From Amia ocellicauda (lineage: Eukaryota > Chordata > Actinopteri > Amiiformes > Amiidae), in NCBI RefSeq assembly GCF_036373705.1, contig NC_089851.1, positions 56,185,940-56,249,939 on the forward strand: DNA of 64,000 bases, in the 5' to 3' direction. Position 1 is the stretch's first letter. The number at the start of each line of letters is the position of its first letter. Positions 1 through 64,000 of the stretch are shown piece after piece. The notes beneath the pieces were generated by a model that did not search any database, was not told the origin of the DNA, and was given only the letters and a program-made list of their open reading frames with translations. The translations under genes and the position numbers were made by a program.

Positions 1-3000
1 GATCTGCTGTTATGCTACTATGCTACTGACCATTGGGAGAGCGATAGCAAGCAAGAGAGTTAGATATCGAGAGTCATAGATAGATAGATAGATAGATGGA
101 TGGATGGACGGCAAGGCAAGCATCTGATTGACATTGGTCCGTGATCTGCTGTTATGCTACAATGCTACTGACCATTGGGGGAGCAATAGCAAGCAAGAGA
201 GTTAGATATCAAGAGTCATAGATAGGTAGATGGATGGGTGGATGGATGGACGGCAAGGCAAGCATCTGATTGACAGTGGTCCGTGATCTGCTGTTATGCT
301 ACTATGCTACTGACCATTGGGGGAGCGATAGCAAGTAAGAGAGTTAGATATCGAGAGTCATTGATAGATAGATAGATAGATGGATGGATGGATGGACGGC
401 AAGGCAAGCATCTGATTGACAGTGGTCCGTGATCTGCTGTTATGCTACTATGCTACTGACCATTGGGGGAGCGATAGCAAGTAAGAGAGTTAGATATCGA
501 GAGTCATTGATAGATAGATAGATAGATGGATGGATGGATGGACGGCAAGGCAAGCATCTGATTGACAGTGGTCCGTGATCTGCTGTTATGCTACTATGCT
601 ACTGACCATTGGGGGAGCGATAGCAAGTAAGAGAGTTAGATATCGAGAGTCATTGATAGATTGATAGATAGATGGATGGATGGATGGACGGCAAGGCAAG
701 CATCTGATTGACAGTGGTCCGTGATCTGCTGTTATGCTACTATGCTACTGACCATTGGGGGAGCGATAGCAAGCAAGAGAGTTAGATATCGAGAGTCATA
801 GATAGATAGATAGATAGATGGATGGATGGACGGCAAGGCAAGCATCTGATTGACATTGGTCCGTGATCTGCTGTTATGCTACAATGCTACTGACCATTGG
901 GGGAGCAATAGCAAGCAAGAGAGTTAGATATCAAGAGTCATAGATAGATAGATAGATAGATGGATGGATGGACGGCAAGGCAAGCATCTGATTGACAGTG
1001 GTCCGAGATCTGCTGTTATGCTACTATGCTACTGACCATTGGGGGAGCGATATCAAGCAAGAGAGTTAGATATCAAGAGTCATAGATAGATAGATAGATG
1101 GATGGATGGATGGACGGCAAGGCAAGCATCTGATTGACAGTGGTCCGTGATCTGCTGTTATGCTACTATGCTACTGACCATTGGGGGAGCGATAGCAAGC
1201 AAGAGAGTTAGATATCAAGAGTCATAGATAGGTAGATGGATGGGTGGATGGATGGACGGCAAGGCAAGCATCTGATTGACAGTGGTCCGTGATCTGCTGT
1301 TATGCTACTTTGCTACTGACCATTGGGGGAGCGATAGCAAGCAAGAGAGTTAGATATCGAGAGTCATAGATAGATAGATAGATAGATAGATGGATGGATG
1401 GACGGCAAGGCAAGCATCTGATTGACAGTGGTCCGTGATCTGCTGTTATGCTACTATGCTACTGACCATTGGAGGAGCGATAGCAAGCAAGAGAGTTAGA
1501 TATCGAGAGTCATAGATAGATAGATAGATAGATAGATGGATGGATGGACGGCAAGGCAAGCATCTGATTGACAGTGGTCCGTGATCTGCTGTTATGCTAC
1601 TATGCTACTGACCATTGGGGGGGCGATAGCAAGCAAGAGAGTTAGATATCAAGAGTCATAGATAGATAGATAGATAGATGGATGGATGGACGGCAAGGCA
1701 AGCATCTGATTGACAGTGGTCCGTGATCTGCTGTTATGCTACTATGCTACTGACCATTGGGGGAGCGATAGCAAGCAAGAGAGTTAGATATCGAGAGTCA
1801 TTGATAGATAGATAGATAGATGGATGGATGGATGGACGGCAAGGCAAGCATCTGAGTGACAGTGGTCCGTGATCTGCTGTTATGCTACTATGCTACTGAC
1901 CATTGGGGGAGCGATAGCAAGTAAGAGAGTTAGATATCGAGAGTCATTGATAGATTGATAGATAGATGGATGGATGGATGGACGGCAAGGCAAGCATCTG
2001 ATTGACAGTGGTCCGTGATCTGCTGTTATGCTACTATGCTACTGACCATTGGGGGAGCGATAGCAAGCAAGAGAGTTAGATATCGAGAGTCATAGATAGA
2101 TAGATAGATAGATGGATGGATGGACGGCAAGGCAAGCATCTGATTGACATTGGTCCGTGATCTGCTGTTATGCTACAATGCTACTGACCATTGGGGGAGC
2201 AATAGCAAGCAAGAGAGTTAGATATCAAGAGTCATAGATAGATAGATAGATAGATGGATGGATGGACGGCAAGGCAAGCATCTGATTGACAGTGGTCCGT
2301 GATCTGCTGTTATGCTACTATGCTACTGACCATTGGGGGAGCGATAGCAAGCAAGAGAGTTAGATATCAAGAGTCATAGATAGGTAGATGGATGGGTGGA
2401 TGGATGGACGGCAAGGCAAGCATCTGATTGACAGTGGTCCGTGATCTGCTGTTATGCTACTTTGCTACTGACCATTGGGGGAGCGATAGCAAGCAAGAGA
2501 GTTAGATGTCAAGAGTCATAGATAGATAGATAGATGGATGGATGGATGGACGGCAAGGCAAGCATCTGATTGACAGTGGTCCGTGATCTGCTGTTATGCT
2601 ACTATGCTACTGACCATTGGGGGAGCGATAGCAAGCAAGAGAGTTAGATATCGAGAGTCATTGATAGATAGATAGATAGATGGATGGATGGACGGCAAGG
2701 CAAGCATCTGATTGACAGTGGTCCGTGATCTGCTGTTATGCTACTATGCTACTGACCATTGGGGGAGCGATAGCAAGTAAGAGAGTTAGATATCGAGAGT
2801 CATTGATAGATAGATAGATAGATGGATGGATGGATGGACGGCAAGGCAAGCATCTGATTGACAGTGGTCCGTGATCTGCTGTTATGCTACTATGCTACTG
2901 ACCATTGGGGGAGCGATAGCAAGTAAGAGAGTTAGATATCGAGAGTCATTGATAGATTGATAGATAGATGGATGGATGGATGGACGGCAAGGCAAGCATC

Positions 3001-6000
3001 TGATTGACAGTGGTCCGTGATCTGCTGTTATGCTACTATGCTACTGACCATTGGGAGAGCGATAGCAAGCAAGAGAGTTAGATATCGAGAGTCATAGATA
3101 GATAGATAGATAGATGGATGGATGGACGGCAAGGCAAGCATCTGATTGACATTGGTCCGTGATCTGCTGTTATGCTACAATGCTACTGACCATTGGGGGA
3201 GCAATAGCAAGCAAGAGAGTTAGATATCAAGAGTCATAGATAGGTAGATGGATGGGTGGATGGATGGACGGCAAGGCAAGCATCTGATTGACAGTGGTCC
3301 GTGATCTGCTGTTATGCTACTATGCTACTGTTCATTGGGGGAGCGATAGCAAGTAAGAGAGTTAGATATCGAGAGTCATTGATAGATAGATAGATAGATG
3401 GATGGATGGATGGACGGCAAGGCAAGCATCTGATTGACAGTGGTCCGTGATCTGCTGTTATGCTACTATGCTACTGACCATTGGGGGAGCGATAGCAAGT
3501 AAGAGAGTTAGATATCGAGAGTCATTGATAGATTGATAGATAGATGGATGGATGGATGGACGGCAAGGCAAGCATCTGATTGACAGTGGTCCGTGATCTG
3601 CTGTTATGCTACTATGCTACTGACCATTGGGGGAGCGATAGCAAGCAAGAGAGTTAGATATCGAGAGTCATAGATAGATAGATAGATAGATGGATGGATG
3701 GACGGCAAGGCAAGCATCTGATTGACATTGGTCCGTGATCTGCTGTTATGCTACAATGCTACTGACCATTGGGGGAGCAATAGCAAGCAAGAGAGTTAGA
3801 TATCAAGAGTCATAGATAGATAGATAGATAGATGGATGGATGGACGGCAAGGCAAGCATCTGATTGACAGTGGTCCGAGATCTGCTGTTATGCTACTATG
3901 CTACTGACCATTGGGGGAGCGATATCAAGCAAGAGAGTTAGATATCAAGAGTCATAGATAGATAGATAGATGGATGGATGGATGGACGGCAAGGCAAGCA
4001 TCTGATTGACAGTGGTCCGTGATCTGCTGTTATGCTACTATGCTACTGACCATTGGGGGAGCGATAGCAAGCAAGAGAGTTAGATATCAAGAGTCATAGA
4101 TAGGTAGATGGATGGGTGGATGGATGGACGGCAAGGCAAGCATCTGATTGACAGTGGTCCGTGATCTGCTGTTATGCTACTTTGCTACTGACCATTGGGG
4201 GAGCGATAGCAAGCAAGAGAGTTAGATATCGAGAGTCATAGATAGATAGATAGATAGATAGATGGATAGATGGACGGCAAGGCAAGCATCTGATTGACAG
4301 TGGTCCGTGATCTGCTGTTATGCTACTATGCTACTGACCATTGGAGGAGCGATAGCAAGCAAGAGAGTTAGATATCGAGAGTCATAGATAGATAGATAGA
4401 TAGATAGATGGATGGATGGACGGCAAGGCAAGCATCTGATTGACAGTGGTCCGTGATCTGCTGTTATGCTACTATGCTACTGACCATTGGGGGGGCGATA
4501 GCAAGCAAGAGAGTTAGATATCAAGAGTCATAGATAGATAGATAGATAGATGGATGGATGGACGGCAAGGCAAGCATCTGATTGACAGTGGTCCGTGATC
4601 TGCTGTTATGCTACTATGCTACTGACCATTGGGGGAGCGATAGCAAGCAAGAGAGTTAGATATCGAGAGTCATTGATAGATAGATAGATAGATGGATGGA
4701 TGGATGGACGGCAAGGCAAGCATCTGAGTGACAGTGGTCCGTGATCTGCTGTTATGCTACTATGCTACTGACCATTGGGGGAGCGATAGCAAGTAAGAGA
4801 GTTAGATATCGAGAGTCATTGATAGATTGATAGATAGATGGATGGATGGATGGACGGCAAGGCAAGCATCTGATTGACAGTGGTCCGTGATCTGCTGTTA
4901 TGCTACTATGCTACTGACCATTGGGGGAGCGATAGCAAGCAAGAGAGTTAGATATCGAGAGTCATAGATAGATAGATAGATAGATGGATGGATGGACGGC
5001 AAGGCAAGCATCTGATTGACATTGGTCCGTGATCTGCTGTTATGCTACAATGCTACTGACCATTGGGGGAGCAATAGCAAGCAAGAGAGTTAGATATCAA
5101 GAGTCATAGATAGATAGATAGATAGATGGATGGATGGACGGCAAGGCAAGCATCTGATTGACAGTGGTCCGTGATCTGCTGTTATGCTACTATGCTACTG
5201 ACCATTGGGGGAGCGATAGCAAGCAAGAGAGTTAGATATCAAGAGTCATAGATAGGTAGATGGATGGGTGGATGGATGGACGGCAAGGCAAGCATCTGAT
5301 TGACAGTGGTCCGTGATCTGCTGTTATGCTACTTTGCTACTGACCATTGGGGGAGCGATAGCAAGCAAGAGAGTTAGATGTCAAGAGTCATAGATAGATA
5401 GATAGATGGATGGATGGATGGACGGCAAGGCAAGCATCTGATTGACAGTGGTCCGTGATCTGCTGTTATGCTACTATGCTACTGACCATTGGGGGAGCGA
5501 TAGCAAGCAAGAGAGTTAGATATCGAGAGTCATTGATAGATAGATAGATAGATGGATGGATGGACGGCAAGGCAAGCATCTGATTGACAGTGGTCCGTGA
5601 TCTGCTGTTATGCTACTATGCTACTGACCATTGGGGGAGCGATAGCAAGTAAGAGAGTTAGATATCAAGAGTCATAGATAGATAGATAGATGGATGGATG
5701 GATGGATGGACGGCAAGGCAAGCATCTGATTGACAGTGGTCCGTGATCTGCTGTTATGCTACTATGCTACTGACCATTGGGGGAGCGATAGCAAGTAAGA
5801 GAGTTAGATATCGAGAGTCATTGATAGATTGATAGATAGATGGATGGATGGATGGACGGCAAGGCAAGCATCTGATTGACAGTGGTCCGTGATCTGCTGT
5901 TATGCTACTATGCTACTGACCATTGGGAGAGCGATAGCAAGCAAGAGAGTTAGATATCGAGAGTCATAGATAGATAGATAGATAGATGGATGGATGGACG

Positions 6001-9000
6001 GCAAGGCAAGCATCTGATTGACATTGGTCCGTGATCTGCTGTTATGCTACAATGCTACTGACCATTGGGGGAGCAATAGCAAGCAAGAGAGTTAGATATC
6101 AAGAGTCATAGATAGGTAGATGGATGGGTGGATGGATGGACGGCAAGGCAAGAATCTGATTGACAGTGGTCCGTGATCTGCTGTTATGCTACTATGCTAC
6201 TGACCATTGGGGGAGCGATAGCAAGTAAGAGAGTTAGATATCGAGAGTCATTGATAGATAGATAGATAGATGGATGGATGGATGGACGGCAAGGCAAGCA
6301 TCTGATTGACAGTGGTCCGTGATCTGCTGTTATGCTACTATGCTACTGACCATTGGGGGAGCGATAGCAAGTAAGAGAGTTAGATATCGAGAGTCATTGA
6401 TAGATTGATAGATAGATGGATGGATGGATGGATGGCAAGGCAAGCATCTGATTGACAGTGGTCCGTGATCTGCTGTTATGCTACTATGCTACTGACCATT
6501 GGGGGAGCGATAGCAAGCAAGAGAGTTAGATATCGAGAGTCATAGATAGATAGATAGATAGATGGATGGATGGACGGCAAGGCAAGCATCTGATTGACAT
6601 TGGTCCGTGATCTGCTGTTATGCTACAATGCTACTGACCATTGGGGGAGCAATAGCATGCAAGAGAGTTAGATATCAAGAGTCATAGATAGATAGATAGA
6701 TAGATGGATGGATGGACGGCAAGGCAAGCATCTGATTGACAGTGGTCCGAGATCTGCTGTTATGCTACTATGCTACTGACCATTGGGGGAGCGATATCAA
6801 GCAAGAGAGTTAGATATCAAGAGTCATAGATAGATAGATAGATGGATGGATGGATGGACGGCAAGGCAAGCATCTGATTGACAGTGGTCCGTGATCTGCT
6901 GTTATGCTACTATGCTACTGACCATTGGGGGAGCGATAGCAAGCAAGAGAGTTAGATATCAAGAGTCATAGATAGGTAGATGGATGGGTGGATGGATGGA
7001 CGGCAAGGCAAGCATCTGATTGACAGTGGTCCGTGATCTGCTGTTATGCTACTTTGCTACTGACCATTGGGGGAGCGATAGCAAGCAAGAGAGTTAGATA
7101 TCGAGAGTCATAGATAGATAGATAGATAGATAGATGGATGGATGGACGGCAAGGCAAGCATCTGATTGACAGTGGTCCGTGATCTGCTGTTATGCTACTA
7201 TGCTACTGACCATTGGAGGAGCGATAGCAAGCAAGAGAGTTAGATATCGAGAGTCATAGATAGATAGATAGATAGATAGATGGATGGATGGACGGCAAGG
7301 CAAGCATCTGATTGACAGTGGTCCGTGATCTGCTGTTATGCTACTATGCTACTGACCATTGGGGGGGCGATAGCAAGCAAGAGAGTTAGATATCAAGAGT
7401 CATAGATAGATAGATAGATAGATGGATGGATGGACGGCAAGGCAAGCATCTGATTGACAGTGGTCCGTGATCTGCTGTTATGCTACTATGCTACTGACCA
7501 TTGGGGGAGCGATAGCAAGCAAGAGAGTTAGATATCGAGAGTCATTGATAGATAGATAGATAGATGGATGGATGGATGGACGGCAAGGCAAGCATCTGAG
7601 TGACAGTGGTCCGTGATCTGCTGTTATGCTACTATGCTACTGACCATTGGGGGAGCGATAGCAAGTAAGAGAGTTAGATATCGAGAGTCATTGATAGATT
7701 GATAGATAGATGGATGGATGGATGGACGGCAAGGCAAGCATCTGATTGACAGTGGTCCGTGATCTGCTGTTATGCTACTATGCTACTGACCATTGGGGGA
7801 GCGATAGCAAGCAAGAGAGTTAGATATCGAGAGTCATAGATAGATAGATAGATAGATGGATGGATGGACGGCAAGGCAAGCATCTGATTGACATTGGTCC
7901 GTGATCTGCTGTTATGCTACAATGCTACTGACCATTGGGGGAGCAATAGCAAGCAAGAGAGTTAGATATCAAGAGTCATAGATAGATAGATAGATAGATG
8001 GATGGATGGACGGCAAGGCAAGCATCTGATTGACAGTGGTCCGTGATCTGCTGTTATGCTACTATGCTACTGACCATTGGGGGAGCGATAGCAAGCAAGA
8101 GAGTTAGATATCAAGAGTCATAGATAGGTAGATGGATGGGTGGATGGATGGACGGCAAGGCAAGCATCTGATTGACAGTGGTCCGTGATCTGCTGTTATG
8201 CTACTTTGCTACTGACCATTGGGGGAGCGATAGCAAGCAAGAGAGTTAGATATCGAGAGTCATAGATAGATAGATAGATAGATAGATGGATGGATGGACG
8301 GCAAGGCAAGCATCTGATTGACAGTGGTCCGTGATCTGCTGTTATGCTACTATGCTACTGACCATTGGAGGAATGATAGCAAGCAAGAGAGTTAGATATC
8401 GAGAGTCATAGATAGATAGATAGATAGATAGATGGATGGATGGACGGCAAGGCAAGCATCTGATTGACAGTGGTCCGTGATCTGCTGTTATGCTACTATG
8501 CTACTGACCATTGGGGGGGCGATAGCAAGCAAGAGAGTTAGATATCAAGAGTCATAGATAGATAGATAGATAGATGGATGGATGGACGGCAAGGCAAGCA
8601 TCTGATTGACAGTGGTCCGTGATCTGCTGTTATGCTACTATGCTACTGACCATTGGGGGAGCGATAGCAAGCAAGAGAGTTAGATATCGAGAGTCATTGA
8701 TAGATAGATAGATAGATGGATGGATGGATGGACGGCAAGGCAAGCATCTGAGTGACAGTGGTCCGTGATCTGCTGTTATGCTACTATGCTACTGACCATT
8801 GGGGGAGCGATAGCAAGTAAGAGAGTTAGATATCGAGAGTCATTGATAGATTGATAGATAGATGGATGGATGGATGGACGGCAAGGCAAGCATCTGATTG
8901 ACAGTGGTCCGTGATCTGCTGTTATGCTACTATGCTACTGACCATTGGGGGAGCGATAGCAAGCAAGAGAGTTAGATATCGAGAGTCATAGATAGATAGA

Positions 9001-12000
9001 TAGATAGATGGATGGATGGACGGCAAGGCAAGCATCTGATTGACATTGGTCCGTGATCTGCTGTTATGCTACAATGCTACTGACCATTGGGGGAGCAATA
9101 GCAAGCAAGAGAGTTAGATATCAAGAGTCATAGATAGATAGATAGATAGATGGATGGATGGACGGCAAGGCAAGCATCTGATTGACAGTGGTCCGAGATC
9201 TGCTGTTATGCTACTATGCTACTGACCATTGGGGGAGCGATATCAAGCAAGAGAGTTAGATATCAAGAGTCATAGATAGATAGATAGATGGATGGATGGA
9301 TGGACGGCAAGGCAAGCATCTGATTGACAGTGGTCCGTGATCTGCTGTTATGCTACTATGCTACTGACCATTGGGGGAGCGATAGCAAGCAAGAGAGTTA
9401 GATATCAAGAGTCATAGATAGGTAGATGGATGGGTGGATGGATGGACGGCAAGGCAAGCATCTGATTGACAGTGGTCCGTGATCTGCTGTTATGCTACTT
9501 TGCTACTGACCATTGGGGGAGCGATAGCAAGCAAGAGAGTTAGATATCGAGAGTCATAGATAGATAGATAGATAGATAGATGGATGGATGGACGGCAAGG
9601 CAAGCATCTGATTGACAGTGGTCCGTGATCTGCTGTTATGCTACTATGCTACTGACCATTGGGGGAGCAATAGCAAGCAAGAGAGTTAGATATCAAGAGT
9701 CATAGATAGATAGATAGATAGATGGATGGATGGACGGCAAGGCAAGCATCTGATTGACAGTGGTCCGTGATCTGCTGTTATGCTACTATGCTACTGACCA
9801 TTGGGGGAGCGATAGCAAGCAAGAGAGTTAGATATCAAGAGTCATAGATAGGTAGATGGATGGGTGGATGGATGGACGGCAAGGCAAGCATCTGATTGAC
9901 AGTGGTCCGTGATCTGCTGTTATGCTACTTTGCTACTGACCATTGGGGGAGCGATAGCAAGCAAGAGAGTTAGATGTCAAGAGTCATAGATAGATAGATA
10001 GATGGATGGATGGATGGACGGCAAGGCAAGCATCTGATTGACAGTGGTCCGTGATCTGCTGTTATGCTACTATGCTACTGACCATTGGGGGAGCGATAGC
10101 AAGCAAGAGAGTTAGATATCGAGAGTCATTGATAGATAGATAGATAGATGGATGGATGGACGGCAAGGCAAGCATCTGATTGACAGTGGTCCGTGATCTG
10201 CTGTTATGCTACTATGCTACTGACCATTGGGGGAGCGATAGCAAGTAAGAGAGTTAGATATCGAGAGTCATTGATAGATAGATAGATAGATGGATGGATG
10301 GATGGACGGCAAGGCAAGCATCTGATTGACAGTGGTCCGTGATCTGCTGTTATGCTACTATGCTACTGACCATTGGGGGAGCGATAGCAAGTAAGAGAGT
10401 TAGATATCGAGAGTCATTGATAGATTGATAGATAGATGGATGGATGGATGGACGGCAAGGCAAGCATCTGATTGACAGTGGTCCGTGATCTGCTGTTATG
10501 CTACTATGCTACTGACCATTGGGAGAGCGATAGCAAGCAAGAGAGTTAGATATCGAGAGTCATAGATAGATAGATAGATAGATGGATGGATGGACGGCAA
10601 GGCAAGCATCTGATTGACATTGGTCCGTGATCTGCTGTTATGCTACAATGCTACTGACCATTGGGGGAGCAATAGCAAGCAAGAGAGTTAGATATCAAGA
10701 GTCATAGATAGGTAGATGGATGGGTGGATGGATGGACGGCAAGGCAAGCATCTGATTGACAGTGGTCCGTGATCTGCTGTTATGCTACTATGCTACTGTT
10801 CATTGGGGGAGCGATAGCAAGTAAGAGAGTTAGATATCGAGAGTCATTGATAGATAGATAGATAGATGGATGGATGGATGGACGGCAAGGCAAGCATCTG
10901 ATTGACAGTGGTCCGTGATCTGCTGTTATGCTACTATGCTACTGACCATTGGGGGAGCGATAGCAAGTAAGAGAGTTAGATATCGAGAGTCATTGATAGA
11001 TTGATAGATAGATGGATGGATGGATGGACGGCAAGGCAAGCATCTGATTGACAGTGGTCCGTGATCTGCTGTTATGCTACTATGCTACTGACCATTGGGG
11101 GAGCGATAGCAAGCAAGAGAGTTAGATATCGAGAGTCATAGATAGATAGATAGATAGATGGATGGATGGACGGCAAGGCAAGCATCTGATTGACATTGGT
11201 CCGTGATCTGCTGTTATGCTACAATGCTACTGACCATTGGGGGAGCAATAGCAAGCAAGAGAGTTAGATATCAAGAGTCATAGATAGATAGATAGATAGA
11301 TGGATGGATGGACGGCAAGGCAAGCATCTGATTGACAGTGGTCCGAGATCTGCTGTTATGCTACTATGCTACTGACCATTGGGGGAGCGATATCAAGCAA
11401 GAGAGTTAGATATCAAGAGTCATAGATAGATAGATAGATGGATGGATGGATGGACGGCAAGGCAAGCATCTGATTGACAGTGGTCCGTGATCTGCTGTTA
11501 TGCTACTATGCTACTGACCATTGGGGGAGCGATAGCAAGCAAGAGAGTTAGATATCAAGAGTCATAGATAGGTAGATGGATGGGTGGATGGATGGACGGC
11601 AAGGCAAGCATCTGATTGACAGTGGTCCGTGATCTGCTGTTATGCTACTTTGCTACTGACCATTGGGGGAGCGATAGCAAGCAAGAGAGTTAGATATCGA
11701 GAGTCATAGATAGATAGATAGATAGATAGATGGATGGATGGACGGCAAGGCAAGCATCTGATTGACAGTGGTCCGTGATCTGCTGTTATGCTACTATGCT
11801 ACTGACCATTGGAGGAGCGATAGCAAGCAAGAGAGTTAGATATCGAGAGTCATAGATAGATAGATAGATAGATAGATGGATGGATGGACGGCAAGGCAAG
11901 CATCTGATTGACAGTGGTCCGTGATCTGCTGTTATGCTACTATGCTACTGACCATTGGGGGGGCGATAGCAAGCAAGAGAGTTAGATATCAAGAGTCATA

Positions 12001-15000
12001 GATAGATAGATAGATAGATGGATGGATGGACGGCAAGGCAAGCATCTGATTGACAGTGGTCCGTGATCTGCTGTTATGCTACTATGCTACTGACCATTGG
12101 GGGAGCGATAGCAAGCAAGAGAGTTAGATATCGAGAGTCATTGATAGATAGATAGATAGATGGATGGATGGATGGACGGCAAGGCAAGCATCTGAGTGAC
12201 AGTGGTCCGTGATCTGCTGTTATGCTACTATGCTACTGACCATTGGGGGAGCGATAGCAAGTAAGAGAGTTAGATATCGAGAGTCATTGATAGATTGATA
12301 GATAGATGGATGGATGGATGGACGGCAAGGCAAGCATCTGATTGACAGTGGTCCGTGATCTGCTGTTATGCTACTATGCTACTGACCATTGGGGGAGCGA
12401 TAGCAAGCAAGAGAGTTAGATATCGAGAGTCATAGATAGATAGATAGATAGATGGATGGATGGACGGCAAGGCAAGCATCTGATTGACATTGGTCCGTGA
12501 TCTGCTGTTATGCTACAATGCTACTGACCATTGGGGGAGCAATAGCAAGCAAGAGAGTTAGATATCAAGAGTCATAGATAGATAGATAGATAGATGGATG
12601 GATGGACGGCAAGGCAAGCATCTGATTGACAGTGGTCCGTGATCTGCTGTTATGCTACTATGCTACTGACCATTGGGGGAGCGATAGCAAGCAAGAGAGT
12701 TAGATATCAAGAGTCATAGATAGGTAGATGGATGGGTGGATGGATGGACGGCAAGGCAAGCATCTGATTGACAGTGGTCCGTGATCTGCTGTTATGCTAC
12801 TTTGCTACTGACCATTGGGGGAGCGATAGCAAGCAAGAGAGTTAGATGTCAAGAGTCATAGATAGATAGATAGATGGATGGATGGATGGACGGCAAGGCA
12901 AGCATCTGATTGACAGTGGTCCGTGATCTGCTGTTATGCTACTATGCTACTGACCATTGGGGGAGCGATAGCAAGTAAGAGAGTTAGATATCGAGAGTCA
13001 TTGATAGATTGATAGATAGATGGATGGATGGATGGACGGCAAGGCAAGCATCTGATTGACAGTGGTCCGTGATCTGCTGTTATGCTACTATGCTACTGAC
13101 CATTGGGAGAGCGATAGCAAGCAAGAGAGTTAGATATCGAGAGTCATAGATAGATAGATAGATAGATGGATGGATGGACGGCAAGGCAAGCATCTGATTG
13201 ACATTGGTCCGTGATCTGCTGTTATGCTACAATGCTACTGACCATTGGGGGAGCAATAGCAAGCAAGAGAGTTAGATATCAAGAGTCATAGATAGGTAGA
13301 TGGATGGGTGGATGGATGGACGGCAAGGCAAGCATCTGATTGACAGTGGTCCGTGATCTGCTGTTATGCTACTATGCTACTGACCATTGGGGGAGCGATA
13401 GCAAGTAAGAGAGTTAGATATCGAGAGTCATTGATAGATAGATAGATAGATGGATGGATGGATGGATGGCAAGGCAAGCATCTGATTGACAGTGGTCCGT
13501 GATCTGCTGTTATGCTACTATGCTACTGACCATTGGGGGAGCGATAGCAAGTAAGAGAGTTAGATATCGAGAGTCATTGATAGATTGATAGATAGATGGA
13601 TGGATGGATGGACGGCAAGGCAAGCATCTGATTGACAGTGGTCCGTGATCTGCTGTTATGCTACTATGCTACTGACCATTGGGGGAGCGATAGCAAGCAA
13701 GAGAGTTAGATATCGAGAGTCATAGATAGATAGATAGATAGATGGATGGATGGACGGCAAGGCAAGCATCTGATTGACATTGGTCCGTGATCTGCTGTTA
13801 TGCTACAATGCTACTGACCATTGGGGGAGCAATAGCATGCAAGAGAGTTAGATATCAAGAGTCATAGATAGATAGATAGATAGATGGATGGATGGACGGC
13901 AAGGCAAGCATCTGATTGACAGTGGTCCGAGATCTGCTGTTATGCTACTATGCTACTGACCATTGGGGGAGCGATATCAAGCAAGAGAGTTAGATATCAA
14001 GAGTCATAGATAGATAGATAGATGGATGGATGGATGGACGGCAAGGCAAGCATCTGATTGACAGTGGTCCGTGATCTGCTGTTATGCTACTATGCTACTG
14101 ACCATTGGGGGAGCGATAGCAAGCAAGAGAGTTAGATATCAAGAGTCATAGATAGGTAGATGGATGGGTGGATGGATGGACGGCAAGGCAAGCATCTGAT
14201 TGACAGTGGTCCGTGATCTGCTGTTATGCTACTTTGCTACTGACCATTGGGGGAGCGATAGCAAGCAAGAGAGTTAGATATCGAGAGTCATAGATAGATA
14301 GATAGATAGATAGATGGATGGATGGACGGCAAGGCAAGCATCTGATTGACAGTGGTCCGTGATCTGCTGTTATGCTACTATGCTACTGACCATTGGAGGA
14401 GCGATAGCAAGCAAGAGAGTTAGATATCGAGAGTCATAGATAGATAGATAGATAGATAGATGGATGGATGGACGGCAAGGCAAGCATCTGATTGACAGTG
14501 GTCCGTGATCTGCTGTTATGCTACTATGCTACTGACCATTGGGGGGGCGATAGCAAGCAAGAGAGTTAGATATCAAGAGTCATAGATAGATAGATAGATA
14601 GATGGATGGATGGACGGCAAGGCAAGCATCTGATTGACAGTGGTCCGTGATCTGCTGTTATGCTACTATGCTACTGACCATTGGGGGAGCGATAGCAAGC
14701 AAGAGAGTTAGATATCGAGAGTCATTGATAGATAGATAGATAGATGGATGGATGGATGGACGGCAAGGCAAGCATCTGAGTGACAGTGGTCCGTGATCTG
14801 CTGTTATGCTACTATGCTACTGACCATTGGGGGAGCGATAGCAAGTAAGAGAGTTAGATATCGAGAGTCATTGATAGATTGATAGATAGATGGATGGATG
14901 GATGGACGGCAAGGCAAGCATCTGATTGACAGTGGTCCGTGATCTGCTGTTATGCTACTATGCTACTGACCATTGGGGGAGCGATAGCAAGCAAGAGAGT

Positions 15001-18000
15001 TAGATATCGAGAGTCATAGATAGATAGATAGATAGATGGATGGATGGACGGCAAGGCAAGCATCTGATTGACATTGGTCCGTGATCTGCTGTTATGCTAC
15101 AATGCTACTGACCATTGGGGGAGCAATAGCAAGCAAGAGAGTTAGATATCAAGAGTCATAGATAGATAGATAGATAGATGGATGGATGGACGGCAAGGCA
15201 AGCATCTGATTGACAGTGGTCCGTGATCTGCTGTTATGCTACTATGCTACTGACCATTGGGGGAGCGATAGCAAGCAAGAGAGTTAGATATCAAGAGTCA
15301 TAGATAGGTAGATGGATGGGTGGATGGATGGACGGCAAGGCAAGCATCTGATTGACAGTGGTCCGTGATCTGCTGTTATGCTACTTTGCTACTGACCATT
15401 GGGGGAGCGATAGCAAGCAAGAGAGTTAGATATCGAGAGTCATAGATAGATAGATAGATAGATAGATGGATGGATGGACGGCAAGGCAAGCATCTGATTG
15501 ACAGTGGTCCGTGATCTGCTGTTATGCTACTATGCTACTGACCATTGGAGGAATGATAGCAAGCAAGAGAGTTAGATATCGAGAGTCATAGATAGATAGA
15601 TAGATAGATAGATGGATGGATGGACGGCAAGGCAAGCATCTGATTGACAGTGGTCCGTGATCTGCTGTTATGCTACTATGCTACTGACCATTGGGGGGGC
15701 GATAGCAAGCAAGAGAGTTAGATATCAAGAGTCATAGATAGATAGATAGATAGATGGATGGATGGACGGCAAGGCAAGCATCTGATTGACAGTGGTCCGT
15801 GATCTGCTGTTATGCTACTATGCTACTGACCATTGGGGGAGCGATAGCAAGCAAGAGAGTTAGATATCGAGAGTCATTGATAGATAGATAGATAGATGGA
15901 TGGATGGATGGACGGCAAGGCAAGCATCTGAGTGACAGTGGTCCGTGATCTGCTGTTATGCTACTATGCTACTGACCATTGGGGGAGCGATAGCAAGTAA
16001 GAGAGTTAGATATCGAGAGTCATTGATAGATTGATAGATAGATGGATGGATGGATGGACGGCAAGGCAAGCATCTGATTGACAGTGGTCCGTGATCTGCT
16101 GTTATGCTACTATGCTACTGACCATTGGGGGAGCGATAGCAAGCAAGAGAGTTAGATATCGAGAGTCATAGATAGATAGATAGATAGATGGATGGATGGA
16201 CGGCAAGGCAAGCATCTGATTGACATTGGTCCGTGATCTGCTGTTATGCTACAATGCTACTGACCATTGGGGGAGCAATAGCAAGCAAGAGAGTTAGATA
16301 TCAAGAGTCATAGATAGATAGATAGATAGATGGATGGATGGACGGCAAGGCAAGCATCTGATTGACAGTGGTCCGAGATCTGCTGTTATGCTACTATGCT
16401 ACTGACCATTGGGGGAGCGATATCAAGCAAGAGAGTTAGATATCAAGAGTCATAGATAGATAGATAGATGGATGGATGGATGGACGGCAAGGCAAGCATC
16501 TGATTGACAGTGGTCCGTGATCTGCTGTTATGCTACTATGCTACTGACCATTGGGGGAGCGATAGCAAGCAAGAGAGTTAGATAGCAAGAGTCATAGATA
16601 GGTAGATGGATGGGTGGATGGATGGACGGCAAGGCAAGCATCTGATTGACAGTGGTCCGTGATCTGCTGTTATGCTACTTTGCTACTGACCATTGGGGGA
16701 GCGATAGCAAGCAAGAGAGTTAGATATCGAGAGTCATAGATAGATAGATAGATAGATAGATGGATGGATGGACGGCAAGGCAAGCATCTGATTGACAGTG
16801 GTCCGTGATCTGCTGTTATGCTACTATGCTACTGACCATTGGAGGAGCGATAGCAAGCAAGAGAGTTAGATATCAAGAGTCATAGATAGATAGATAGATA
16901 GATGGATGGATGGACGGCAAGGCAAGCATCTGATTGACAGTGGTCCGTGATCTGCTGTTATGCTACTATGCTACTGACCATTGGGGGAGCGATAGCAAGC
17001 AAGAGAGTTAGATATCGAGAGTCATTGATAGATAGATAGATAGATGGATGGATGGATGGACGGCAAGGCAAGCATCTGAGTGACAGTGGTCCGTGATCTG
17101 CTGTTATGCTACTATGCTACTGACCATTGGGGGAGCGATAGCAAGCAAGAGAGTTAGATATCAAGAGTCATAGATAGATAGATAGATAGATGGATGGATG
17201 GACGGCAAGGCAAGCATCTGATTGACAGTGGTCCGTGATCTGCTGTTATGCTACTATGCTACTGACCATTGGGGGAGCGATAGCAAGCAAGAGAGTTAGA
17301 TATCGAGAGTCATTGATAGATAGATAGATAGATGGATGGATGGATGGACGGCAAGGCAAGCATCTGAGTGACAGTGGTCCGTGATCTGCTGTTATGCTAC
17401 TATGCTACTGACCATTGGGGGAGCGATAGCAAGCAAGAGAGTTAGATATCAAGAGTCATAGATAGATAGATAGATAGATGGATGGATGGACGGCAAGGCA
17501 AGCATCTGATTGACAGTGGTCCGTGATCTGCTGTTATGCTACTATGCTACTGACCATTGGGGGAGCGATAGCAAGTAAGAGAGTTAGATATCGAGAGTCA
17601 TTGATAGATAGATAGATAGATGGATGGATGAATGGATGGACGGCAAGGCAAGCATCTGATTGACAGTGGTCCGTGATCTGCTGTTATGCTACAATGCTAC
17701 TGACCATTGGGGGAGCGATAGCAAGCAAGAGAGTTAGATATCAAGAGTCATAGATAGATAGATAGATAGATGGATGGATGGACGGCAAGGCACGCATCTG
17801 ATTGACAGTGGTCCGTGATCTGCTGTTATGCTACTATGCTACTGACCATTGGGGGAGCGATAGCAAGCAAGAGAGTTAGATATCGAGAGTCATTGATAGA
17901 TAGATAGATAGATGGATGGATGGATGGACGGCAAGGCAAGCATCTGAGTGACAGTGGTCCGTGATCTGCTGTTATGCTACTATGCTACTGACCATTGGGG

Positions 18001-21000
18001 GAGTGATAGCAAGCAAGAGAGTTAGATATCAAGAGTCATAGATAGATAGATAGATAGATAGATGGATGGATGGACGGCAAGGCAAGCATCTGATTGACAG
18101 TGGTCCGTGATCTGCTGTTATGCTACTATGCTACTGACCATTGGGGGAGCGATAGCAAGTAAGAGAGTTAGATATCGAGAGTCATTGATAGATAGATAGA
18201 TAGATGGATGGATGAATGGATGGACGGCAAGGCAAGCATCTGATTGACAGTGGTCCGTGATCTGCTGTTATGCTACAATGCTACTGACCATTGGGGGAGC
18301 AATAGCAAGCAAGAGAGTTAGATATCAAGAGTCATAGATAGATAGATAGATAGATGGATGGATGGACGGCAAGGCAAGCATCTGATTGACAGTGGTCCGA
18401 GATCTGCTGTTATGCTACTATGCTACTGACCATTGGGGGAGCGATATCAAGCAAGAGAGTTAGATATCAAGAGTCATAGATAGATAGATAGATGGATGGA
18501 TGGATGGACGGCAAGGCAAGCATCTGATTGACAGTGGTCCGTGATCTGCTGTTATGCTACTATGCTACTGACCATTGGGGGAGCGATAGCAAGCAAGAGA
18601 GTTAGATATCAAGAGTCATAGATAGGTAGATGGATGGGTGGATGGATGGACGGCAAGGCAAGCATCTGATTGACAGTGGTCCGTGATCTGCTGTTATGCT
18701 ACTTTGCTACTGACCATTGGGGGAGCGATAGCAAGCAAGAGAGTTAGATATCGAGAGTCATAGATAGATAGATAGATAGATAGATGGATGGATGGACGGC
18801 AAGGCAAGCATCTGATTGACAGTGGTCCGTGATCTGCTGTTATGCTACTATGCTACTGACCATTGGAGGAGCGATAGCAAGCAAGAGAGTTAGATATCGA
18901 GAGTCATAGATAGATAGATAGATAGATAGATGGATGGATGGACGGCAAGGCAAGCATCTGATTGACAGTGGTCCGTGATCTGCTGTTATGCTACTATGCT
19001 ACTGACCATTGGGGGGGCGATAGCAAGCAAGTGAGTTAGATATCAAGAGTCATAGATAGATAGATAGATAGATGGATGGATGGACGGCAAGGCAAGCATC
19101 TGATTGACAGTGGTCCGTGATCTGCTGTTATGCTACTATGCTACTGACCATTGGGGGAGCGATAGCAAGCAAGAGAGTTAGATATCGAGAGTCATTGATA
19201 GATAGATAGATAGATGGATGGATGGATGGACGGCAAGGCAAGCATCTGAGTGACAGTGGTCCGTGATCTGCTGTTATGCTACTATGCTACTGACCATTGG
19301 GGGAGCGATAGCAAGCAAGAGAGTTAGATATCAAGAGTCATAGATAGATAGATAGATAGATGGATGGATGGACGGCAAGGCAAGCATCTGATTGACAGTG
19401 GTCCGTGATCTGCTGTTATGCTACTATGCTACTGACCATTGGGGGAGCGATAGCAAGCAAGAGAGTTAGATATCGAGAGTCATTGATAGATAGATAGATA
19501 GATGGATGGATGGATGGACGGCAAGGCAAGCATCTGAGTGACAGTGGTCCGTGATCTGCTGTTATGCTACTATGCTACTGACCATTGGGGGAGCGATAGC
19601 AAGCAAGAGAGTTAGATATCAAGAGTCATAGATAGATAGATAGATAGATGGATGGATGGACGGCAAGGCAAGCATCTGATTGACAGTGGTCCGTGATCTG
19701 CTGTTATGCTACTATGCTACTGACCATTGGGGGAGCGATAGCAAGTAAGAGAGTTAGATATCGAGAGTCATTGATAGATAGATAGATAGATGGATGGATG
19801 AATGGATGGACGGCAAGGCAAGCATCTGATTGACAGTGGTCCGTGATCTGCTGTTATGCTACAATGCTACTGACCATTGGGGGAGCGATAGCAAGCAAGA
19901 GAGTTAGATATCAAGAGTCATAGATAGATAGATAGATAGATGGATGGATGGACGGCAAGGCACGCATCTGATTGACAGTGGTCCGTGATCTGCTGTTATG
20001 CTACTATGCTACTGACCATTGGGGGAGCGATAGCAAGCAAGAGAGTTAGATATCGAGAGTCATTGATAGATAGATAGATAGATGGATGGATGGATGGACG
20101 GCAAGGCAAGCATCTGAGTGACAGTGGTCCGTGATCTGCTGTTATGCTACTATGCTACTGACCATTGGGGGAGTGATAGCAAGCAAGAGAGTTAGATATC
20201 AAGAGTCATAGATAGATAGATAGATAGATAGATGGATGGATGGACGGCAAGGCAAGCATCTGATTGACAGTGGTCCGTGATCTGCTGTTATGCTACTATG
20301 CTACTGACCATTGGGGGAGCGATAGCAAGTAAGAGAGTTAGATATCGAGAGTCATTGATAGATAGATAGATAGATGGATGGATGAATGGACGGCAAGGCA
20401 AGCATCTGATTGACAGTGGTCCGTGATCTGCTGTTATGCTACTATGCTACTGACCATTGGGGGAGCGATAGCAAGTAAGAGAGTTAGATATCGAGAGTCA
20501 TTGATAGATTGATAGATAGATGGATGGATGGATGGACGGCAAGGCAAGCATCTGATTGACAGTGGTCCGTGATCTGCTGTTATGCTACTATGCTACTGAC
20601 CATTGGGGGAGCGATAGCAAGCAAGAGAGTTAGATATCGAGAGTCATAGATAGATAGATAGATAGATGGATGGATGGACGGCAAGGCAAGCATCTGATTG
20701 ACATTGGTCCGTGATCTGCTGTTATGCTACAATGCTACTGACCATTGGGGGAGCAATAGCAAGCAAGAGAGTTAGATATCAAGAGTCATAGATAGATAGA
20801 TAGATAGATGGATGGATGGACGGCAAGGCAAGCATCTGATTGACAGTGGTCCGAGATCTGCTGTTATGCTACTATGCTACTGACCATTGGGGGAGCGATA
20901 GCAAGCAAGAGAGTTAGATATCAAGAGTCATAGATAGGTAGATGGATGGGTGGATGGATGGACGGCAAGGCAAGCATCTGATTGACAGTGGTCCGTGATC

Positions 21001-24000
21001 TGCTGTTATGCTACTTTGCTACTGACCATTGGGGGAGCGATAGCAAGCAAGAGAGTTAGATGTCAAGAGTCATAGATAGATAGATAGATGGATGGATGGA
21101 TGGACGGCAAGGCAAGCATCTGATTGACAGTGGTCCGTGATCTGCTGTTATGCTACTATGCTACTGACCATTGGGGGGGCGATAGCAAGCAAGAGAGTTA
21201 GATATCAAGAGTCATAGATAGATAGATAGATAGATGGATGGATGGACGGCAAGGCAAGCATCTGATTGACAGTGGTCCGTGATCTGCTGTTATGCTACTA
21301 TGCTACTGACCATTGGGGGAGCGATAGCAAGCAAGAGAGTTAGATATCGAGAGTCATTGATAGATTGATAGATAGATGGATGGATGGATGGACGGCAAGG
21401 CAAGCATCTGAGTGACAGTGGTCCGTGATCTGCTGTTATGCTACTATGCTACTGACCATTGGGGGAGCGATAGCAAGTAAGAGAGTTAGATATCGAGAGT
21501 CATTGATAGATTGATAGATAGATGGATGGATGGATGGACGGCAAGGCAAGCATCTGATTGACAGTGCTCCGTGATCTGCTGTTATGCTACTATGCTACTG
21601 ACCATTGGGGGAGCGATAGCAAGCAAGAGAGTTAGATATCGAGAGTCATAGATAGATAGATAGATAGATGGATGGATGGACGGCAAGGCAAGCATCTGAT
21701 TGACATTGGTCCGTGATCTGCTGTTATGCTACAATGCTACTGACCATTGGGGGAGCAATAGCAAGCAAGAGAGTTAGATATCAAGAGTCATAGATAGATA
21801 GATAGATAGATGGATGGATGGACGGCAAGGCAAGCATCTGATTGACAGTGGTCCGAGATCTGCTGTTATGCTACTATGCTACTGACCATTGGGGGAGCGA
21901 TATCAAGCAAGAGAGTTAGATATCAAGAGTCATAGATAGATAGATAGATGGATGGATGGATGGACGGCAAGGCAAGCATCTGATTGACAGTGGTCCGTGA
22001 TCTGCTGTTATGCTACTATGCTACTGACCATTGGGGGAGCGATAGCAAGCAAGAGAGTTAGATATCAAGAGTCATAGATAGGTAGATGGATGGGTGGATG
22101 GATGGACGGCAAGGCAAGCATCTGATTGACAGTGGTCCGTGATCTGCTGTTATGCTACTTTGCTACTGACCATTGGGGGAGCGATAGCAAGCAAGAGAGT
22201 TAGATATCGAGAGTCATAGATAGATAGATAGATAGATAGATGGATGGATGGACGGCAAGGCAAGCATCTGATTGACAGTGGTCCGTGATCTGCTGTTATG
22301 CTACTATGCTACTGACCATTGGAGGAGCGATAGCAAGCAAGAGAGTTAGATATCGAGAGTCATAGATAGATAGATAGATAGATAGATGGATGGATGGACG
22401 GCAAGGCAAGCATCTGATTGACAGTGGTCCGTGATCTGCTGTTATGCTACTATGCTACTGACCATTGGGGGGGCGATAGCAAGCAAGAGAGTTAAATATC
22501 AAGAGTCATAGATAGATAGATAGATAGATGGATGGATGGACGGCAAGGCAAGCATCTGATTGACAGTGGTCCGTGATCTGCTGTTATGCTACTATGCTAC
22601 TGACCATTGGGGGAGCGATAGCAAGCAAGAGAGTTAGATATCGAGAGTCATTGATAGATAGATAGATAGATGGATGGATGGATGGACGGCAAGGCAAGCA
22701 TCTGAGTGACAGTGGTCCGTGATCTGCTGTTATGCTACTATGCTACTGACCATTGGGGGAGCGATAGCAAGCAAGAGAGTTAGATATCAAGAGTCATAGA
22801 TAGATAGATAGATAGATGGATGGATGGACGGCAAGGCAAGCATCTGATTGACAGTGGTCCGTGATCTGCTGTTATGCTACTATGCTACTGACCATTGGGG
22901 GAGCGATAGCAAGCAAGAGAGTTAGATATCGAGAGTCATTGATAGATAGATAGATAGATGGATGGATGAATGGATGGACGGCAAGGCAAGCATCTGATTG
23001 ACAGTGGTCCGTGATCTGCTGTTATGCTACAATGCTACTGACCATTGGGGGAGCGATAGCAAGCAAGAGAGTTAGATATCAAGAGTCATAGATAGATAGA
23101 TAGATAGATGGATGGATGGACGGCAAGGCAAGCATCTGATTGACAGTGGTCCGTGATCTGCTGTTATGCTACTATGCTACTGACCATTGGGGGAGCGATA
23201 GCAAGTAAGAGAGTTAGATATCGAGAGTCATTGATAGATAGATAGATAGATGGATGGATGAATGGATGGACGGCAAGGCAAGCATCTGATTGACAGTGGT
23301 CCGTGATCTGCTGTTATGCTACAATGCTACTGACCATTGGGGGAGCGATAGCAAGCAAGAGAGTTAGATATCAAGAGTCATAGATAGATAGATAGATAGA
23401 TGGATGGATGGACGGCAAGGCACGCATCTGATTGACAGTGGTCCGTGATCTGCTGTTATGCTACTATGCTACTGACCATTGGGGGAGCGATAGCAAGCAA
23501 GAGAGTTAGATATCGAGAGTCATTGATAGATAGATAGATAGATGGATGGATGGATGGACGGCAAGGCAAGCATCTGAGTGACAGTGGTCCGTGATCTGCT
23601 GTTATGCTACTATGCTACTGACCATTGGGGGAGTGATAGCAAGCAAGAGAGTTAGATATCAAGAGTCATAGATAGATAGATAGATAGATAGATGGATGGA
23701 TGGACGGCAAGGCAAGCATCTGATTGACAGTGGTCCGTGATCTGCTGTTATGCTACTATGCTACTGACCATTGGGGGAGCGATAGCAAGTAAGAGAGTTA
23801 GATATCGAGAGTCATTGATAGATAGATAGATAGATGGATGGATGAATGGATGGACGGCAAGGCAAGCATCTGATTGACAGTGGTCCGTGATCTGCTGTTA
23901 TGCTACAATGCTACTGACCATTGGGGGAGCGATAGCAAGCAAGAGAGTTAGATATCAAGAGTCATAGATAGATAGATAGATAGATGGATGGATGGACGGC

Positions 24001-26765
24001 AAGGCAAGCATCTGATTGACAGTGGTCCGTGATCTGCTGTTATGCTACTATGCTACTGACCATTGGGGGAGCGATTGCAAGTAAGAGAGTTAGATATCGA
24101 GAGTCATTGATAGATTGATAGATAGATGGATGGATGGATGGACGGCAAGGCAAGCATCTGATTGACAGTGGTCCGTGATCTGCTGTTATGCTACTATGCT
24201 ACTGACCATTGGGGGAGCGATAGCAAGCAAGAGAGTTAGATATCGAGAGTCATAGATAGATAGATAGATAGATGGATGGATGGACGGCAAGGCAAGCATC
24301 TGATTGACATTGGTCCGTGATCTGCTGTTATGCTACAATGCTACTGACCATTGGGGGAGCAATAGCAAGCAAGAGAGTTAGATATCAAGAGTCATAGATA
24401 GATAGATAGATAGATGGATGGATGGACGGCAAGGCAAGCATCTGATTGACAGTGGTCCGAGATCTGCTGTTATGCTACTATGCTACTGACCATTGGGGGA
24501 GCGATAGCAAGCAAGAGAGTTAGATATCAAGAGTCATAGATAGGTAGATGGATGGGTGGATGGATGGACGGCAAGGCAAGCATCTGATTGACAGTGGTCC
24601 GTGATCTGCTGTTATGCTACTTTGCTACTGACCATTGGGGGAGCGATAGCAAGCAAGAGAGTTAGATGTCAAGAGTCATAGATAGATAGATAGATGGATG
24701 GATGGATGGACGGCAAGGCAAGCATCTGATTGACAGTGGTCCGTGATCTGCTGTTATGCTACTATGCTACTGACCATTGGGGGGGCGATAGCAAGCAAGA
24801 GAGTTAGATATCAAGAGTCATAGATAGATAGATAGATAGATGGATGGATGGACGGCAAGGCAAGCATCTGATTGACAGTGGTCCGTGATCTGCTGTTATG
24901 CTACTATGCTACTGACCATTGGGGGAGCGATAGCAAGCAAGAGAGTTAGATATCGAGAGTCATTGATAGATTGATAGATAGATGGATGGATGGATGGACG
25001 GCAAGGCAAGCATCTGAGTGACAGTGGTCCGTGATCTGCTGTTATGCTACTATGCTACTGACCATTGGGGGAGCGATAGCAAGTAAGAGAGTTAGATATC
25101 GAGAGTCATTGATAGATTGATAGATAGATGGATGGATGGATGGACGGCAAGGCAAGCATCTGATTGACAGTGGTCCGTGATCTGCTGTTATGCTACTATG
25201 CTACTGACCATTGGGGGAGCGATAGCAAGCAAGAGAGTTAGATATCGAGAGTCATAGATAGATAGATAGATAGATGGATGGATGGACGGCAAGGCAAGCA
25301 TCTGATTGACATTGGTCCGTGATCTGCTGTTATGCTACAATGCTACTGACCATTGGGGGAGCAATAGCAAGCAAGAGAGTTAGATATCAAGAGTCATAGA
25401 TAGATAGATAGATAGATGGATGGATGGACGGCAAGGCAAGCATCTGATTGACAGTGGTCCGAGATCTGCTGTTATGCTACTATGCTACTGACCATTGGGG
25501 GAGCGATATCAAGCAAGAGAGTTAGATATCAAGAGTCATAGATAGATAGATAGATGGATGGATGGATGGACGGCAAGGCAAGCATCTGATTGACAGTGGT
25601 CCGTGATCTGCTGTTATGCTACTATGCTACTGACCATTGGGGGAGCGATAGCAAGCAAGAGAGTTAGATATCAAGAGTCATAGATAGGTAGATGGATGGG
25701 TGGATGGATGGACGGCAAGGCAAGCATCTGATTGACAGTGGTCCGTGATCTGCTGTTATGCTACTTTGCTACTGACCATTGGGGGAGCGATAGCAAGCAA
25801 GAGAGTTAGATATCGAGAGTCATAGATAGATAGATAGATAGATAGATGGATGGATGGACGGCAAGGCAAGCATCTGATTGACAGTGGTCCGTGATCTGCT
25901 GTTATGCTACTATGCTACTGACCATTGGAGGAGCGATAGCAAGCAAGAGAGTTAGATATCGAGAGTCATAGATAGATAGATAGATAGATAGATAGATGGA
26001 TGGACGGCAAGGCAAGCATCTGATTGACAGTGGTCCGTGATCTGCTGTTATGCTACTATGCTACTGACCATTGGGGGAGCGATAGCAAGCAAGAGAGTTA
26101 GATATCGAGAGTCATAGATAGATAGATAGATAGATGGATGGATGGACGGCAAGGCAAGCATCTGATTGACAGTGGTCCGTGATCTGATGTTATGCTACTA
26201 TGCTACTGACCATTGGGGGAGCGATAGCAAGCAAGAGAGTTAGATATCAAGAGTCATAGATAGATAGATAGATAGATAGATGGATGGATGGACGGCAAGG
26301 CAAGCATCTGATTGACAGTGGTCCATGATCTGCTGTTATGCTACTATGCTACTGACCATTGGGGGAGCGATAGCAAGCAAGAGAGTTAGATATCGAGAGT
26401 CATAGATAGATAGATAGATAGATGGATGGATGGACGGCAAGGCAAGCATCTGATTGACAGTGGTCCGTGATCTGCTGTTATGCTACTATGCTACTGACCA
26501 TTGGGGGAGCGATAGCAAGCAAGAGAGTTAGATATCGAGAGTCATAGATAGATAGATAGATAGATGGATGGATGGACGGCAAGGCAAGCTCCTGATTGAC
26601 AGTGGTCCGTGATCTGCTGTTATGCTACTATGCTACTGACCATTGGGGGAGCGATAGCAAGCAAGAGAGTTAGATATTGAGAGTCATAGATAGATAGATG
26701 GATGGATGGACGGCAAGGCAAGCTCCTGATTGACAGTGGTCCGTGATCTGCTGTTATGCTACTAT
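1..26765 (+). repeat. ~144-bp satellite array A with (GATA)n(GGAT)n core
   Basis: About 187 head-to-tail monomers of 142-150 bp. Each monomer contains GATCTGCTGTTATGCTAC, then TGACCATTGGGGGAGCGATA, GAGAGTTAGATATC, a run of GATA units that turns into GGAT units, and GGCAAGGCAAGCATCTGATTG. Length differences between monomers come almost entirely from the GATA/GGAT counts. Monomer variants recur in a fixed order: GTCCGAGATC (for GTCCGTGATC) at 1001, 3873 and 6745, exactly 2872 bp apart, so the working unit is about 20 monomers. I see no gene in the array. The array runs off the left edge of the window and ends inside a monomer at ..CTACTAT where tRNA module 1 begins. Confidence 0.97.
2500..16800 (+). 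repeat. Duplicated ~7.2-kb super-unit inside satellite array A
   Basis: Rare monomer variants occur twice at a constant distance. AATAGCATGC is at 6651 and 13831, and GAATGATAGC at 8371 and 15551, both 7180 bp apart. TTCATTGGGG is at 3331 and 10799, 7468 bp apart, which is 288 bp or two monomers more. A block of roughly 50 monomers has therefore been duplicated in tandem, with a later two-monomer gain or loss between the copies. The outer limits given are approximate because the flanking monomers are nearly identical. Confidence 0.75.
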
Positions 26766-26787
26766 CAGCAGCAGCAGCTGCAGATTT

Positions 26788-26861
26788 GGCGCCGTGGCTC
26801 AGTTGGTTAAAGCGCCTGTCTAGTAAACAGGAGGTCCTGGGTTCAAATCCCAGCGGTGCCT
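26788..26861 (+). tRNA. tRNA-Thr(AGT), module 1
   Basis: 74 nt. Acceptor arms GGCGCCG and CGGTGCC pair completely with one G-U. The anticodon stem is CCTGT/ACAGG with loop CTAGTAA, giving anticodon AGT (threonine, A34 normally edited to inosine). The B box GGTTCAAATCC keeps T54, T55 and C56 and closes a CTGGG/CCCAG stem. The D stem has one C-A mismatch. No T run follows directly; the first TTTT is about 58 nt downstream at 26919, so transcripts would carry a long trailer. It looks functional. Confidence 0.9.
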
Positions 26862-27147
26862 TAGGCGGGCTTTCTGTGCTCCTTGCGAAGCTTGTGCTTC
26901 CGCTTTGTCGATCATCAGTTTTAGCAAGATAGGCTTATCGTAAAGCCATCAGAGGACGTAATGAACCGGAAAGCCAACTGGACAGACGCCGGATTGTACA
27001 GAAGAACCAGAACCTAAAGGACACGCGCTACGGCCAACATCCAATTCCCATTGCCGCCCCTGGACAGTCGCAACAGGGAGCTTGTTGCTCCCGTCAACCT
27101 TACGTTTTCACCTCTGTGTGCTTCCTTTGTTGCAGCCTGCATCCAGA

Positions 27148-27227
27148 TTTTGTTTTGTTTTGTTTTGTTTTGTTTTGTTTTGTTTTGTTTTGTTTTGTTT
27201 TGTTTTGTTTTGTTTTGTTTTGTTTTG
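27148..27227 (+). repeat. (TTTTG)16 pentanucleotide tract
   Basis: Sixteen perfect TTTTG units between the two threonine tRNA genes. Every unit contains a four-T run, the minimal RNA polymerase III termination signal on this strand. The long FVLFC-type reading frames over it are artefacts of the repeat. Confidence 0.95.
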
Positions 27228-27270
27228 TGCCTTACACCTGAGTGTAGGCACTGGGGAATGGGAGAGTCCT

Positions 27271-27344
27271 GGCACCGTGGCTTAGTTGGTCAAAGCGCCT
27301 GTCTTGTAAACAGGAAACCCTGGGTTGGACTCCCAGCAGTGCCT
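27271..27344 (+). tRNA. tRNA-Thr(TGT), module 1, probably degenerate
   Basis: 74 nt, starting GGCACCGTGGCTTAGTTGG. The anticodon loop CTTGTAA gives TGT. The acceptor 3' arm CAGTGCC leaves a C6-A67 mismatch that is shared by all copies here. The B box reads GGTTGGACTCC: invariant C56 is replaced by G, which should weaken TFIIIC binding and the D-loop/T-loop contact. Probably a decaying copy. Confidence 0.75.
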
Positions 27345-27508
27345 TGGTTTATGTTGGCCTAGGCAATGGAAAGGAAGTTTCTAAACGCTCAATACATTTT
27401 TGCACGACGGCCGTCCGCAGCAAGCAGCTTAAGGTTACTGTAGCCGCAGTCTGGCAAGCTGACCGCCAGAAGTAGAAAAAATAACAAGGGGCGGGGGGAA
27501 AAGCAGGC

Positions 27509-27582
27509 CGTCCCTGGGTGGATTCAAACCACCATCCTTTCGGTTAAGAGCCAAACGCGCTGACCGATTGCGCCACAGACAT
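27509..27582 (-). tRNA. tRNA-Asn-type gene with CTT (Lys) anticodon, module 1
   Basis: On the minus strand the body matches vertebrate tRNA-Asn (GGCGCAATCGGTCAGCGCG, 3' acceptor CAGGGAC, discriminator G), but the anticodon loop is CTCTTAA instead of CTGTTAA, so GTT has become CTT. The 5' acceptor arm reads ATGTCTG, apparently through loss of two bases, and leaves mismatches at 1-72 and 3-70. The B box is GGTTTGAATCC (C56 to T). AAAA at 27499-27502 gives a TTTT terminator just past the 3' end on the minus strand. Probably a tRNA pseudogene. Confidence 0.75.
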
Positions 27583-27672
27583 GATGTGGTTGCTGCAGTC
27601 GTGCAGTTCCTTCACAGTTGCCAAAAATCATTTCCAGCACACGATTTTCTTTGTCGTTGAATGCAACATACG

Positions 27673-28937
27673 TGACCATTGGGGGAGCGATAGCAAGCAA
27701 GAGAGTTAGATATCAAGAGTCATAGATAGATAGATAGATAGATGGATGGACGGCAAGGCAAGCATCTGATTGACAGTGGTCCGTGATCTGCTGTTATGCT
27801 ACTATGCTACTGACCATTGGGGGAGCGATAACAAGCAAGAGAGTTAGATATCGAGAGTCATTGATAGATAGATAGATAGATAGATGGATGGACAGCAAGG
27901 CAAGCATCTGATTGACAGTGGTCCGTGATCTGCTGTTATGCTACTATGCTACTGACCATTGGGGGAGCGATAGCAAGCAAGAGAGTTAGATATCGAGAGT
28001 CATAGATAGATAGATAGATAGATGGATGGATGGACGGCAAGGCAAGCATCTGATTGACAGTGGTCCGTGATCTGCTGTTATGCTACAATGCTACTGACCA
28101 TTGGGGGAGCGATAGCAAGCAAGAGAGTTAGATATCAAGAGTCATAGATAGATAGATGGATGGATGGATGGACGGCAAGGCAAGCATCTGATTGACAGTG
28201 GTCCGTGATCTGCTGTTATGCTACTATGCTACTGACCATTGGGGGAGCGATAGCAAGCAAGAGAGTTAGATATCGAGAGTCATTGATAGATAGATAGATA
28301 GATGGATGGATGGATGGACGGCAAGGCAAGCATCTGATTGACAGTGGTCCGTGATCTGATGTTATGCTACTATGCTACTGACCATTGGGGGAGCGATAGC
28401 AAGCAAGAGAGTTAGATATCAAGAGTCATAGATAGATAGATAGATAGATAGATGGATGGATGGACGGCAAGGCAAGCATCTGATTGACAGTGGTCCATGA
28501 TCTGCTGTTATGCTACTATGCTACTGACCATTGGGGGAGCGATAGCAAGCAAGAGAGTTAGATATCGAGAGTCATAGATAGATAGATAGATAGATGGATG
28601 GATGGACGGCAAGGCAAGCATCTGATTGACAGTGGTCCGTGATCTGCTGTTATGCTACTATGCTACTGACCATTGGGGGAGCGATAGCAAGCAAGAGAGT
28701 TAGATATCGAGAGTCATAGATAGATAGATAGATAGATGGATGGATGGACGGCAAGGCAAGCTCCTGATTGACAGTGGTCCGTGATCTGCTGTTATGCTAC
28801 TATGCTACTGACCATTGGGGGAGCGATAGCAAGCAAGAGAGTTAGATATTGAGAGTCATAGATAGATAGATGGATGGATGGACGGCAAGGCAAGCTCCTG
28901 ATTGACAGTGGTCCGTGATCTGCTGTTATGCTACTAT
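27673..28937 (+). repeat. Satellite block B between modules 1 and 2
   Basis: About nine monomers of the same satellite in the same orientation. Its last monomers match those before module 1 (for example GCAAGCTCCTGATTG and GATATTGAGAGTC shortly before the junction), so module plus block forms a unit of about 2.17 kb. Confidence 0.95.
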
Positions 28938-28959
28938 CAGCAGCAGCAGCTGCAGATTT

Positions 28960-29033
28960 GGCGCCGTGGCTCAGTTGGTTAAAGCGCCTGTCTAGTAAAC
29001 AGGAGGTCCTGGGTTCAAATCCCAGCGGTGCCT
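28960..29033 (+). tRNA. tRNA-Thr(AGT), module 2
   Basis: Identical in all 74 positions to the module 1 gene: anticodon AGT, complete acceptor and anticodon stems, and B box GGTTCAAATCC. A functional candidate. Confidence 0.9.
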
Positions 29034-29319
29034 TAGGCGGGCTTTCTGTGCTCCTTGCGAAGCTTGTGCTTCCGCTTTGTCGACCATCAGTTTTAGCAAG
29101 ATAGGCTTATCGTAAAGCCATCAGAGGACGTAATGAACCGGAAAGCCAACTGGACAGACGCCGGATTGTACAGAAGAACCAAAACCCTAAGGACACGCGC
29201 TACGGCCTACATCCAATTCCCATTACCGCCCCTGGACAGTCGCAACAGGGAGCTTGTTGCTCCCGTCAACCTTACGTTTTCACCTCTGTGTGCTTCCTTT
29301 GTTGCAGCCTGCATCCAGA

Positions 29320-29434
29320 TTTTGTTTTGTTTTGTTTTGTTTTGTTTTGTTTTGTTTTGTTTTGTTTTGTTTTGTTTTGTTTTGTTTTGTTTTGTTTTGT
29401 TTTGTTTTGTTTTGTTTTGTTTTGTTTTGTTTTG
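29320..29434 (+). repeat. (TTTTG)23 tract
   Basis: Twenty-three perfect TTTTG units between the two threonine tRNAs of module 2. Seven units more than module 1, which explains the 35-bp length difference between otherwise matching segments. Confidence 0.95.
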
Positions 29435-29477
29435 TGCCTTACACCTGAGTGTAGGCACTGGGGAATGGGAGAGTCCT

Positions 29478-29551
29478 GGCACCGTGGCTTAGTTGGTCAA
29501 AGCGCCTGTCTTGTAAACAGGAAACCCTGGGTTTGACTCCCAGCAGTGCCT
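29478..29551 (+). tRNA. tRNA-Thr(TGT), module 2, probably degenerate
   Basis: Same as the module 1 copy except that the B box reads GGTTTGACTCC: invariant C56 is T here and was G in module 1. Two different changes at one invariant base point to independent decay or to a hotspot at this CpG. Confidence 0.75.
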
Positions 29552-29715
29552 TGGTTTATGTTGGCCTAGGCAATGGAAAGGAAGTTTCTAAACGCTCAAT
29601 ACATTTTTGCACGACGGCCGTCCGCAGCAAGCAGCTTAAGGTTACTGTAGCCGCAGTCTGGCAAGCTGACCGCCAGAAGTAGAAAAAATAACAAGGGGCG
29701 GGGGGAAAAGCAGGC

Positions 29716-29789
29716 CGTCCCTGGGTGGATTCGAACCACCATCCTTTCGGTTAAGAGCCAAACGCGCTGACCGATTGCGCCACAGACAT
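29716..29789 (-). tRNA. tRNA-Asn-type gene with CTT anticodon, module 2
   Basis: Loop CTCTTAA (anticodon CTT) on a tRNA-Asn body, with an intact B box GGTTCGAATCC but the same damaged 5' acceptor arm ATGTCTG as module 1. The TTTT terminator lies close to the 3' end on the minus strand. If expressed, the anticodon would be read as lysine on an asparagine tRNA body; the broken acceptor stem makes a stable product unlikely. Confidence 0.75.
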
Positions 29790-29879
29790 GATGTGGTTGC
29801 TGCAGTCGTGCAGTTCCTTCACAGTTGCCAAAAATCATTTCCAGCACACGATTTTCTTTGTCGTTGAATGCAACATACG

Positions 29880-31210
29880 TGACCATTGGGGGAGCGATAG
29901 CAAGCAAGAGAGTTAGATATCAAGAGTCATAGATAGATAGATAGATAGATGGATGGACGGCAAGGCAAGCATCTGATTGACAGTGGTCCGTGATCTGCTG
30001 TTATGCTACTATGCTACTGACCATTGGGGGAGCGATAACAAGCAAGAGAGTTAGATATCGAGAGTCATTGATAGATAGATAGATAGATAGATGGATGGAC
30101 AGCAAGGCAAGCATCTGATTGACAGTGGTCCGTGATCTGCTGTTATGCTACTATGCTACTGACCATTGGGGGAGCGATAGCAAGCAAGAGAGTTAGATAT
30201 CGAGAGTCATAGATAGATAGATAGATAGATGGATGGATGGACGGCAAGGCAAGCATCTGATTGACAGTGGTCCGTGATCTGCTGTTATGCTACAATGCTA
30301 CTGACCATTGGGGGAGCGATAGCAAGCAAGAGAGTTAGATATCAAGAGTCATAGATAGATAGATGGATGGATGGATGGACGGCAAGGCAAGCATCTGATT
30401 GACAGTGGTCCGTGATCTGCTGTTATGCTACTATGCTACTGACCATTGGGGGAGCGATAGCAAGCAAGAGAGTTAGATATCGAGAGTCATTGATAGATAG
30501 ATAGATAGATGGATGGATGGATGGACGGCAAGGCAAGCATCTGATTGACAGTGGTCCGTGATCTGATGTTATGCTACTATGCTACTGACCATTGGGGGAG
30601 CGATAGCAAGCAAGAGAGTTAGATATCAAGAGTCATAGATAGATAGATAGATAGATAGATGGATGGATGGACGGCAAGGCAAGCATCTGATTGACAGTGG
30701 TCCGTGATCTGCTGTTATGCTACTATGCTACTGACCATTGGGGGAGCGATAGCAAGCAAGAGAGTTAGATATCGAGAGTCATAGATAGATAGATAGATAG
30801 ATAGATGGATGGATGGACGGCAAGGCAAGCATCTGATTGACAGTGGTCCGTGATCTGCTGTTATGCTACAATGCTACTGACCATTGGGGGAGCGATAGCA
30901 AGCAAGAGAGTTAGATATCAAGAGTCATAGATAGATAGATGGATGGATGGATGGACGGCAAGGCAAGCATCTGATTGACAGTGGTCCGTGATCTGCTGTT
31001 ATGCTACTATGCTACTGACCATTGGGGGAGCGATAGCAAGCAAGAGAGTTAGATATCGAGAGTCATTGATAGATAGATAGATAGATGGATGGATGGATGG
31101 ACGGCAAGGCAAGCATCTGATTGACAGTGGTCCGTGATCTGATGTTATGCTACTATGCTACTGACCATTGGGGGAGCGATAGCAAGCAAGAGAGTTAGAT
31201 ATCAAGAGTC

Positions 31211-31256
<46 letters not shown>

Positions 31257-33594
31257 GGATGGATGGACGGCAAGGCAAGCATCTGATTGACAGTGGTCCG
31301 TGATCTGCTGTTATGCTACTATGCTACTGACCATTGGGGGAGCGATAGCAAGCAAGAGAGTTAGATATCGAGAGTCATAGATAGATAGATAGATAGATGG
31401 ATGGATGGACGGCAAGGCAAGCATCTGATTGACAGTGGTCCGTGATCTGCTGTTATGCTACAATGCTACTGACCATTGGGGGAGCGATAGCAAGCAAGAG
31501 AGTTAGATATCGAGAGTCATAGATAGATAGATAGATAGATGGATGAATGGACGGCAAGGCAAGCACCTGATTGACAGTGGTCCGTGATCTGCTGTTATGC
31601 TACTATGCTACTGACCATTGGGGGAGCGATAGCAAGCAAGAGAGTTAGATATCGAGAGTCATAGATAGATAGATAGATGGATGGATGGACGGCAAGGCAA
31701 GCATCTGATTGACAGTGGTCCGTGATCTGCTGTTATGCTACTATGCTACTGACCATTGGGGGAGCGATAGCAAGCAAGAGAGTTAGATATCGAGAGTCAT
31801 TGATAGATAGATAGATAGATGGATGGATGGATGGACGGTAAGGCAAGCATCTGATTGACAGTGGTCCGTGATCTGCTGTTATGCTACTATGCTACTGACC
31901 ATTGGGGGAGCGATAGCAAGCAAGAGAGTTAGATATCGAGAGTCATTGATAGATAGATAGATGGATGGATGGATGGACGGCAAGGCAAGCATCTGATTGA
32001 CAGTGGTCCGTGATCTGCTGTTATGCTACTATGCTACTGACCATTGGGGGAGCGATAGCAAGCAAGAGAGTTAGATATCGAGAGTCATAGATAGATAGAT
32101 AGATAGATGGATGGATGGCAAGGCAAGCATCTGATTGACAGTGGTCCGTGATCTGCTGTTATGCTACTATGCTACTGACCATTGGGGGAGCGATAGCAAG
32201 CAAGAGAGTTAGATATCGAGAGTCATTGATAGATAGATAGATAGATGGATGGATGGATGGACGGTAAGGCAAGCATCTGATTGACAGTGGTCCGTGATCT
32301 GCTGTTATGCTACTATGCTACTGACCATTGGGGGAGCGATAGCAAGCAAGAGAGTTAGATATCGAGAGTCATAGATAGATAGATAGATAGATGGATGGAT
32401 GGACGGCAAGGCAAGCATCTGATTGACAGTGGTCCGTGATCTGCTGTTATGCTACAATGCTACTGACCATTGGGGGAGCGATAGCAAGCAAGAGAGTTAG
32501 ATATCAAGAGTCATAGATAGATAGATAGATAGATGGATGGATGGACGGCAAGGCAACCATCTGATTGACAGTGGTCCGTGATCTGCAGTTATGCTACTAT
32601 GCTACTGACCATTGGGGGAGCGATAGCAAGCAAGAGAGTTAGATATCGAGAGTCATTGATAGATAGATAGATAGATGGATGGATGGATGGACGGTAAGGC
32701 AAGCATCTGATTGACAGTGGTCCGTGATCTGCTGTTATGCTACTATGCTACTGACCATTGGGGGAGCGATAGCAAGCAAGAGAGTTAGATATCGAGAGTC
32801 ATTGATAGATAGATAGATGGATGGATGGATGGATGGACGGCAAGGCATGCATCTGATTGACAGTGGTCCGTGATCTGCTGTTATGCTACTATGCTACTGA
32901 CCATTGGGGGAGCGATAGCAAGCAAGAGAGTTAGATATCGAGAGTCATAGATAGATAGATAGATAGATGGATGGATGGACGGCAATGCAAGCATCTGATT
33001 GACAGTGGTCCGTGATCTGCTGTTATGCTACAATGCTACTGACCATTGGGGGAGCGATAGCAAGCAAGAGAGTTAGATATCAAGAGTCATAGATAGATAG
33101 ATAGATAGATGGATGGATGGACGGCAAGGCAACCATCTGATTGACAGTGGTCCGTGATCTGCAGTTATGCTACTATGCTACTGACCATTGGGGGAGCGAT
33201 AGCAAGCAAGAGAGTTAGATATCGAGAGTCATAGATAGATAGATAGATAGATGGATGGATGGATGGACGGCAAGGCAAGCATCTGATTGACAGTGGTCCG
33301 TGATCTGCTGTTATGCTACTATGCTACTGACCATTGGGGGAGCAATAATAAGCAAGAGAGTTAGATATCAAGAGTCATAGATAGATAGATAGATAGATGG
33401 ATGGACGGCAAGGCAAGCACCTGATTGACAGTGGTCCGTGATCTGCTGTTATGCTACTATGCTACTGACCATTGGGGGAGAGAAAGCAAGCAAGAGAGTT
33501 AGATATTGAGAGTCATAGATAGATGGATGGATGGATGGACGGCAAGGCAAGAACCTGATTGACAGCGGTCCGTGATCTGCTGTTATGCTACTAT
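29880..33594 (+). repeat. Satellite block C between modules 2 and 3
   Basis: About 26 monomers. The first part copies block B: the variant GATAACAAGC at 30035-30044 matches the one at 27828-27837 at the expected offset. One monomer near 31210-31255 has an expanded GATA run. Towards the end, substitutions such as GCAATAATAAGC accumulate near module 3. Confidence 0.95.
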
Positions 33595-33616
33595 CAGCAG
33601 CAGCAGCTGCAGGTTT

Positions 33617-33690
33617 GGCGCCGTGGCTCAGTTGGTTAAAGCGCCTGTCTAGTAAACAGGAGGTCCTGGGTTCAAATGCCAGCGGTGCCT
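33617..33690 (+). tRNA. tRNA-Thr(AGT), module 3, likely pseudogene
   Basis: Anticodon AGT and the acceptor stem are kept, but the B box reads GGTTCAAATGCC: C61 is G, which breaks the conserved G53-C61 pair closing the T loop. Likely inactive or poorly folded. Confidence 0.75.
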
Positions 33691-33976
33691 TAGGCGGGCT
33701 TTCTGTGCTCCTTGCGAAGCTTGTGCTTCCGCTTTGTCGACCATCAGTTTTAGCAAGATAGGCTTATCGTAAAGCCATCAGAGGACGTAATGAACCGGAA
33801 AGCCAACTGGACAGACACCGGTTTGTAAAGAAGAACCAGAACCCAAAGGACACGCGCTACGGCCAACGTCCAATTCCCATTACCGCCCCTGGACAGTCGC
33901 AACAGGGAGCTTGTTGCTCCCGTCAACCTTACGTTTTCACCTCTGTGTGCTTCCTTTGTTGCAGCCTGCATCCAGA

Positions 33977-34067
33977 TTTTGTTTTTGTTTTGTTTTGTTT
34001 TGTTTTGTTTTGTTTTGTTTTGTTTTGTTTTGTTTTGTTTTGTTTTGTTTTGTTTTGTTTTGTTTTG
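33977..34067 (+). repeat. (TTTTG)~18 tract with one 5-T unit
   Basis: TTTTG units with one TTTTTG near the start (33982-33987). The position between the two threonine tRNAs is the same as in modules 1, 2 and 5. Confidence 0.95.
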
Positions 34068-34110
34068 TGCCTTACACCTGAGTGTAGGCACTGGGGAATG
34101 GGAGAGTCCT

Positions 34111-34184
34111 GGCACCATGGCTTAGTTGGTCAAAGCGCCTGTCTTGTAAACAGGAAACCCTGAGTTTGACTCCCAGCAGTGCCT
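34111..34184 (+). tRNA. tRNA-Thr(TGT), module 3, likely pseudogene
   Basis: Anticodon TGT. The acceptor arm is GGCACCA (position 7 G to A, pair lost), and the T arm reads GAGTTTGACTCC, with both a stem base and C56 changed. Probably dead. Confidence 0.72.
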
Positions 34185-34348
34185 TGGTTTATGTTGGCCT
34201 AGGCAATGGAAAGGAAGTCTCTAAACGCTCAATACATTTTTGCACGACGGCCGTCCGCAGCAAGCAGCTTAAGGTTACTGTAGCCGCAGTCTGGCAAGCT
34301 GACCGCCAGAAGTAGAAAAAATAACAAGGGGCGGGGGGAAAAGCAGGC

Positions 34349-34422
34349 CGTCCCTGGGTGGATTCGAACCACCATCCTTTCGGTTAAGAGCCAAACGCGC
34401 TGACCGATTGCGCCACAGACAT
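34349..34422 (-). tRNA. tRNA-Asn-type gene with CTT anticodon, module 3
   Basis: Same as module 2: loop CTCTTAA, 5' acceptor arm ATGTCTG damaged, B box GGTTCGAATCC intact, TTTT terminator at 34339-34342 on the minus strand. Confidence 0.75.
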
Positions 34423-34512
34423 GATGTGGTTGCTGCAGTCGTGCAGTTCCTTCACAGTTGCCAAAAATCATTTCCAGCACACGATTTTCTTTGTCGTTGA
34501 ATGCAACATACG

Positions 34513-37496
34513 TGACCATTGGGGGAGCGATAGCAAGCAAGAGAGTTAGATATCAAGAGTCATAGATAGATAGATAGATAGATGGATGGACGGCAAGGCA
34601 AGCATCTGATTGACAGTGGTCCGTGATCTGCTGTTATGATACTATGCTACTGACCATTGGGGGAGCGATAGCAAGCAAGAGAGTTAGATATCAAGAGTCA
34701 TAGATAGATAGATAGATAGATGGATGGATGGACGGCAAGGCAAGCATCTGATTGACAATGGTCCGTGATCTGCAGTTATGCTACTATGCTACTGACCATT
34801 GGGGGAGCGATAGCAAGCAAGAGAGTTAGATATCGAGAGTCATAGATAGATAGATAGATAGATAGATGGATGGAAGGACGGCAAGGCAAGCATCTGATTG
34901 ACAGTGGTCCGTGATCTGCTGTTATGCTACAATGCTACTGACCATTGGGGGAGCGATAGCAAGCAAGAGAGTTAGATATCAAGAGTCATAGATAGATAGA
35001 TAGATAGATGGATGGATGGACGGCAAGGCAAGCATCTGATTGACAGTGGTCCGTGATCTGCAGTTATGCTACTATGCTACTGACCATTGGGGGAGCGATA
35101 GCAAGCAAGAGAGTTAGATATCGAGAGTCATAGATAGATAGATAGATAGATGGATGGATGGACGGCAAGGCAAGCATCTGATTGACAGTGGTCCGTGATC
35201 TGCTGATATGCTACTATTCTACTGACCATTGGGGTAGCGATAGTAAGCAAGAGAGTTAGATATCAAGAGTCATAGATAGATAGATAGATGGATGGATGGA
35301 TGGACGGCAAGGCAAGCATCTGATTGACAGTGGTCCGTGATCTGCTGTTATGCTACTATGCTACTGACCATTGGGGGAGCGATAGCAAGCAGGAGAGTTA
35401 GATATCGAGAGTCATAGACAGATAGATAGATAGATGGATGGATGGACGGCAAGGCAAGCATCTGATTGACAGCGGTCCGTGATCTGATGTTATGCTACTA
35501 TGCTACTGACCATTGGGGGAGCGATAGCAAGCAAGAGAGTTAGATATCGAGAGTCATAGATAGATGGATAGATAGATGGATAGATAGATAGATAGATAGA
35601 TAGATGGATGGACGGCAAGGCAAGCATCTGATTGACAGTGGTCCGTGATCTGATGTTATGCTACTATGCTACTGACCATTGGGAGAGCGATAGCAAGCAG
35701 GAGAGTTAGATATCGAGAGTCATAGACAGATAGATAGATAGATGGATGGATGGACGGCAAGGCAAGCATCTGATTGACAGTGGTCCGTGATCTGCTGTTA
35801 TGCTACTATGCTACTGACCATTGAGGGAGCGATAGCAAGCAAGAGAATTAGATATCGAGAGTCATAGATAGATATATAGATGGATGGACGGCAAGGCAAG
35901 CATCTGATTGACAGTGGACCGTGATCTGCTGTTATGCTACTATGCTACTGACCATTGGGGGAGCGATAGCAAGCAGGAGAGTTAGATATCGAGAGTCATA
36001 GACAGATAGATAGATAGATGGATGGATGGACGGCAAGGCAAGCATCTGATTGACAGTGGTCCGTGATCTGCTGTTATGCTACTATGCTACTGACCATTGA
36101 GGGAGCGATAGCAAGCAAGAGAATTAGATATCGAGAGTCATAGATAGATATATAGATGGATGGACGGCAAGGCAAGCATCTGATTGACAGTGGTCCGTGA
36201 TCTGCTGTTATGCTACTATGCTACTGACCATTGAGGGAGCGATAGCAAGCAAGAGAATTAGATATCGAGAGTCATAGATAGATATATAGATGGATGGACG
36301 GCAAGGCAAGCATCTGATTGACAGTGGTCCATGATCTGCTGTTATGCTACTATGCTACTGACCATTGGGGGAGCGATAGCAAGCAAGAGAGTTAGATATC
36401 AAGAGTCATAGATAGATAGATAGATGGATGGATGGACGGCAAGGCAAGCATCTGATTGACAGTGGTCCGTGATCTGCTGTTATGCTACAATGCTACTGAC
36501 CATTGGGGGAGCGATAGCAAGCAAGAGAGTTAGATATCGAGAGTCATAGATAGATAGATAGATAGATAGATGGATGGATGGACGGCAAGGCAAGCATCTG
36601 ATTGACAGTGGTCCATGTTCTGCTGTTATGCTACAATGATACTGACCATTGGGGGAGCGATACCAAGCAAGAGAGTTAGATATCGAGAGTCATAGATAGA
36701 TGGATGGATGGATGGACGGCAAGGCAAGCATCTGATTTACAGTGGTCCGTGATCTGCTGTTATGCTACTATGCTACTGACCATTGGGGAACGATAGCATG
36801 CAAGAGAGTTAGATATCGAGAGTCATAGCTAGATAGATAGATAGATGGATGGATGGACGGCAAGGCAAGCATCTGATTGACAGTGGTCTGTGATCTGCTG
36901 TTATGCTACTATGCTACTGACCATTGAGGGAGCGATAGCAAGCAAGAGATTTAGATATCGAGAGTCATCGATAGATATATAGATGGATGGACGGCAAGGC
37001 AAGCATCTGATTGACAGTGGTCCGAGATCTGCTGTTATGCTACTATGCTACTGACCATTGGGGGAGCGATAGCAAGCAAGAGAGTTAGATAGCGAGAGTC
37101 ATAGATAGATAGATAGATAGATAGATGGATGGATGGACGGCAAGGCAAGCATCTGATTGACAGTGGTCCGTGAACTGCTGTTATGCTACTATGCTACTGA
37201 CCATTGGGGGAGCGATAGCAAGCAAGAGAGTTAGATATCGAGAGTCATAGATAGATAGATAGATAGATAGATGGATGGATGGATGGCAAGGCAAGCATCT
37301 GATTGACAGTGGTCCGTGATCTGCTGTTATGCTACTATGCTACTGACCATTGGGGGAGCGATAGCAAGCAAGAGAGTTATATATCGAGAGTCATAGATAG
37401 ACAGATAGATAGATAGATAGATGGATGGATGGATGGATGGACGGCAAGGCAAGCACCTGATTGACAGCGGTCCGTGATCTGCTGTTATGCTACTAT
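34513..37496 (+). repeat. Satellite block D, diverged, with shortened monomers
   Basis: About 21 monomers with many private substitutions. It includes a local subfamily with TTGAGGGAGC, GAGAATTAGATATC and a GATATATAGATGG core (35821, 36097, 36231). These monomers are only about 134-138 bp because the GATA core is shorter. They alternate with monomers carrying CATAGACAGATAG. Confidence 0.95.
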
Positions 37497-37518
37497 CAGC
37501 AGCAGCAGCGGCAGATTT

Positions 37519-37592
37519 GGCGCCGAGGCTTAGTTGGTTAAAGCGCCTGTCTAGTAAACAGGAGGTCCTGGGTTTAAATCCCAGCGGTGCCT
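37519..37592 (+). tRNA. tRNA-Thr(AGT), module 4, recombinant and probably weak
   Basis: Anticodon AGT with good acceptor and anticodon stems. T8 is changed to A (GGCGCCGAGG) and the B box is GGTTTAAATCC (C56 to T). The D arm has CTTAG, as in the Thr(TGT) genes, rather than CTCAG, so the gene looks like an AGT/TGT hybrid. Function doubtful. Confidence 0.72.
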
Positions 37593-37756
37593 TGGTTTAT
37601 GTTGGCCTAGGCAATGGAAAGGAAGTTTCTAAACGCTCGATACATTTTTGCAAGATGGCCGTCCGCAGCAAGCAGCTTAAGGTTACTGTAGCCGCAGTCT
37701 GGCAAGCTGACCGCCAGAAGTAGAAACAATAACAAGGGGCGGGGGGAAAAGTGGGC

Positions 37757-37830
37757 CGTCCCTGGGTGGGTTCGAACCACCATCCTTTCGGTTAACAGCC
37801 GAACGCGCTGACCGATTGCGCCACAGAGAC
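37757..37830 (-). tRNA. tRNA-Asn(GTT), module 4
   Basis: 74 nt on the minus strand. Acceptor GTCTCTG/CAGGGAC is complete, the discriminator is G, the anticodon stem is TTCGG/CCGAA with loop CTGTTAA (anticodon GTT), and the B box is GGTTCGAACCC. AAAA at 37747-37750 supplies a TTTT terminator seven nucleotides past the 3' end. A fully functional candidate and the intact counterpart of the CTT-anticodon copies in modules 1-3. Confidence 0.92.
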
Positions 37831-37930
37831 AGACGGAGGTGTTGCGGTTGCTGCAGTCGTGCAGTTCCTTCACAGTTGCCAGAAATCATTTCCAGCACAC
37901 GATTTTCTTTGTCGTTGAATGCAACATACG

Positions 37931-38037
37931 TGACCATTGGAAGAGCGATAGCAAGCAAGAGAGTTAGATATCGAGAGTCATAGATAGATAGATAGATAGA
38001 TGGATGGATGGATGGACGGCAAGGCAAGCATCTGATT
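37931..38037 (+). repeat. Satellite block E, less than one monomer
   Basis: A partial monomer (TGACCATTGG to GCATCTGATT) between modules 4 and 5. It stops before ACAGTGGTCC and runs directly into module spacer sequence GCAAGATAGGCTTATCG. This junction is not shared with any other module. Confidence 0.88.
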
Positions 38038-38261
38038 GCAAGATAGGCTTATCGTAAAGCCATCAGAGGACGTAATGAACCGGAAAGCCAACTGGACAGA
38101 CGCCGGTTTGTAAAGATGAACCAGAACCCAAAGGTCACGCGCTACGGCCAACATCCAATTCCCATTGCCGCCCCTGGACAGTCGCAACAGGGAGCTTGTT
38201 GCTCCTCTCAACCTTACGTTTTCACCTCTGTGTGCTTCCTTTGTTGCAGCCTGCATCCAGA

Positions 38262-38371
38262 TTTTGTTTTGTTTTGTTTTGTTTTGTTTTGTTTTGTTTT
38301 GTTTTGTTTTGTTTTGTTTTGTTTTGTTTTGTTTTGTTTTGTTTTGTTTTGTTTTGTTTTGTTTTGTTTTG
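38262..38371 (+). repeat. (TTTTG)22 tract
   Basis: Twenty-two perfect TTTTG units upstream of the intact Thr(TGT) gene of module 5. Confidence 0.95.
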
Positions 38372-38414
38372 TGCCTTACACCTGGGTGTAGGCACTGGGG
38401 AAAGAGAGAGTCCT

Positions 38415-38488
38415 GGCACCGTGGCTTAGTTGGTCAAAGCACCTGTCTTGTAAACAGGAAACCCTGGGTTCGACTCCCAGCAGTGCCT
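38415..38488 (+). tRNA. tRNA-Thr(TGT), module 5, best preserved copy
   Basis: 74 nt, anticodon TGT in loop CTTGTAA. The B box GGTTCGACTCC matches the consensus, unlike modules 1-3. The only flaws are the C6-A67 acceptor mismatch common to all copies and A26. No early T run; TTTTT lies some 50 nt downstream. The likeliest functional TGT gene in the window. Confidence 0.87.
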
Positions 38489-38652
38489 TGGTTTATGTTG
38501 GCCTAGGCAATAGAAAGGAAGTTTCTAAACGCTCAATACATTTTTGCAAGATGGCCGTCCGCAGCAAGCAGCTTAAGGTTACTGTAGCCGCAGTCTGGCA
38601 AGCTGACCGCCAGAAGTAGAAACAATAACAAGGGGCGGGGGGAAAAGTGGGC

Positions 38653-38726
38653 CGTCCCTGGGTGGATTCGAACCACCATCCTTTTGGTTAACAGCCAAAC
38701 ACGCTGACCGATTGCGCCACAGAGAC
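38653..38726 (-). tRNA. tRNA-Asn(GTT), module 5
   Basis: 74 nt on the minus strand. Complete acceptor GTCTCTG/CAGGGAC, anticodon loop CTGTTAA (GTT), anticodon stem TTTGG/CCAAA, and B box GGTTCGAATCC. AAAA at 38643-38646 supplies the terminator. A functional candidate. Confidence 0.92.
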
Positions 38727-38826
38727 AGACAGAGGTGTTGTGTTTGCTGCAGTCGTGCAGTTCCTTCACAGTTGCCAAAAATCATTTCCAGCACACGATT
38801 TTCTTTGTCGTTGAATGCAACATACG

Positions 38827-40855
38827 TGACCATTGGGGGAGCGATAGCAAGCAAGAGAGTTAGATAACAAGAGTCATAGATAGATAGATAGATAGATGGA
38901 TGGACGGCAAGGCAAGCATCTGATTGACAGTGGTCCATGATCTGCTGTTATGCTACTATGCTACTGACCATTGGGGGAGCGATAGCAAGCAAGAGAGTTA
39001 GATATCGAGAGTCATTGATAGATAGATAGATAGATAGATGGATGGATGGACGGCAAGGCAAGCATCTGATTGACAGTGGTCCGTGATCTGCTGTTATGCT
39101 ACTATGCTACTGACCATTGGGGGAGCGATAGCAAGCAAGAGAGTTAGATATCGAGAGTCATAGATAGATAGATAGATAGATAGATGGATGGACGGCAAGG
39201 CAAGCATCTGATTGACAGTGGTCCGTGATCTGCTGATTTGCTACTATGCTACTGACCATTGGGGGAGCGATAGCAAGCAAGAGAGGTAGATATCGAGAGT
39301 CATAGATTGATAGATAGATAGATGGATGGATGGACGGCAAGGCAAGCATCTGATTGACAGTGGTCCATGATCTGCTGTTATGCTACAATGCTACTGACCA
39401 TTGGGGGAGCGATAGCAAGCAAGAGAGTTAGATATCAAGAGTCATAGATAGATAGATAGATTGATGGATGGATGGACGGCAAGGCAAGCATCTGATTGAC
39501 AGTGGTCCGTGATCTGCTGTTATGCTACAATGCTACTGACCATTGGGGGAGCGATAGCAAGCAAGAGAGTTAGATATCAAGAGTCATAGATAGATAGATG
39601 GATGGATGGATGGACGGCAAGGCAAGCATCTGATTGACAGTGGTCCGTGATCTGCTGTTATGCTACTATGCTACTGACCATTGGGGGAGCGATAGCAAGC
39701 AAGAGAGTTAGATATCGAGAGTCATTGATAGATAGATAGATAGATGGATGGATGGATGGACGGCAAGGCAAGCATCTGATTGACAGTGGTCCGTGATCTG
39801 CTGTTATGCTACTATGCAACTGACCATTGGGGGAGCGATAGCAAGCAAGAGAGTTAGATATCAAGAGTCATAGATAGATAGATGGATGGATGGACGGCAA
39901 GGCAAGCATCTGATTGACAGTGGTCCGTGATCTGCTGTTATGCTACTATGCTACTGACCATTGGGGGAGCGATAGCAAGCAAGAGAGTTAGATATCGAGA
40001 GTCATAGATAGATAGATAGATAGATGGATGGACGGCAAGGCAAGCATCTGATTGACAGTGGTCCGTGATCTGCTGTTATGCTACTATGCTACTGACCATT
40101 GGGGGAGCGATAGCAAGCAAGAGAGTTAGATATCGAGAGTCATAGATAGATAGATAGATAGATGGATGGATGGACGGCAAGGCAAGCATCTGATTGACAG
40201 TGGTCCGTGATCTGCTGTTATGCTACTATGCTACTGACCATTGGGGGAGCGATAGCAAGCAAGAGAGTTAGATATCGAGAGTCATAGATAGATAGATAGA
40301 TAGATGGATGGATGGATGGACGGCAAGGCAAGCACCTGATTGACAGTGGTCCGTGATCTGCTGTTATGCTACTATGCTACTGACCATTGGGGGAGCGATA
40401 GCAAGCAAGAGAGTTAGATATCGAGAGTCATAGATAGATAGATAGATAGATGGATGGACGGCAAGGCAAGCATCTGATTGACAGTGGTCCGTGATCTGCT
40501 GTTATGCTACTATGCTACTGACCATTGGGGGAGCGATAGCAAGCAAGAGAGTTAGATATCGAGAGTCATTGATAGATAGATAGATACATGGATGGATGGA
40601 TGGACGGCAAGGCAAGCATCTGATTGACAGTGGTCCGTGAACTGCTGTTATGCTACTATGCTACTGACCATTGGGGGAGCGATAGCAAGCAAGAGAGTTA
40701 GATATCGAGAGTCATAGATAGATAGATAGATAGATGGATGGATGGACGGCAAGGCAAGCATCTGATTGACAGTGGTCCGTGATCTGCTCTTATGCTACTA
40801 TGCTACTGACCATTGGGGGAGCGATAGCAAGCAAGAGAGTTAGATATCGAGAGTC

Positions 40856-40897
<42 letters not shown>

Positions 40898-42069
40898 GGA
40901 TGGATGGACAGCAAGGCAAGCATCTGATTGACAGTGGTCCGTGATCTGCTGTTATGCTACTGACCATTGGGGGAGCGATAGCAAGCAAGAGAGTTAGATA
41001 TCAATAGTCATAGATAGATAGATGGATGGATGGATGGACGGCAAGGCAAGCATCTGATTGACAGTGGTCCGTGATCTGCTGTTATGCTACTGACCATTGG
41101 GGGAGCGATAGCAAGCAAGAGAGTTAGATATCGAGAGTCATAGATAGATAGATAGATAGATGGATGGATGGACGGCAAGGCAAGCATCTGATTGACAGTG
41201 GTTCTTGATCTGCTGTAATGCTACTATGCTACTGACCATTGGGGGAGCGATAGCAAGCAAGAGAGTTAGATATCGAGAGTCATAGATAGATAGATAGATA
41301 GATGGATGGATGGACGGCAAGGCAAGCATCTGATTGACAGTGGTCCGTGATCTGCTGTTATGCTACTATGCTACTGACCATTGGGGGAGCGATCGCAAGC
41401 AAGAGAGTTAGATATCAAGAGTCATAGATAGATAGATAGATAGATGGATGGACGGCAAGGCAAGCATCTGATTGACAGTGGTCCGTGATCTGCTGTTATG
41501 CTACTATGCTACTGACCATTGGGGGAGCGATAGCAAGCAAGAGAGTTAGATATCGAGAGACATAGATACATAGATAGATAGATGGATGGATGGATGGACG
41601 GCAAGGCAAGCATCTGATTGACAGTGGTCTGTGATCTGCTGTTATGCAACTATGCTACTGACCATTGGGGGAGCGATAGCAAGGAAGAAATTTAGATATC
41701 GAGAGTCATAGATAGATGGATGGATGTATGGACGGCAAGGCAAGCATCTGATTGACAGTGGTCCGTGATCTGCTGTTATGCTACAATGCTACTGACCATT
41801 GGGGGAGCGATAGCAAGCAAGAGAGTTAGATATCGAGAGTCATAGATAGATAGATAGATAGATAGATGGATGGATGGACGGCAAGGCAAGCATCTGATTG
41901 ACAGTGGTTCTTGATCTGCTGTTATGCTACTATGCTACTGACCATTGGGGGAGTGATAGCAAGCAAGAGAGTTAGATATCGAGAGTCATAGATAGATAGA
42001 TAGATAGATAGATAGATGGATGGATGGATGGACGGCAAGGCAAGCACCTGATTGACAGTGGTCCGTGAT
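38827..42069 (+). repeat. Satellite block F, up to the telomere-like junction
   Basis: About 23 monomers in the same orientation. Two consecutive monomers (near 40960 and 41090) have lost the internal TATGCTAC, reading GTTATGCTACTGACC, as expected from slippage between the two GCTAC copies. The array stops inside a monomer at GTCCGTGAT, directly before CCTAACCGTAACCC. Confidence 0.95.
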
Positions 42070-42126
42070 CCTAACCGTAACCCTAACCCTAACCCCTAAC
42101 CCCTAACCCCTAACCCTAACCCTAAA
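42070..42126 (-). repeat. Interstitial telomere-type repeat (TTAGGG)n
   Basis: Eight or nine units of CCCTAA on the plus strand, with variants CCGTAA and CCCCTAA. This is the vertebrate telomere repeat. The CCCTAA orientation is what stands at the left end of a chromosome, so the DNA to the right is in the place of subtelomere and the satellite to the left lies on the distal side. Confidence 0.9.
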
Positions 42127-42600
42127 ATATAATTAGCCCACAATTTAACTAGGCACTCAAACCAACCTCTAAACCCAATCCCTAAACCTAACCATTATTC
42201 AAATGTAACCCTCAATCCTATCCCCAATAATCAATTTCACAACTTATCCTTAAATTTATTCCCCATAACTTATTTACCCCCCAAAACAAAACCCAGACTC
42301 CCTTAAAAACCTAGGTAATAGACTTCCAGACTCTATAATTAAATTTTAATCCCAATTCCATACATTCCCCTTACTTTTAAGACGTATTCTTGTACATACA
42401 AACTTCACATCATTCAATTACACCACATCTCATCCCACTGAATTACCTTAACAAAACAGACTATAGAACGAATACTTTCGGATGCATCTTTTAAGGACAC
42501 AACAATAGCCTCAACACCTGTGAGTGCCAGTGCACTTGAGGATGTCAGAGGAACCAAAGGTTTGATTCACCTGACAACCTCAATAACCTATTTTTTTAAA
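42127..42600. other. G-depleted, degenerate telomere-like tract
   Basis: From 42122 to 42480 the plus strand has only about 17 G in 360 bases, while C and A are abundant, and it contains scattered CCTAA, CCCAATCC and TAACC motifs. This looks like a strongly mutated telomere-variant region or a strand-asymmetric subtelomere. No gene is recognisable. From about 42490 the composition returns to normal. Confidence 0.7.
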
Positions 42601-42629
42601 CCTAACCCTAACCCTAACCCTAACCCTAA
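42601..42629 (-). repeat. Second short (CCCTAA)n block
   Basis: Nearly five perfect CCCTAA units, in the same orientation as the block at 42070. The (NP)n and (GL)n peptides that can be read over it are artefacts. Confidence 0.93.
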
Positions 42630-42931
42630 TGACCTGTGGCCCCATGCCATGCAGAAGTCCACAGCTATGCGTGTCAGCATGCCCTGCTCCTCATCCCCAA
42701 TGTGCCACTTGTAAGAACTGTGTAAAAAGCGACAGAGAACGTGATCAGCAAAGAAACACAATTCTCCTGAGAACGACAATCATCGTGCCGATCGTAATCT
42801 CAGTGCATACCTGGATGCCCAACAAGCCAAGCCAGTGGTTCCCAAGCGTTGTAATGCCACCGCACACTTTGCTGAGACCAAAAACCTTCGCGGCGCACCA
42901 ACTTGAAAAAAAATGAGGATTTACTAGGTAT

Positions 42932-43913
42932 TGTCTCACCTGAATGGCAACAGGGTGCTAAAACTATTATGACACATTGCACATTGCATGTTAAAGTATG
43001 TCAGTAAGGGAGTAATTAAAAGGGCAAATGTATGAAGTGCAAGGAGTGACCTTTAGTGGTTAGGTAAAAAAGTAGACAGACAAACTAAATAATTACTTGA
43101 TACAAATCATTTATTTAGTGCAGACAGACCAAGACCAGACACAATAAACTATTCGCAGTAAATATAAATTCACAGCGAAATAGGTTCAGTTCACAATATC
43201 CTATAACAAGCTCTATTCAACGAAACGGTTAAACGTTACAAAGGGCATTACAATTGTTGAAAAACAATAGCACACGGATCAAACATGAGTTCACAATATC
43301 CTATAACAAGCTCTATTCAACGAAGTGGTTAAACGTTACAAAGGGCATTACAATTGTTTAAAAACAATAGCACACAGATCAAACATGCTATCCCCGCCGT
43401 TTTATTCGATTTGATTAGACGTTTCGCGACCGAAATGTTTTGTGTTCGGACTGAACGCACACCTGAGCCGAGCACGATCACAATACATATCCACAGTAAA
43501 TCTATGCAGTATCATATTGTAATCGTTTCGGTTTGTTATCAACCCTTCCGGATCCAAAACCAGGAGTCAGACACCCTTTTCGGTGGACACGCTGTTGACT
43601 TCTCACAAGCACCATCCGCCTTCACAAAGGCAGCGCTAGCAGTGGAAAGAACGAAGAACTGCAGGAGAAACGCCGGGGCTATTTAGAGCCCGATTATTCA
43701 TCAAAGAGGGGGGAAACCAAAGCCAAATGAGACTTAGAGGAACAGGAGACATCCAACAACAGTACACAACGGTACAGTACACAATCAATACATAACAATT
43801 AACAGGCCCTCAATTCACTCTTTACAGTCCTTTCTCTTATCTCCCAGCAGCCCCTACGGAGATGGCCGCATATTAATCGAGAGGGGTGGTGCTGCCTCTC
43901 CATCTCCGTTACA
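42932..43913 (-). mobile_element. Solo LTR nested in the hAT-like element
   Basis: Read on the minus strand it runs from TGTAACGGAG to GGTGAGACA (TG..CA ends). It is flanked by the 4-bp direct repeat GTAT (42928-42931 and 43914-43917). Inside, in minus-strand order, are a TATA-like CTAAATAG near 43681 and an AATAAA near 43405, in the right order for an LTR. No gag or pol lies next to it, so the internal part was probably lost by LTR-LTR recombination. The family is not identified; 982 bp is long for a Gypsy LTR but possible. Confidence 0.65.
43188..43387. repeat. Tandem duplication of 100 bp inside the LTR
   Basis: Two copies of a 100-bp segment beginning AGTTCACAATATCC, at 43188 and 43288. 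They differ at only a few positions (for example CGAAACGG against CGAAGTGG). Confidence 0.92.
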
Positions 43914-44383
43914 GTATCAAAAAAATAAGCCTACCAAAAGGGCAAGAACAAACACATTGAATAATATTGATAAAATAGATTTCGTTCACCAGTCCAACTT
44001 AGAAAAAGGACAAGCAGAGTGCAAGATAAAAAGGAATTCACCATCTGTCCCTTTCATCAATTGCCTTTCAGTACCACTGATAGCACTGCAACTCAGTGTA
44101 GGTGTGCGTTCAGTCCGGCAAACACAACATTTCAGTTATGAAACGCTTTCTACAGGTGATGTATAAATGTAACATTTTCACAAATTTGAATAAGTTTGAT
44201 TTGATACAAGATTCATGAAGTTGACCTAACGAAATGACATAATATTTTTGAGGGGATAAAAATCTCAAGACACAATTGGGTAGTCCTCAAGGCACACGGG
44301 TTGAAAACCACTGAGCCAAGCCACGGTGCTTCTTGCATTTGCACGGCCACTGAGACTGTCAGGGGAAGGTGGTGAGAGGCTTC

Positions 44384-44472
44384 CCTTCGATAGCTCAGTT
44401 GGTAGAGCGGAGGACTGTAGGTTTCAGGCAGCGGGCATCCTTAGGTCGCTGGTTCAATTCCGGCTCGAAGGA
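44384..44472 (+). tRNA. tRNA-Tyr(GTA) with intron
   Basis: Acceptor CCTTCGA/TCGAAGG pairs perfectly, with discriminator A. The A box is TAGCTCAGTTGG and the B box GGTTCAATTCC. The anticodon GTA is followed by G37, then a 16-nt intron (44421-44436), then ATCC continuing the anticodon arm. The mature length is 73 nt. All vertebrate tRNA-Tyr genes carry an intron at this place, removed by the tRNA splicing endonuclease. TTTT at 44498-44501 is the likely terminator. The gene stands alone, 71 bp outside the hAT-like element, and looks functional. Confidence 0.95.
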
Positions 44473-45229
44473 AGCCGTGCTTATGGTTTGACGTCGGTTT
44501 TGGACGAGCTCCCAAATGTCAAGCCGTTGGAATTGCATGAGGACAAGGAGAAAACCCCGGAAATTCGGATTTGTAGTCGAGAACTCGCATTGCCCAAACA
44601 TCTCATATGCATGTGACCCTTTTCACCCTGAGCCCAGGGTGTCTGCTAAGAAAGAAGTAGTGAGAAATGACAATCGGTCGTCTGCACGCCTCCCCCCCCC
44701 CCCCCAAAAAAAAAAAAAGGAAAAAACGGCGGGAAAATTCGCCCGCATCGAAAGGGGTCGATAGATCCGCTGCGACGCAGGAGTGCGAGAGGGAGAGCTG
44801 CCGCAGTGCGACAAACCGCCCGCGACGCAAGCACCAGATGTCCGCGATGCCAAGGGGAACCGGCGCGCTGCGGAGAACCTGACCAAAATATGGAACGCTT
44901 CAAGAATTTGCGTGTCATCCTTGCGCCCAGATAGGCTGAATGTGCTCTGTATCGACATACTAAAATGTAACCAATGGGAACGCCTGCTTTTTCTAAAATT
45001 CCACTGAAATTGGCAGCCTCAGCCTGCATGGATTGCTTACAATTGCCGCTGGAACAACCCCCGATTTCCCACGCCACTCAATGTGTTTTCTTTCAGCTGG
45101 TTGGCTACATGACCCGGAGAGGCGGGCTTTGCGGGTGGACTTCTAATAGTAAATACGTGTTTTGTCAGACGTTGCCTAGGGAGTGAAAAGAATCTTTGAG
45201 ACTTACAGACAGACATACAGACAGACATC
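44473..45229. other. Region without recognised gene
   Basis: Contains a homopolymer pair at 44692-44718 (C run followed by A run). Short overlapping reading frames occur on both strands, but none has recognisable domains or splice structure. I see no element ends. Confidence 0.5.
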
Positions 45230-45375
45230 AATATCTCTCTCTCTGTCTCTATCTATATATATATATTCTATCAATCTAGCTTTATCTTTATCTATCGATC
45301 TATTTTTCTATCTATGCCTCCCTCCATCCCTCCCTCCCTCCCTCCTTCTTTCCTTCCTTCCTTCCTTCCTTCCTA
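45230..45375. repeat. Pyrimidine-rich microsatellite cluster
   Basis: CTCT, CTAT, TATA, CCTC and TTCC runs in succession. The plus strand from 45302 to 45375 is almost pure pyrimidine, a potential triplex-forming stretch. Confidence 0.9.
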
Positions 45376-45639
45376 TTATTTTATTTTTTGCTATCGATCC
45401 ACGTAAGTAAGCATTTTCTTAATTGATCAATCGGTCTGTCGATTAATGTGTTAATACGATCTGTTTATATGACCTGCTGTGTTTGCGGTGTTATTTCATG
45501 CTTTTTATACATTTGATAATAACCCTGGTGTTTTGTGTAAGGTATGTGTCTTCTATACTGTTGAGAGAGAAGTGTTTTGAACCGTAAAAAAGTCAAAGAT
45601 ACGTTTCACTGCGTCACATAATGATAAGAATAAGAATAG

Positions 45640-45653
45640 TATTAATAATAATG

Positions 45654-45705
<52 letters not shown>

Positions 45706-46095
45706 CATCCATCCATCCATCCATCCATTCATTTTCGAAACTGCTTATCCTGGTGAGGGTCGTGGGGAAGCCGGAGACGATATTATTATTATTATTATTA
45801 TTATTAGTCATTGTGTCACATCATCATCATAATAGTATTAATAATGGTATTAAAATACTATTTAGTAGTAGTAGTATGTGCTGCATTGAAACATAAAACA
45901 GAAAAAATCGTGTAGCGTTTCACTGCGTCACATCATCATCATCATAATAATAGTAATAATAATGAGGATGATGATAATAGTACTAGTACGAATCATAATA
46001 CGAATAATTGTAGCAGTGATACAAGGTATATGATGAATTATAACATATCTTGTATTATTTGTTGTCATTTAATTGAAAGTATTGTTATTTTTTAA

Positions 46096-46134
<39 letters not shown>

Positions 46135-46145
46135 TATTATTACTA
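45640..46145. repeat. (TTA)n and (CATC)n/(CATA)n microsatellites with a fish interspersed-repeat fragment
   Basis: (TTA)n runs at about 45655-45704, 45781-45806 and 46098-46140. (CCAT)n at about 45705-45728 is followed by TTCATTTTCGAAACTGCTTA and TCCTGGTGAGGGTCGTGGGG; that combination is common in fish genomes as an interspersed repeat. The sequence GTTTCACTGCGTCACAT occurs at about 45604 and again at about 45918, so a segment of about 313 bp was duplicated and then diverged by microsatellite growth. Confidence 0.75.
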
Positions 46146-46238
46146 TTCATAATAATAATAAAACATACTAATTGTAATGATCTCCTTATTCAATATTGTT
46201 TGTCAGTGACTTCCTGACTATTTGTACCTGCTGTACAG

Positions 46239-46771
46239 GAACATGAAGGCCACCCCACAGTTCAGCTCCCTGCTGGTCCTGCAAGCCACAACTGAAGCTA
46301 AAAGCGTCGCGTCTGCCACCAAGTCCTCCAGCGATCCATTTGTCCCCCTCACACCTCTTGAGTCCGGAAGGATGCTGTGGCCCGCATCCTGTCTCAGGGG
46401 GGTGACCCCGGGAATGCCAAACTGGTACTCAGCCAGAGTACCCTGCAGTTTGGCAGGTACCGGGGTCAGACATTCAAGTGGATCCTGGAGAACGACGGTG
46501 GGTACGCCGTGTCTCTCGTGGCCGCTCATCAGAAGGAGCGGGAGATGGACATGTCTGACACGGTGTACATGGCCAACAAGGACGCGCTGGCCAGCTACGC
46601 CTGTGGCTTCCCAAAAGTCACCATCGCTGTGGGTGACCGGAGGGCCAGGAATGCCACCCGCGCCATGGCGTCCCAGAGTGGCCGGGAGGACCAGCAGGTG
46701 GTGGGCTTCAGGGCCCACAAGGGCCAGACCTGGCAGGAGCTCTACGAGGCCACAGACAAGGAGAGGAGAGG
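46239..46771 (+). pseudogene. Exon 1 of the decayed gene (FGRYRGQTF domain)
   Basis: Opens after TGCTGTACAG. The first frame reads to about 46365 (serine/threonine-rich, with KSSSDPFVPL). The next frame then takes over at KDAVARIL, so one or four bases are missing around 46365. The second part contains FGRYRGQTFKWILEND, which resembles small exonuclease-associated modules of the DUF3820 type; that likeness is a guess. The donor at 46772 (GG/GTGTGT) joins in phase to exon 2, whose first codons give YVRWIRRQT. Confidence 0.72.
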
Positions 46772-46904
46772 GTGTGTATTAATCTATTCTAATAACTATT
46801 GCCTACTCTAGTTTATGTATGTTTCAGGGAATTAAGAGCACCCTGGCCTGCAGTTGTATAGTCAGTGTAGTTGTAGTTAGACAGAGAACCTGGGTTTATT
46901 ACAG

Positions 46905-47481
46905 GTATGTGAGATGGATAAGGAGGCAGACTCCCCAGCCCGGAACGCAGATGGCCAAATTCCTGGCATACATCCTGCGGCGGGACAGGGAGTCACAGGC
47001 CCAGAAGCCAGCAGCACAGCCTGCCTCCTCCCAGCCCACACCCTCGGTGCCTGCACCCTGCCAGCCTCCCAGGACGAGTGCCTCGCAGTCGACTCCCACC
47101 TTCTCCTCGTCTGCCACCAAGTCCAGAGCTCCAGTGGCAAAAGGTTCATTTTGTGGAAGTGTGTGATTTGAGCAATTAGAATTAATTGTAGTTTATTAAG
47201 GCAGCAATTAGGTAAACAGTTATACCAGGGCTATCACACAATTTAAAGTTCACACTTAAAACAGACCGACGGCAAACACACGATAATCGCACACATTTTG
47301 TGATTTCAAAAACAAAATACACCAGTTACCATGACCCCTGTACCAAATGCCCACCGTTACAGCGCACGTTTACTCCTCCTTCCAACGGTGTCCAGGAAGG
47401 AGCGCCCGTCACTGGCCTTCAGCAACGATGCACTCACTGACGCTGAGCTGCTGGCAGCTGTGGAGGACATGGCCCCCCCAC
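46905..47481 (+). pseudogene. Exons 2 and 3 of the decayed gene
   Basis: Exon 2 (46905-47143) encodes PGTQMAKFLAYILRRD followed by a proline-, serine- and alanine-rich linker. Exon 3 (47396-47481) encodes LTDAELLAAVEDMAPP and ends in a strong donor CGTAAGT. The exon 2/3 phase does not fit with the boundaries I chose, so one boundary is wrong or a further frameshift exists. Confidence 0.6.
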
Positions 47482-48020
47482 GTAAGTCTTCACGCAGCTG
47501 TTACAAATATCAGCCTATTTCAATACATGTCTAAATGTCAGTCATTTCAGGTTCAAGATGGAGTTCTTGCCATTTGGCACAAACTAACTTGTATTGTTGT
47601 ATTTTGTTAGCTTAAGATGGATGGATCTCCCAGTGTAAGGTAAGTGAGATGGACCCGGGGTCCACACGGTGCTTTGGCTACATATCGCTTTACAGTCACC
47701 TCGTCTGCCCTGCCTCGACACCCCCAAGTATCTGTGACCCCTGGCTTTATGCGCTGAGCTGCATGTTTGCTATGCGTTGCATCCTCACCGTGTGTGCTGT
47801 GCATGTGGAGTGGCACGCTGTGATATAGTGTAGTGGCATGGCGTGATGTAGTGGCATGGTGTGATATGATGTAGTGGCACAGTAACATGGTTGATTGAAT
47901 GATAAGGCTTCATAGACCTAGTCACCTTGGAATTAACATAGATTTGGATAATTTCACCATTAGTTACATCTCTGTTGTTGCGAGATTTTGAATCTCCCGT
48001 TTTATCTCTAGTGTCTTCAG
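47482..48020 (+). other. Intron with a small degenerate minisatellite
   Basis: Between exons 3 and 4. At 47818-47880 the motif TGTAGTGGCATGG..GTGATAT recurs about three times with changes. Nothing else is recognised. Confidence 0.55.
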
Positions 48021-48602
48021 TGCAGGAGCCGGGGGCAGCGGCCATGGCTAGCTCAGCTCAGCAGCCGACACCGCTCGGTTCAGCGGAGCAGCCTGGTGGG
48101 GGTAAGAGTGGTGTGTGTGTGTGTGTGTGTGTGAGTGTGTCTTTGTGTGTTTGTTAAATCTGGGTGCAGTATCCGTAGTGTCCTGGCAACTCCTGTCACT
48201 GTCTGTCTGTCTGTCTGTCTGTCTGTCCCTGTGTTTCTGCAGGTCCTGCTTCCTGAGGGCTGGAAGCAGACGCTGCCCGCTGAGCAGCTGCAGTGGGTCT
48301 CCAAGGCCCTGTTCACTAGGAGCAGGTTTGGGAAGCTGGAGCTGACCTCGGACCTGCGTCTGTGGTTGTTCCCTCCCTAGCCCTGCCCAGTGTATCGGCA
48401 GCCCCCGGCCTCTCCCAGCCTGCACTTCGCTCGGCCGCTGTTCCTGTGGATGCCCTACCGCATTTGGGCTGTGAAGCTCACCTGCATCCAGCCCCAGTGT
48501 GAGGGACACAGGCTCAAAGAAGTACGCAGGCTGGTCCGGAGATGTGCTGCAGCAGCTGGATGTGGCTCATCGGAGCCAGTTCCCGGCCATCCTCACCTAC
48601 CC
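48021..48602 (+). pseudogene. Exons 4 and 5: DUF6729-like region with nonsense codon and deletion
   Basis: Exon 4 (48021-48101) is a short alanine- and glutamine-rich linker; the intron after it contains (TG)n and (TCTG)n. Exon 5 starts VLLPEGWKQTLPAEQLQWVS and reaches an in-frame TAG at 48378-48380, beyond which the same frame continues with YRQPPASPSLHF and LFLWMPYRIWAVKLTC. Near 48520 the frame changes and the part expected to carry further paired cysteines is missing, an estimated 30-40 residues. The tail LQQLDVAHRSQFPAILTY joins in phase to exon 6 through donor CC/GTATGG at 48603. Confidence 0.75.
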
Positions 48603-48708
48603 GTATGGAGACAATTCACCACACAGCATCTGTGCTTTCCCTCCCCCCCTCCCTCTCTGCTGAAATGTTTCCTGAACTCTAACTGCTGTACTGCTGTGTC
48701 TTGGGCAG

Positions 48709-49680
48709 GCTGTCCTGCGACTACACGGTGCTGAGTCTCATGAGGGAGCACACCCTGGGGAACAGCGCCACCCGGCTGTGCAAACAGCTGCAGGAGCAGC
48801 ACAGCGAGGCGTGGCAGCGTAAAAACCCTGCGGTACCTCGCAGACTGCGAGCCCTTTGTGACCTCTGCACCTGTAGTCCCGAGCTTCCGGCCACCGCCAC
48901 CCATGCCACCGGTGCCTGGACCCAAGTGGCTGCTGGCAGTGTATGACCTCGACGTGCTAGGGCAGCTGGCCGAGGTAAAGGCCCAGGTCACGTCTGTGTT
49001 CGGGTCCATTTTAAAACTGGACTCGACAAAGAAGGTGAGTATCGTCAGTCAGATTTTTTGTGCTGCGGTCTCAGCGGCCACTTGGTGCATCGTGGTGCCG
49101 CTCAGCTGAATGCATTACAATTAAAGACCTAATAACTTAATGTGTCTCATACATTTTTCAGTTGACCAGGAAGCTCGCAGGAGCAGCCACTGGCACGGCA
49201 GCGTGGGCCACCAACGTCGGCAATGAGTTCGGGCAGGTCCTGAACTCGGTGCTAACATGCGGAGAGGGTGAGGGGCTGCAGCCCATGGCTGCTGGGCTGG
49301 TGGAGTGGTACCGCTTGGCCGGAGAGGCTCCCCCTCAGATCCTGTATGTGGACTGGGACTGCTGCTCTGTGGCTGGACGGTCGAAGGTGGCCGGGGGGCA
49401 CAGGATACGGAGCGGCTCATCCAGGAGCTGCTGGACATTTTTGACAGCAGGAGGGGGCTGGACACCATGGGCGTGCCGCTGCTGGACCACAAGCAGATCC
49501 AGGCCATCTGGAAGACACAGCGGCCCCACCTCGCCTGCATTCAGGACCCCGAGGGGGTGCAGCTGTATACCCAGACAGGGCAGCTGCGGAAGGGGGGTGT
49601 GCTGCTGCCAGTATACCGCTGCGCCTGTGGATCGATCTCCTTGGAGTCTTTCCACCTCCACCTGGCCCTTTTCATCCCAG
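48709..49680 (+). pseudogene. Exons 6 and 7: RNase H-like (DDE-like) region with internal deletion
   Basis: Exon 6 encodes MREHTLGNSATRLCKQLQEQ, shifts frame at about 48821-48831, then reads RPPPPMPPVP and ends with LKLDSTKK at a GTGAGT donor. Exon 7 opens with LTRKLAGAATGTAAW and contains ILYVDWDCC. The aspartates in LDSTKK and YVDWDCC are placed like the first two acids of a DDE catalytic core (inference). After about 49395 the frame changes and the text resumes with TERLIQELLDIF. From memory, relatives have roughly 100 residues in between, so the core is deleted here. The exon ends SLESFHLHLALFIPG at donor GTTAGT. Confidence 0.75.
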
Positions 49681-49870
49681 GTTAGTGCCAGCTGCACCGC
49701 AAATAAAGACGCCAGATTCTATTATGCTTTTTGAACCCAGTGGATCAGTAGACTAGTTTTTTTTTCTGTAATTGTTACAGTACGTGTATATTTATATACT
49801 ATGGCTTTGTGAAGAGTATATTTTGAACTGTATTGAAGTGTGTGTTTCTGTTTCCTCCTGCTCTGCTCAG

Positions 49871-50510
49871 GCACCAGTGCCAGCGATGTGCACTTCCTGG
49901 CATTTCTGCTGGAGGGCCTGGTGAGGTGGAACGCGGACCGTGCAGTGGCGGCCATGGAGGATGCTGGCAAGCTTCTGTGCTCCTACAGTGGCTCCTTGCA
50001 GAACGCCCTGGGCAACCTGAGCCAGAATGTGCTGGCCAGGGACCTGTCGGAGGGGTTCGTGAAGTCAGGCGTGTACACGCGTCAGTGAGCGTGTCAGTGT
50101 GGGGGGTTGATTTGTAAGGTGCTCTTTAGCAGTGTTATGAAAATAATAAAAGCGGTGAACCCATGCTTCTGTTATGATTGTGTTGAAGGGGAGCTCATTG
50201 GGATCAAGTACCTGTACTCACAGACAGGGAAAGAGCTCCAACGTGTGCACAGCGACCCCAACGTCCCGGACGAGGCAGCTGGCCAAGACTCAGACAGGAA
50301 GGAGAGTGACGACGAGGGCTTTGAGGAAGACGATGACCCCACCATCTCCAACCCCTTCGCCCCGTCTCCTGCCCGACTGCCCCCGTCTCCTGTGCGGTCA
50401 AAGGCCCGACTGCCCCCGTCTCCTGCGCGGTCAATGGCCCGACTGCCCCCGTCTCCCGAGATGGAGCCCCCCTGCGCTGCAGGAGACGCCCCCCCGTTGC
50501 TAATCCCGAG
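49871..50510 (+). pseudogene. Exons 8 and 9 of the decayed gene, with an RLPPSPAR repeat
   Basis: Exon 8 joins exon 7 in phase (GTSASDVHFLAFLLEGLVRW) and ends at donor C/GTCAGT (50081). Exon 9 follows in phase with ELIGIKYLYSQTGKEL, then an acidic patch (ESDDEGFEEDDDP) and three copies of an about 11-residue unit containing RLPPSP at roughly 50370-50460. Donor GAG/GTGAGG at 50511. These two exons contain no obvious lesion. Confidence 0.75.
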
Positions 50511-50632
50511 GTGAGGAGGCAGTGATGGCGCTCAGCTCGTCTCTTACATTGTAGTGCACAAAACCCTGGAATGATAGCTATTGCCAGAACATGGTCCTGT
50601 AACTGACTGTCGTCTGTATCCTGTTGTTTCAG

Positions 50633-51080
50633 GAATCGTGCGGCCCTGATGGCGTTCCTGGGCTCCAGCACGTCCAGCAGTTGGCCAGCTGTCTGGTGGA
50701 CCTGAGAGCCCAGGCATTCCTGACCAATCGCCAGGTGGCGGAGCTGGTACACCTGTGGCAGCAGCTCCCCGAGGGAGACAAGCAGCGCCTCTTGTACCCG
50801 TCCCGTCACAAGGACAGGCTGACTCAGGGGCGCTTCAAAGCTGGGAGGAGGTCTTCAGTCGCTCCGGGAGTGGACAGCTTGAAGAGGTGTGATATAAAGA
50901 CACATTTTAAATCACTGCCGAGAAGCAGATGAATACGAGTATGTGCCTGTAAGTAGTGACTATGAGGTGTGAAGGATGCTTCCTAACACAGATCTCTTAC
51001 CTGGTTGCAGGTGCATGGTGGGCGAGAACACGGGGCCAGCCCAGTGGCCGGACGCGAGCCGCTTGGTAGAGGCCATCTGA
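50633..51080 (+). pseudogene. Exons 10 and 11 of the decayed gene, truncated by a retroelement
   Basis: Exon 10 starts in phase (NRAALMAF), shifts frame by about 50670 and goes on with AFLTNRQVAELVHLWQQL and KQRLLYPSRHKDRLTQGRFK. Exon 11 (from 51011) gives GENTGPAQWPDASRLVEAI and then TGA at 51078-51080. Homology to the family stops there, and minus-strand integrase sequence begins. The stop is probably created by the junction. Confidence 0.75.
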
Positions 51081-52022
51081 CACCAAGCTCAAGCATTTTC
51101 CTTACCTCCTCTGTGATAGCGACCTTCCCTGGGCAGGGTTGCTGTTCCCAGTTTTCTTTTGTGATGTTGAGGAGGCCTCGCGATCTGTGGGAAAAAAAAA
51201 GCTCAAAAGGTGAAAAACCTGTGGAAGATTGGGGTACTTCCCAGATGGTGAATATGAGAAAAGGGAGCAGTTGATCCCAGTTACGCCCATCCCTTTCCAT
51301 CGTCCTCCTCAGCATGCTTTTTAACGTTTTGTTAAACCGCTCCACTAGACCGTCCGTCTGTTGATGGTAAACAGAAGTGTGAAGACTTAATTCGGAGAAG
51401 ATGGCACACATCTTTCATTACCTTGGACATGAACGGTGTACCAAAATTTCTTTGGGCAGCCCGACTCTGGAAAACATTTGGATTAGCTCTTGGGCTATAT
51501 TTTTTGTGGTGGCATACGCAAAGGCATGGCCTCAGAGTACCTTTTGGCATAGTCCACTACCACCAGGATGTGCTGGAAACCTTTGGCCGACTTGGGTAAA
51601 GGTCCAATTAAATCCATGCCTATTCTCTCAAAAGGCATGCCTATTACCGGAATTGGTATGAGAGGGTTGCGGAACGATGGCATGGGGGCCGTACGCTGGC
51701 ATTCTGGACAGCTTTGACAGTAACGTATAACCTCAGCATATACCTCTGGCCAAAAGAATCTTTGCAGCAGCCTCTCCAGGGTTTTCGCTCTTCCCAGGTG
51801 TCCCCCAAGCAGGTGGCTATGGGAGAGATTCAGAACAGTGTGCCTGAAAGGGGTGGGTACAAGGAGCTGTGCATAGACAACATTATTTTTCTTTGTCATT
51901 TGATACAACAGGTTAGGGCGCATGGCGAAATGAGGATATGAAAGTGGTCGGGTGGGGTCCACAGCCGTCCCATTTATTACCTGCACATTCCGCCGGGCGT
52001 TTTGAAGGGTAAGGTCTTCCAT
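51081..52022 (-). pseudogene. Integrase fragment of the Gmr1-like element
   Basis: The first frame (51495-52022) has the zinc-binding HHCC pattern (HLLGGH ... CQSCPEC) and the first catalytic aspartate in MDLIGPLPKS. A second frame carries GTPFMSKVMKDVC; the place of the second aspartate just before GTPF appears to be asparagine. A third frame (to about 51100) has QQTDGLVERFNKTLK with the third acidic residue, then STGFSPFELFF. At least two frameshifts. Homology ends near 51085 without an LTR. Confidence 0.82.
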
Positions 52023-52431
52023 CTGGGCAGTCCCAAATCTCCCACAGTACTGGGTCAGATCTGGTGGAAATCACGCATCGTCCTTTCGGTGTGTAGATCC
52101 TCATTTGGGCAAAGGGGTATCTTTTCATGTCCCCATGTATGCAGGTGATTGAAATAGGAGCAAGCCGCTTCCTCTGGGTTTTGGGCATGATGTCAGGGAT
52201 CACCAAGGTGACCATGCTACCTGAATCCAGCAGGGCATCAACTCTGCGGCCCCCTATGTTGACCGGGCTGAGACGGGGAGGTTCATTACTGGAACTCCCA
52301 TGGGTGGATCTCACATGACCGGGTTTGGTGGAGGCCATGCCCACCTGCATGGGTTCCTCTCTCTTGGGGCAGTTCCATGATACATGTCCTTTGTCCCCAC
52401 AGATGAAACATTCCTGTCCATCTCTGTCCAC
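52023..52431 (-). pseudogene. Zinc knuckle and protease of the Gmr1-like element
   Basis: One open frame. A CX2CX4HX4C nucleocapsid knuckle (CFICGDKGHVSWNC) lies near residues 8-21 of the frame, followed by an aspartic protease whose active-site motif is ALLDSGSMVTLV at about residues 65-76. A frameshift near 52025 separates it from the integrase frame. Confidence 0.82.
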
Positions 52432-52537
52432 TAGTCCCCTGGGGTTCTGGGTGGGTGTTGCTTCCCTGGCGCTGGTGATCGCTCCTGGTCATCCAGTTTA
52501 GGGGCGGGGGCTGGGGTTCTTCTTCTCCCCAGGTTTC

Positions 52538-53220
52538 TCAATCCTCTGGCTTCAACAGTTCGTTTGAGGTGTGACATCGCTCCACCAAGTCCACAACCGC
52601 ATCAGCTGTGGTAGGGCTGCACTGGCGGATTATTTTTTTGAGTTCATAAGGCAGTCCCCTAATGAACCGGTCCACCACGGTTCGTTCCACCATAGCCCCC
52701 AGGTTGAGGCTAGCCGGTTCTAACCATTTCTTGGCCAAGTGGTCAAACATTTGCGATCGAGGTGCTTGCTCAGTTTGAAATGTCCAAGCATGAAACCGCT
52801 GAGCCCGTAACGCTGGGGTGACCCCTATCCGAGCAAGAATTTCTCTTTAATTTCTTATAGTCATTGGCATCAGCAGCCTCCAAGTCGCAGCAGGCTTTTT
52901 GTGCTTCCCCACAGAGGAACGGTGCAAGGATTCCGGCCCACTTGTCCTCCGTCCAGCCTTCACGCTCAGCCGTCCGCTCGAACGTCTTCAGGAAGGCTTC
53001 CACGTCATCAGCCAGAGTTATTTTTTTGGAGGGATCGTGTAGCAACGATGGGGACTGAGGCTGCTTGGAAGTTGACCTTGGCAACAGCTAGTTCAGCAGA
53101 CATCATCTGCATGTCCAGCTCCATCTTCTGCTGACATCTTTGTTGTTCTTCCAACAGGAGGCGGTTGGTCTCCTGTTGAGCCTGATTGGCAGTAACAAGT
53201 TGTTTCAGCAGATCGTCCAT
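52538..53220 (-). pseudogene. gag (SCAN-like) of the Gmr1-like element
   Basis: Starts with an ATG at 53220 (MDDLLKQLV) and a glutamine- and glutamate-rich coiled-coil-like region. After a frameshift near 53030-53080 it continues with DDVEAFLKTFERTAEREGW and LAPFLCGEAQKACCDLE, and after another near 52830 with LGAMVERTVVDRFIRGLP. The helical pattern and the motifs FLKTFER and FIRGLP resemble the capsid-derived SCAN family. Confidence 0.8.
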
Positions 53221-53276
53221 GTTCTCCTTTCTGGTTCTATGTTGTGAAATCTGAACCTGCCTGCATTCTTCACCAC

Positions 53277-53857
53277 TGTAACGAGGTGCGGGGTTGGGTT
53301 ACTGCAGCCAAATGATTTCAGTCGGGGAATAAATGTCAAAACACAAGACAAACCAAGGAAGAGGATAATAAAGCCCACGCTGTTGGTTTATTTTAGTTCT
53401 GTCGTGGATATTGAAACTTGAAAACAAAAACCTAGCTCTTTGTACAGAGCACTTTCTGTAGCAGGAATGGTCTGCTACACAAAAACAAAATCCCTGACTA
53501 GCCTTGGAAAGCTAAGCGGTTTCCCAGGGTTAACAAAACAAAGACAGACAAACTAAACAGTCTTGAGGGGTTAGGTAGTCTCGTGGTCAAAAAGGGTTTC
53601 AGGGGTCTTCACCAGGGTCGTAGTCTTCCAAAACAATCCAAACGCCTTTCAAGGTCCTCAGCCAGTCCAACTTGTCATCTAGTTTCCAATCCAGTTACTT
53701 TGTCCTTTCTTTTGCTCCTCTGTTCACCCTCCTTGTCTTTCCGTCCACCCCCCCCCCCCACTTCTAAGACAAAGAAGAAACCACAGTGTGAGTTTAAATA
53801 GTCTGTACTGATCAGCCACACCTGCTTGCAGTCTGGGTGATTTGTAATCAAAGGCAG
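53277..53857 (-). mobile_element. Partial LTR of the Gmr1-like element
   Basis: On the minus strand the LTR probably ends with CGTTACA (53283-53277), just before the gag leader. It contains a TATA-like TATTTAA near 53800 and AATAAA near 53390, in the order expected for U3-R-U5. A C run at 53748-53759 and several polypyrimidine stretches lie in between. The U3 end falls in the sequencing gap, so the length is unknown. Confidence 0.6.
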
Positions 53858-54057
53858 NNNNNNNNNNNNNNNNNNNNNNNNNNNNNNNNNNNNNNNNNNN
53901 NNNNNNNNNNNNNNNNNNNNNNNNNNNNNNNNNNNNNNNNNNNNNNNNNNNNNNNNNNNNNNNNNNNNNNNNNNNNNNNNNNNNNNNNNNNNNNNNNNNN
54001 NNNNNNNNNNNNNNNNNNNNNNNNNNNNNNNNNNNNNNNNNNNNNNNNNNNNNNNNN
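53858..54057. other. Assembly gap of exactly 200 N
   Basis: A fixed round length is typical of a placeholder inserted when contigs are joined by scaffolding. Real distance and content are unknown. Confidence 0.97.
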
Positions 54058-57000
54058 ATCAATGACTCTCGATATCTAACTCTCTTGAGCTTGCTATCGC
54101 TCCCGCCAATGGTCAGTAGCATAGTAGGCAGTAACAGCAGATCCCGGACCACTGTCAATCAGATGCTTGCCTTGCCGTCCATCCCATCCATCTATCTATC
54201 TCTATCTATCTATGACTCTTGATATCTAACTCCTGCTTGCTATCTCCCCCAAGGGTCAGAGCATTGCAGCAAAAAGCAGATCAGACCACTCAATCAGATG
54301 CTTGCCATGGCCGTCCATCCATCCATCCATCTATCTATCTATCTATGACTCTCTATATCTAACCTCTTGCTTCTATCGCTCCCCCAATGGTCAGTACATA
54401 GTAGCAGTAACAGCAGATCACGACCACTGTCAATCAGATGCTTGCCTTGCCCATCCATCCATCCATCCATCTATCTATCTATCTATGACTGCTGATATCT
54501 AACTCTCTTGCTTGCTAGCGCTCCCCCATGGTCAGTAGCATAGTAGTATGCCACTTCTCAGTGCTTGCCTTGCCGTCATCCATCAATCTATCTGAGTCTA
54601 TCAATGACTCTCGATATCTAACTCTCTTACTTGCTATCGCTCCCCCAATGGTCAGTAGCATAGTAGCATAACAGCAGATCACGGACCACTGTCAATCAGA
54701 TGCTTGCCTTGCCGTCCATCCATCCATCCATATCTATCTATCTATCTATGACTCTTGATATCTAACTCTCTTGCTTGCTATCGCTCCCCCAATGGTCAGT
54801 AGCATAGTAGATAACAGCAGATCACGGACCACTGTCAATCAGATGCTTGCCTTGCCGTCCATCCATCCATCTATCTATCTATCTATCTATGACTCTTGAT
54901 ATCTAACTCTCTTGCTTGCTATCGCTCCCCCAATGGTCAGTAGCATTGTAGCATAACAGCAGATCACGGACCACTGTCAATCAGATGCTTGCCTTGCCGT
55001 CCATCCATCCATCTATCTATCTATCCTATCTATGACTCTCGATATCTAACTCTCTTGCTTGCTATCGCTCCCCCAATGGTCAGTAGCATAGTAGCATAAC
55101 AGCAGATCACGGACCACTGTCAATCAGATGCTTGCCTTGCCGTCCATCCATCCATCCATCTATCTATCAATCTATCATTGACTCTTGATATCTAACTCTC
55201 TTGACTTGCTATCGCTCCCCCAATGGTCAGTAGCAATAGTAGCATAACAGCAGATCACGGACCACTGTCAATCAGATGCTTGCCTTGCCGTCCATCCATC
55301 CATCCATCTATCTATCTATCTATCAATGACTCTCGATATCTAACTCTCTTACTTGCTATCGCTCCCCCAATGGTCAGTAGCATAGTAGCATAACAGCAGA
55401 TCACGGACCACTGTCAATCAGATGCTTGCCTTGCCGTCCATCCATCCATCTATCTATCTATCTATCTATGACTCTTGATATCTAACTCTCTTGCTTTGCT
55501 ATCGCTCCCCCAATGGTCAGTAGCATAGTAGCATAACAGCAGATCACGGACCACTGTCACTCAGATGCTTGCCTTGCCGTCCATCCATCCATCCATCTAT
55601 CTATCTATCTATCTATGACTCTCGATATCTAACTCTCTTGCTTGCTATCGCTCCCCCAATGGTCAGTAGCATAGTAGCATAACAGCAGATCACGGACCAC
55701 TGTCAATCAGATGCTTGCCTTGCCGTCCATCCATCCATCTATCTATCTATCTATCTATGACTCTTGATATCTAACTCTCTTGCTTGCTATCGCTCCCCCA
55801 ATGGTCAGTAGGCATTGTAGCATAACAAGCAGATCACGGACCAATGTCAATCAGATGCTTGCCTTGCCGTCCATCCATCCATCCATCTATCTATCTATCT
55901 ATCAATGACTCTCGATATCTAACTCTCTTACTTGCTATCGCTCCCCCAATGGTCAGTAGCATAGTAGCATAACAGCAGATCACGGACCACTGTCAATCAG
56001 ATGCTTGCCTTGCCGTCCATCCATCCATCCATCTATCTATCTATCTATCAATGACTCTCGATATCTAACTCTCTTACTTGCTATCGCTCCCCCAATGGTC
56101 AGTAGCATAGTAGCATAACAGCAGATCACGGACCACTGTCAATCAGATGCTTGCCTTGCCGTCCATCCATCCATCTATCTATCTATCTATCTATGACTCT
56201 TGATATCTAACTCTCTTGCTTGCTATCGCTCCCCCAATGGTCAGTAGCATAGTAGCATAACAGCAGATCACGGACCACTGTCACTCAGATGCTTGCCTTG
56301 CCGTCCATCCATCCATCCATCTATCTATCTATCTATCAATGACTCTCGATATCTAACTCTCTTGCTTGCTATCGCTCCCCCAATGGTCAGTAGCATAGTA
56401 GCATAACAGCAGATCACGGACCACTGTCAATCAGATGCTTGCCTTGCCGTCCATCCATCCATCTATCTATCTATCTATCTATGACTCTTGATATCTAACT
56501 CTCTTGCTTGCTATCGCTCCCCCAATGGTCAGTAGCATTGTAGCATAACAGCAGATCACGGACCAATGTCAATCAGATGCTTGCCTTGCCGTCCATCCAT
56601 CTATCTATCTATCTATCTATCTATCTATGACTCTCGATATCTAACTCTCTTGCTTGCTATCGCTCCCCCAATGGTCAGTAGCATAGTAGCATAACAGCAG
56701 ATCACGGACCACTGTCAATCAGATGCTTGCCTTGCCGTCCATCCATCCATCCATCTATCTATCAATCTATCAATGACTCTCGATATCTAACTCTCTTACT
56801 TGCTATCGCTCCCCCAATGGTCAGTAGCATAGTAGCATAACAGCAGATCACGGACCACTGTCAATCAGATGCTTGCCTTGCCGTCCATCCATCCATCCAT
56901 CTATCTATCTATCTATCAATGACTCTCGATATCTAACTCTCTTACTTGCTATCGCTCCCCCAATGGTCAGTAGCATAGTAGCATAACAGCAGATCACGGA

Positions 57001-60000
57001 CCACTGTCAATCAGATGCTTGCCTTGCCGTCCATCCATCCATCTATCTATCTATCTATCTATGACTCTTGATATCTAACTCTCTTGCTTGCTATCGCTCC
57101 CCCAATGGTCAGTAGCATAGTAGCATAACAGCAGATCACGGACCACTGTCACTCAGATGCTTGCCTTGCCGTCCATCCATCCATCCATCTATCTATCTAT
57201 CTATCAATGACTCTCGATATCTAACTCTCTTGCTTGCTATCGCTCCCCCAATGGTCAGTAGCATAGTAGCATAACAGCAGATCACGGACCACTGTCAATC
57301 AGATGCTTGCCTTGCCGTCCATCCATCCATCTATCTATCTATCTATCTATGACTCTTGATATCTAACTCTCTTAATTGCTATCGCTCCCCCAATGGTCAG
57401 TAGCATTGTAGCATAACAGCAGATCACGGACCAATGTCAATCAGATGCTTGCCTTGCCGTCCATCCATCCATCCATCTATCTATCAATCTATCAATGACT
57501 CTCGATATCTAACTCTCTTACTTGCTATCGCTCCCCCAATGGTCAGTAGCATAGTAGCATAACAGCAGATCACGGACCACTGTCAATCAGATGCTTGCCT
57601 TGCCGTCCATCCATCCATCCATCTATCTATCTATCTATCAATGACTCTCGATATCTAACTCTCTTACGTGCTATCGCTCCCCCAATGGTCAGTAGCATAG
57701 TAGCATAACAGCAGATCACGGACCACTGTCAATCAGATGCTTGCCTTGCCGTCCATCCATCCATCTATCTATCTATCTATCTATGACTCTTGATATCTAA
57801 CTCTCTTGCTTGCTATCGCTCCCCCAATGGTCAGTAGCATAGTAGCATAACAGCAGATCACGGACCACTGTCACTCAGATGCTTGCCTTGCCGTCCATCC
57901 ATCCATCCATCTATCTATCTATCTATCAATGACTCTCGATATCTAACTCTCTTGCTTGCTATCGCTCCCCCAATGGTCAGTAGCATAGTAGCATAACAGC
58001 AGATCACGGACCACTGTCAATCAGATGCTTGCCTTGCCGTCCATCCATCCATCTATCTATCTATCTATCTATGACTCTTGATATCTAACTCTCTTGCTTG
58101 CTATCGCTCCCCCAATGGTCAGTAGCATTGTAGCATAACAGCAGATCACGGACCAATGTCAATCAGATGCTTGCCTTGCCGTCCATCCATCTATCTATCT
58201 ATCTATCTATCTATCTATGACTCTCGATATCTAACTCTCTTGCTTGCTATCGCTCCCCCAATGGTCAGTAGCATAGTAGCATAACAGCAGATCACGGACC
58301 ACTGTCAATCAGATGCTTGCCTTGCCGTCCATCCATCCATCCATCTATCTATCAATCTATCAATGACTCTCGATATCTAACTCTCTTACTTGCTATCGCT
58401 CCCCCAATGGTCAGTAGCATAGTAGCATAACAGCAGATCACGGACCACTGTCAATCAGATGCTTGCCTTGCCGTCCATCCATCCATCCATCTATCTATCT
58501 ATCTATCAATGACTCTCGATATCTAACTCTCTTACTTGCTATCGCTCCCCCAATGGTCAGTAGCATAGTAGCATAACAGCAGATCACGGACCACTGTCAA
58601 TCAGATGCTTGCCTTGCCGTCCATCCATCCATCTATCTATCTATCTATCTATGACTCTTGATATCTAACTCTCTTGCTTGCTATCGCTCCCCCAATGGTC
58701 AGTAGCATAGTAGCATAACAGCAGATCACGGACCACTGTCACTCAGATGCTTGCCTTGCCGTCCATCCATCCATCCATCTATCTATCTATCTATCAATGA
58801 CTCTCGATATCTAACTCTCTTGCTTGCTATCGCTCCCCCCATGGTCAGTAGCATAGTAGCATAACAGCAGATCACGGACCACTGTCAATCAGATGCTTGC
58901 CTTGCCGTCCATCCATCCATCTATCTATCTATCTATCTATGACTCTTGATATCTAACTCTCTTAATTGCTATCGCTCCCCCAATGGTCAGTAGCATTGTA
59001 GCATAACAGCAGATCACGGACCAATGTCAATCAGATGCTTGCCTTGCCGTCCATCCATCCATCCATCTATCTATCAATCTATCAATGACTCTCGATATCT
59101 AACTCTCTTACTTGCTATCGCTCCCCCAATGGTCAGTAGCATAGTAGCATAACAGCAGATCACGGACCACTGTCAATCAGATGCTTGCCTTGCCGTCCAT
59201 CCATCCATCCATCTATCTATCTATCTATCAATGACTCTCGATATCTAACTCTCTTACTTGCTATCGCTCCCCCAATGGTCAGTAGCATAGTAGCATAACA
59301 GCAGATCACGGACCACTGTCAATCAGATGCTTGCCTTGCCGTCCATCCATCCATCTATCTATCTATCTATCTATGACTCTTGATATCTAACTCTCTTGCT
59401 TGCTATCGCTCCCCCAATGGTCAGTAGCATAGTAGCATAACAGCAGATCACGGACCACTGTCACTCAGATGCTTGCCTTGCCGTCCATCCATCCATCCAT
59501 CTATCTATCTATCTATCAATGACTCTCGATATCTAACTCTCTTGCTTGCTATCGCTCCCCCAATGGTCAGTAGCATAGTAGCATAACAGCAGATCACGGA
59601 CCACTGTCAATCAGATGCTTGCCTTGCCGTCCATCCATCCATCTATCTATCTATCTATCTATGACTCTTGATATCTAACTCTCTTGCTTGCTATCGCTCC
59701 CCCAATGGTCAGTAGCATTGTAGCATAACAGCAGATCACGGACCAATGTCAATCAGATGCTTGCCTTGCCGTCCATCCATCTATCTATCTATCTATCTAT
59801 CTATCTATGACTCTCGATATCTAACTCTCTTGCTTGCTATCGCTCCCCCAATGGTCAGTAGCATAGTAGCATAACAGCAGATCACGGACCACTGTCAATC
59901 AGATGCTTGCCTTGCCGTCCATCCATCCATCCATCTATCTATCAATCTATCAATGACTCTCGATATCTAACTCTCTTACTTGCTATCGCTCCCCCAATGG

Positions 60001-63000
60001 TCAGTAGCATAGTAGCATAACAGCAGATCACGGACCACTGTCAATCAGATGCTTGCCTTGCCGTCCATCCATCCATCCATCTATCTATCTATCTATCAAT
60101 GACTCTCGATATCTAACTCTCTTACTTGCTATCGCTCCCCCAATGGTCAGTAGCATAGTAGCATAACAGCAGATCACGGACCACTGTCAATCAGATGCTT
60201 GCCTTGCCGTCCATCCATCCATCTATCTATCTATCTATCTATGACTCTTGATATCTAACTCTCTTGCTTGCTATCGCTCCCCCAATGGTCAGTAGCATAG
60301 TAGCATAACAGCAGATCACGGACCACTGTCACTCAGATGCTTGCCTTGCCGTCCATCCATCCATCCATCTATCTATCTATCTATCAATGACTCTCGATAT
60401 CTAACTCTCTTGCTTGCTATCGCTCCCCCAATGGTCAGTAGCATAGTAGCATAACAGCAGATCACGGACCACTGTCAATCAGATGCTTGCCTTGCCGTCC
60501 ATCCATCCATCTATCTATCTATCTATCTATGACTCTTGATATCTAACTCTCTTAATTGCTATCGCTCCCCCAATGGTCAGTAGCATTGTAGCATAACAGC
60601 AGATCACGGACCAATGTCAATCAGATGCTTGCCTTGCCGTCCATCCATCCATCCATCTATCTATCAATCTATCAATGACTCTCGATATCTAACTCTCTTA
60701 CTTGCTATCGCTCCCCCAATGGTCAGTAGCATAGTAGCATAACAGCAGATCACGGACCACTGTCAATCAGATGCTTGCCTTGCCGTCCATCCATCCATCC
60801 ATCTATCTATCTATCTATCAATGACTCTCGATATCTAACTCTCTTACGTGCTATCGCTCCCCCAATGGTCAGTAGCATAGTAGCATAACAGCAGATCACG
60901 GACCACTGTCAATCAGATGCTTGCCTTGCCGTCCATCCATCCATCTATCTATCTATCTATCTATGACTCTTGATATCTAACTCTCTTGCTTGCTATCGCT
61001 CCCCCAATGGTCAGTAGCATAGTAGCATAACAGCAGATCACGGACCACTGTCACTCAGATGCTTGCCTTGCCGTCCATCCATCCATCCATCTATCTATCT
61101 ATCTATCAATGACTCTCGATATCTAACTCTCTTGCTTGCTATCGCTCCCCCAATGGTCAGTAGCATAGTAGCATAACAGCAGATCACGGACCACTGTCAA
61201 TCAGATGCTTGCCTTGCCGTCCATCCATCCATCTATCTATCTATCTATCTATGACTCTTGATATCTAACTCTCTTGCTTGCTATCGCTCCCCCAATGGTC
61301 AGTAGCATTGTAGCATAACAGCAGATCACGGACCAATGTCAATCAGATGCTTGCCTTGCCGTCCATCCATCTATCTATCTATCTATCTATCTATCTATGA
61401 CTCTCGATATCTAACTCTCTTGCTTGCTATCGCTCCCCCAATGGTCAGTAGCATAGTAGCATAACAGCAGATCACGGACCACTGTCAATCAGATGCTTGC
61501 CTTGCCGTCCATCCATCCATCCATCTATCTATCAATCTATCAATGACTCTCGATATCTAACTCTCTTACTTGCTATCGCTCCCCCAATGGTCAGTAGCAT
61601 AGTAGCATAACAGCAGATCACGGACCACTGTCAATCAGATGCTTGCCTTGCCGTCCATCCATCCATCCATCTATCTATCTATCTATCAATGACTCTCGAT
61701 ATCTAACTCTCTTACTTGCTATCGCTCCCCCAATGGTCAGTAGCATAGTAGCATAACAGCAGATCACGGACCACTGTCAATCAGATGCTTGCCTTGCCGT
61801 CCATCCATCCATCTATCTATCTATCTATCTATGACTCTTGATATCTAACTCTCTTGCTTGCTATCGCTCCCCCAATGGTCAGTAGCATAGTAGCATAACA
61901 GCAGATCACGGACCACTGTCACTCAGATGCTTGCCTTGCCGTCCATCCATCCATCCATCTATCTATCTATCTATCAATGACTCTCGATATCTAACTCTCT
62001 TGCTTGCTATCGCTCCCCCAATGGTCAGTAGCATAGTAGCATAACAGCAGATCACGGACCACTGTCAATCAGATGCTTGCCTTGCCGTCCATCCATCCAT
62101 CTATCTATCTATCTATCTATGACTCTTGATATCTAACTCTCTTAATTGCTATCGCTCCCCCAATGGTCAGTAGCATTGTAGCATAACAGCAGATCACGGA
62201 CCAATGTCAATCAGATGCTTGCCTTGCCGTCCATCCATCCATCCATCTATCTATCAATCTATCAATGACTCTCGATATCTAACTCTCTTACTTGCTATCG
62301 CTCCCCCAATGGTCAGTAGCATAGTAGCATAACAGCAGATCACGGACCACTGTCAATCAGATGCTTGCCTTGCCGTCCATCCATCCATCCATCTATCTAT
62401 CTATCTATCAATGACTCTCGATATCTAACTCTCTTACTTGCTATCGCTCCCCCAATGGTCAGTAGCATAGTAGCATAACAGCAGATCACGGACCACTGTC
62501 AATCAGATGCTTGCCTTGCCGTCCATCCATCCATCTATCTATCTATCTATCTATGACTCTTGATATCTAACTCTCTTGCTTGCTATCGCTCCCCCAATGG
62601 TCAGTAGCATAGTAGCATAACAGCAGATCACGGACCACTGTCACTCAGATGCTTGCCTTGCCGTCCATCCATCCATCCATCTATCTATCTATCTATCAAT
62701 GACTCTCGATATCTAACTCTCTTGCTTGCTATCGCTCCCCCAATGGTCAGTAGCATAGTAGCATAACAGCAGATCACGGACCACTGTCAATCAGATGCTT
62801 GCCTTGCCGTCCATCCATCCATCTATCTATCTATCTATCTATGACTCTTGATATCTAACTCTCTTGCTTGCTATCGCTCCCCCAATGGTCAGTAGCATTG
62901 TAGCATAACAGCAGATCACGGACCAATGTCAATCAGATGCTTGCCTTGCCGTCCATCCATCTATCTATCTATCTATCTATCTATCTATGACTCTCGATAT

Positions 63001-64000
63001 CTAACTCTCTTGCTTGCTATCGCTCCCCCAATGGTCAGTAGCATAGTAGCATAACAGCAGATCACGGACCACTGTCAATCAGATGCTTGCCTTGCCGTCC
63101 ATCCATCCATCCATCTATCTATCAATCTATCAATGACTCTCGATATCTAACTCTCTTACTTGCTATCGCTCCCCCAATGGTCAGTAGCATAGTAGCATAA
63201 CAGCAGATCACGGACCACTGTCAATCAGATGCTTGCCTTGCCGTCCATCCATCCATCCATCTATCTATCTATCTATCAATGACTCTCGATATCTAACTCT
63301 CTTACTTGCTATCGCTCCCCCAATGGTCAGTAGCATAGTAGCATAACAGCAGATCACGGACCACTGTCAATCAGATGCTTGCCTTGCCGTCCATCCATCC
63401 ATCTATCTATCTATCTATCTATGACTCTTGATATCTAACTCTCTTGCTTGCTATCGCTCCCCCAATGGTCAGTAGCATAGTAGCATAACAGCAGATCACG
63501 GACCACTGTCACTCAGATGCTTGCCTTGCCGTCCATCCATCCATCCATCTATCTATCTATCTATCAATGACTCTCGATATCTAACTCTCTTGCTTGCTAT
63601 CGCTCCCCCAATGGTCAGTAGCATAGTAGCATAACAGCAGATCACGGACCACTGTCAATCAGATGCTTGCCTTGCCGTCCATCCATCCATCTATCTATCT
63701 ATCTATCTATGACTCTTGATATCTAACTCTCTTAATTGCTATCGCTCCCCCAATGGTCAGTAGCATTGTAGCATAACAGCAGATCACGGACCAATGTCAA
63801 TCAGATGCTTGCCTTGCCGTCCATCCATCCATCCATCTATCTATCAATCTATCAATGACTCTCGATATCTAACTCTCTTACTTGCTATCGCTCCCCCAAT
63901 GGTCAGTAGCATAGTAGCATAACAGCAGATCACGGACCACTGTCAATCAGATGCTTGCCTTGCCGTCCATCCATCCATCCATCTATCTATCTATCTATCA
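54058..64000 (-). repeat. Satellite array G, inverted relative to arrays A-F
   Basis: About 69 monomers of the same satellite, read on the minus strand. From about 55,900 on it is very regular: CTCTTAATTGCT recurs at 57369, 58959, 60549, 62139 and 63729, and the long CTAT-core monomer at about 56590, 58180, 59770, 61360 and 62950, all 1590 bp apart. That is 11 monomers averaging 144.5 bp. The first about 1.8 kb after the gap contains many single-base insertions and deletions. The array runs off the right edge. Confidence 0.97.

Follow-up and report, generated by a model that had tools for sequence, protein, structure and literature searches.

tRNA gene modules within satellite arrays of Amia ocellicauda, probably derived from a single join amplified with its satellite

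The 64,000-nucleotide stretch of Amia ocellicauda DNA analysed here (the window) carries tRNA genes inside the monomers of a satellite, which raises the question of whether one insertion was amplified together with the array or whether the genes arose and multiplied there in some other way. We consider it very likely that a single join was amplified with the surrounding satellite and that the tRNA genes travelled as passengers.

The satellite and the tRNA modules of the window

The arrays have the properties of satellite DNA, being long, tandem and homogenised with a near-fixed monomer length; the mean pairwise difference among 260 monomers is 2.3-2.5%. A satellite 30-mer occurs 12,145 times in the 988-Mb genome and, among the matches listed, every place is on one contig, C2. 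The same 30-mer gave no matches in viral_contigs, and three satellite 20-mers and the complement of each, six in all, were absent from the published papers searched. All 13 tRNA genes of the window, at about 26788-38727, lie within the first array, and none was found in the second. The features are as follows.

1..42069, plus strand: satellite array 1, built mostly of 142/146-bp monomers that contain a GATA/GATG run (TRF 1-42020, final bases read directly)
26766..27672, plus strand: module 1 (A-type), Thr(AGT), (TTTTG)n, Thr(TGT) and an Asn-like CTT gene on the minus strand
26788..26861, plus strand: tRNA-Thr(AGT), module 1; 66.7 bits, a single D-stem mismatch and nothing else wrong
27271..27344, plus strand: tRNA-Thr(TGT), module 1; 64.2 bits, invariant T-loop C (B box) replaced by G
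27509..27582, minus strand: Asn-bodied gene with anticodon CTT (Lys), module 1; 51.9 bits, two acceptor-stem mismatches and B-box C altered
28938..29879, plus strand: module 2 (A-type), which repeats module 1 with its flanks as a tandem duplicate
28960..29033, plus strand: tRNA-Thr(AGT), module 2; 66.7 bits, a single D-stem mismatch and nothing else wrong
29478..29551, plus strand: tRNA-Thr(TGT), module 2; 66.1 bits, B-box C changed to T
29716..29789, minus strand: Asn-bodied gene with anticodon CTT, module 2; 54.5 bits, two acceptor mismatches
33595..34512, plus strand: module 3 (A-type), with damage in each of its three genes
33617..33690, plus strand: tRNA-Thr(AGT), module 3; 58.0 bits, a broken T-stem pair
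34111..34184, plus strand: tRNA-Thr(TGT), module 3; 53.7 bits, B-box C lacking and two more pairs broken
34349..34422, minus strand: Asn-bodied gene with anticodon CTT, module 3; 54.5 bits, two acceptor mismatches
37497..37930, plus strand: module 4, in which Thr(AGT) runs directly into the 3' flank of Thr(TGT) and Asn(GTT) follows; Thr(TGT) itself lacking
37519..37592, plus strand: tRNA-Thr(AGT), module 4; 65.2 bits, U8 and B-box C altered
37757..37830, minus strand: tRNA-Asn(GTT), module 4; 69.7 bits, intact
38039..38826, plus strand: module 5, left-truncated, Thr(TGT) and Asn(GTT) without Thr(AGT), with its own left join
38415..38488, plus strand: tRNA-Thr(TGT), module 5; 69.0 bits, intact except for an acceptor mismatch common to the window's Thr(TGT) copies
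38653..38726, minus strand: tRNA-Asn(GTT), module 5; 70.6 bits, intact
54058..64000, minus strand: satellite array 2, opposite in orientation to array 1, beyond a 200-N gap (53858-54057)

The original prediction of five tRNA blocks inside satellite monomers was accurate in both placement and limits, the module bodies beginning at 26766 and ending at 38826. It had named Thr(AGT), Thr(TGT) and Asn as the genes of the blocks; three genes are present in modules 1-3 only, and there the third has an Asn-like body but the anticodon CTT (Lys), Asn(GTT) being confined to modules 4 and 5. An internal deletion in module 4 lies between the two Thr genes. Judged by strict structural rules, three of the window's 13 genes are intact, namely the Asn genes of modules 4 and 5 and the Thr(TGT) of module 5, the last counted by allowing the one acceptor mismatch present in all window Thr(TGT) copies. 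The duplication behind modules 1 and 2 pairs 25976-27228 with 28144-29400 (99.0%) and 27148-28882 with 29355-31089 (98.9%). Such repeated multi-monomer blocks that include the module (98.9-99.0% duplicate), together with a monomer marker that travels with it, are characteristic of higher-order repeats.

Junctions, subfamilies and relationships

The joins of modules 1-3 were said to be identical to the base, and the identity extends further: module 4 shares with them the left join CTACTAT/CAGCAGC, and every module of the window ends in the right join ACATACG/TGACCATTGG, with module 5 alone having a different left join, GATTG/CAAGATAGG. The module occupies the place of five bases (GCTAC) which are present in the whole monomer, and no target-site duplication was read at the window joins.

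The count of modules with satellite flanks that had been proposed as a check was run on the assembly and returned 581 exact right joins in the 988-Mb genome (174 forward, 407 reverse) against none for the reversed control pattern, a recurrence which exceeds chance, so that the idea of a satellite spreading Pol III genes is descriptively correct. A 25-mer from the module interior occurs 436 times. The A-type left join is present at 45 places, a complete list, all on C2 at 52.80-60.71 Mb, and the C-type left join occurs 202 times; among the matches listed, every place of the C-type left join and of the right join is on C2. These copy numbers could be inflated by haplotype duplication in the assembly. 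Right ends were also sought regardless of the sequence following them, in the window and in 20 loci picked non-randomly at known hits (L009-L028), and 88 of 88 continue with TGACCATTGG; on the left, 31 of these modules have the A-type join, 49 the C-type and one an odd join, and in seven none was found within 1.3 kb. Genome-wide, every exact copy of the module end continues with T, though a diverged source would escape such a search. A tRNA-derived SINE or other retroposon was rejected as the identity of the module, since all 88 modules share the right join, most have one of two left joins and no target-site duplication was read at the window joins.

The C-type modules lack Thr(AGT), their other Thr gene reads CGT and their Asn gene is broken; they form a supported group in a tree of 80 modules. 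In the window and L009-L030 a variant of the adjacent monomer lies on the right of 49 of the 50 C-type modules and of none of the 33 A-type modules; one of six untyped modules has it too, and these 50 are its only occurrences among approximately 1,161 monomers. In the same tree window modules 1-3 have their nearest neighbours at 55.17-55.19 Mb, and an inverted, paralogous copy of window positions 23.5-47.3 kb lies at C2:55163000-55190999, its long pieces matching at 98.3-99.5% with one at 96.1%. As in a tandem tRNA array, A-type and C-type units are repeated on a single strand within a locus, 0.9-4.8 kb apart (mostly 1-2.7 kb) in the sampled loci. An Rfam scan of 10 of the 20 loci found tRNA only.

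Asn-bodied copies with the anticodon CTT occur at seven places in three clusters, all on C2, and smaller lines exist with the anticodons CCT and ATT (Asn-bodied) and TCT (Thr-bodied).

Origin of the modules and competing explanations

Under the preferred reading, a piece of a tRNA gene cluster of approximately 0.9 kb, comprising Thr(AGT), Thr(TGT), a (TTTTG)n run and Asn(GTT) on the opposite strand, would have been joined once into a satellite monomer, replacing five bases. The module and its adjoining monomers would then have become part of larger repeat units, copied locally, presumably by unequal exchange, and spread in blocks of tens of kilobases along some 10 Mb of one contig by segmental duplication, partly inverted. 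Deletions would account for the derived forms, between the two Thr genes in module 4, at the left end in module 5 and in the large C-type subfamily, and amplification would probably have been independent of the passenger tRNA genes. That one insertion was amplified with the array, as originally predicted, is strongly supported by the right ends shared by 88 of 88 modules and by the contrast in the marker monomer (49/50 C-type against 0/33 A-type).

In exact matches to its end the module was never seen outside the satellite, which weakens the preferred reading as regards where the piece came from and which step was first. A single place, C7:47043976, matches a canonical Asn 30-mer; its Asn gene is 94.6% identical to that of module 4 over 74 bases, and the surrounding 10 kb hold one Val and one Asn gene (ARAGORN). 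It was rejected as the source locus, since beyond the Asn gene itself its sequence shows no extended match to the module. A BLAST search with the left flank of one module returned no rows.

The arrays could also have been kept or expanded because tRNA supply, perhaps that of oocytes, was under selection, with degraded modules as by-products; this is compatible with the single amplified join as to origin, and we regard it as unlikely. In its favour, all counted genes are intact in clusters at 53.44, 57.19 and 58.63 Mb (n=6, 12 and 9), which are not needed under a pure-passenger view, Thr(CGT) is intact in 44 of 49 C-type modules, and maternal-specific tRNAs have been hypothesised for zebrafish Chr4R by the authors of one report (PMC11075544). 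However, broken tRNA genes have been amplified alongside intact ones, the C-type Asn gene being intact in 0 of 47. Variable sites are as frequent in tRNA genes as in spacer, or more so: 5/222 against 12/606 in modules 1-3 (p=0.79), 28/221 against 59/592 in the A-type (29 full-length of 31; p=0.31) and 25/148 against 35/413 in the 49 C-type modules, where the tRNA genes are the more variable (p=0.008; p=0.001, 0.21 and 0.059 in three locus groups). Nor was a significant depletion of harmful substitutions found in any of five gene sets, the lowest value (P=0.056) coming from the broken C-type Asn genes. Constraint is seen neither in modules 1-3, nor in the larger A-type and C-type sets, nor in this third comparison, and purifying selection on the module tRNA genes was rejected on that basis, although homogenisation within arrays is able to mask constraint in such tests. 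A change in tRNA gene dosage, as the original prediction suggested, is likewise no more than a possibility, given that most genes of the window are damaged, that a broken Asn gene was multiplied in the C-type subfamily and that tRNA sites show no constraint relative to spacer. In favour of selection again, transcription could, at a guess, underlie the higher variability of C-type tRNA sites; a literature search for transcription-associated mutation of tRNA genes found no papers. The setting of zebrafish Chr4R is also only partly matched here. All 27 FISNA (NLR) candidates were scored and the 21 matches all lie elsewhere than C2, so a Chr4R-like block including NLR genes was rejected; none of 47 5S rRNA matches is on C2 among the 47 of 47,274 candidates scored, so that 5S genes may still occur there.

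The polarity could also be the reverse, with a tandem tRNA array existing first and the satellite growing from its spacer by local expansion, which we think rather improbable. The exact module ends adjoin the satellite base alone, and C-type arrays resemble tRNA arrays with few spacer monomers. Three C-type array ends share an identical join of a tRNA 5' part, which we take to be Asp-like, to satellite, and in locus L013 Pro and Leu tRNA-like genes called by ARAGORN adjoin such an end; Rfam gave no matches on L013 4940-10000 at E 0.1, and these two genes are therefore weak or decayed. Against this, the GCTAC that is absent at A-type modules is present in whole monomers, long stretches of satellite are free of modules (window 1-26758 and 54058-64000), and there are approximately 21 satellite 30-mers per right join genome-wide. 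We infer that the direction was insertion into an existing satellite.

An assembly artefact, with collapsed or chimeric repeats or duplicated haplotypes behind the joins or counts, is very improbable. Stretches of N, some of them possibly withheld sequence, occur in the window (200) and in six further loci (L004, L013, L015, L019, L021 and L030), and highly similar blocks lie 1 Mb apart; yet the copies differ from one another in spacing, in the length of the TTTTG run and at single bases, and 581 equal joins across differently spaced arrays are no chimera, even if haplotypes may have inflated the count. Independent insertion of each module at the same motif, which the original prediction itself raised as a counter-argument, can practically be dismissed: a single target motif would yield equal joins, but no target-site duplication was read at the window joins, and the marker monomer, the two derived left-join classes and the point changes shared within modules contradict it and require common descent of module with flank.

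Known systems and significance

Xenopus has a 3.18-kb tandem unit with several tRNA genes, a functional vertebrate array that is not known to have a satellite carrier. No description of tRNA genes inside short satellite monomers was found among the titles and abstract openings searched. The nearest precedent found is that of Harttia catfish, in which, according to the available text, tRNA genes and tRNA-derived satellite DNAs are intermingled with other sequences and tRNA-like parts occur with SINE/LINE parts in complex satellites (PMC11955569); here, in contrast, a 0.9-kb multi-gene module sits at one fixed point of a short-monomer satellite, with countable joins and subfamilies. The human tRNA VNTR at 1q23.3, as described in the portion available, is a 7.3-kb unit of five tRNA genes in 9-43 units at one locus (PMC4041453). 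It shares with the present arrays tRNA genes on both strands of the unit, a variable copy number and internal simple repeats, but there the tRNA segment is itself the unit, whereas here the module lies among 142/146-bp monomers, in hundreds of copies over approximately 10 Mb and with many broken genes.

In the Arabidopsis SYY cluster of tRNA(Ser) and tRNA(Tyr) genes, tandem tRNA genes meet constitutive heterochromatin, a setting that the present arrays may share; the accessible part of that report mentions no short-monomer satellite carrier and describes expression in specific root cells (PMC12308677). Region-2 of zebrafish Chr4R also concentrates tRNA genes with a satellite of its own (MOSAT-2), tRNA genes inside the monomers not being described in the section available (PMC11075544); tRNA genes and satellite similarly share one region here, with 45 A-type left joins and 7 CTT copies on C2. 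Zebrafish and stickleback have comparably dense tRNA gene clusters and Entamoeba has tandem tRNA repeats, with no satellite monomers mentioned as carrier in the text available (PMC2888827). Two Asn to Lys anticodon shifts (GTT>CTT) are given for primates in the consulted part of another report (PMC3923123); the same change is found here, but in a gene whose acceptor stem is broken, at seven places in three clusters.

To judge from these sequences, growth of the repeat could by itself raise the number of tRNA genes. A further, tentative possibility is that satellite growth acts as a generator of tRNA genes and new anticodons, with tRNA gene number set by satellite dynamics rather than by demand and some products perhaps entering translation; relaxed constraint on hundreds of copies would then have given rise to the large Thr(CGT) subfamily and the minor CTT, CCT, ATT and TCT lines. 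The clustered share of tRNA genes varies widely among related fishes, as far as the available text of one paper goes (PMC2888827), and a satellite-carried tRNA module would offer a concrete route to such differences. Copy number would follow repeat turnover whether the genes are intact or broken, and anticodon variants would be multiplied irrespective of their usefulness, whilst the hundreds of countable junctions would serve as tracers of satellite exchange and segmental duplication within one chromosome region.

tRNA modules and their joins in the satellite

ARAGORN found 14 tRNA genes in the 64-kb window, and Rfam the identical 14; 13 of them, at 26788-38727, are housed in five modules, all within satellite array 1 (1-42020 by TRF; by reading, extending to 42069), the monomers of which are mostly 142 or 146 bp, their length changing in four-base steps within a GATA/GATG run.

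26766-27672, module 1: Thr(AGT), Thr(TGT), minus-strand Asn-bodied gene
28938-29879, module 2: as module 1
33595-34512, module 3: as module 1
37497-37930, module 4: Thr(AGT), Asn
38039-38826, module 5: Thr(TGT), Asn

The original prediction held the junctions of modules 1-3 to be identical; this was borne out and reaches further, the right join (ACATACG to TGACCATTGG) being common to all five modules and the left join (CTACTAT to CAGCAGC) to modules 1-4. The module replaces the GCTAC of the whole monomer (CTACTAT-GCTAC-TGACC), and no target-site duplication was read at the window joins. The left join of module 5 differs (GATTG to CAAGATAGG), and in module 4 Thr(AGT) is fused directly to the Thr(TGT) 3' flank inside a shared GTGCCTT; read from these bases, module 4 is an internal deletion between both Thr genes. 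Modules 1 and 2 are held in a tandem duplication (25976-27228 versus 28144-29400, 99.0%; second stretch 27148-28882 versus 29355-31089, 98.9%). Across their right halves, modules 1-3 are separated from one another by 2-5 of 446 bases and from module 5 by 17-20.

As to gene content, the Thr genes predicted for modules 1-3 are present, whereas the supposed Asn gene has an Asn-like body with anticodon CTT and two acceptor mismatches, scoring 51.9-54.5 bits (Rfam) against 69.7 and 70.6 for the Asn genes of modules 4 and 5. In tRNAs, U8 and the T-loop C are generally taken to be universal, and the latter matters for the B box. This C is gone from Thr(TGT) of modules 1-3, and module 4 Thr(AGT) has lost both bases; a T-stem pair is broken in module 3 Thr(AGT), and those of modules 1 and 2 have a single D-stem mismatch. 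Intact are module 5 Thr(TGT) and the Asn genes of modules 4 and 5, tolerating in Thr(TGT) one acceptor mismatch found in all four window copies. A four-T run starts 7 bases 3' of the window Asn genes and 53-58 bases 3' of the Thr genes.

Segmental duplication and surroundings of the array

An inverted counterpart of window 23.5-47.3 kb lies on the same contig (C2:55163000-55190999); modules 1-5 recur there in unchanged order, and an additional module lies upstream.

Pieces of the inverted copy (window coordinates, identity)
23473-28519, 96.1%
29340-34068, 99.4%
35588-40874, 99.1%
38827-43287, 98.3%
43288-47284, 99.5%

The CTT gene form has seven copies, clustered at three places (55.18, 56.21 and 57.21 Mb), the locus of the last including 2,500 N. 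The inverted copy also carries a telomere-like tract, at the matching place (55.16-55.19 Mb), and a Tyr-like tRNA gene. Beyond the array were found:

42070-42640, degenerate (CCCTAA)n telomere-like tract, abutting the array 1 end
44384-44472, plus strand, tRNA gene whose anticodon arm carries an insert (ARAGORN, no isotype; Rfam 59.4 bits)
2825-2913 of L029 (a C2 locus), minus strand, tRNA gene of like structure, its anticodon arm also carrying an insert (ARAGORN, no isotype)
46240-50930, plus strand, exon-like open frames of one gene, one piece matching DUF6729 (E 1.1e-07)
50983-53300, minus strand, decayed Gypsy-like element; its gag-like piece has a SCAN domain, and it further shows an integrase zinc-binding domain and weak matches to a protease and a zinc knuckle
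53858-64000, 200-N gap, then oppositely oriented satellite (as assembled)

We take the gene at 44384-44472 and that in L029 to be an intron-bearing Tyr-like tRNA. Elsewhere in the genome there are 21 matches to FISNA, a domain regarded as fish-specific, as would suit a ray-finned fish, and 5S rRNA matches (47 scored of 47,274 candidates) lie at C8 7.4-9.8 Mb, on contigs C39 and higher, with one more at C8 23.0 Mb.

Copy number and subfamilies

Exact patterns were counted on both strands of the 988-Mb genome (385 contigs), the reversed control giving 0 every time. The module with its satellite flank, which the original prediction proposed to count, is present as 581 right joins; the module interior 25-mer has 436 copies, the Thr(AGT) 30-mer 169, and the left joins 45 (A-type, that of modules 1-4) and 202 (C-type, a derived subfamily). 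The satellite 30-mer has 12,145 copies and catches 181 of ~335 window monomers, from which the satellite may, by rough extrapolation, total ~22,000 monomers or ~3 Mb. The places listed for these patterns are all on C2, from 51.06 Mb (right join) to 60.71 Mb (A-type left join); confinement to C2 is shown only for the 45 A-type left joins and seven CTT copies, since only these were listed completely, the other patterns for roughly their first hundred places. In a DNA similarity search, the 40 matches scored of 736 candidates were likewise all on C2.

Module right ends were then searched for with the end sequence alone, allowing at most two mismatches and irrespective of the following bases, in the window and twenty 10-kb loci placed at known matches, which are not a random sample. 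All 88 continue into TGACCATTGG, with a spacing of 0.9-4.8 kb inside the sampled loci; their left joins are 31 A-type, 49 C-type (GCTACTTACC to TAACGTCC), one odd and seven not found within 1.3 kb. C-type modules are without Thr(AGT), and their Thr gene has anticodon CGT in 49 of 49. A run bearing AGCTAGCTAAATAGCTAG occupies the first right-hand monomer of 49/50 C-type, 0/33 A-type and 1/6 untyped modules, and these 50 are its only occurrences among ~1,161 monomers (window and L009-L030, the C2 loci). The marker thus tracks C-type modules, indicating that module and neighbouring monomer were copied as one unit; together with the 88 like right ends, this upholds the proposal of a single insertion amplified with the array. 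In an 80-module tree the C-type rows group together with support (95/87); the A-type side is weakly supported, with many inner branches unsettled.

In L020, L022 and L025, variant anticodons occur on Asn bodies (four ATT at 52.57 Mb; CCT in a module at 55.17 Mb) and on a Thr body (TCT, module at 57.19 Mb). The C-type arrays at 51.42, 51.79 and 52.16 Mb (L013, L015, L019) share one end join, of an Asp-like tRNA 5' part to satellite; beside it ARAGORN gives a Pro-like (CGG) and a Leu-like (GAG) gene, for which Rfam gave no confirmation in L013.

Gene integrity and origin of the modules

Strict intactness, tolerating the shared acceptor mismatch in Thr(TGT/CGT), was scored in 81 modules: for A-type, 19/30 Thr(AGT), 20/29 Thr(TGT) and 21/31 Asn genes are intact; for C-type, 44/49 Thr(CGT) and 0/47 Asn; for the odd-join module, 0/2. 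As the C-type Asn copies carry common damage, the gene was most likely broken first and multiplied afterwards. Variable sites are about as frequent in tRNA as in spacer among modules 1-3 (5/222 versus 12/606, p 0.79) and A-type modules (28/221 versus 59/592, p 0.31; 29 full-length of 31), and in the 49 C-type modules the tRNA is the more variable (25/148 versus 35/413, p 0.008; non-CpG sites, p 0.017). CpG sites vary more than others in both types, and depletion of pair-breaking or invariant-base substitutions was not significant in any of five gene sets. However, in the clusters at 53.44, 57.19 and 58.63 Mb every counted gene is intact, and 16/30 Thr(AGT) copies are identical, both of which speak against tRNA genes merely carried along by the satellite; recent homogenisation accounts for them as well as use does.

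Most likely, a tRNA-cluster fragment would have joined once into a satellite monomer, module and monomers then being copied by unequal exchange and spread through segmental duplication, with subfamilies arising by deletions and point changes. The polarity, module into satellite, is only probable: exact matches gave no module end outside satellite in the genome and the C2 module region also contains other tRNA-like genes.

Tandem tRNA arrays are known from Xenopus. Tandem or clustered tRNA genes are also described for human 1q23.3 (PMC4041453), Arabidopsis SYY (PMC12308677), Entamoeba and fish clusters (PMC2888827) and zebrafish Chr4R (PMC11075544), and Harttia fish satellites with tRNA-derived parts have been reported (PMC11955569). 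Amia differs from these systems in that a multi-gene module sits at a single fixed point of a short-monomer satellite, in the number and spread of the module copies, and in that broken genes have been amplified.
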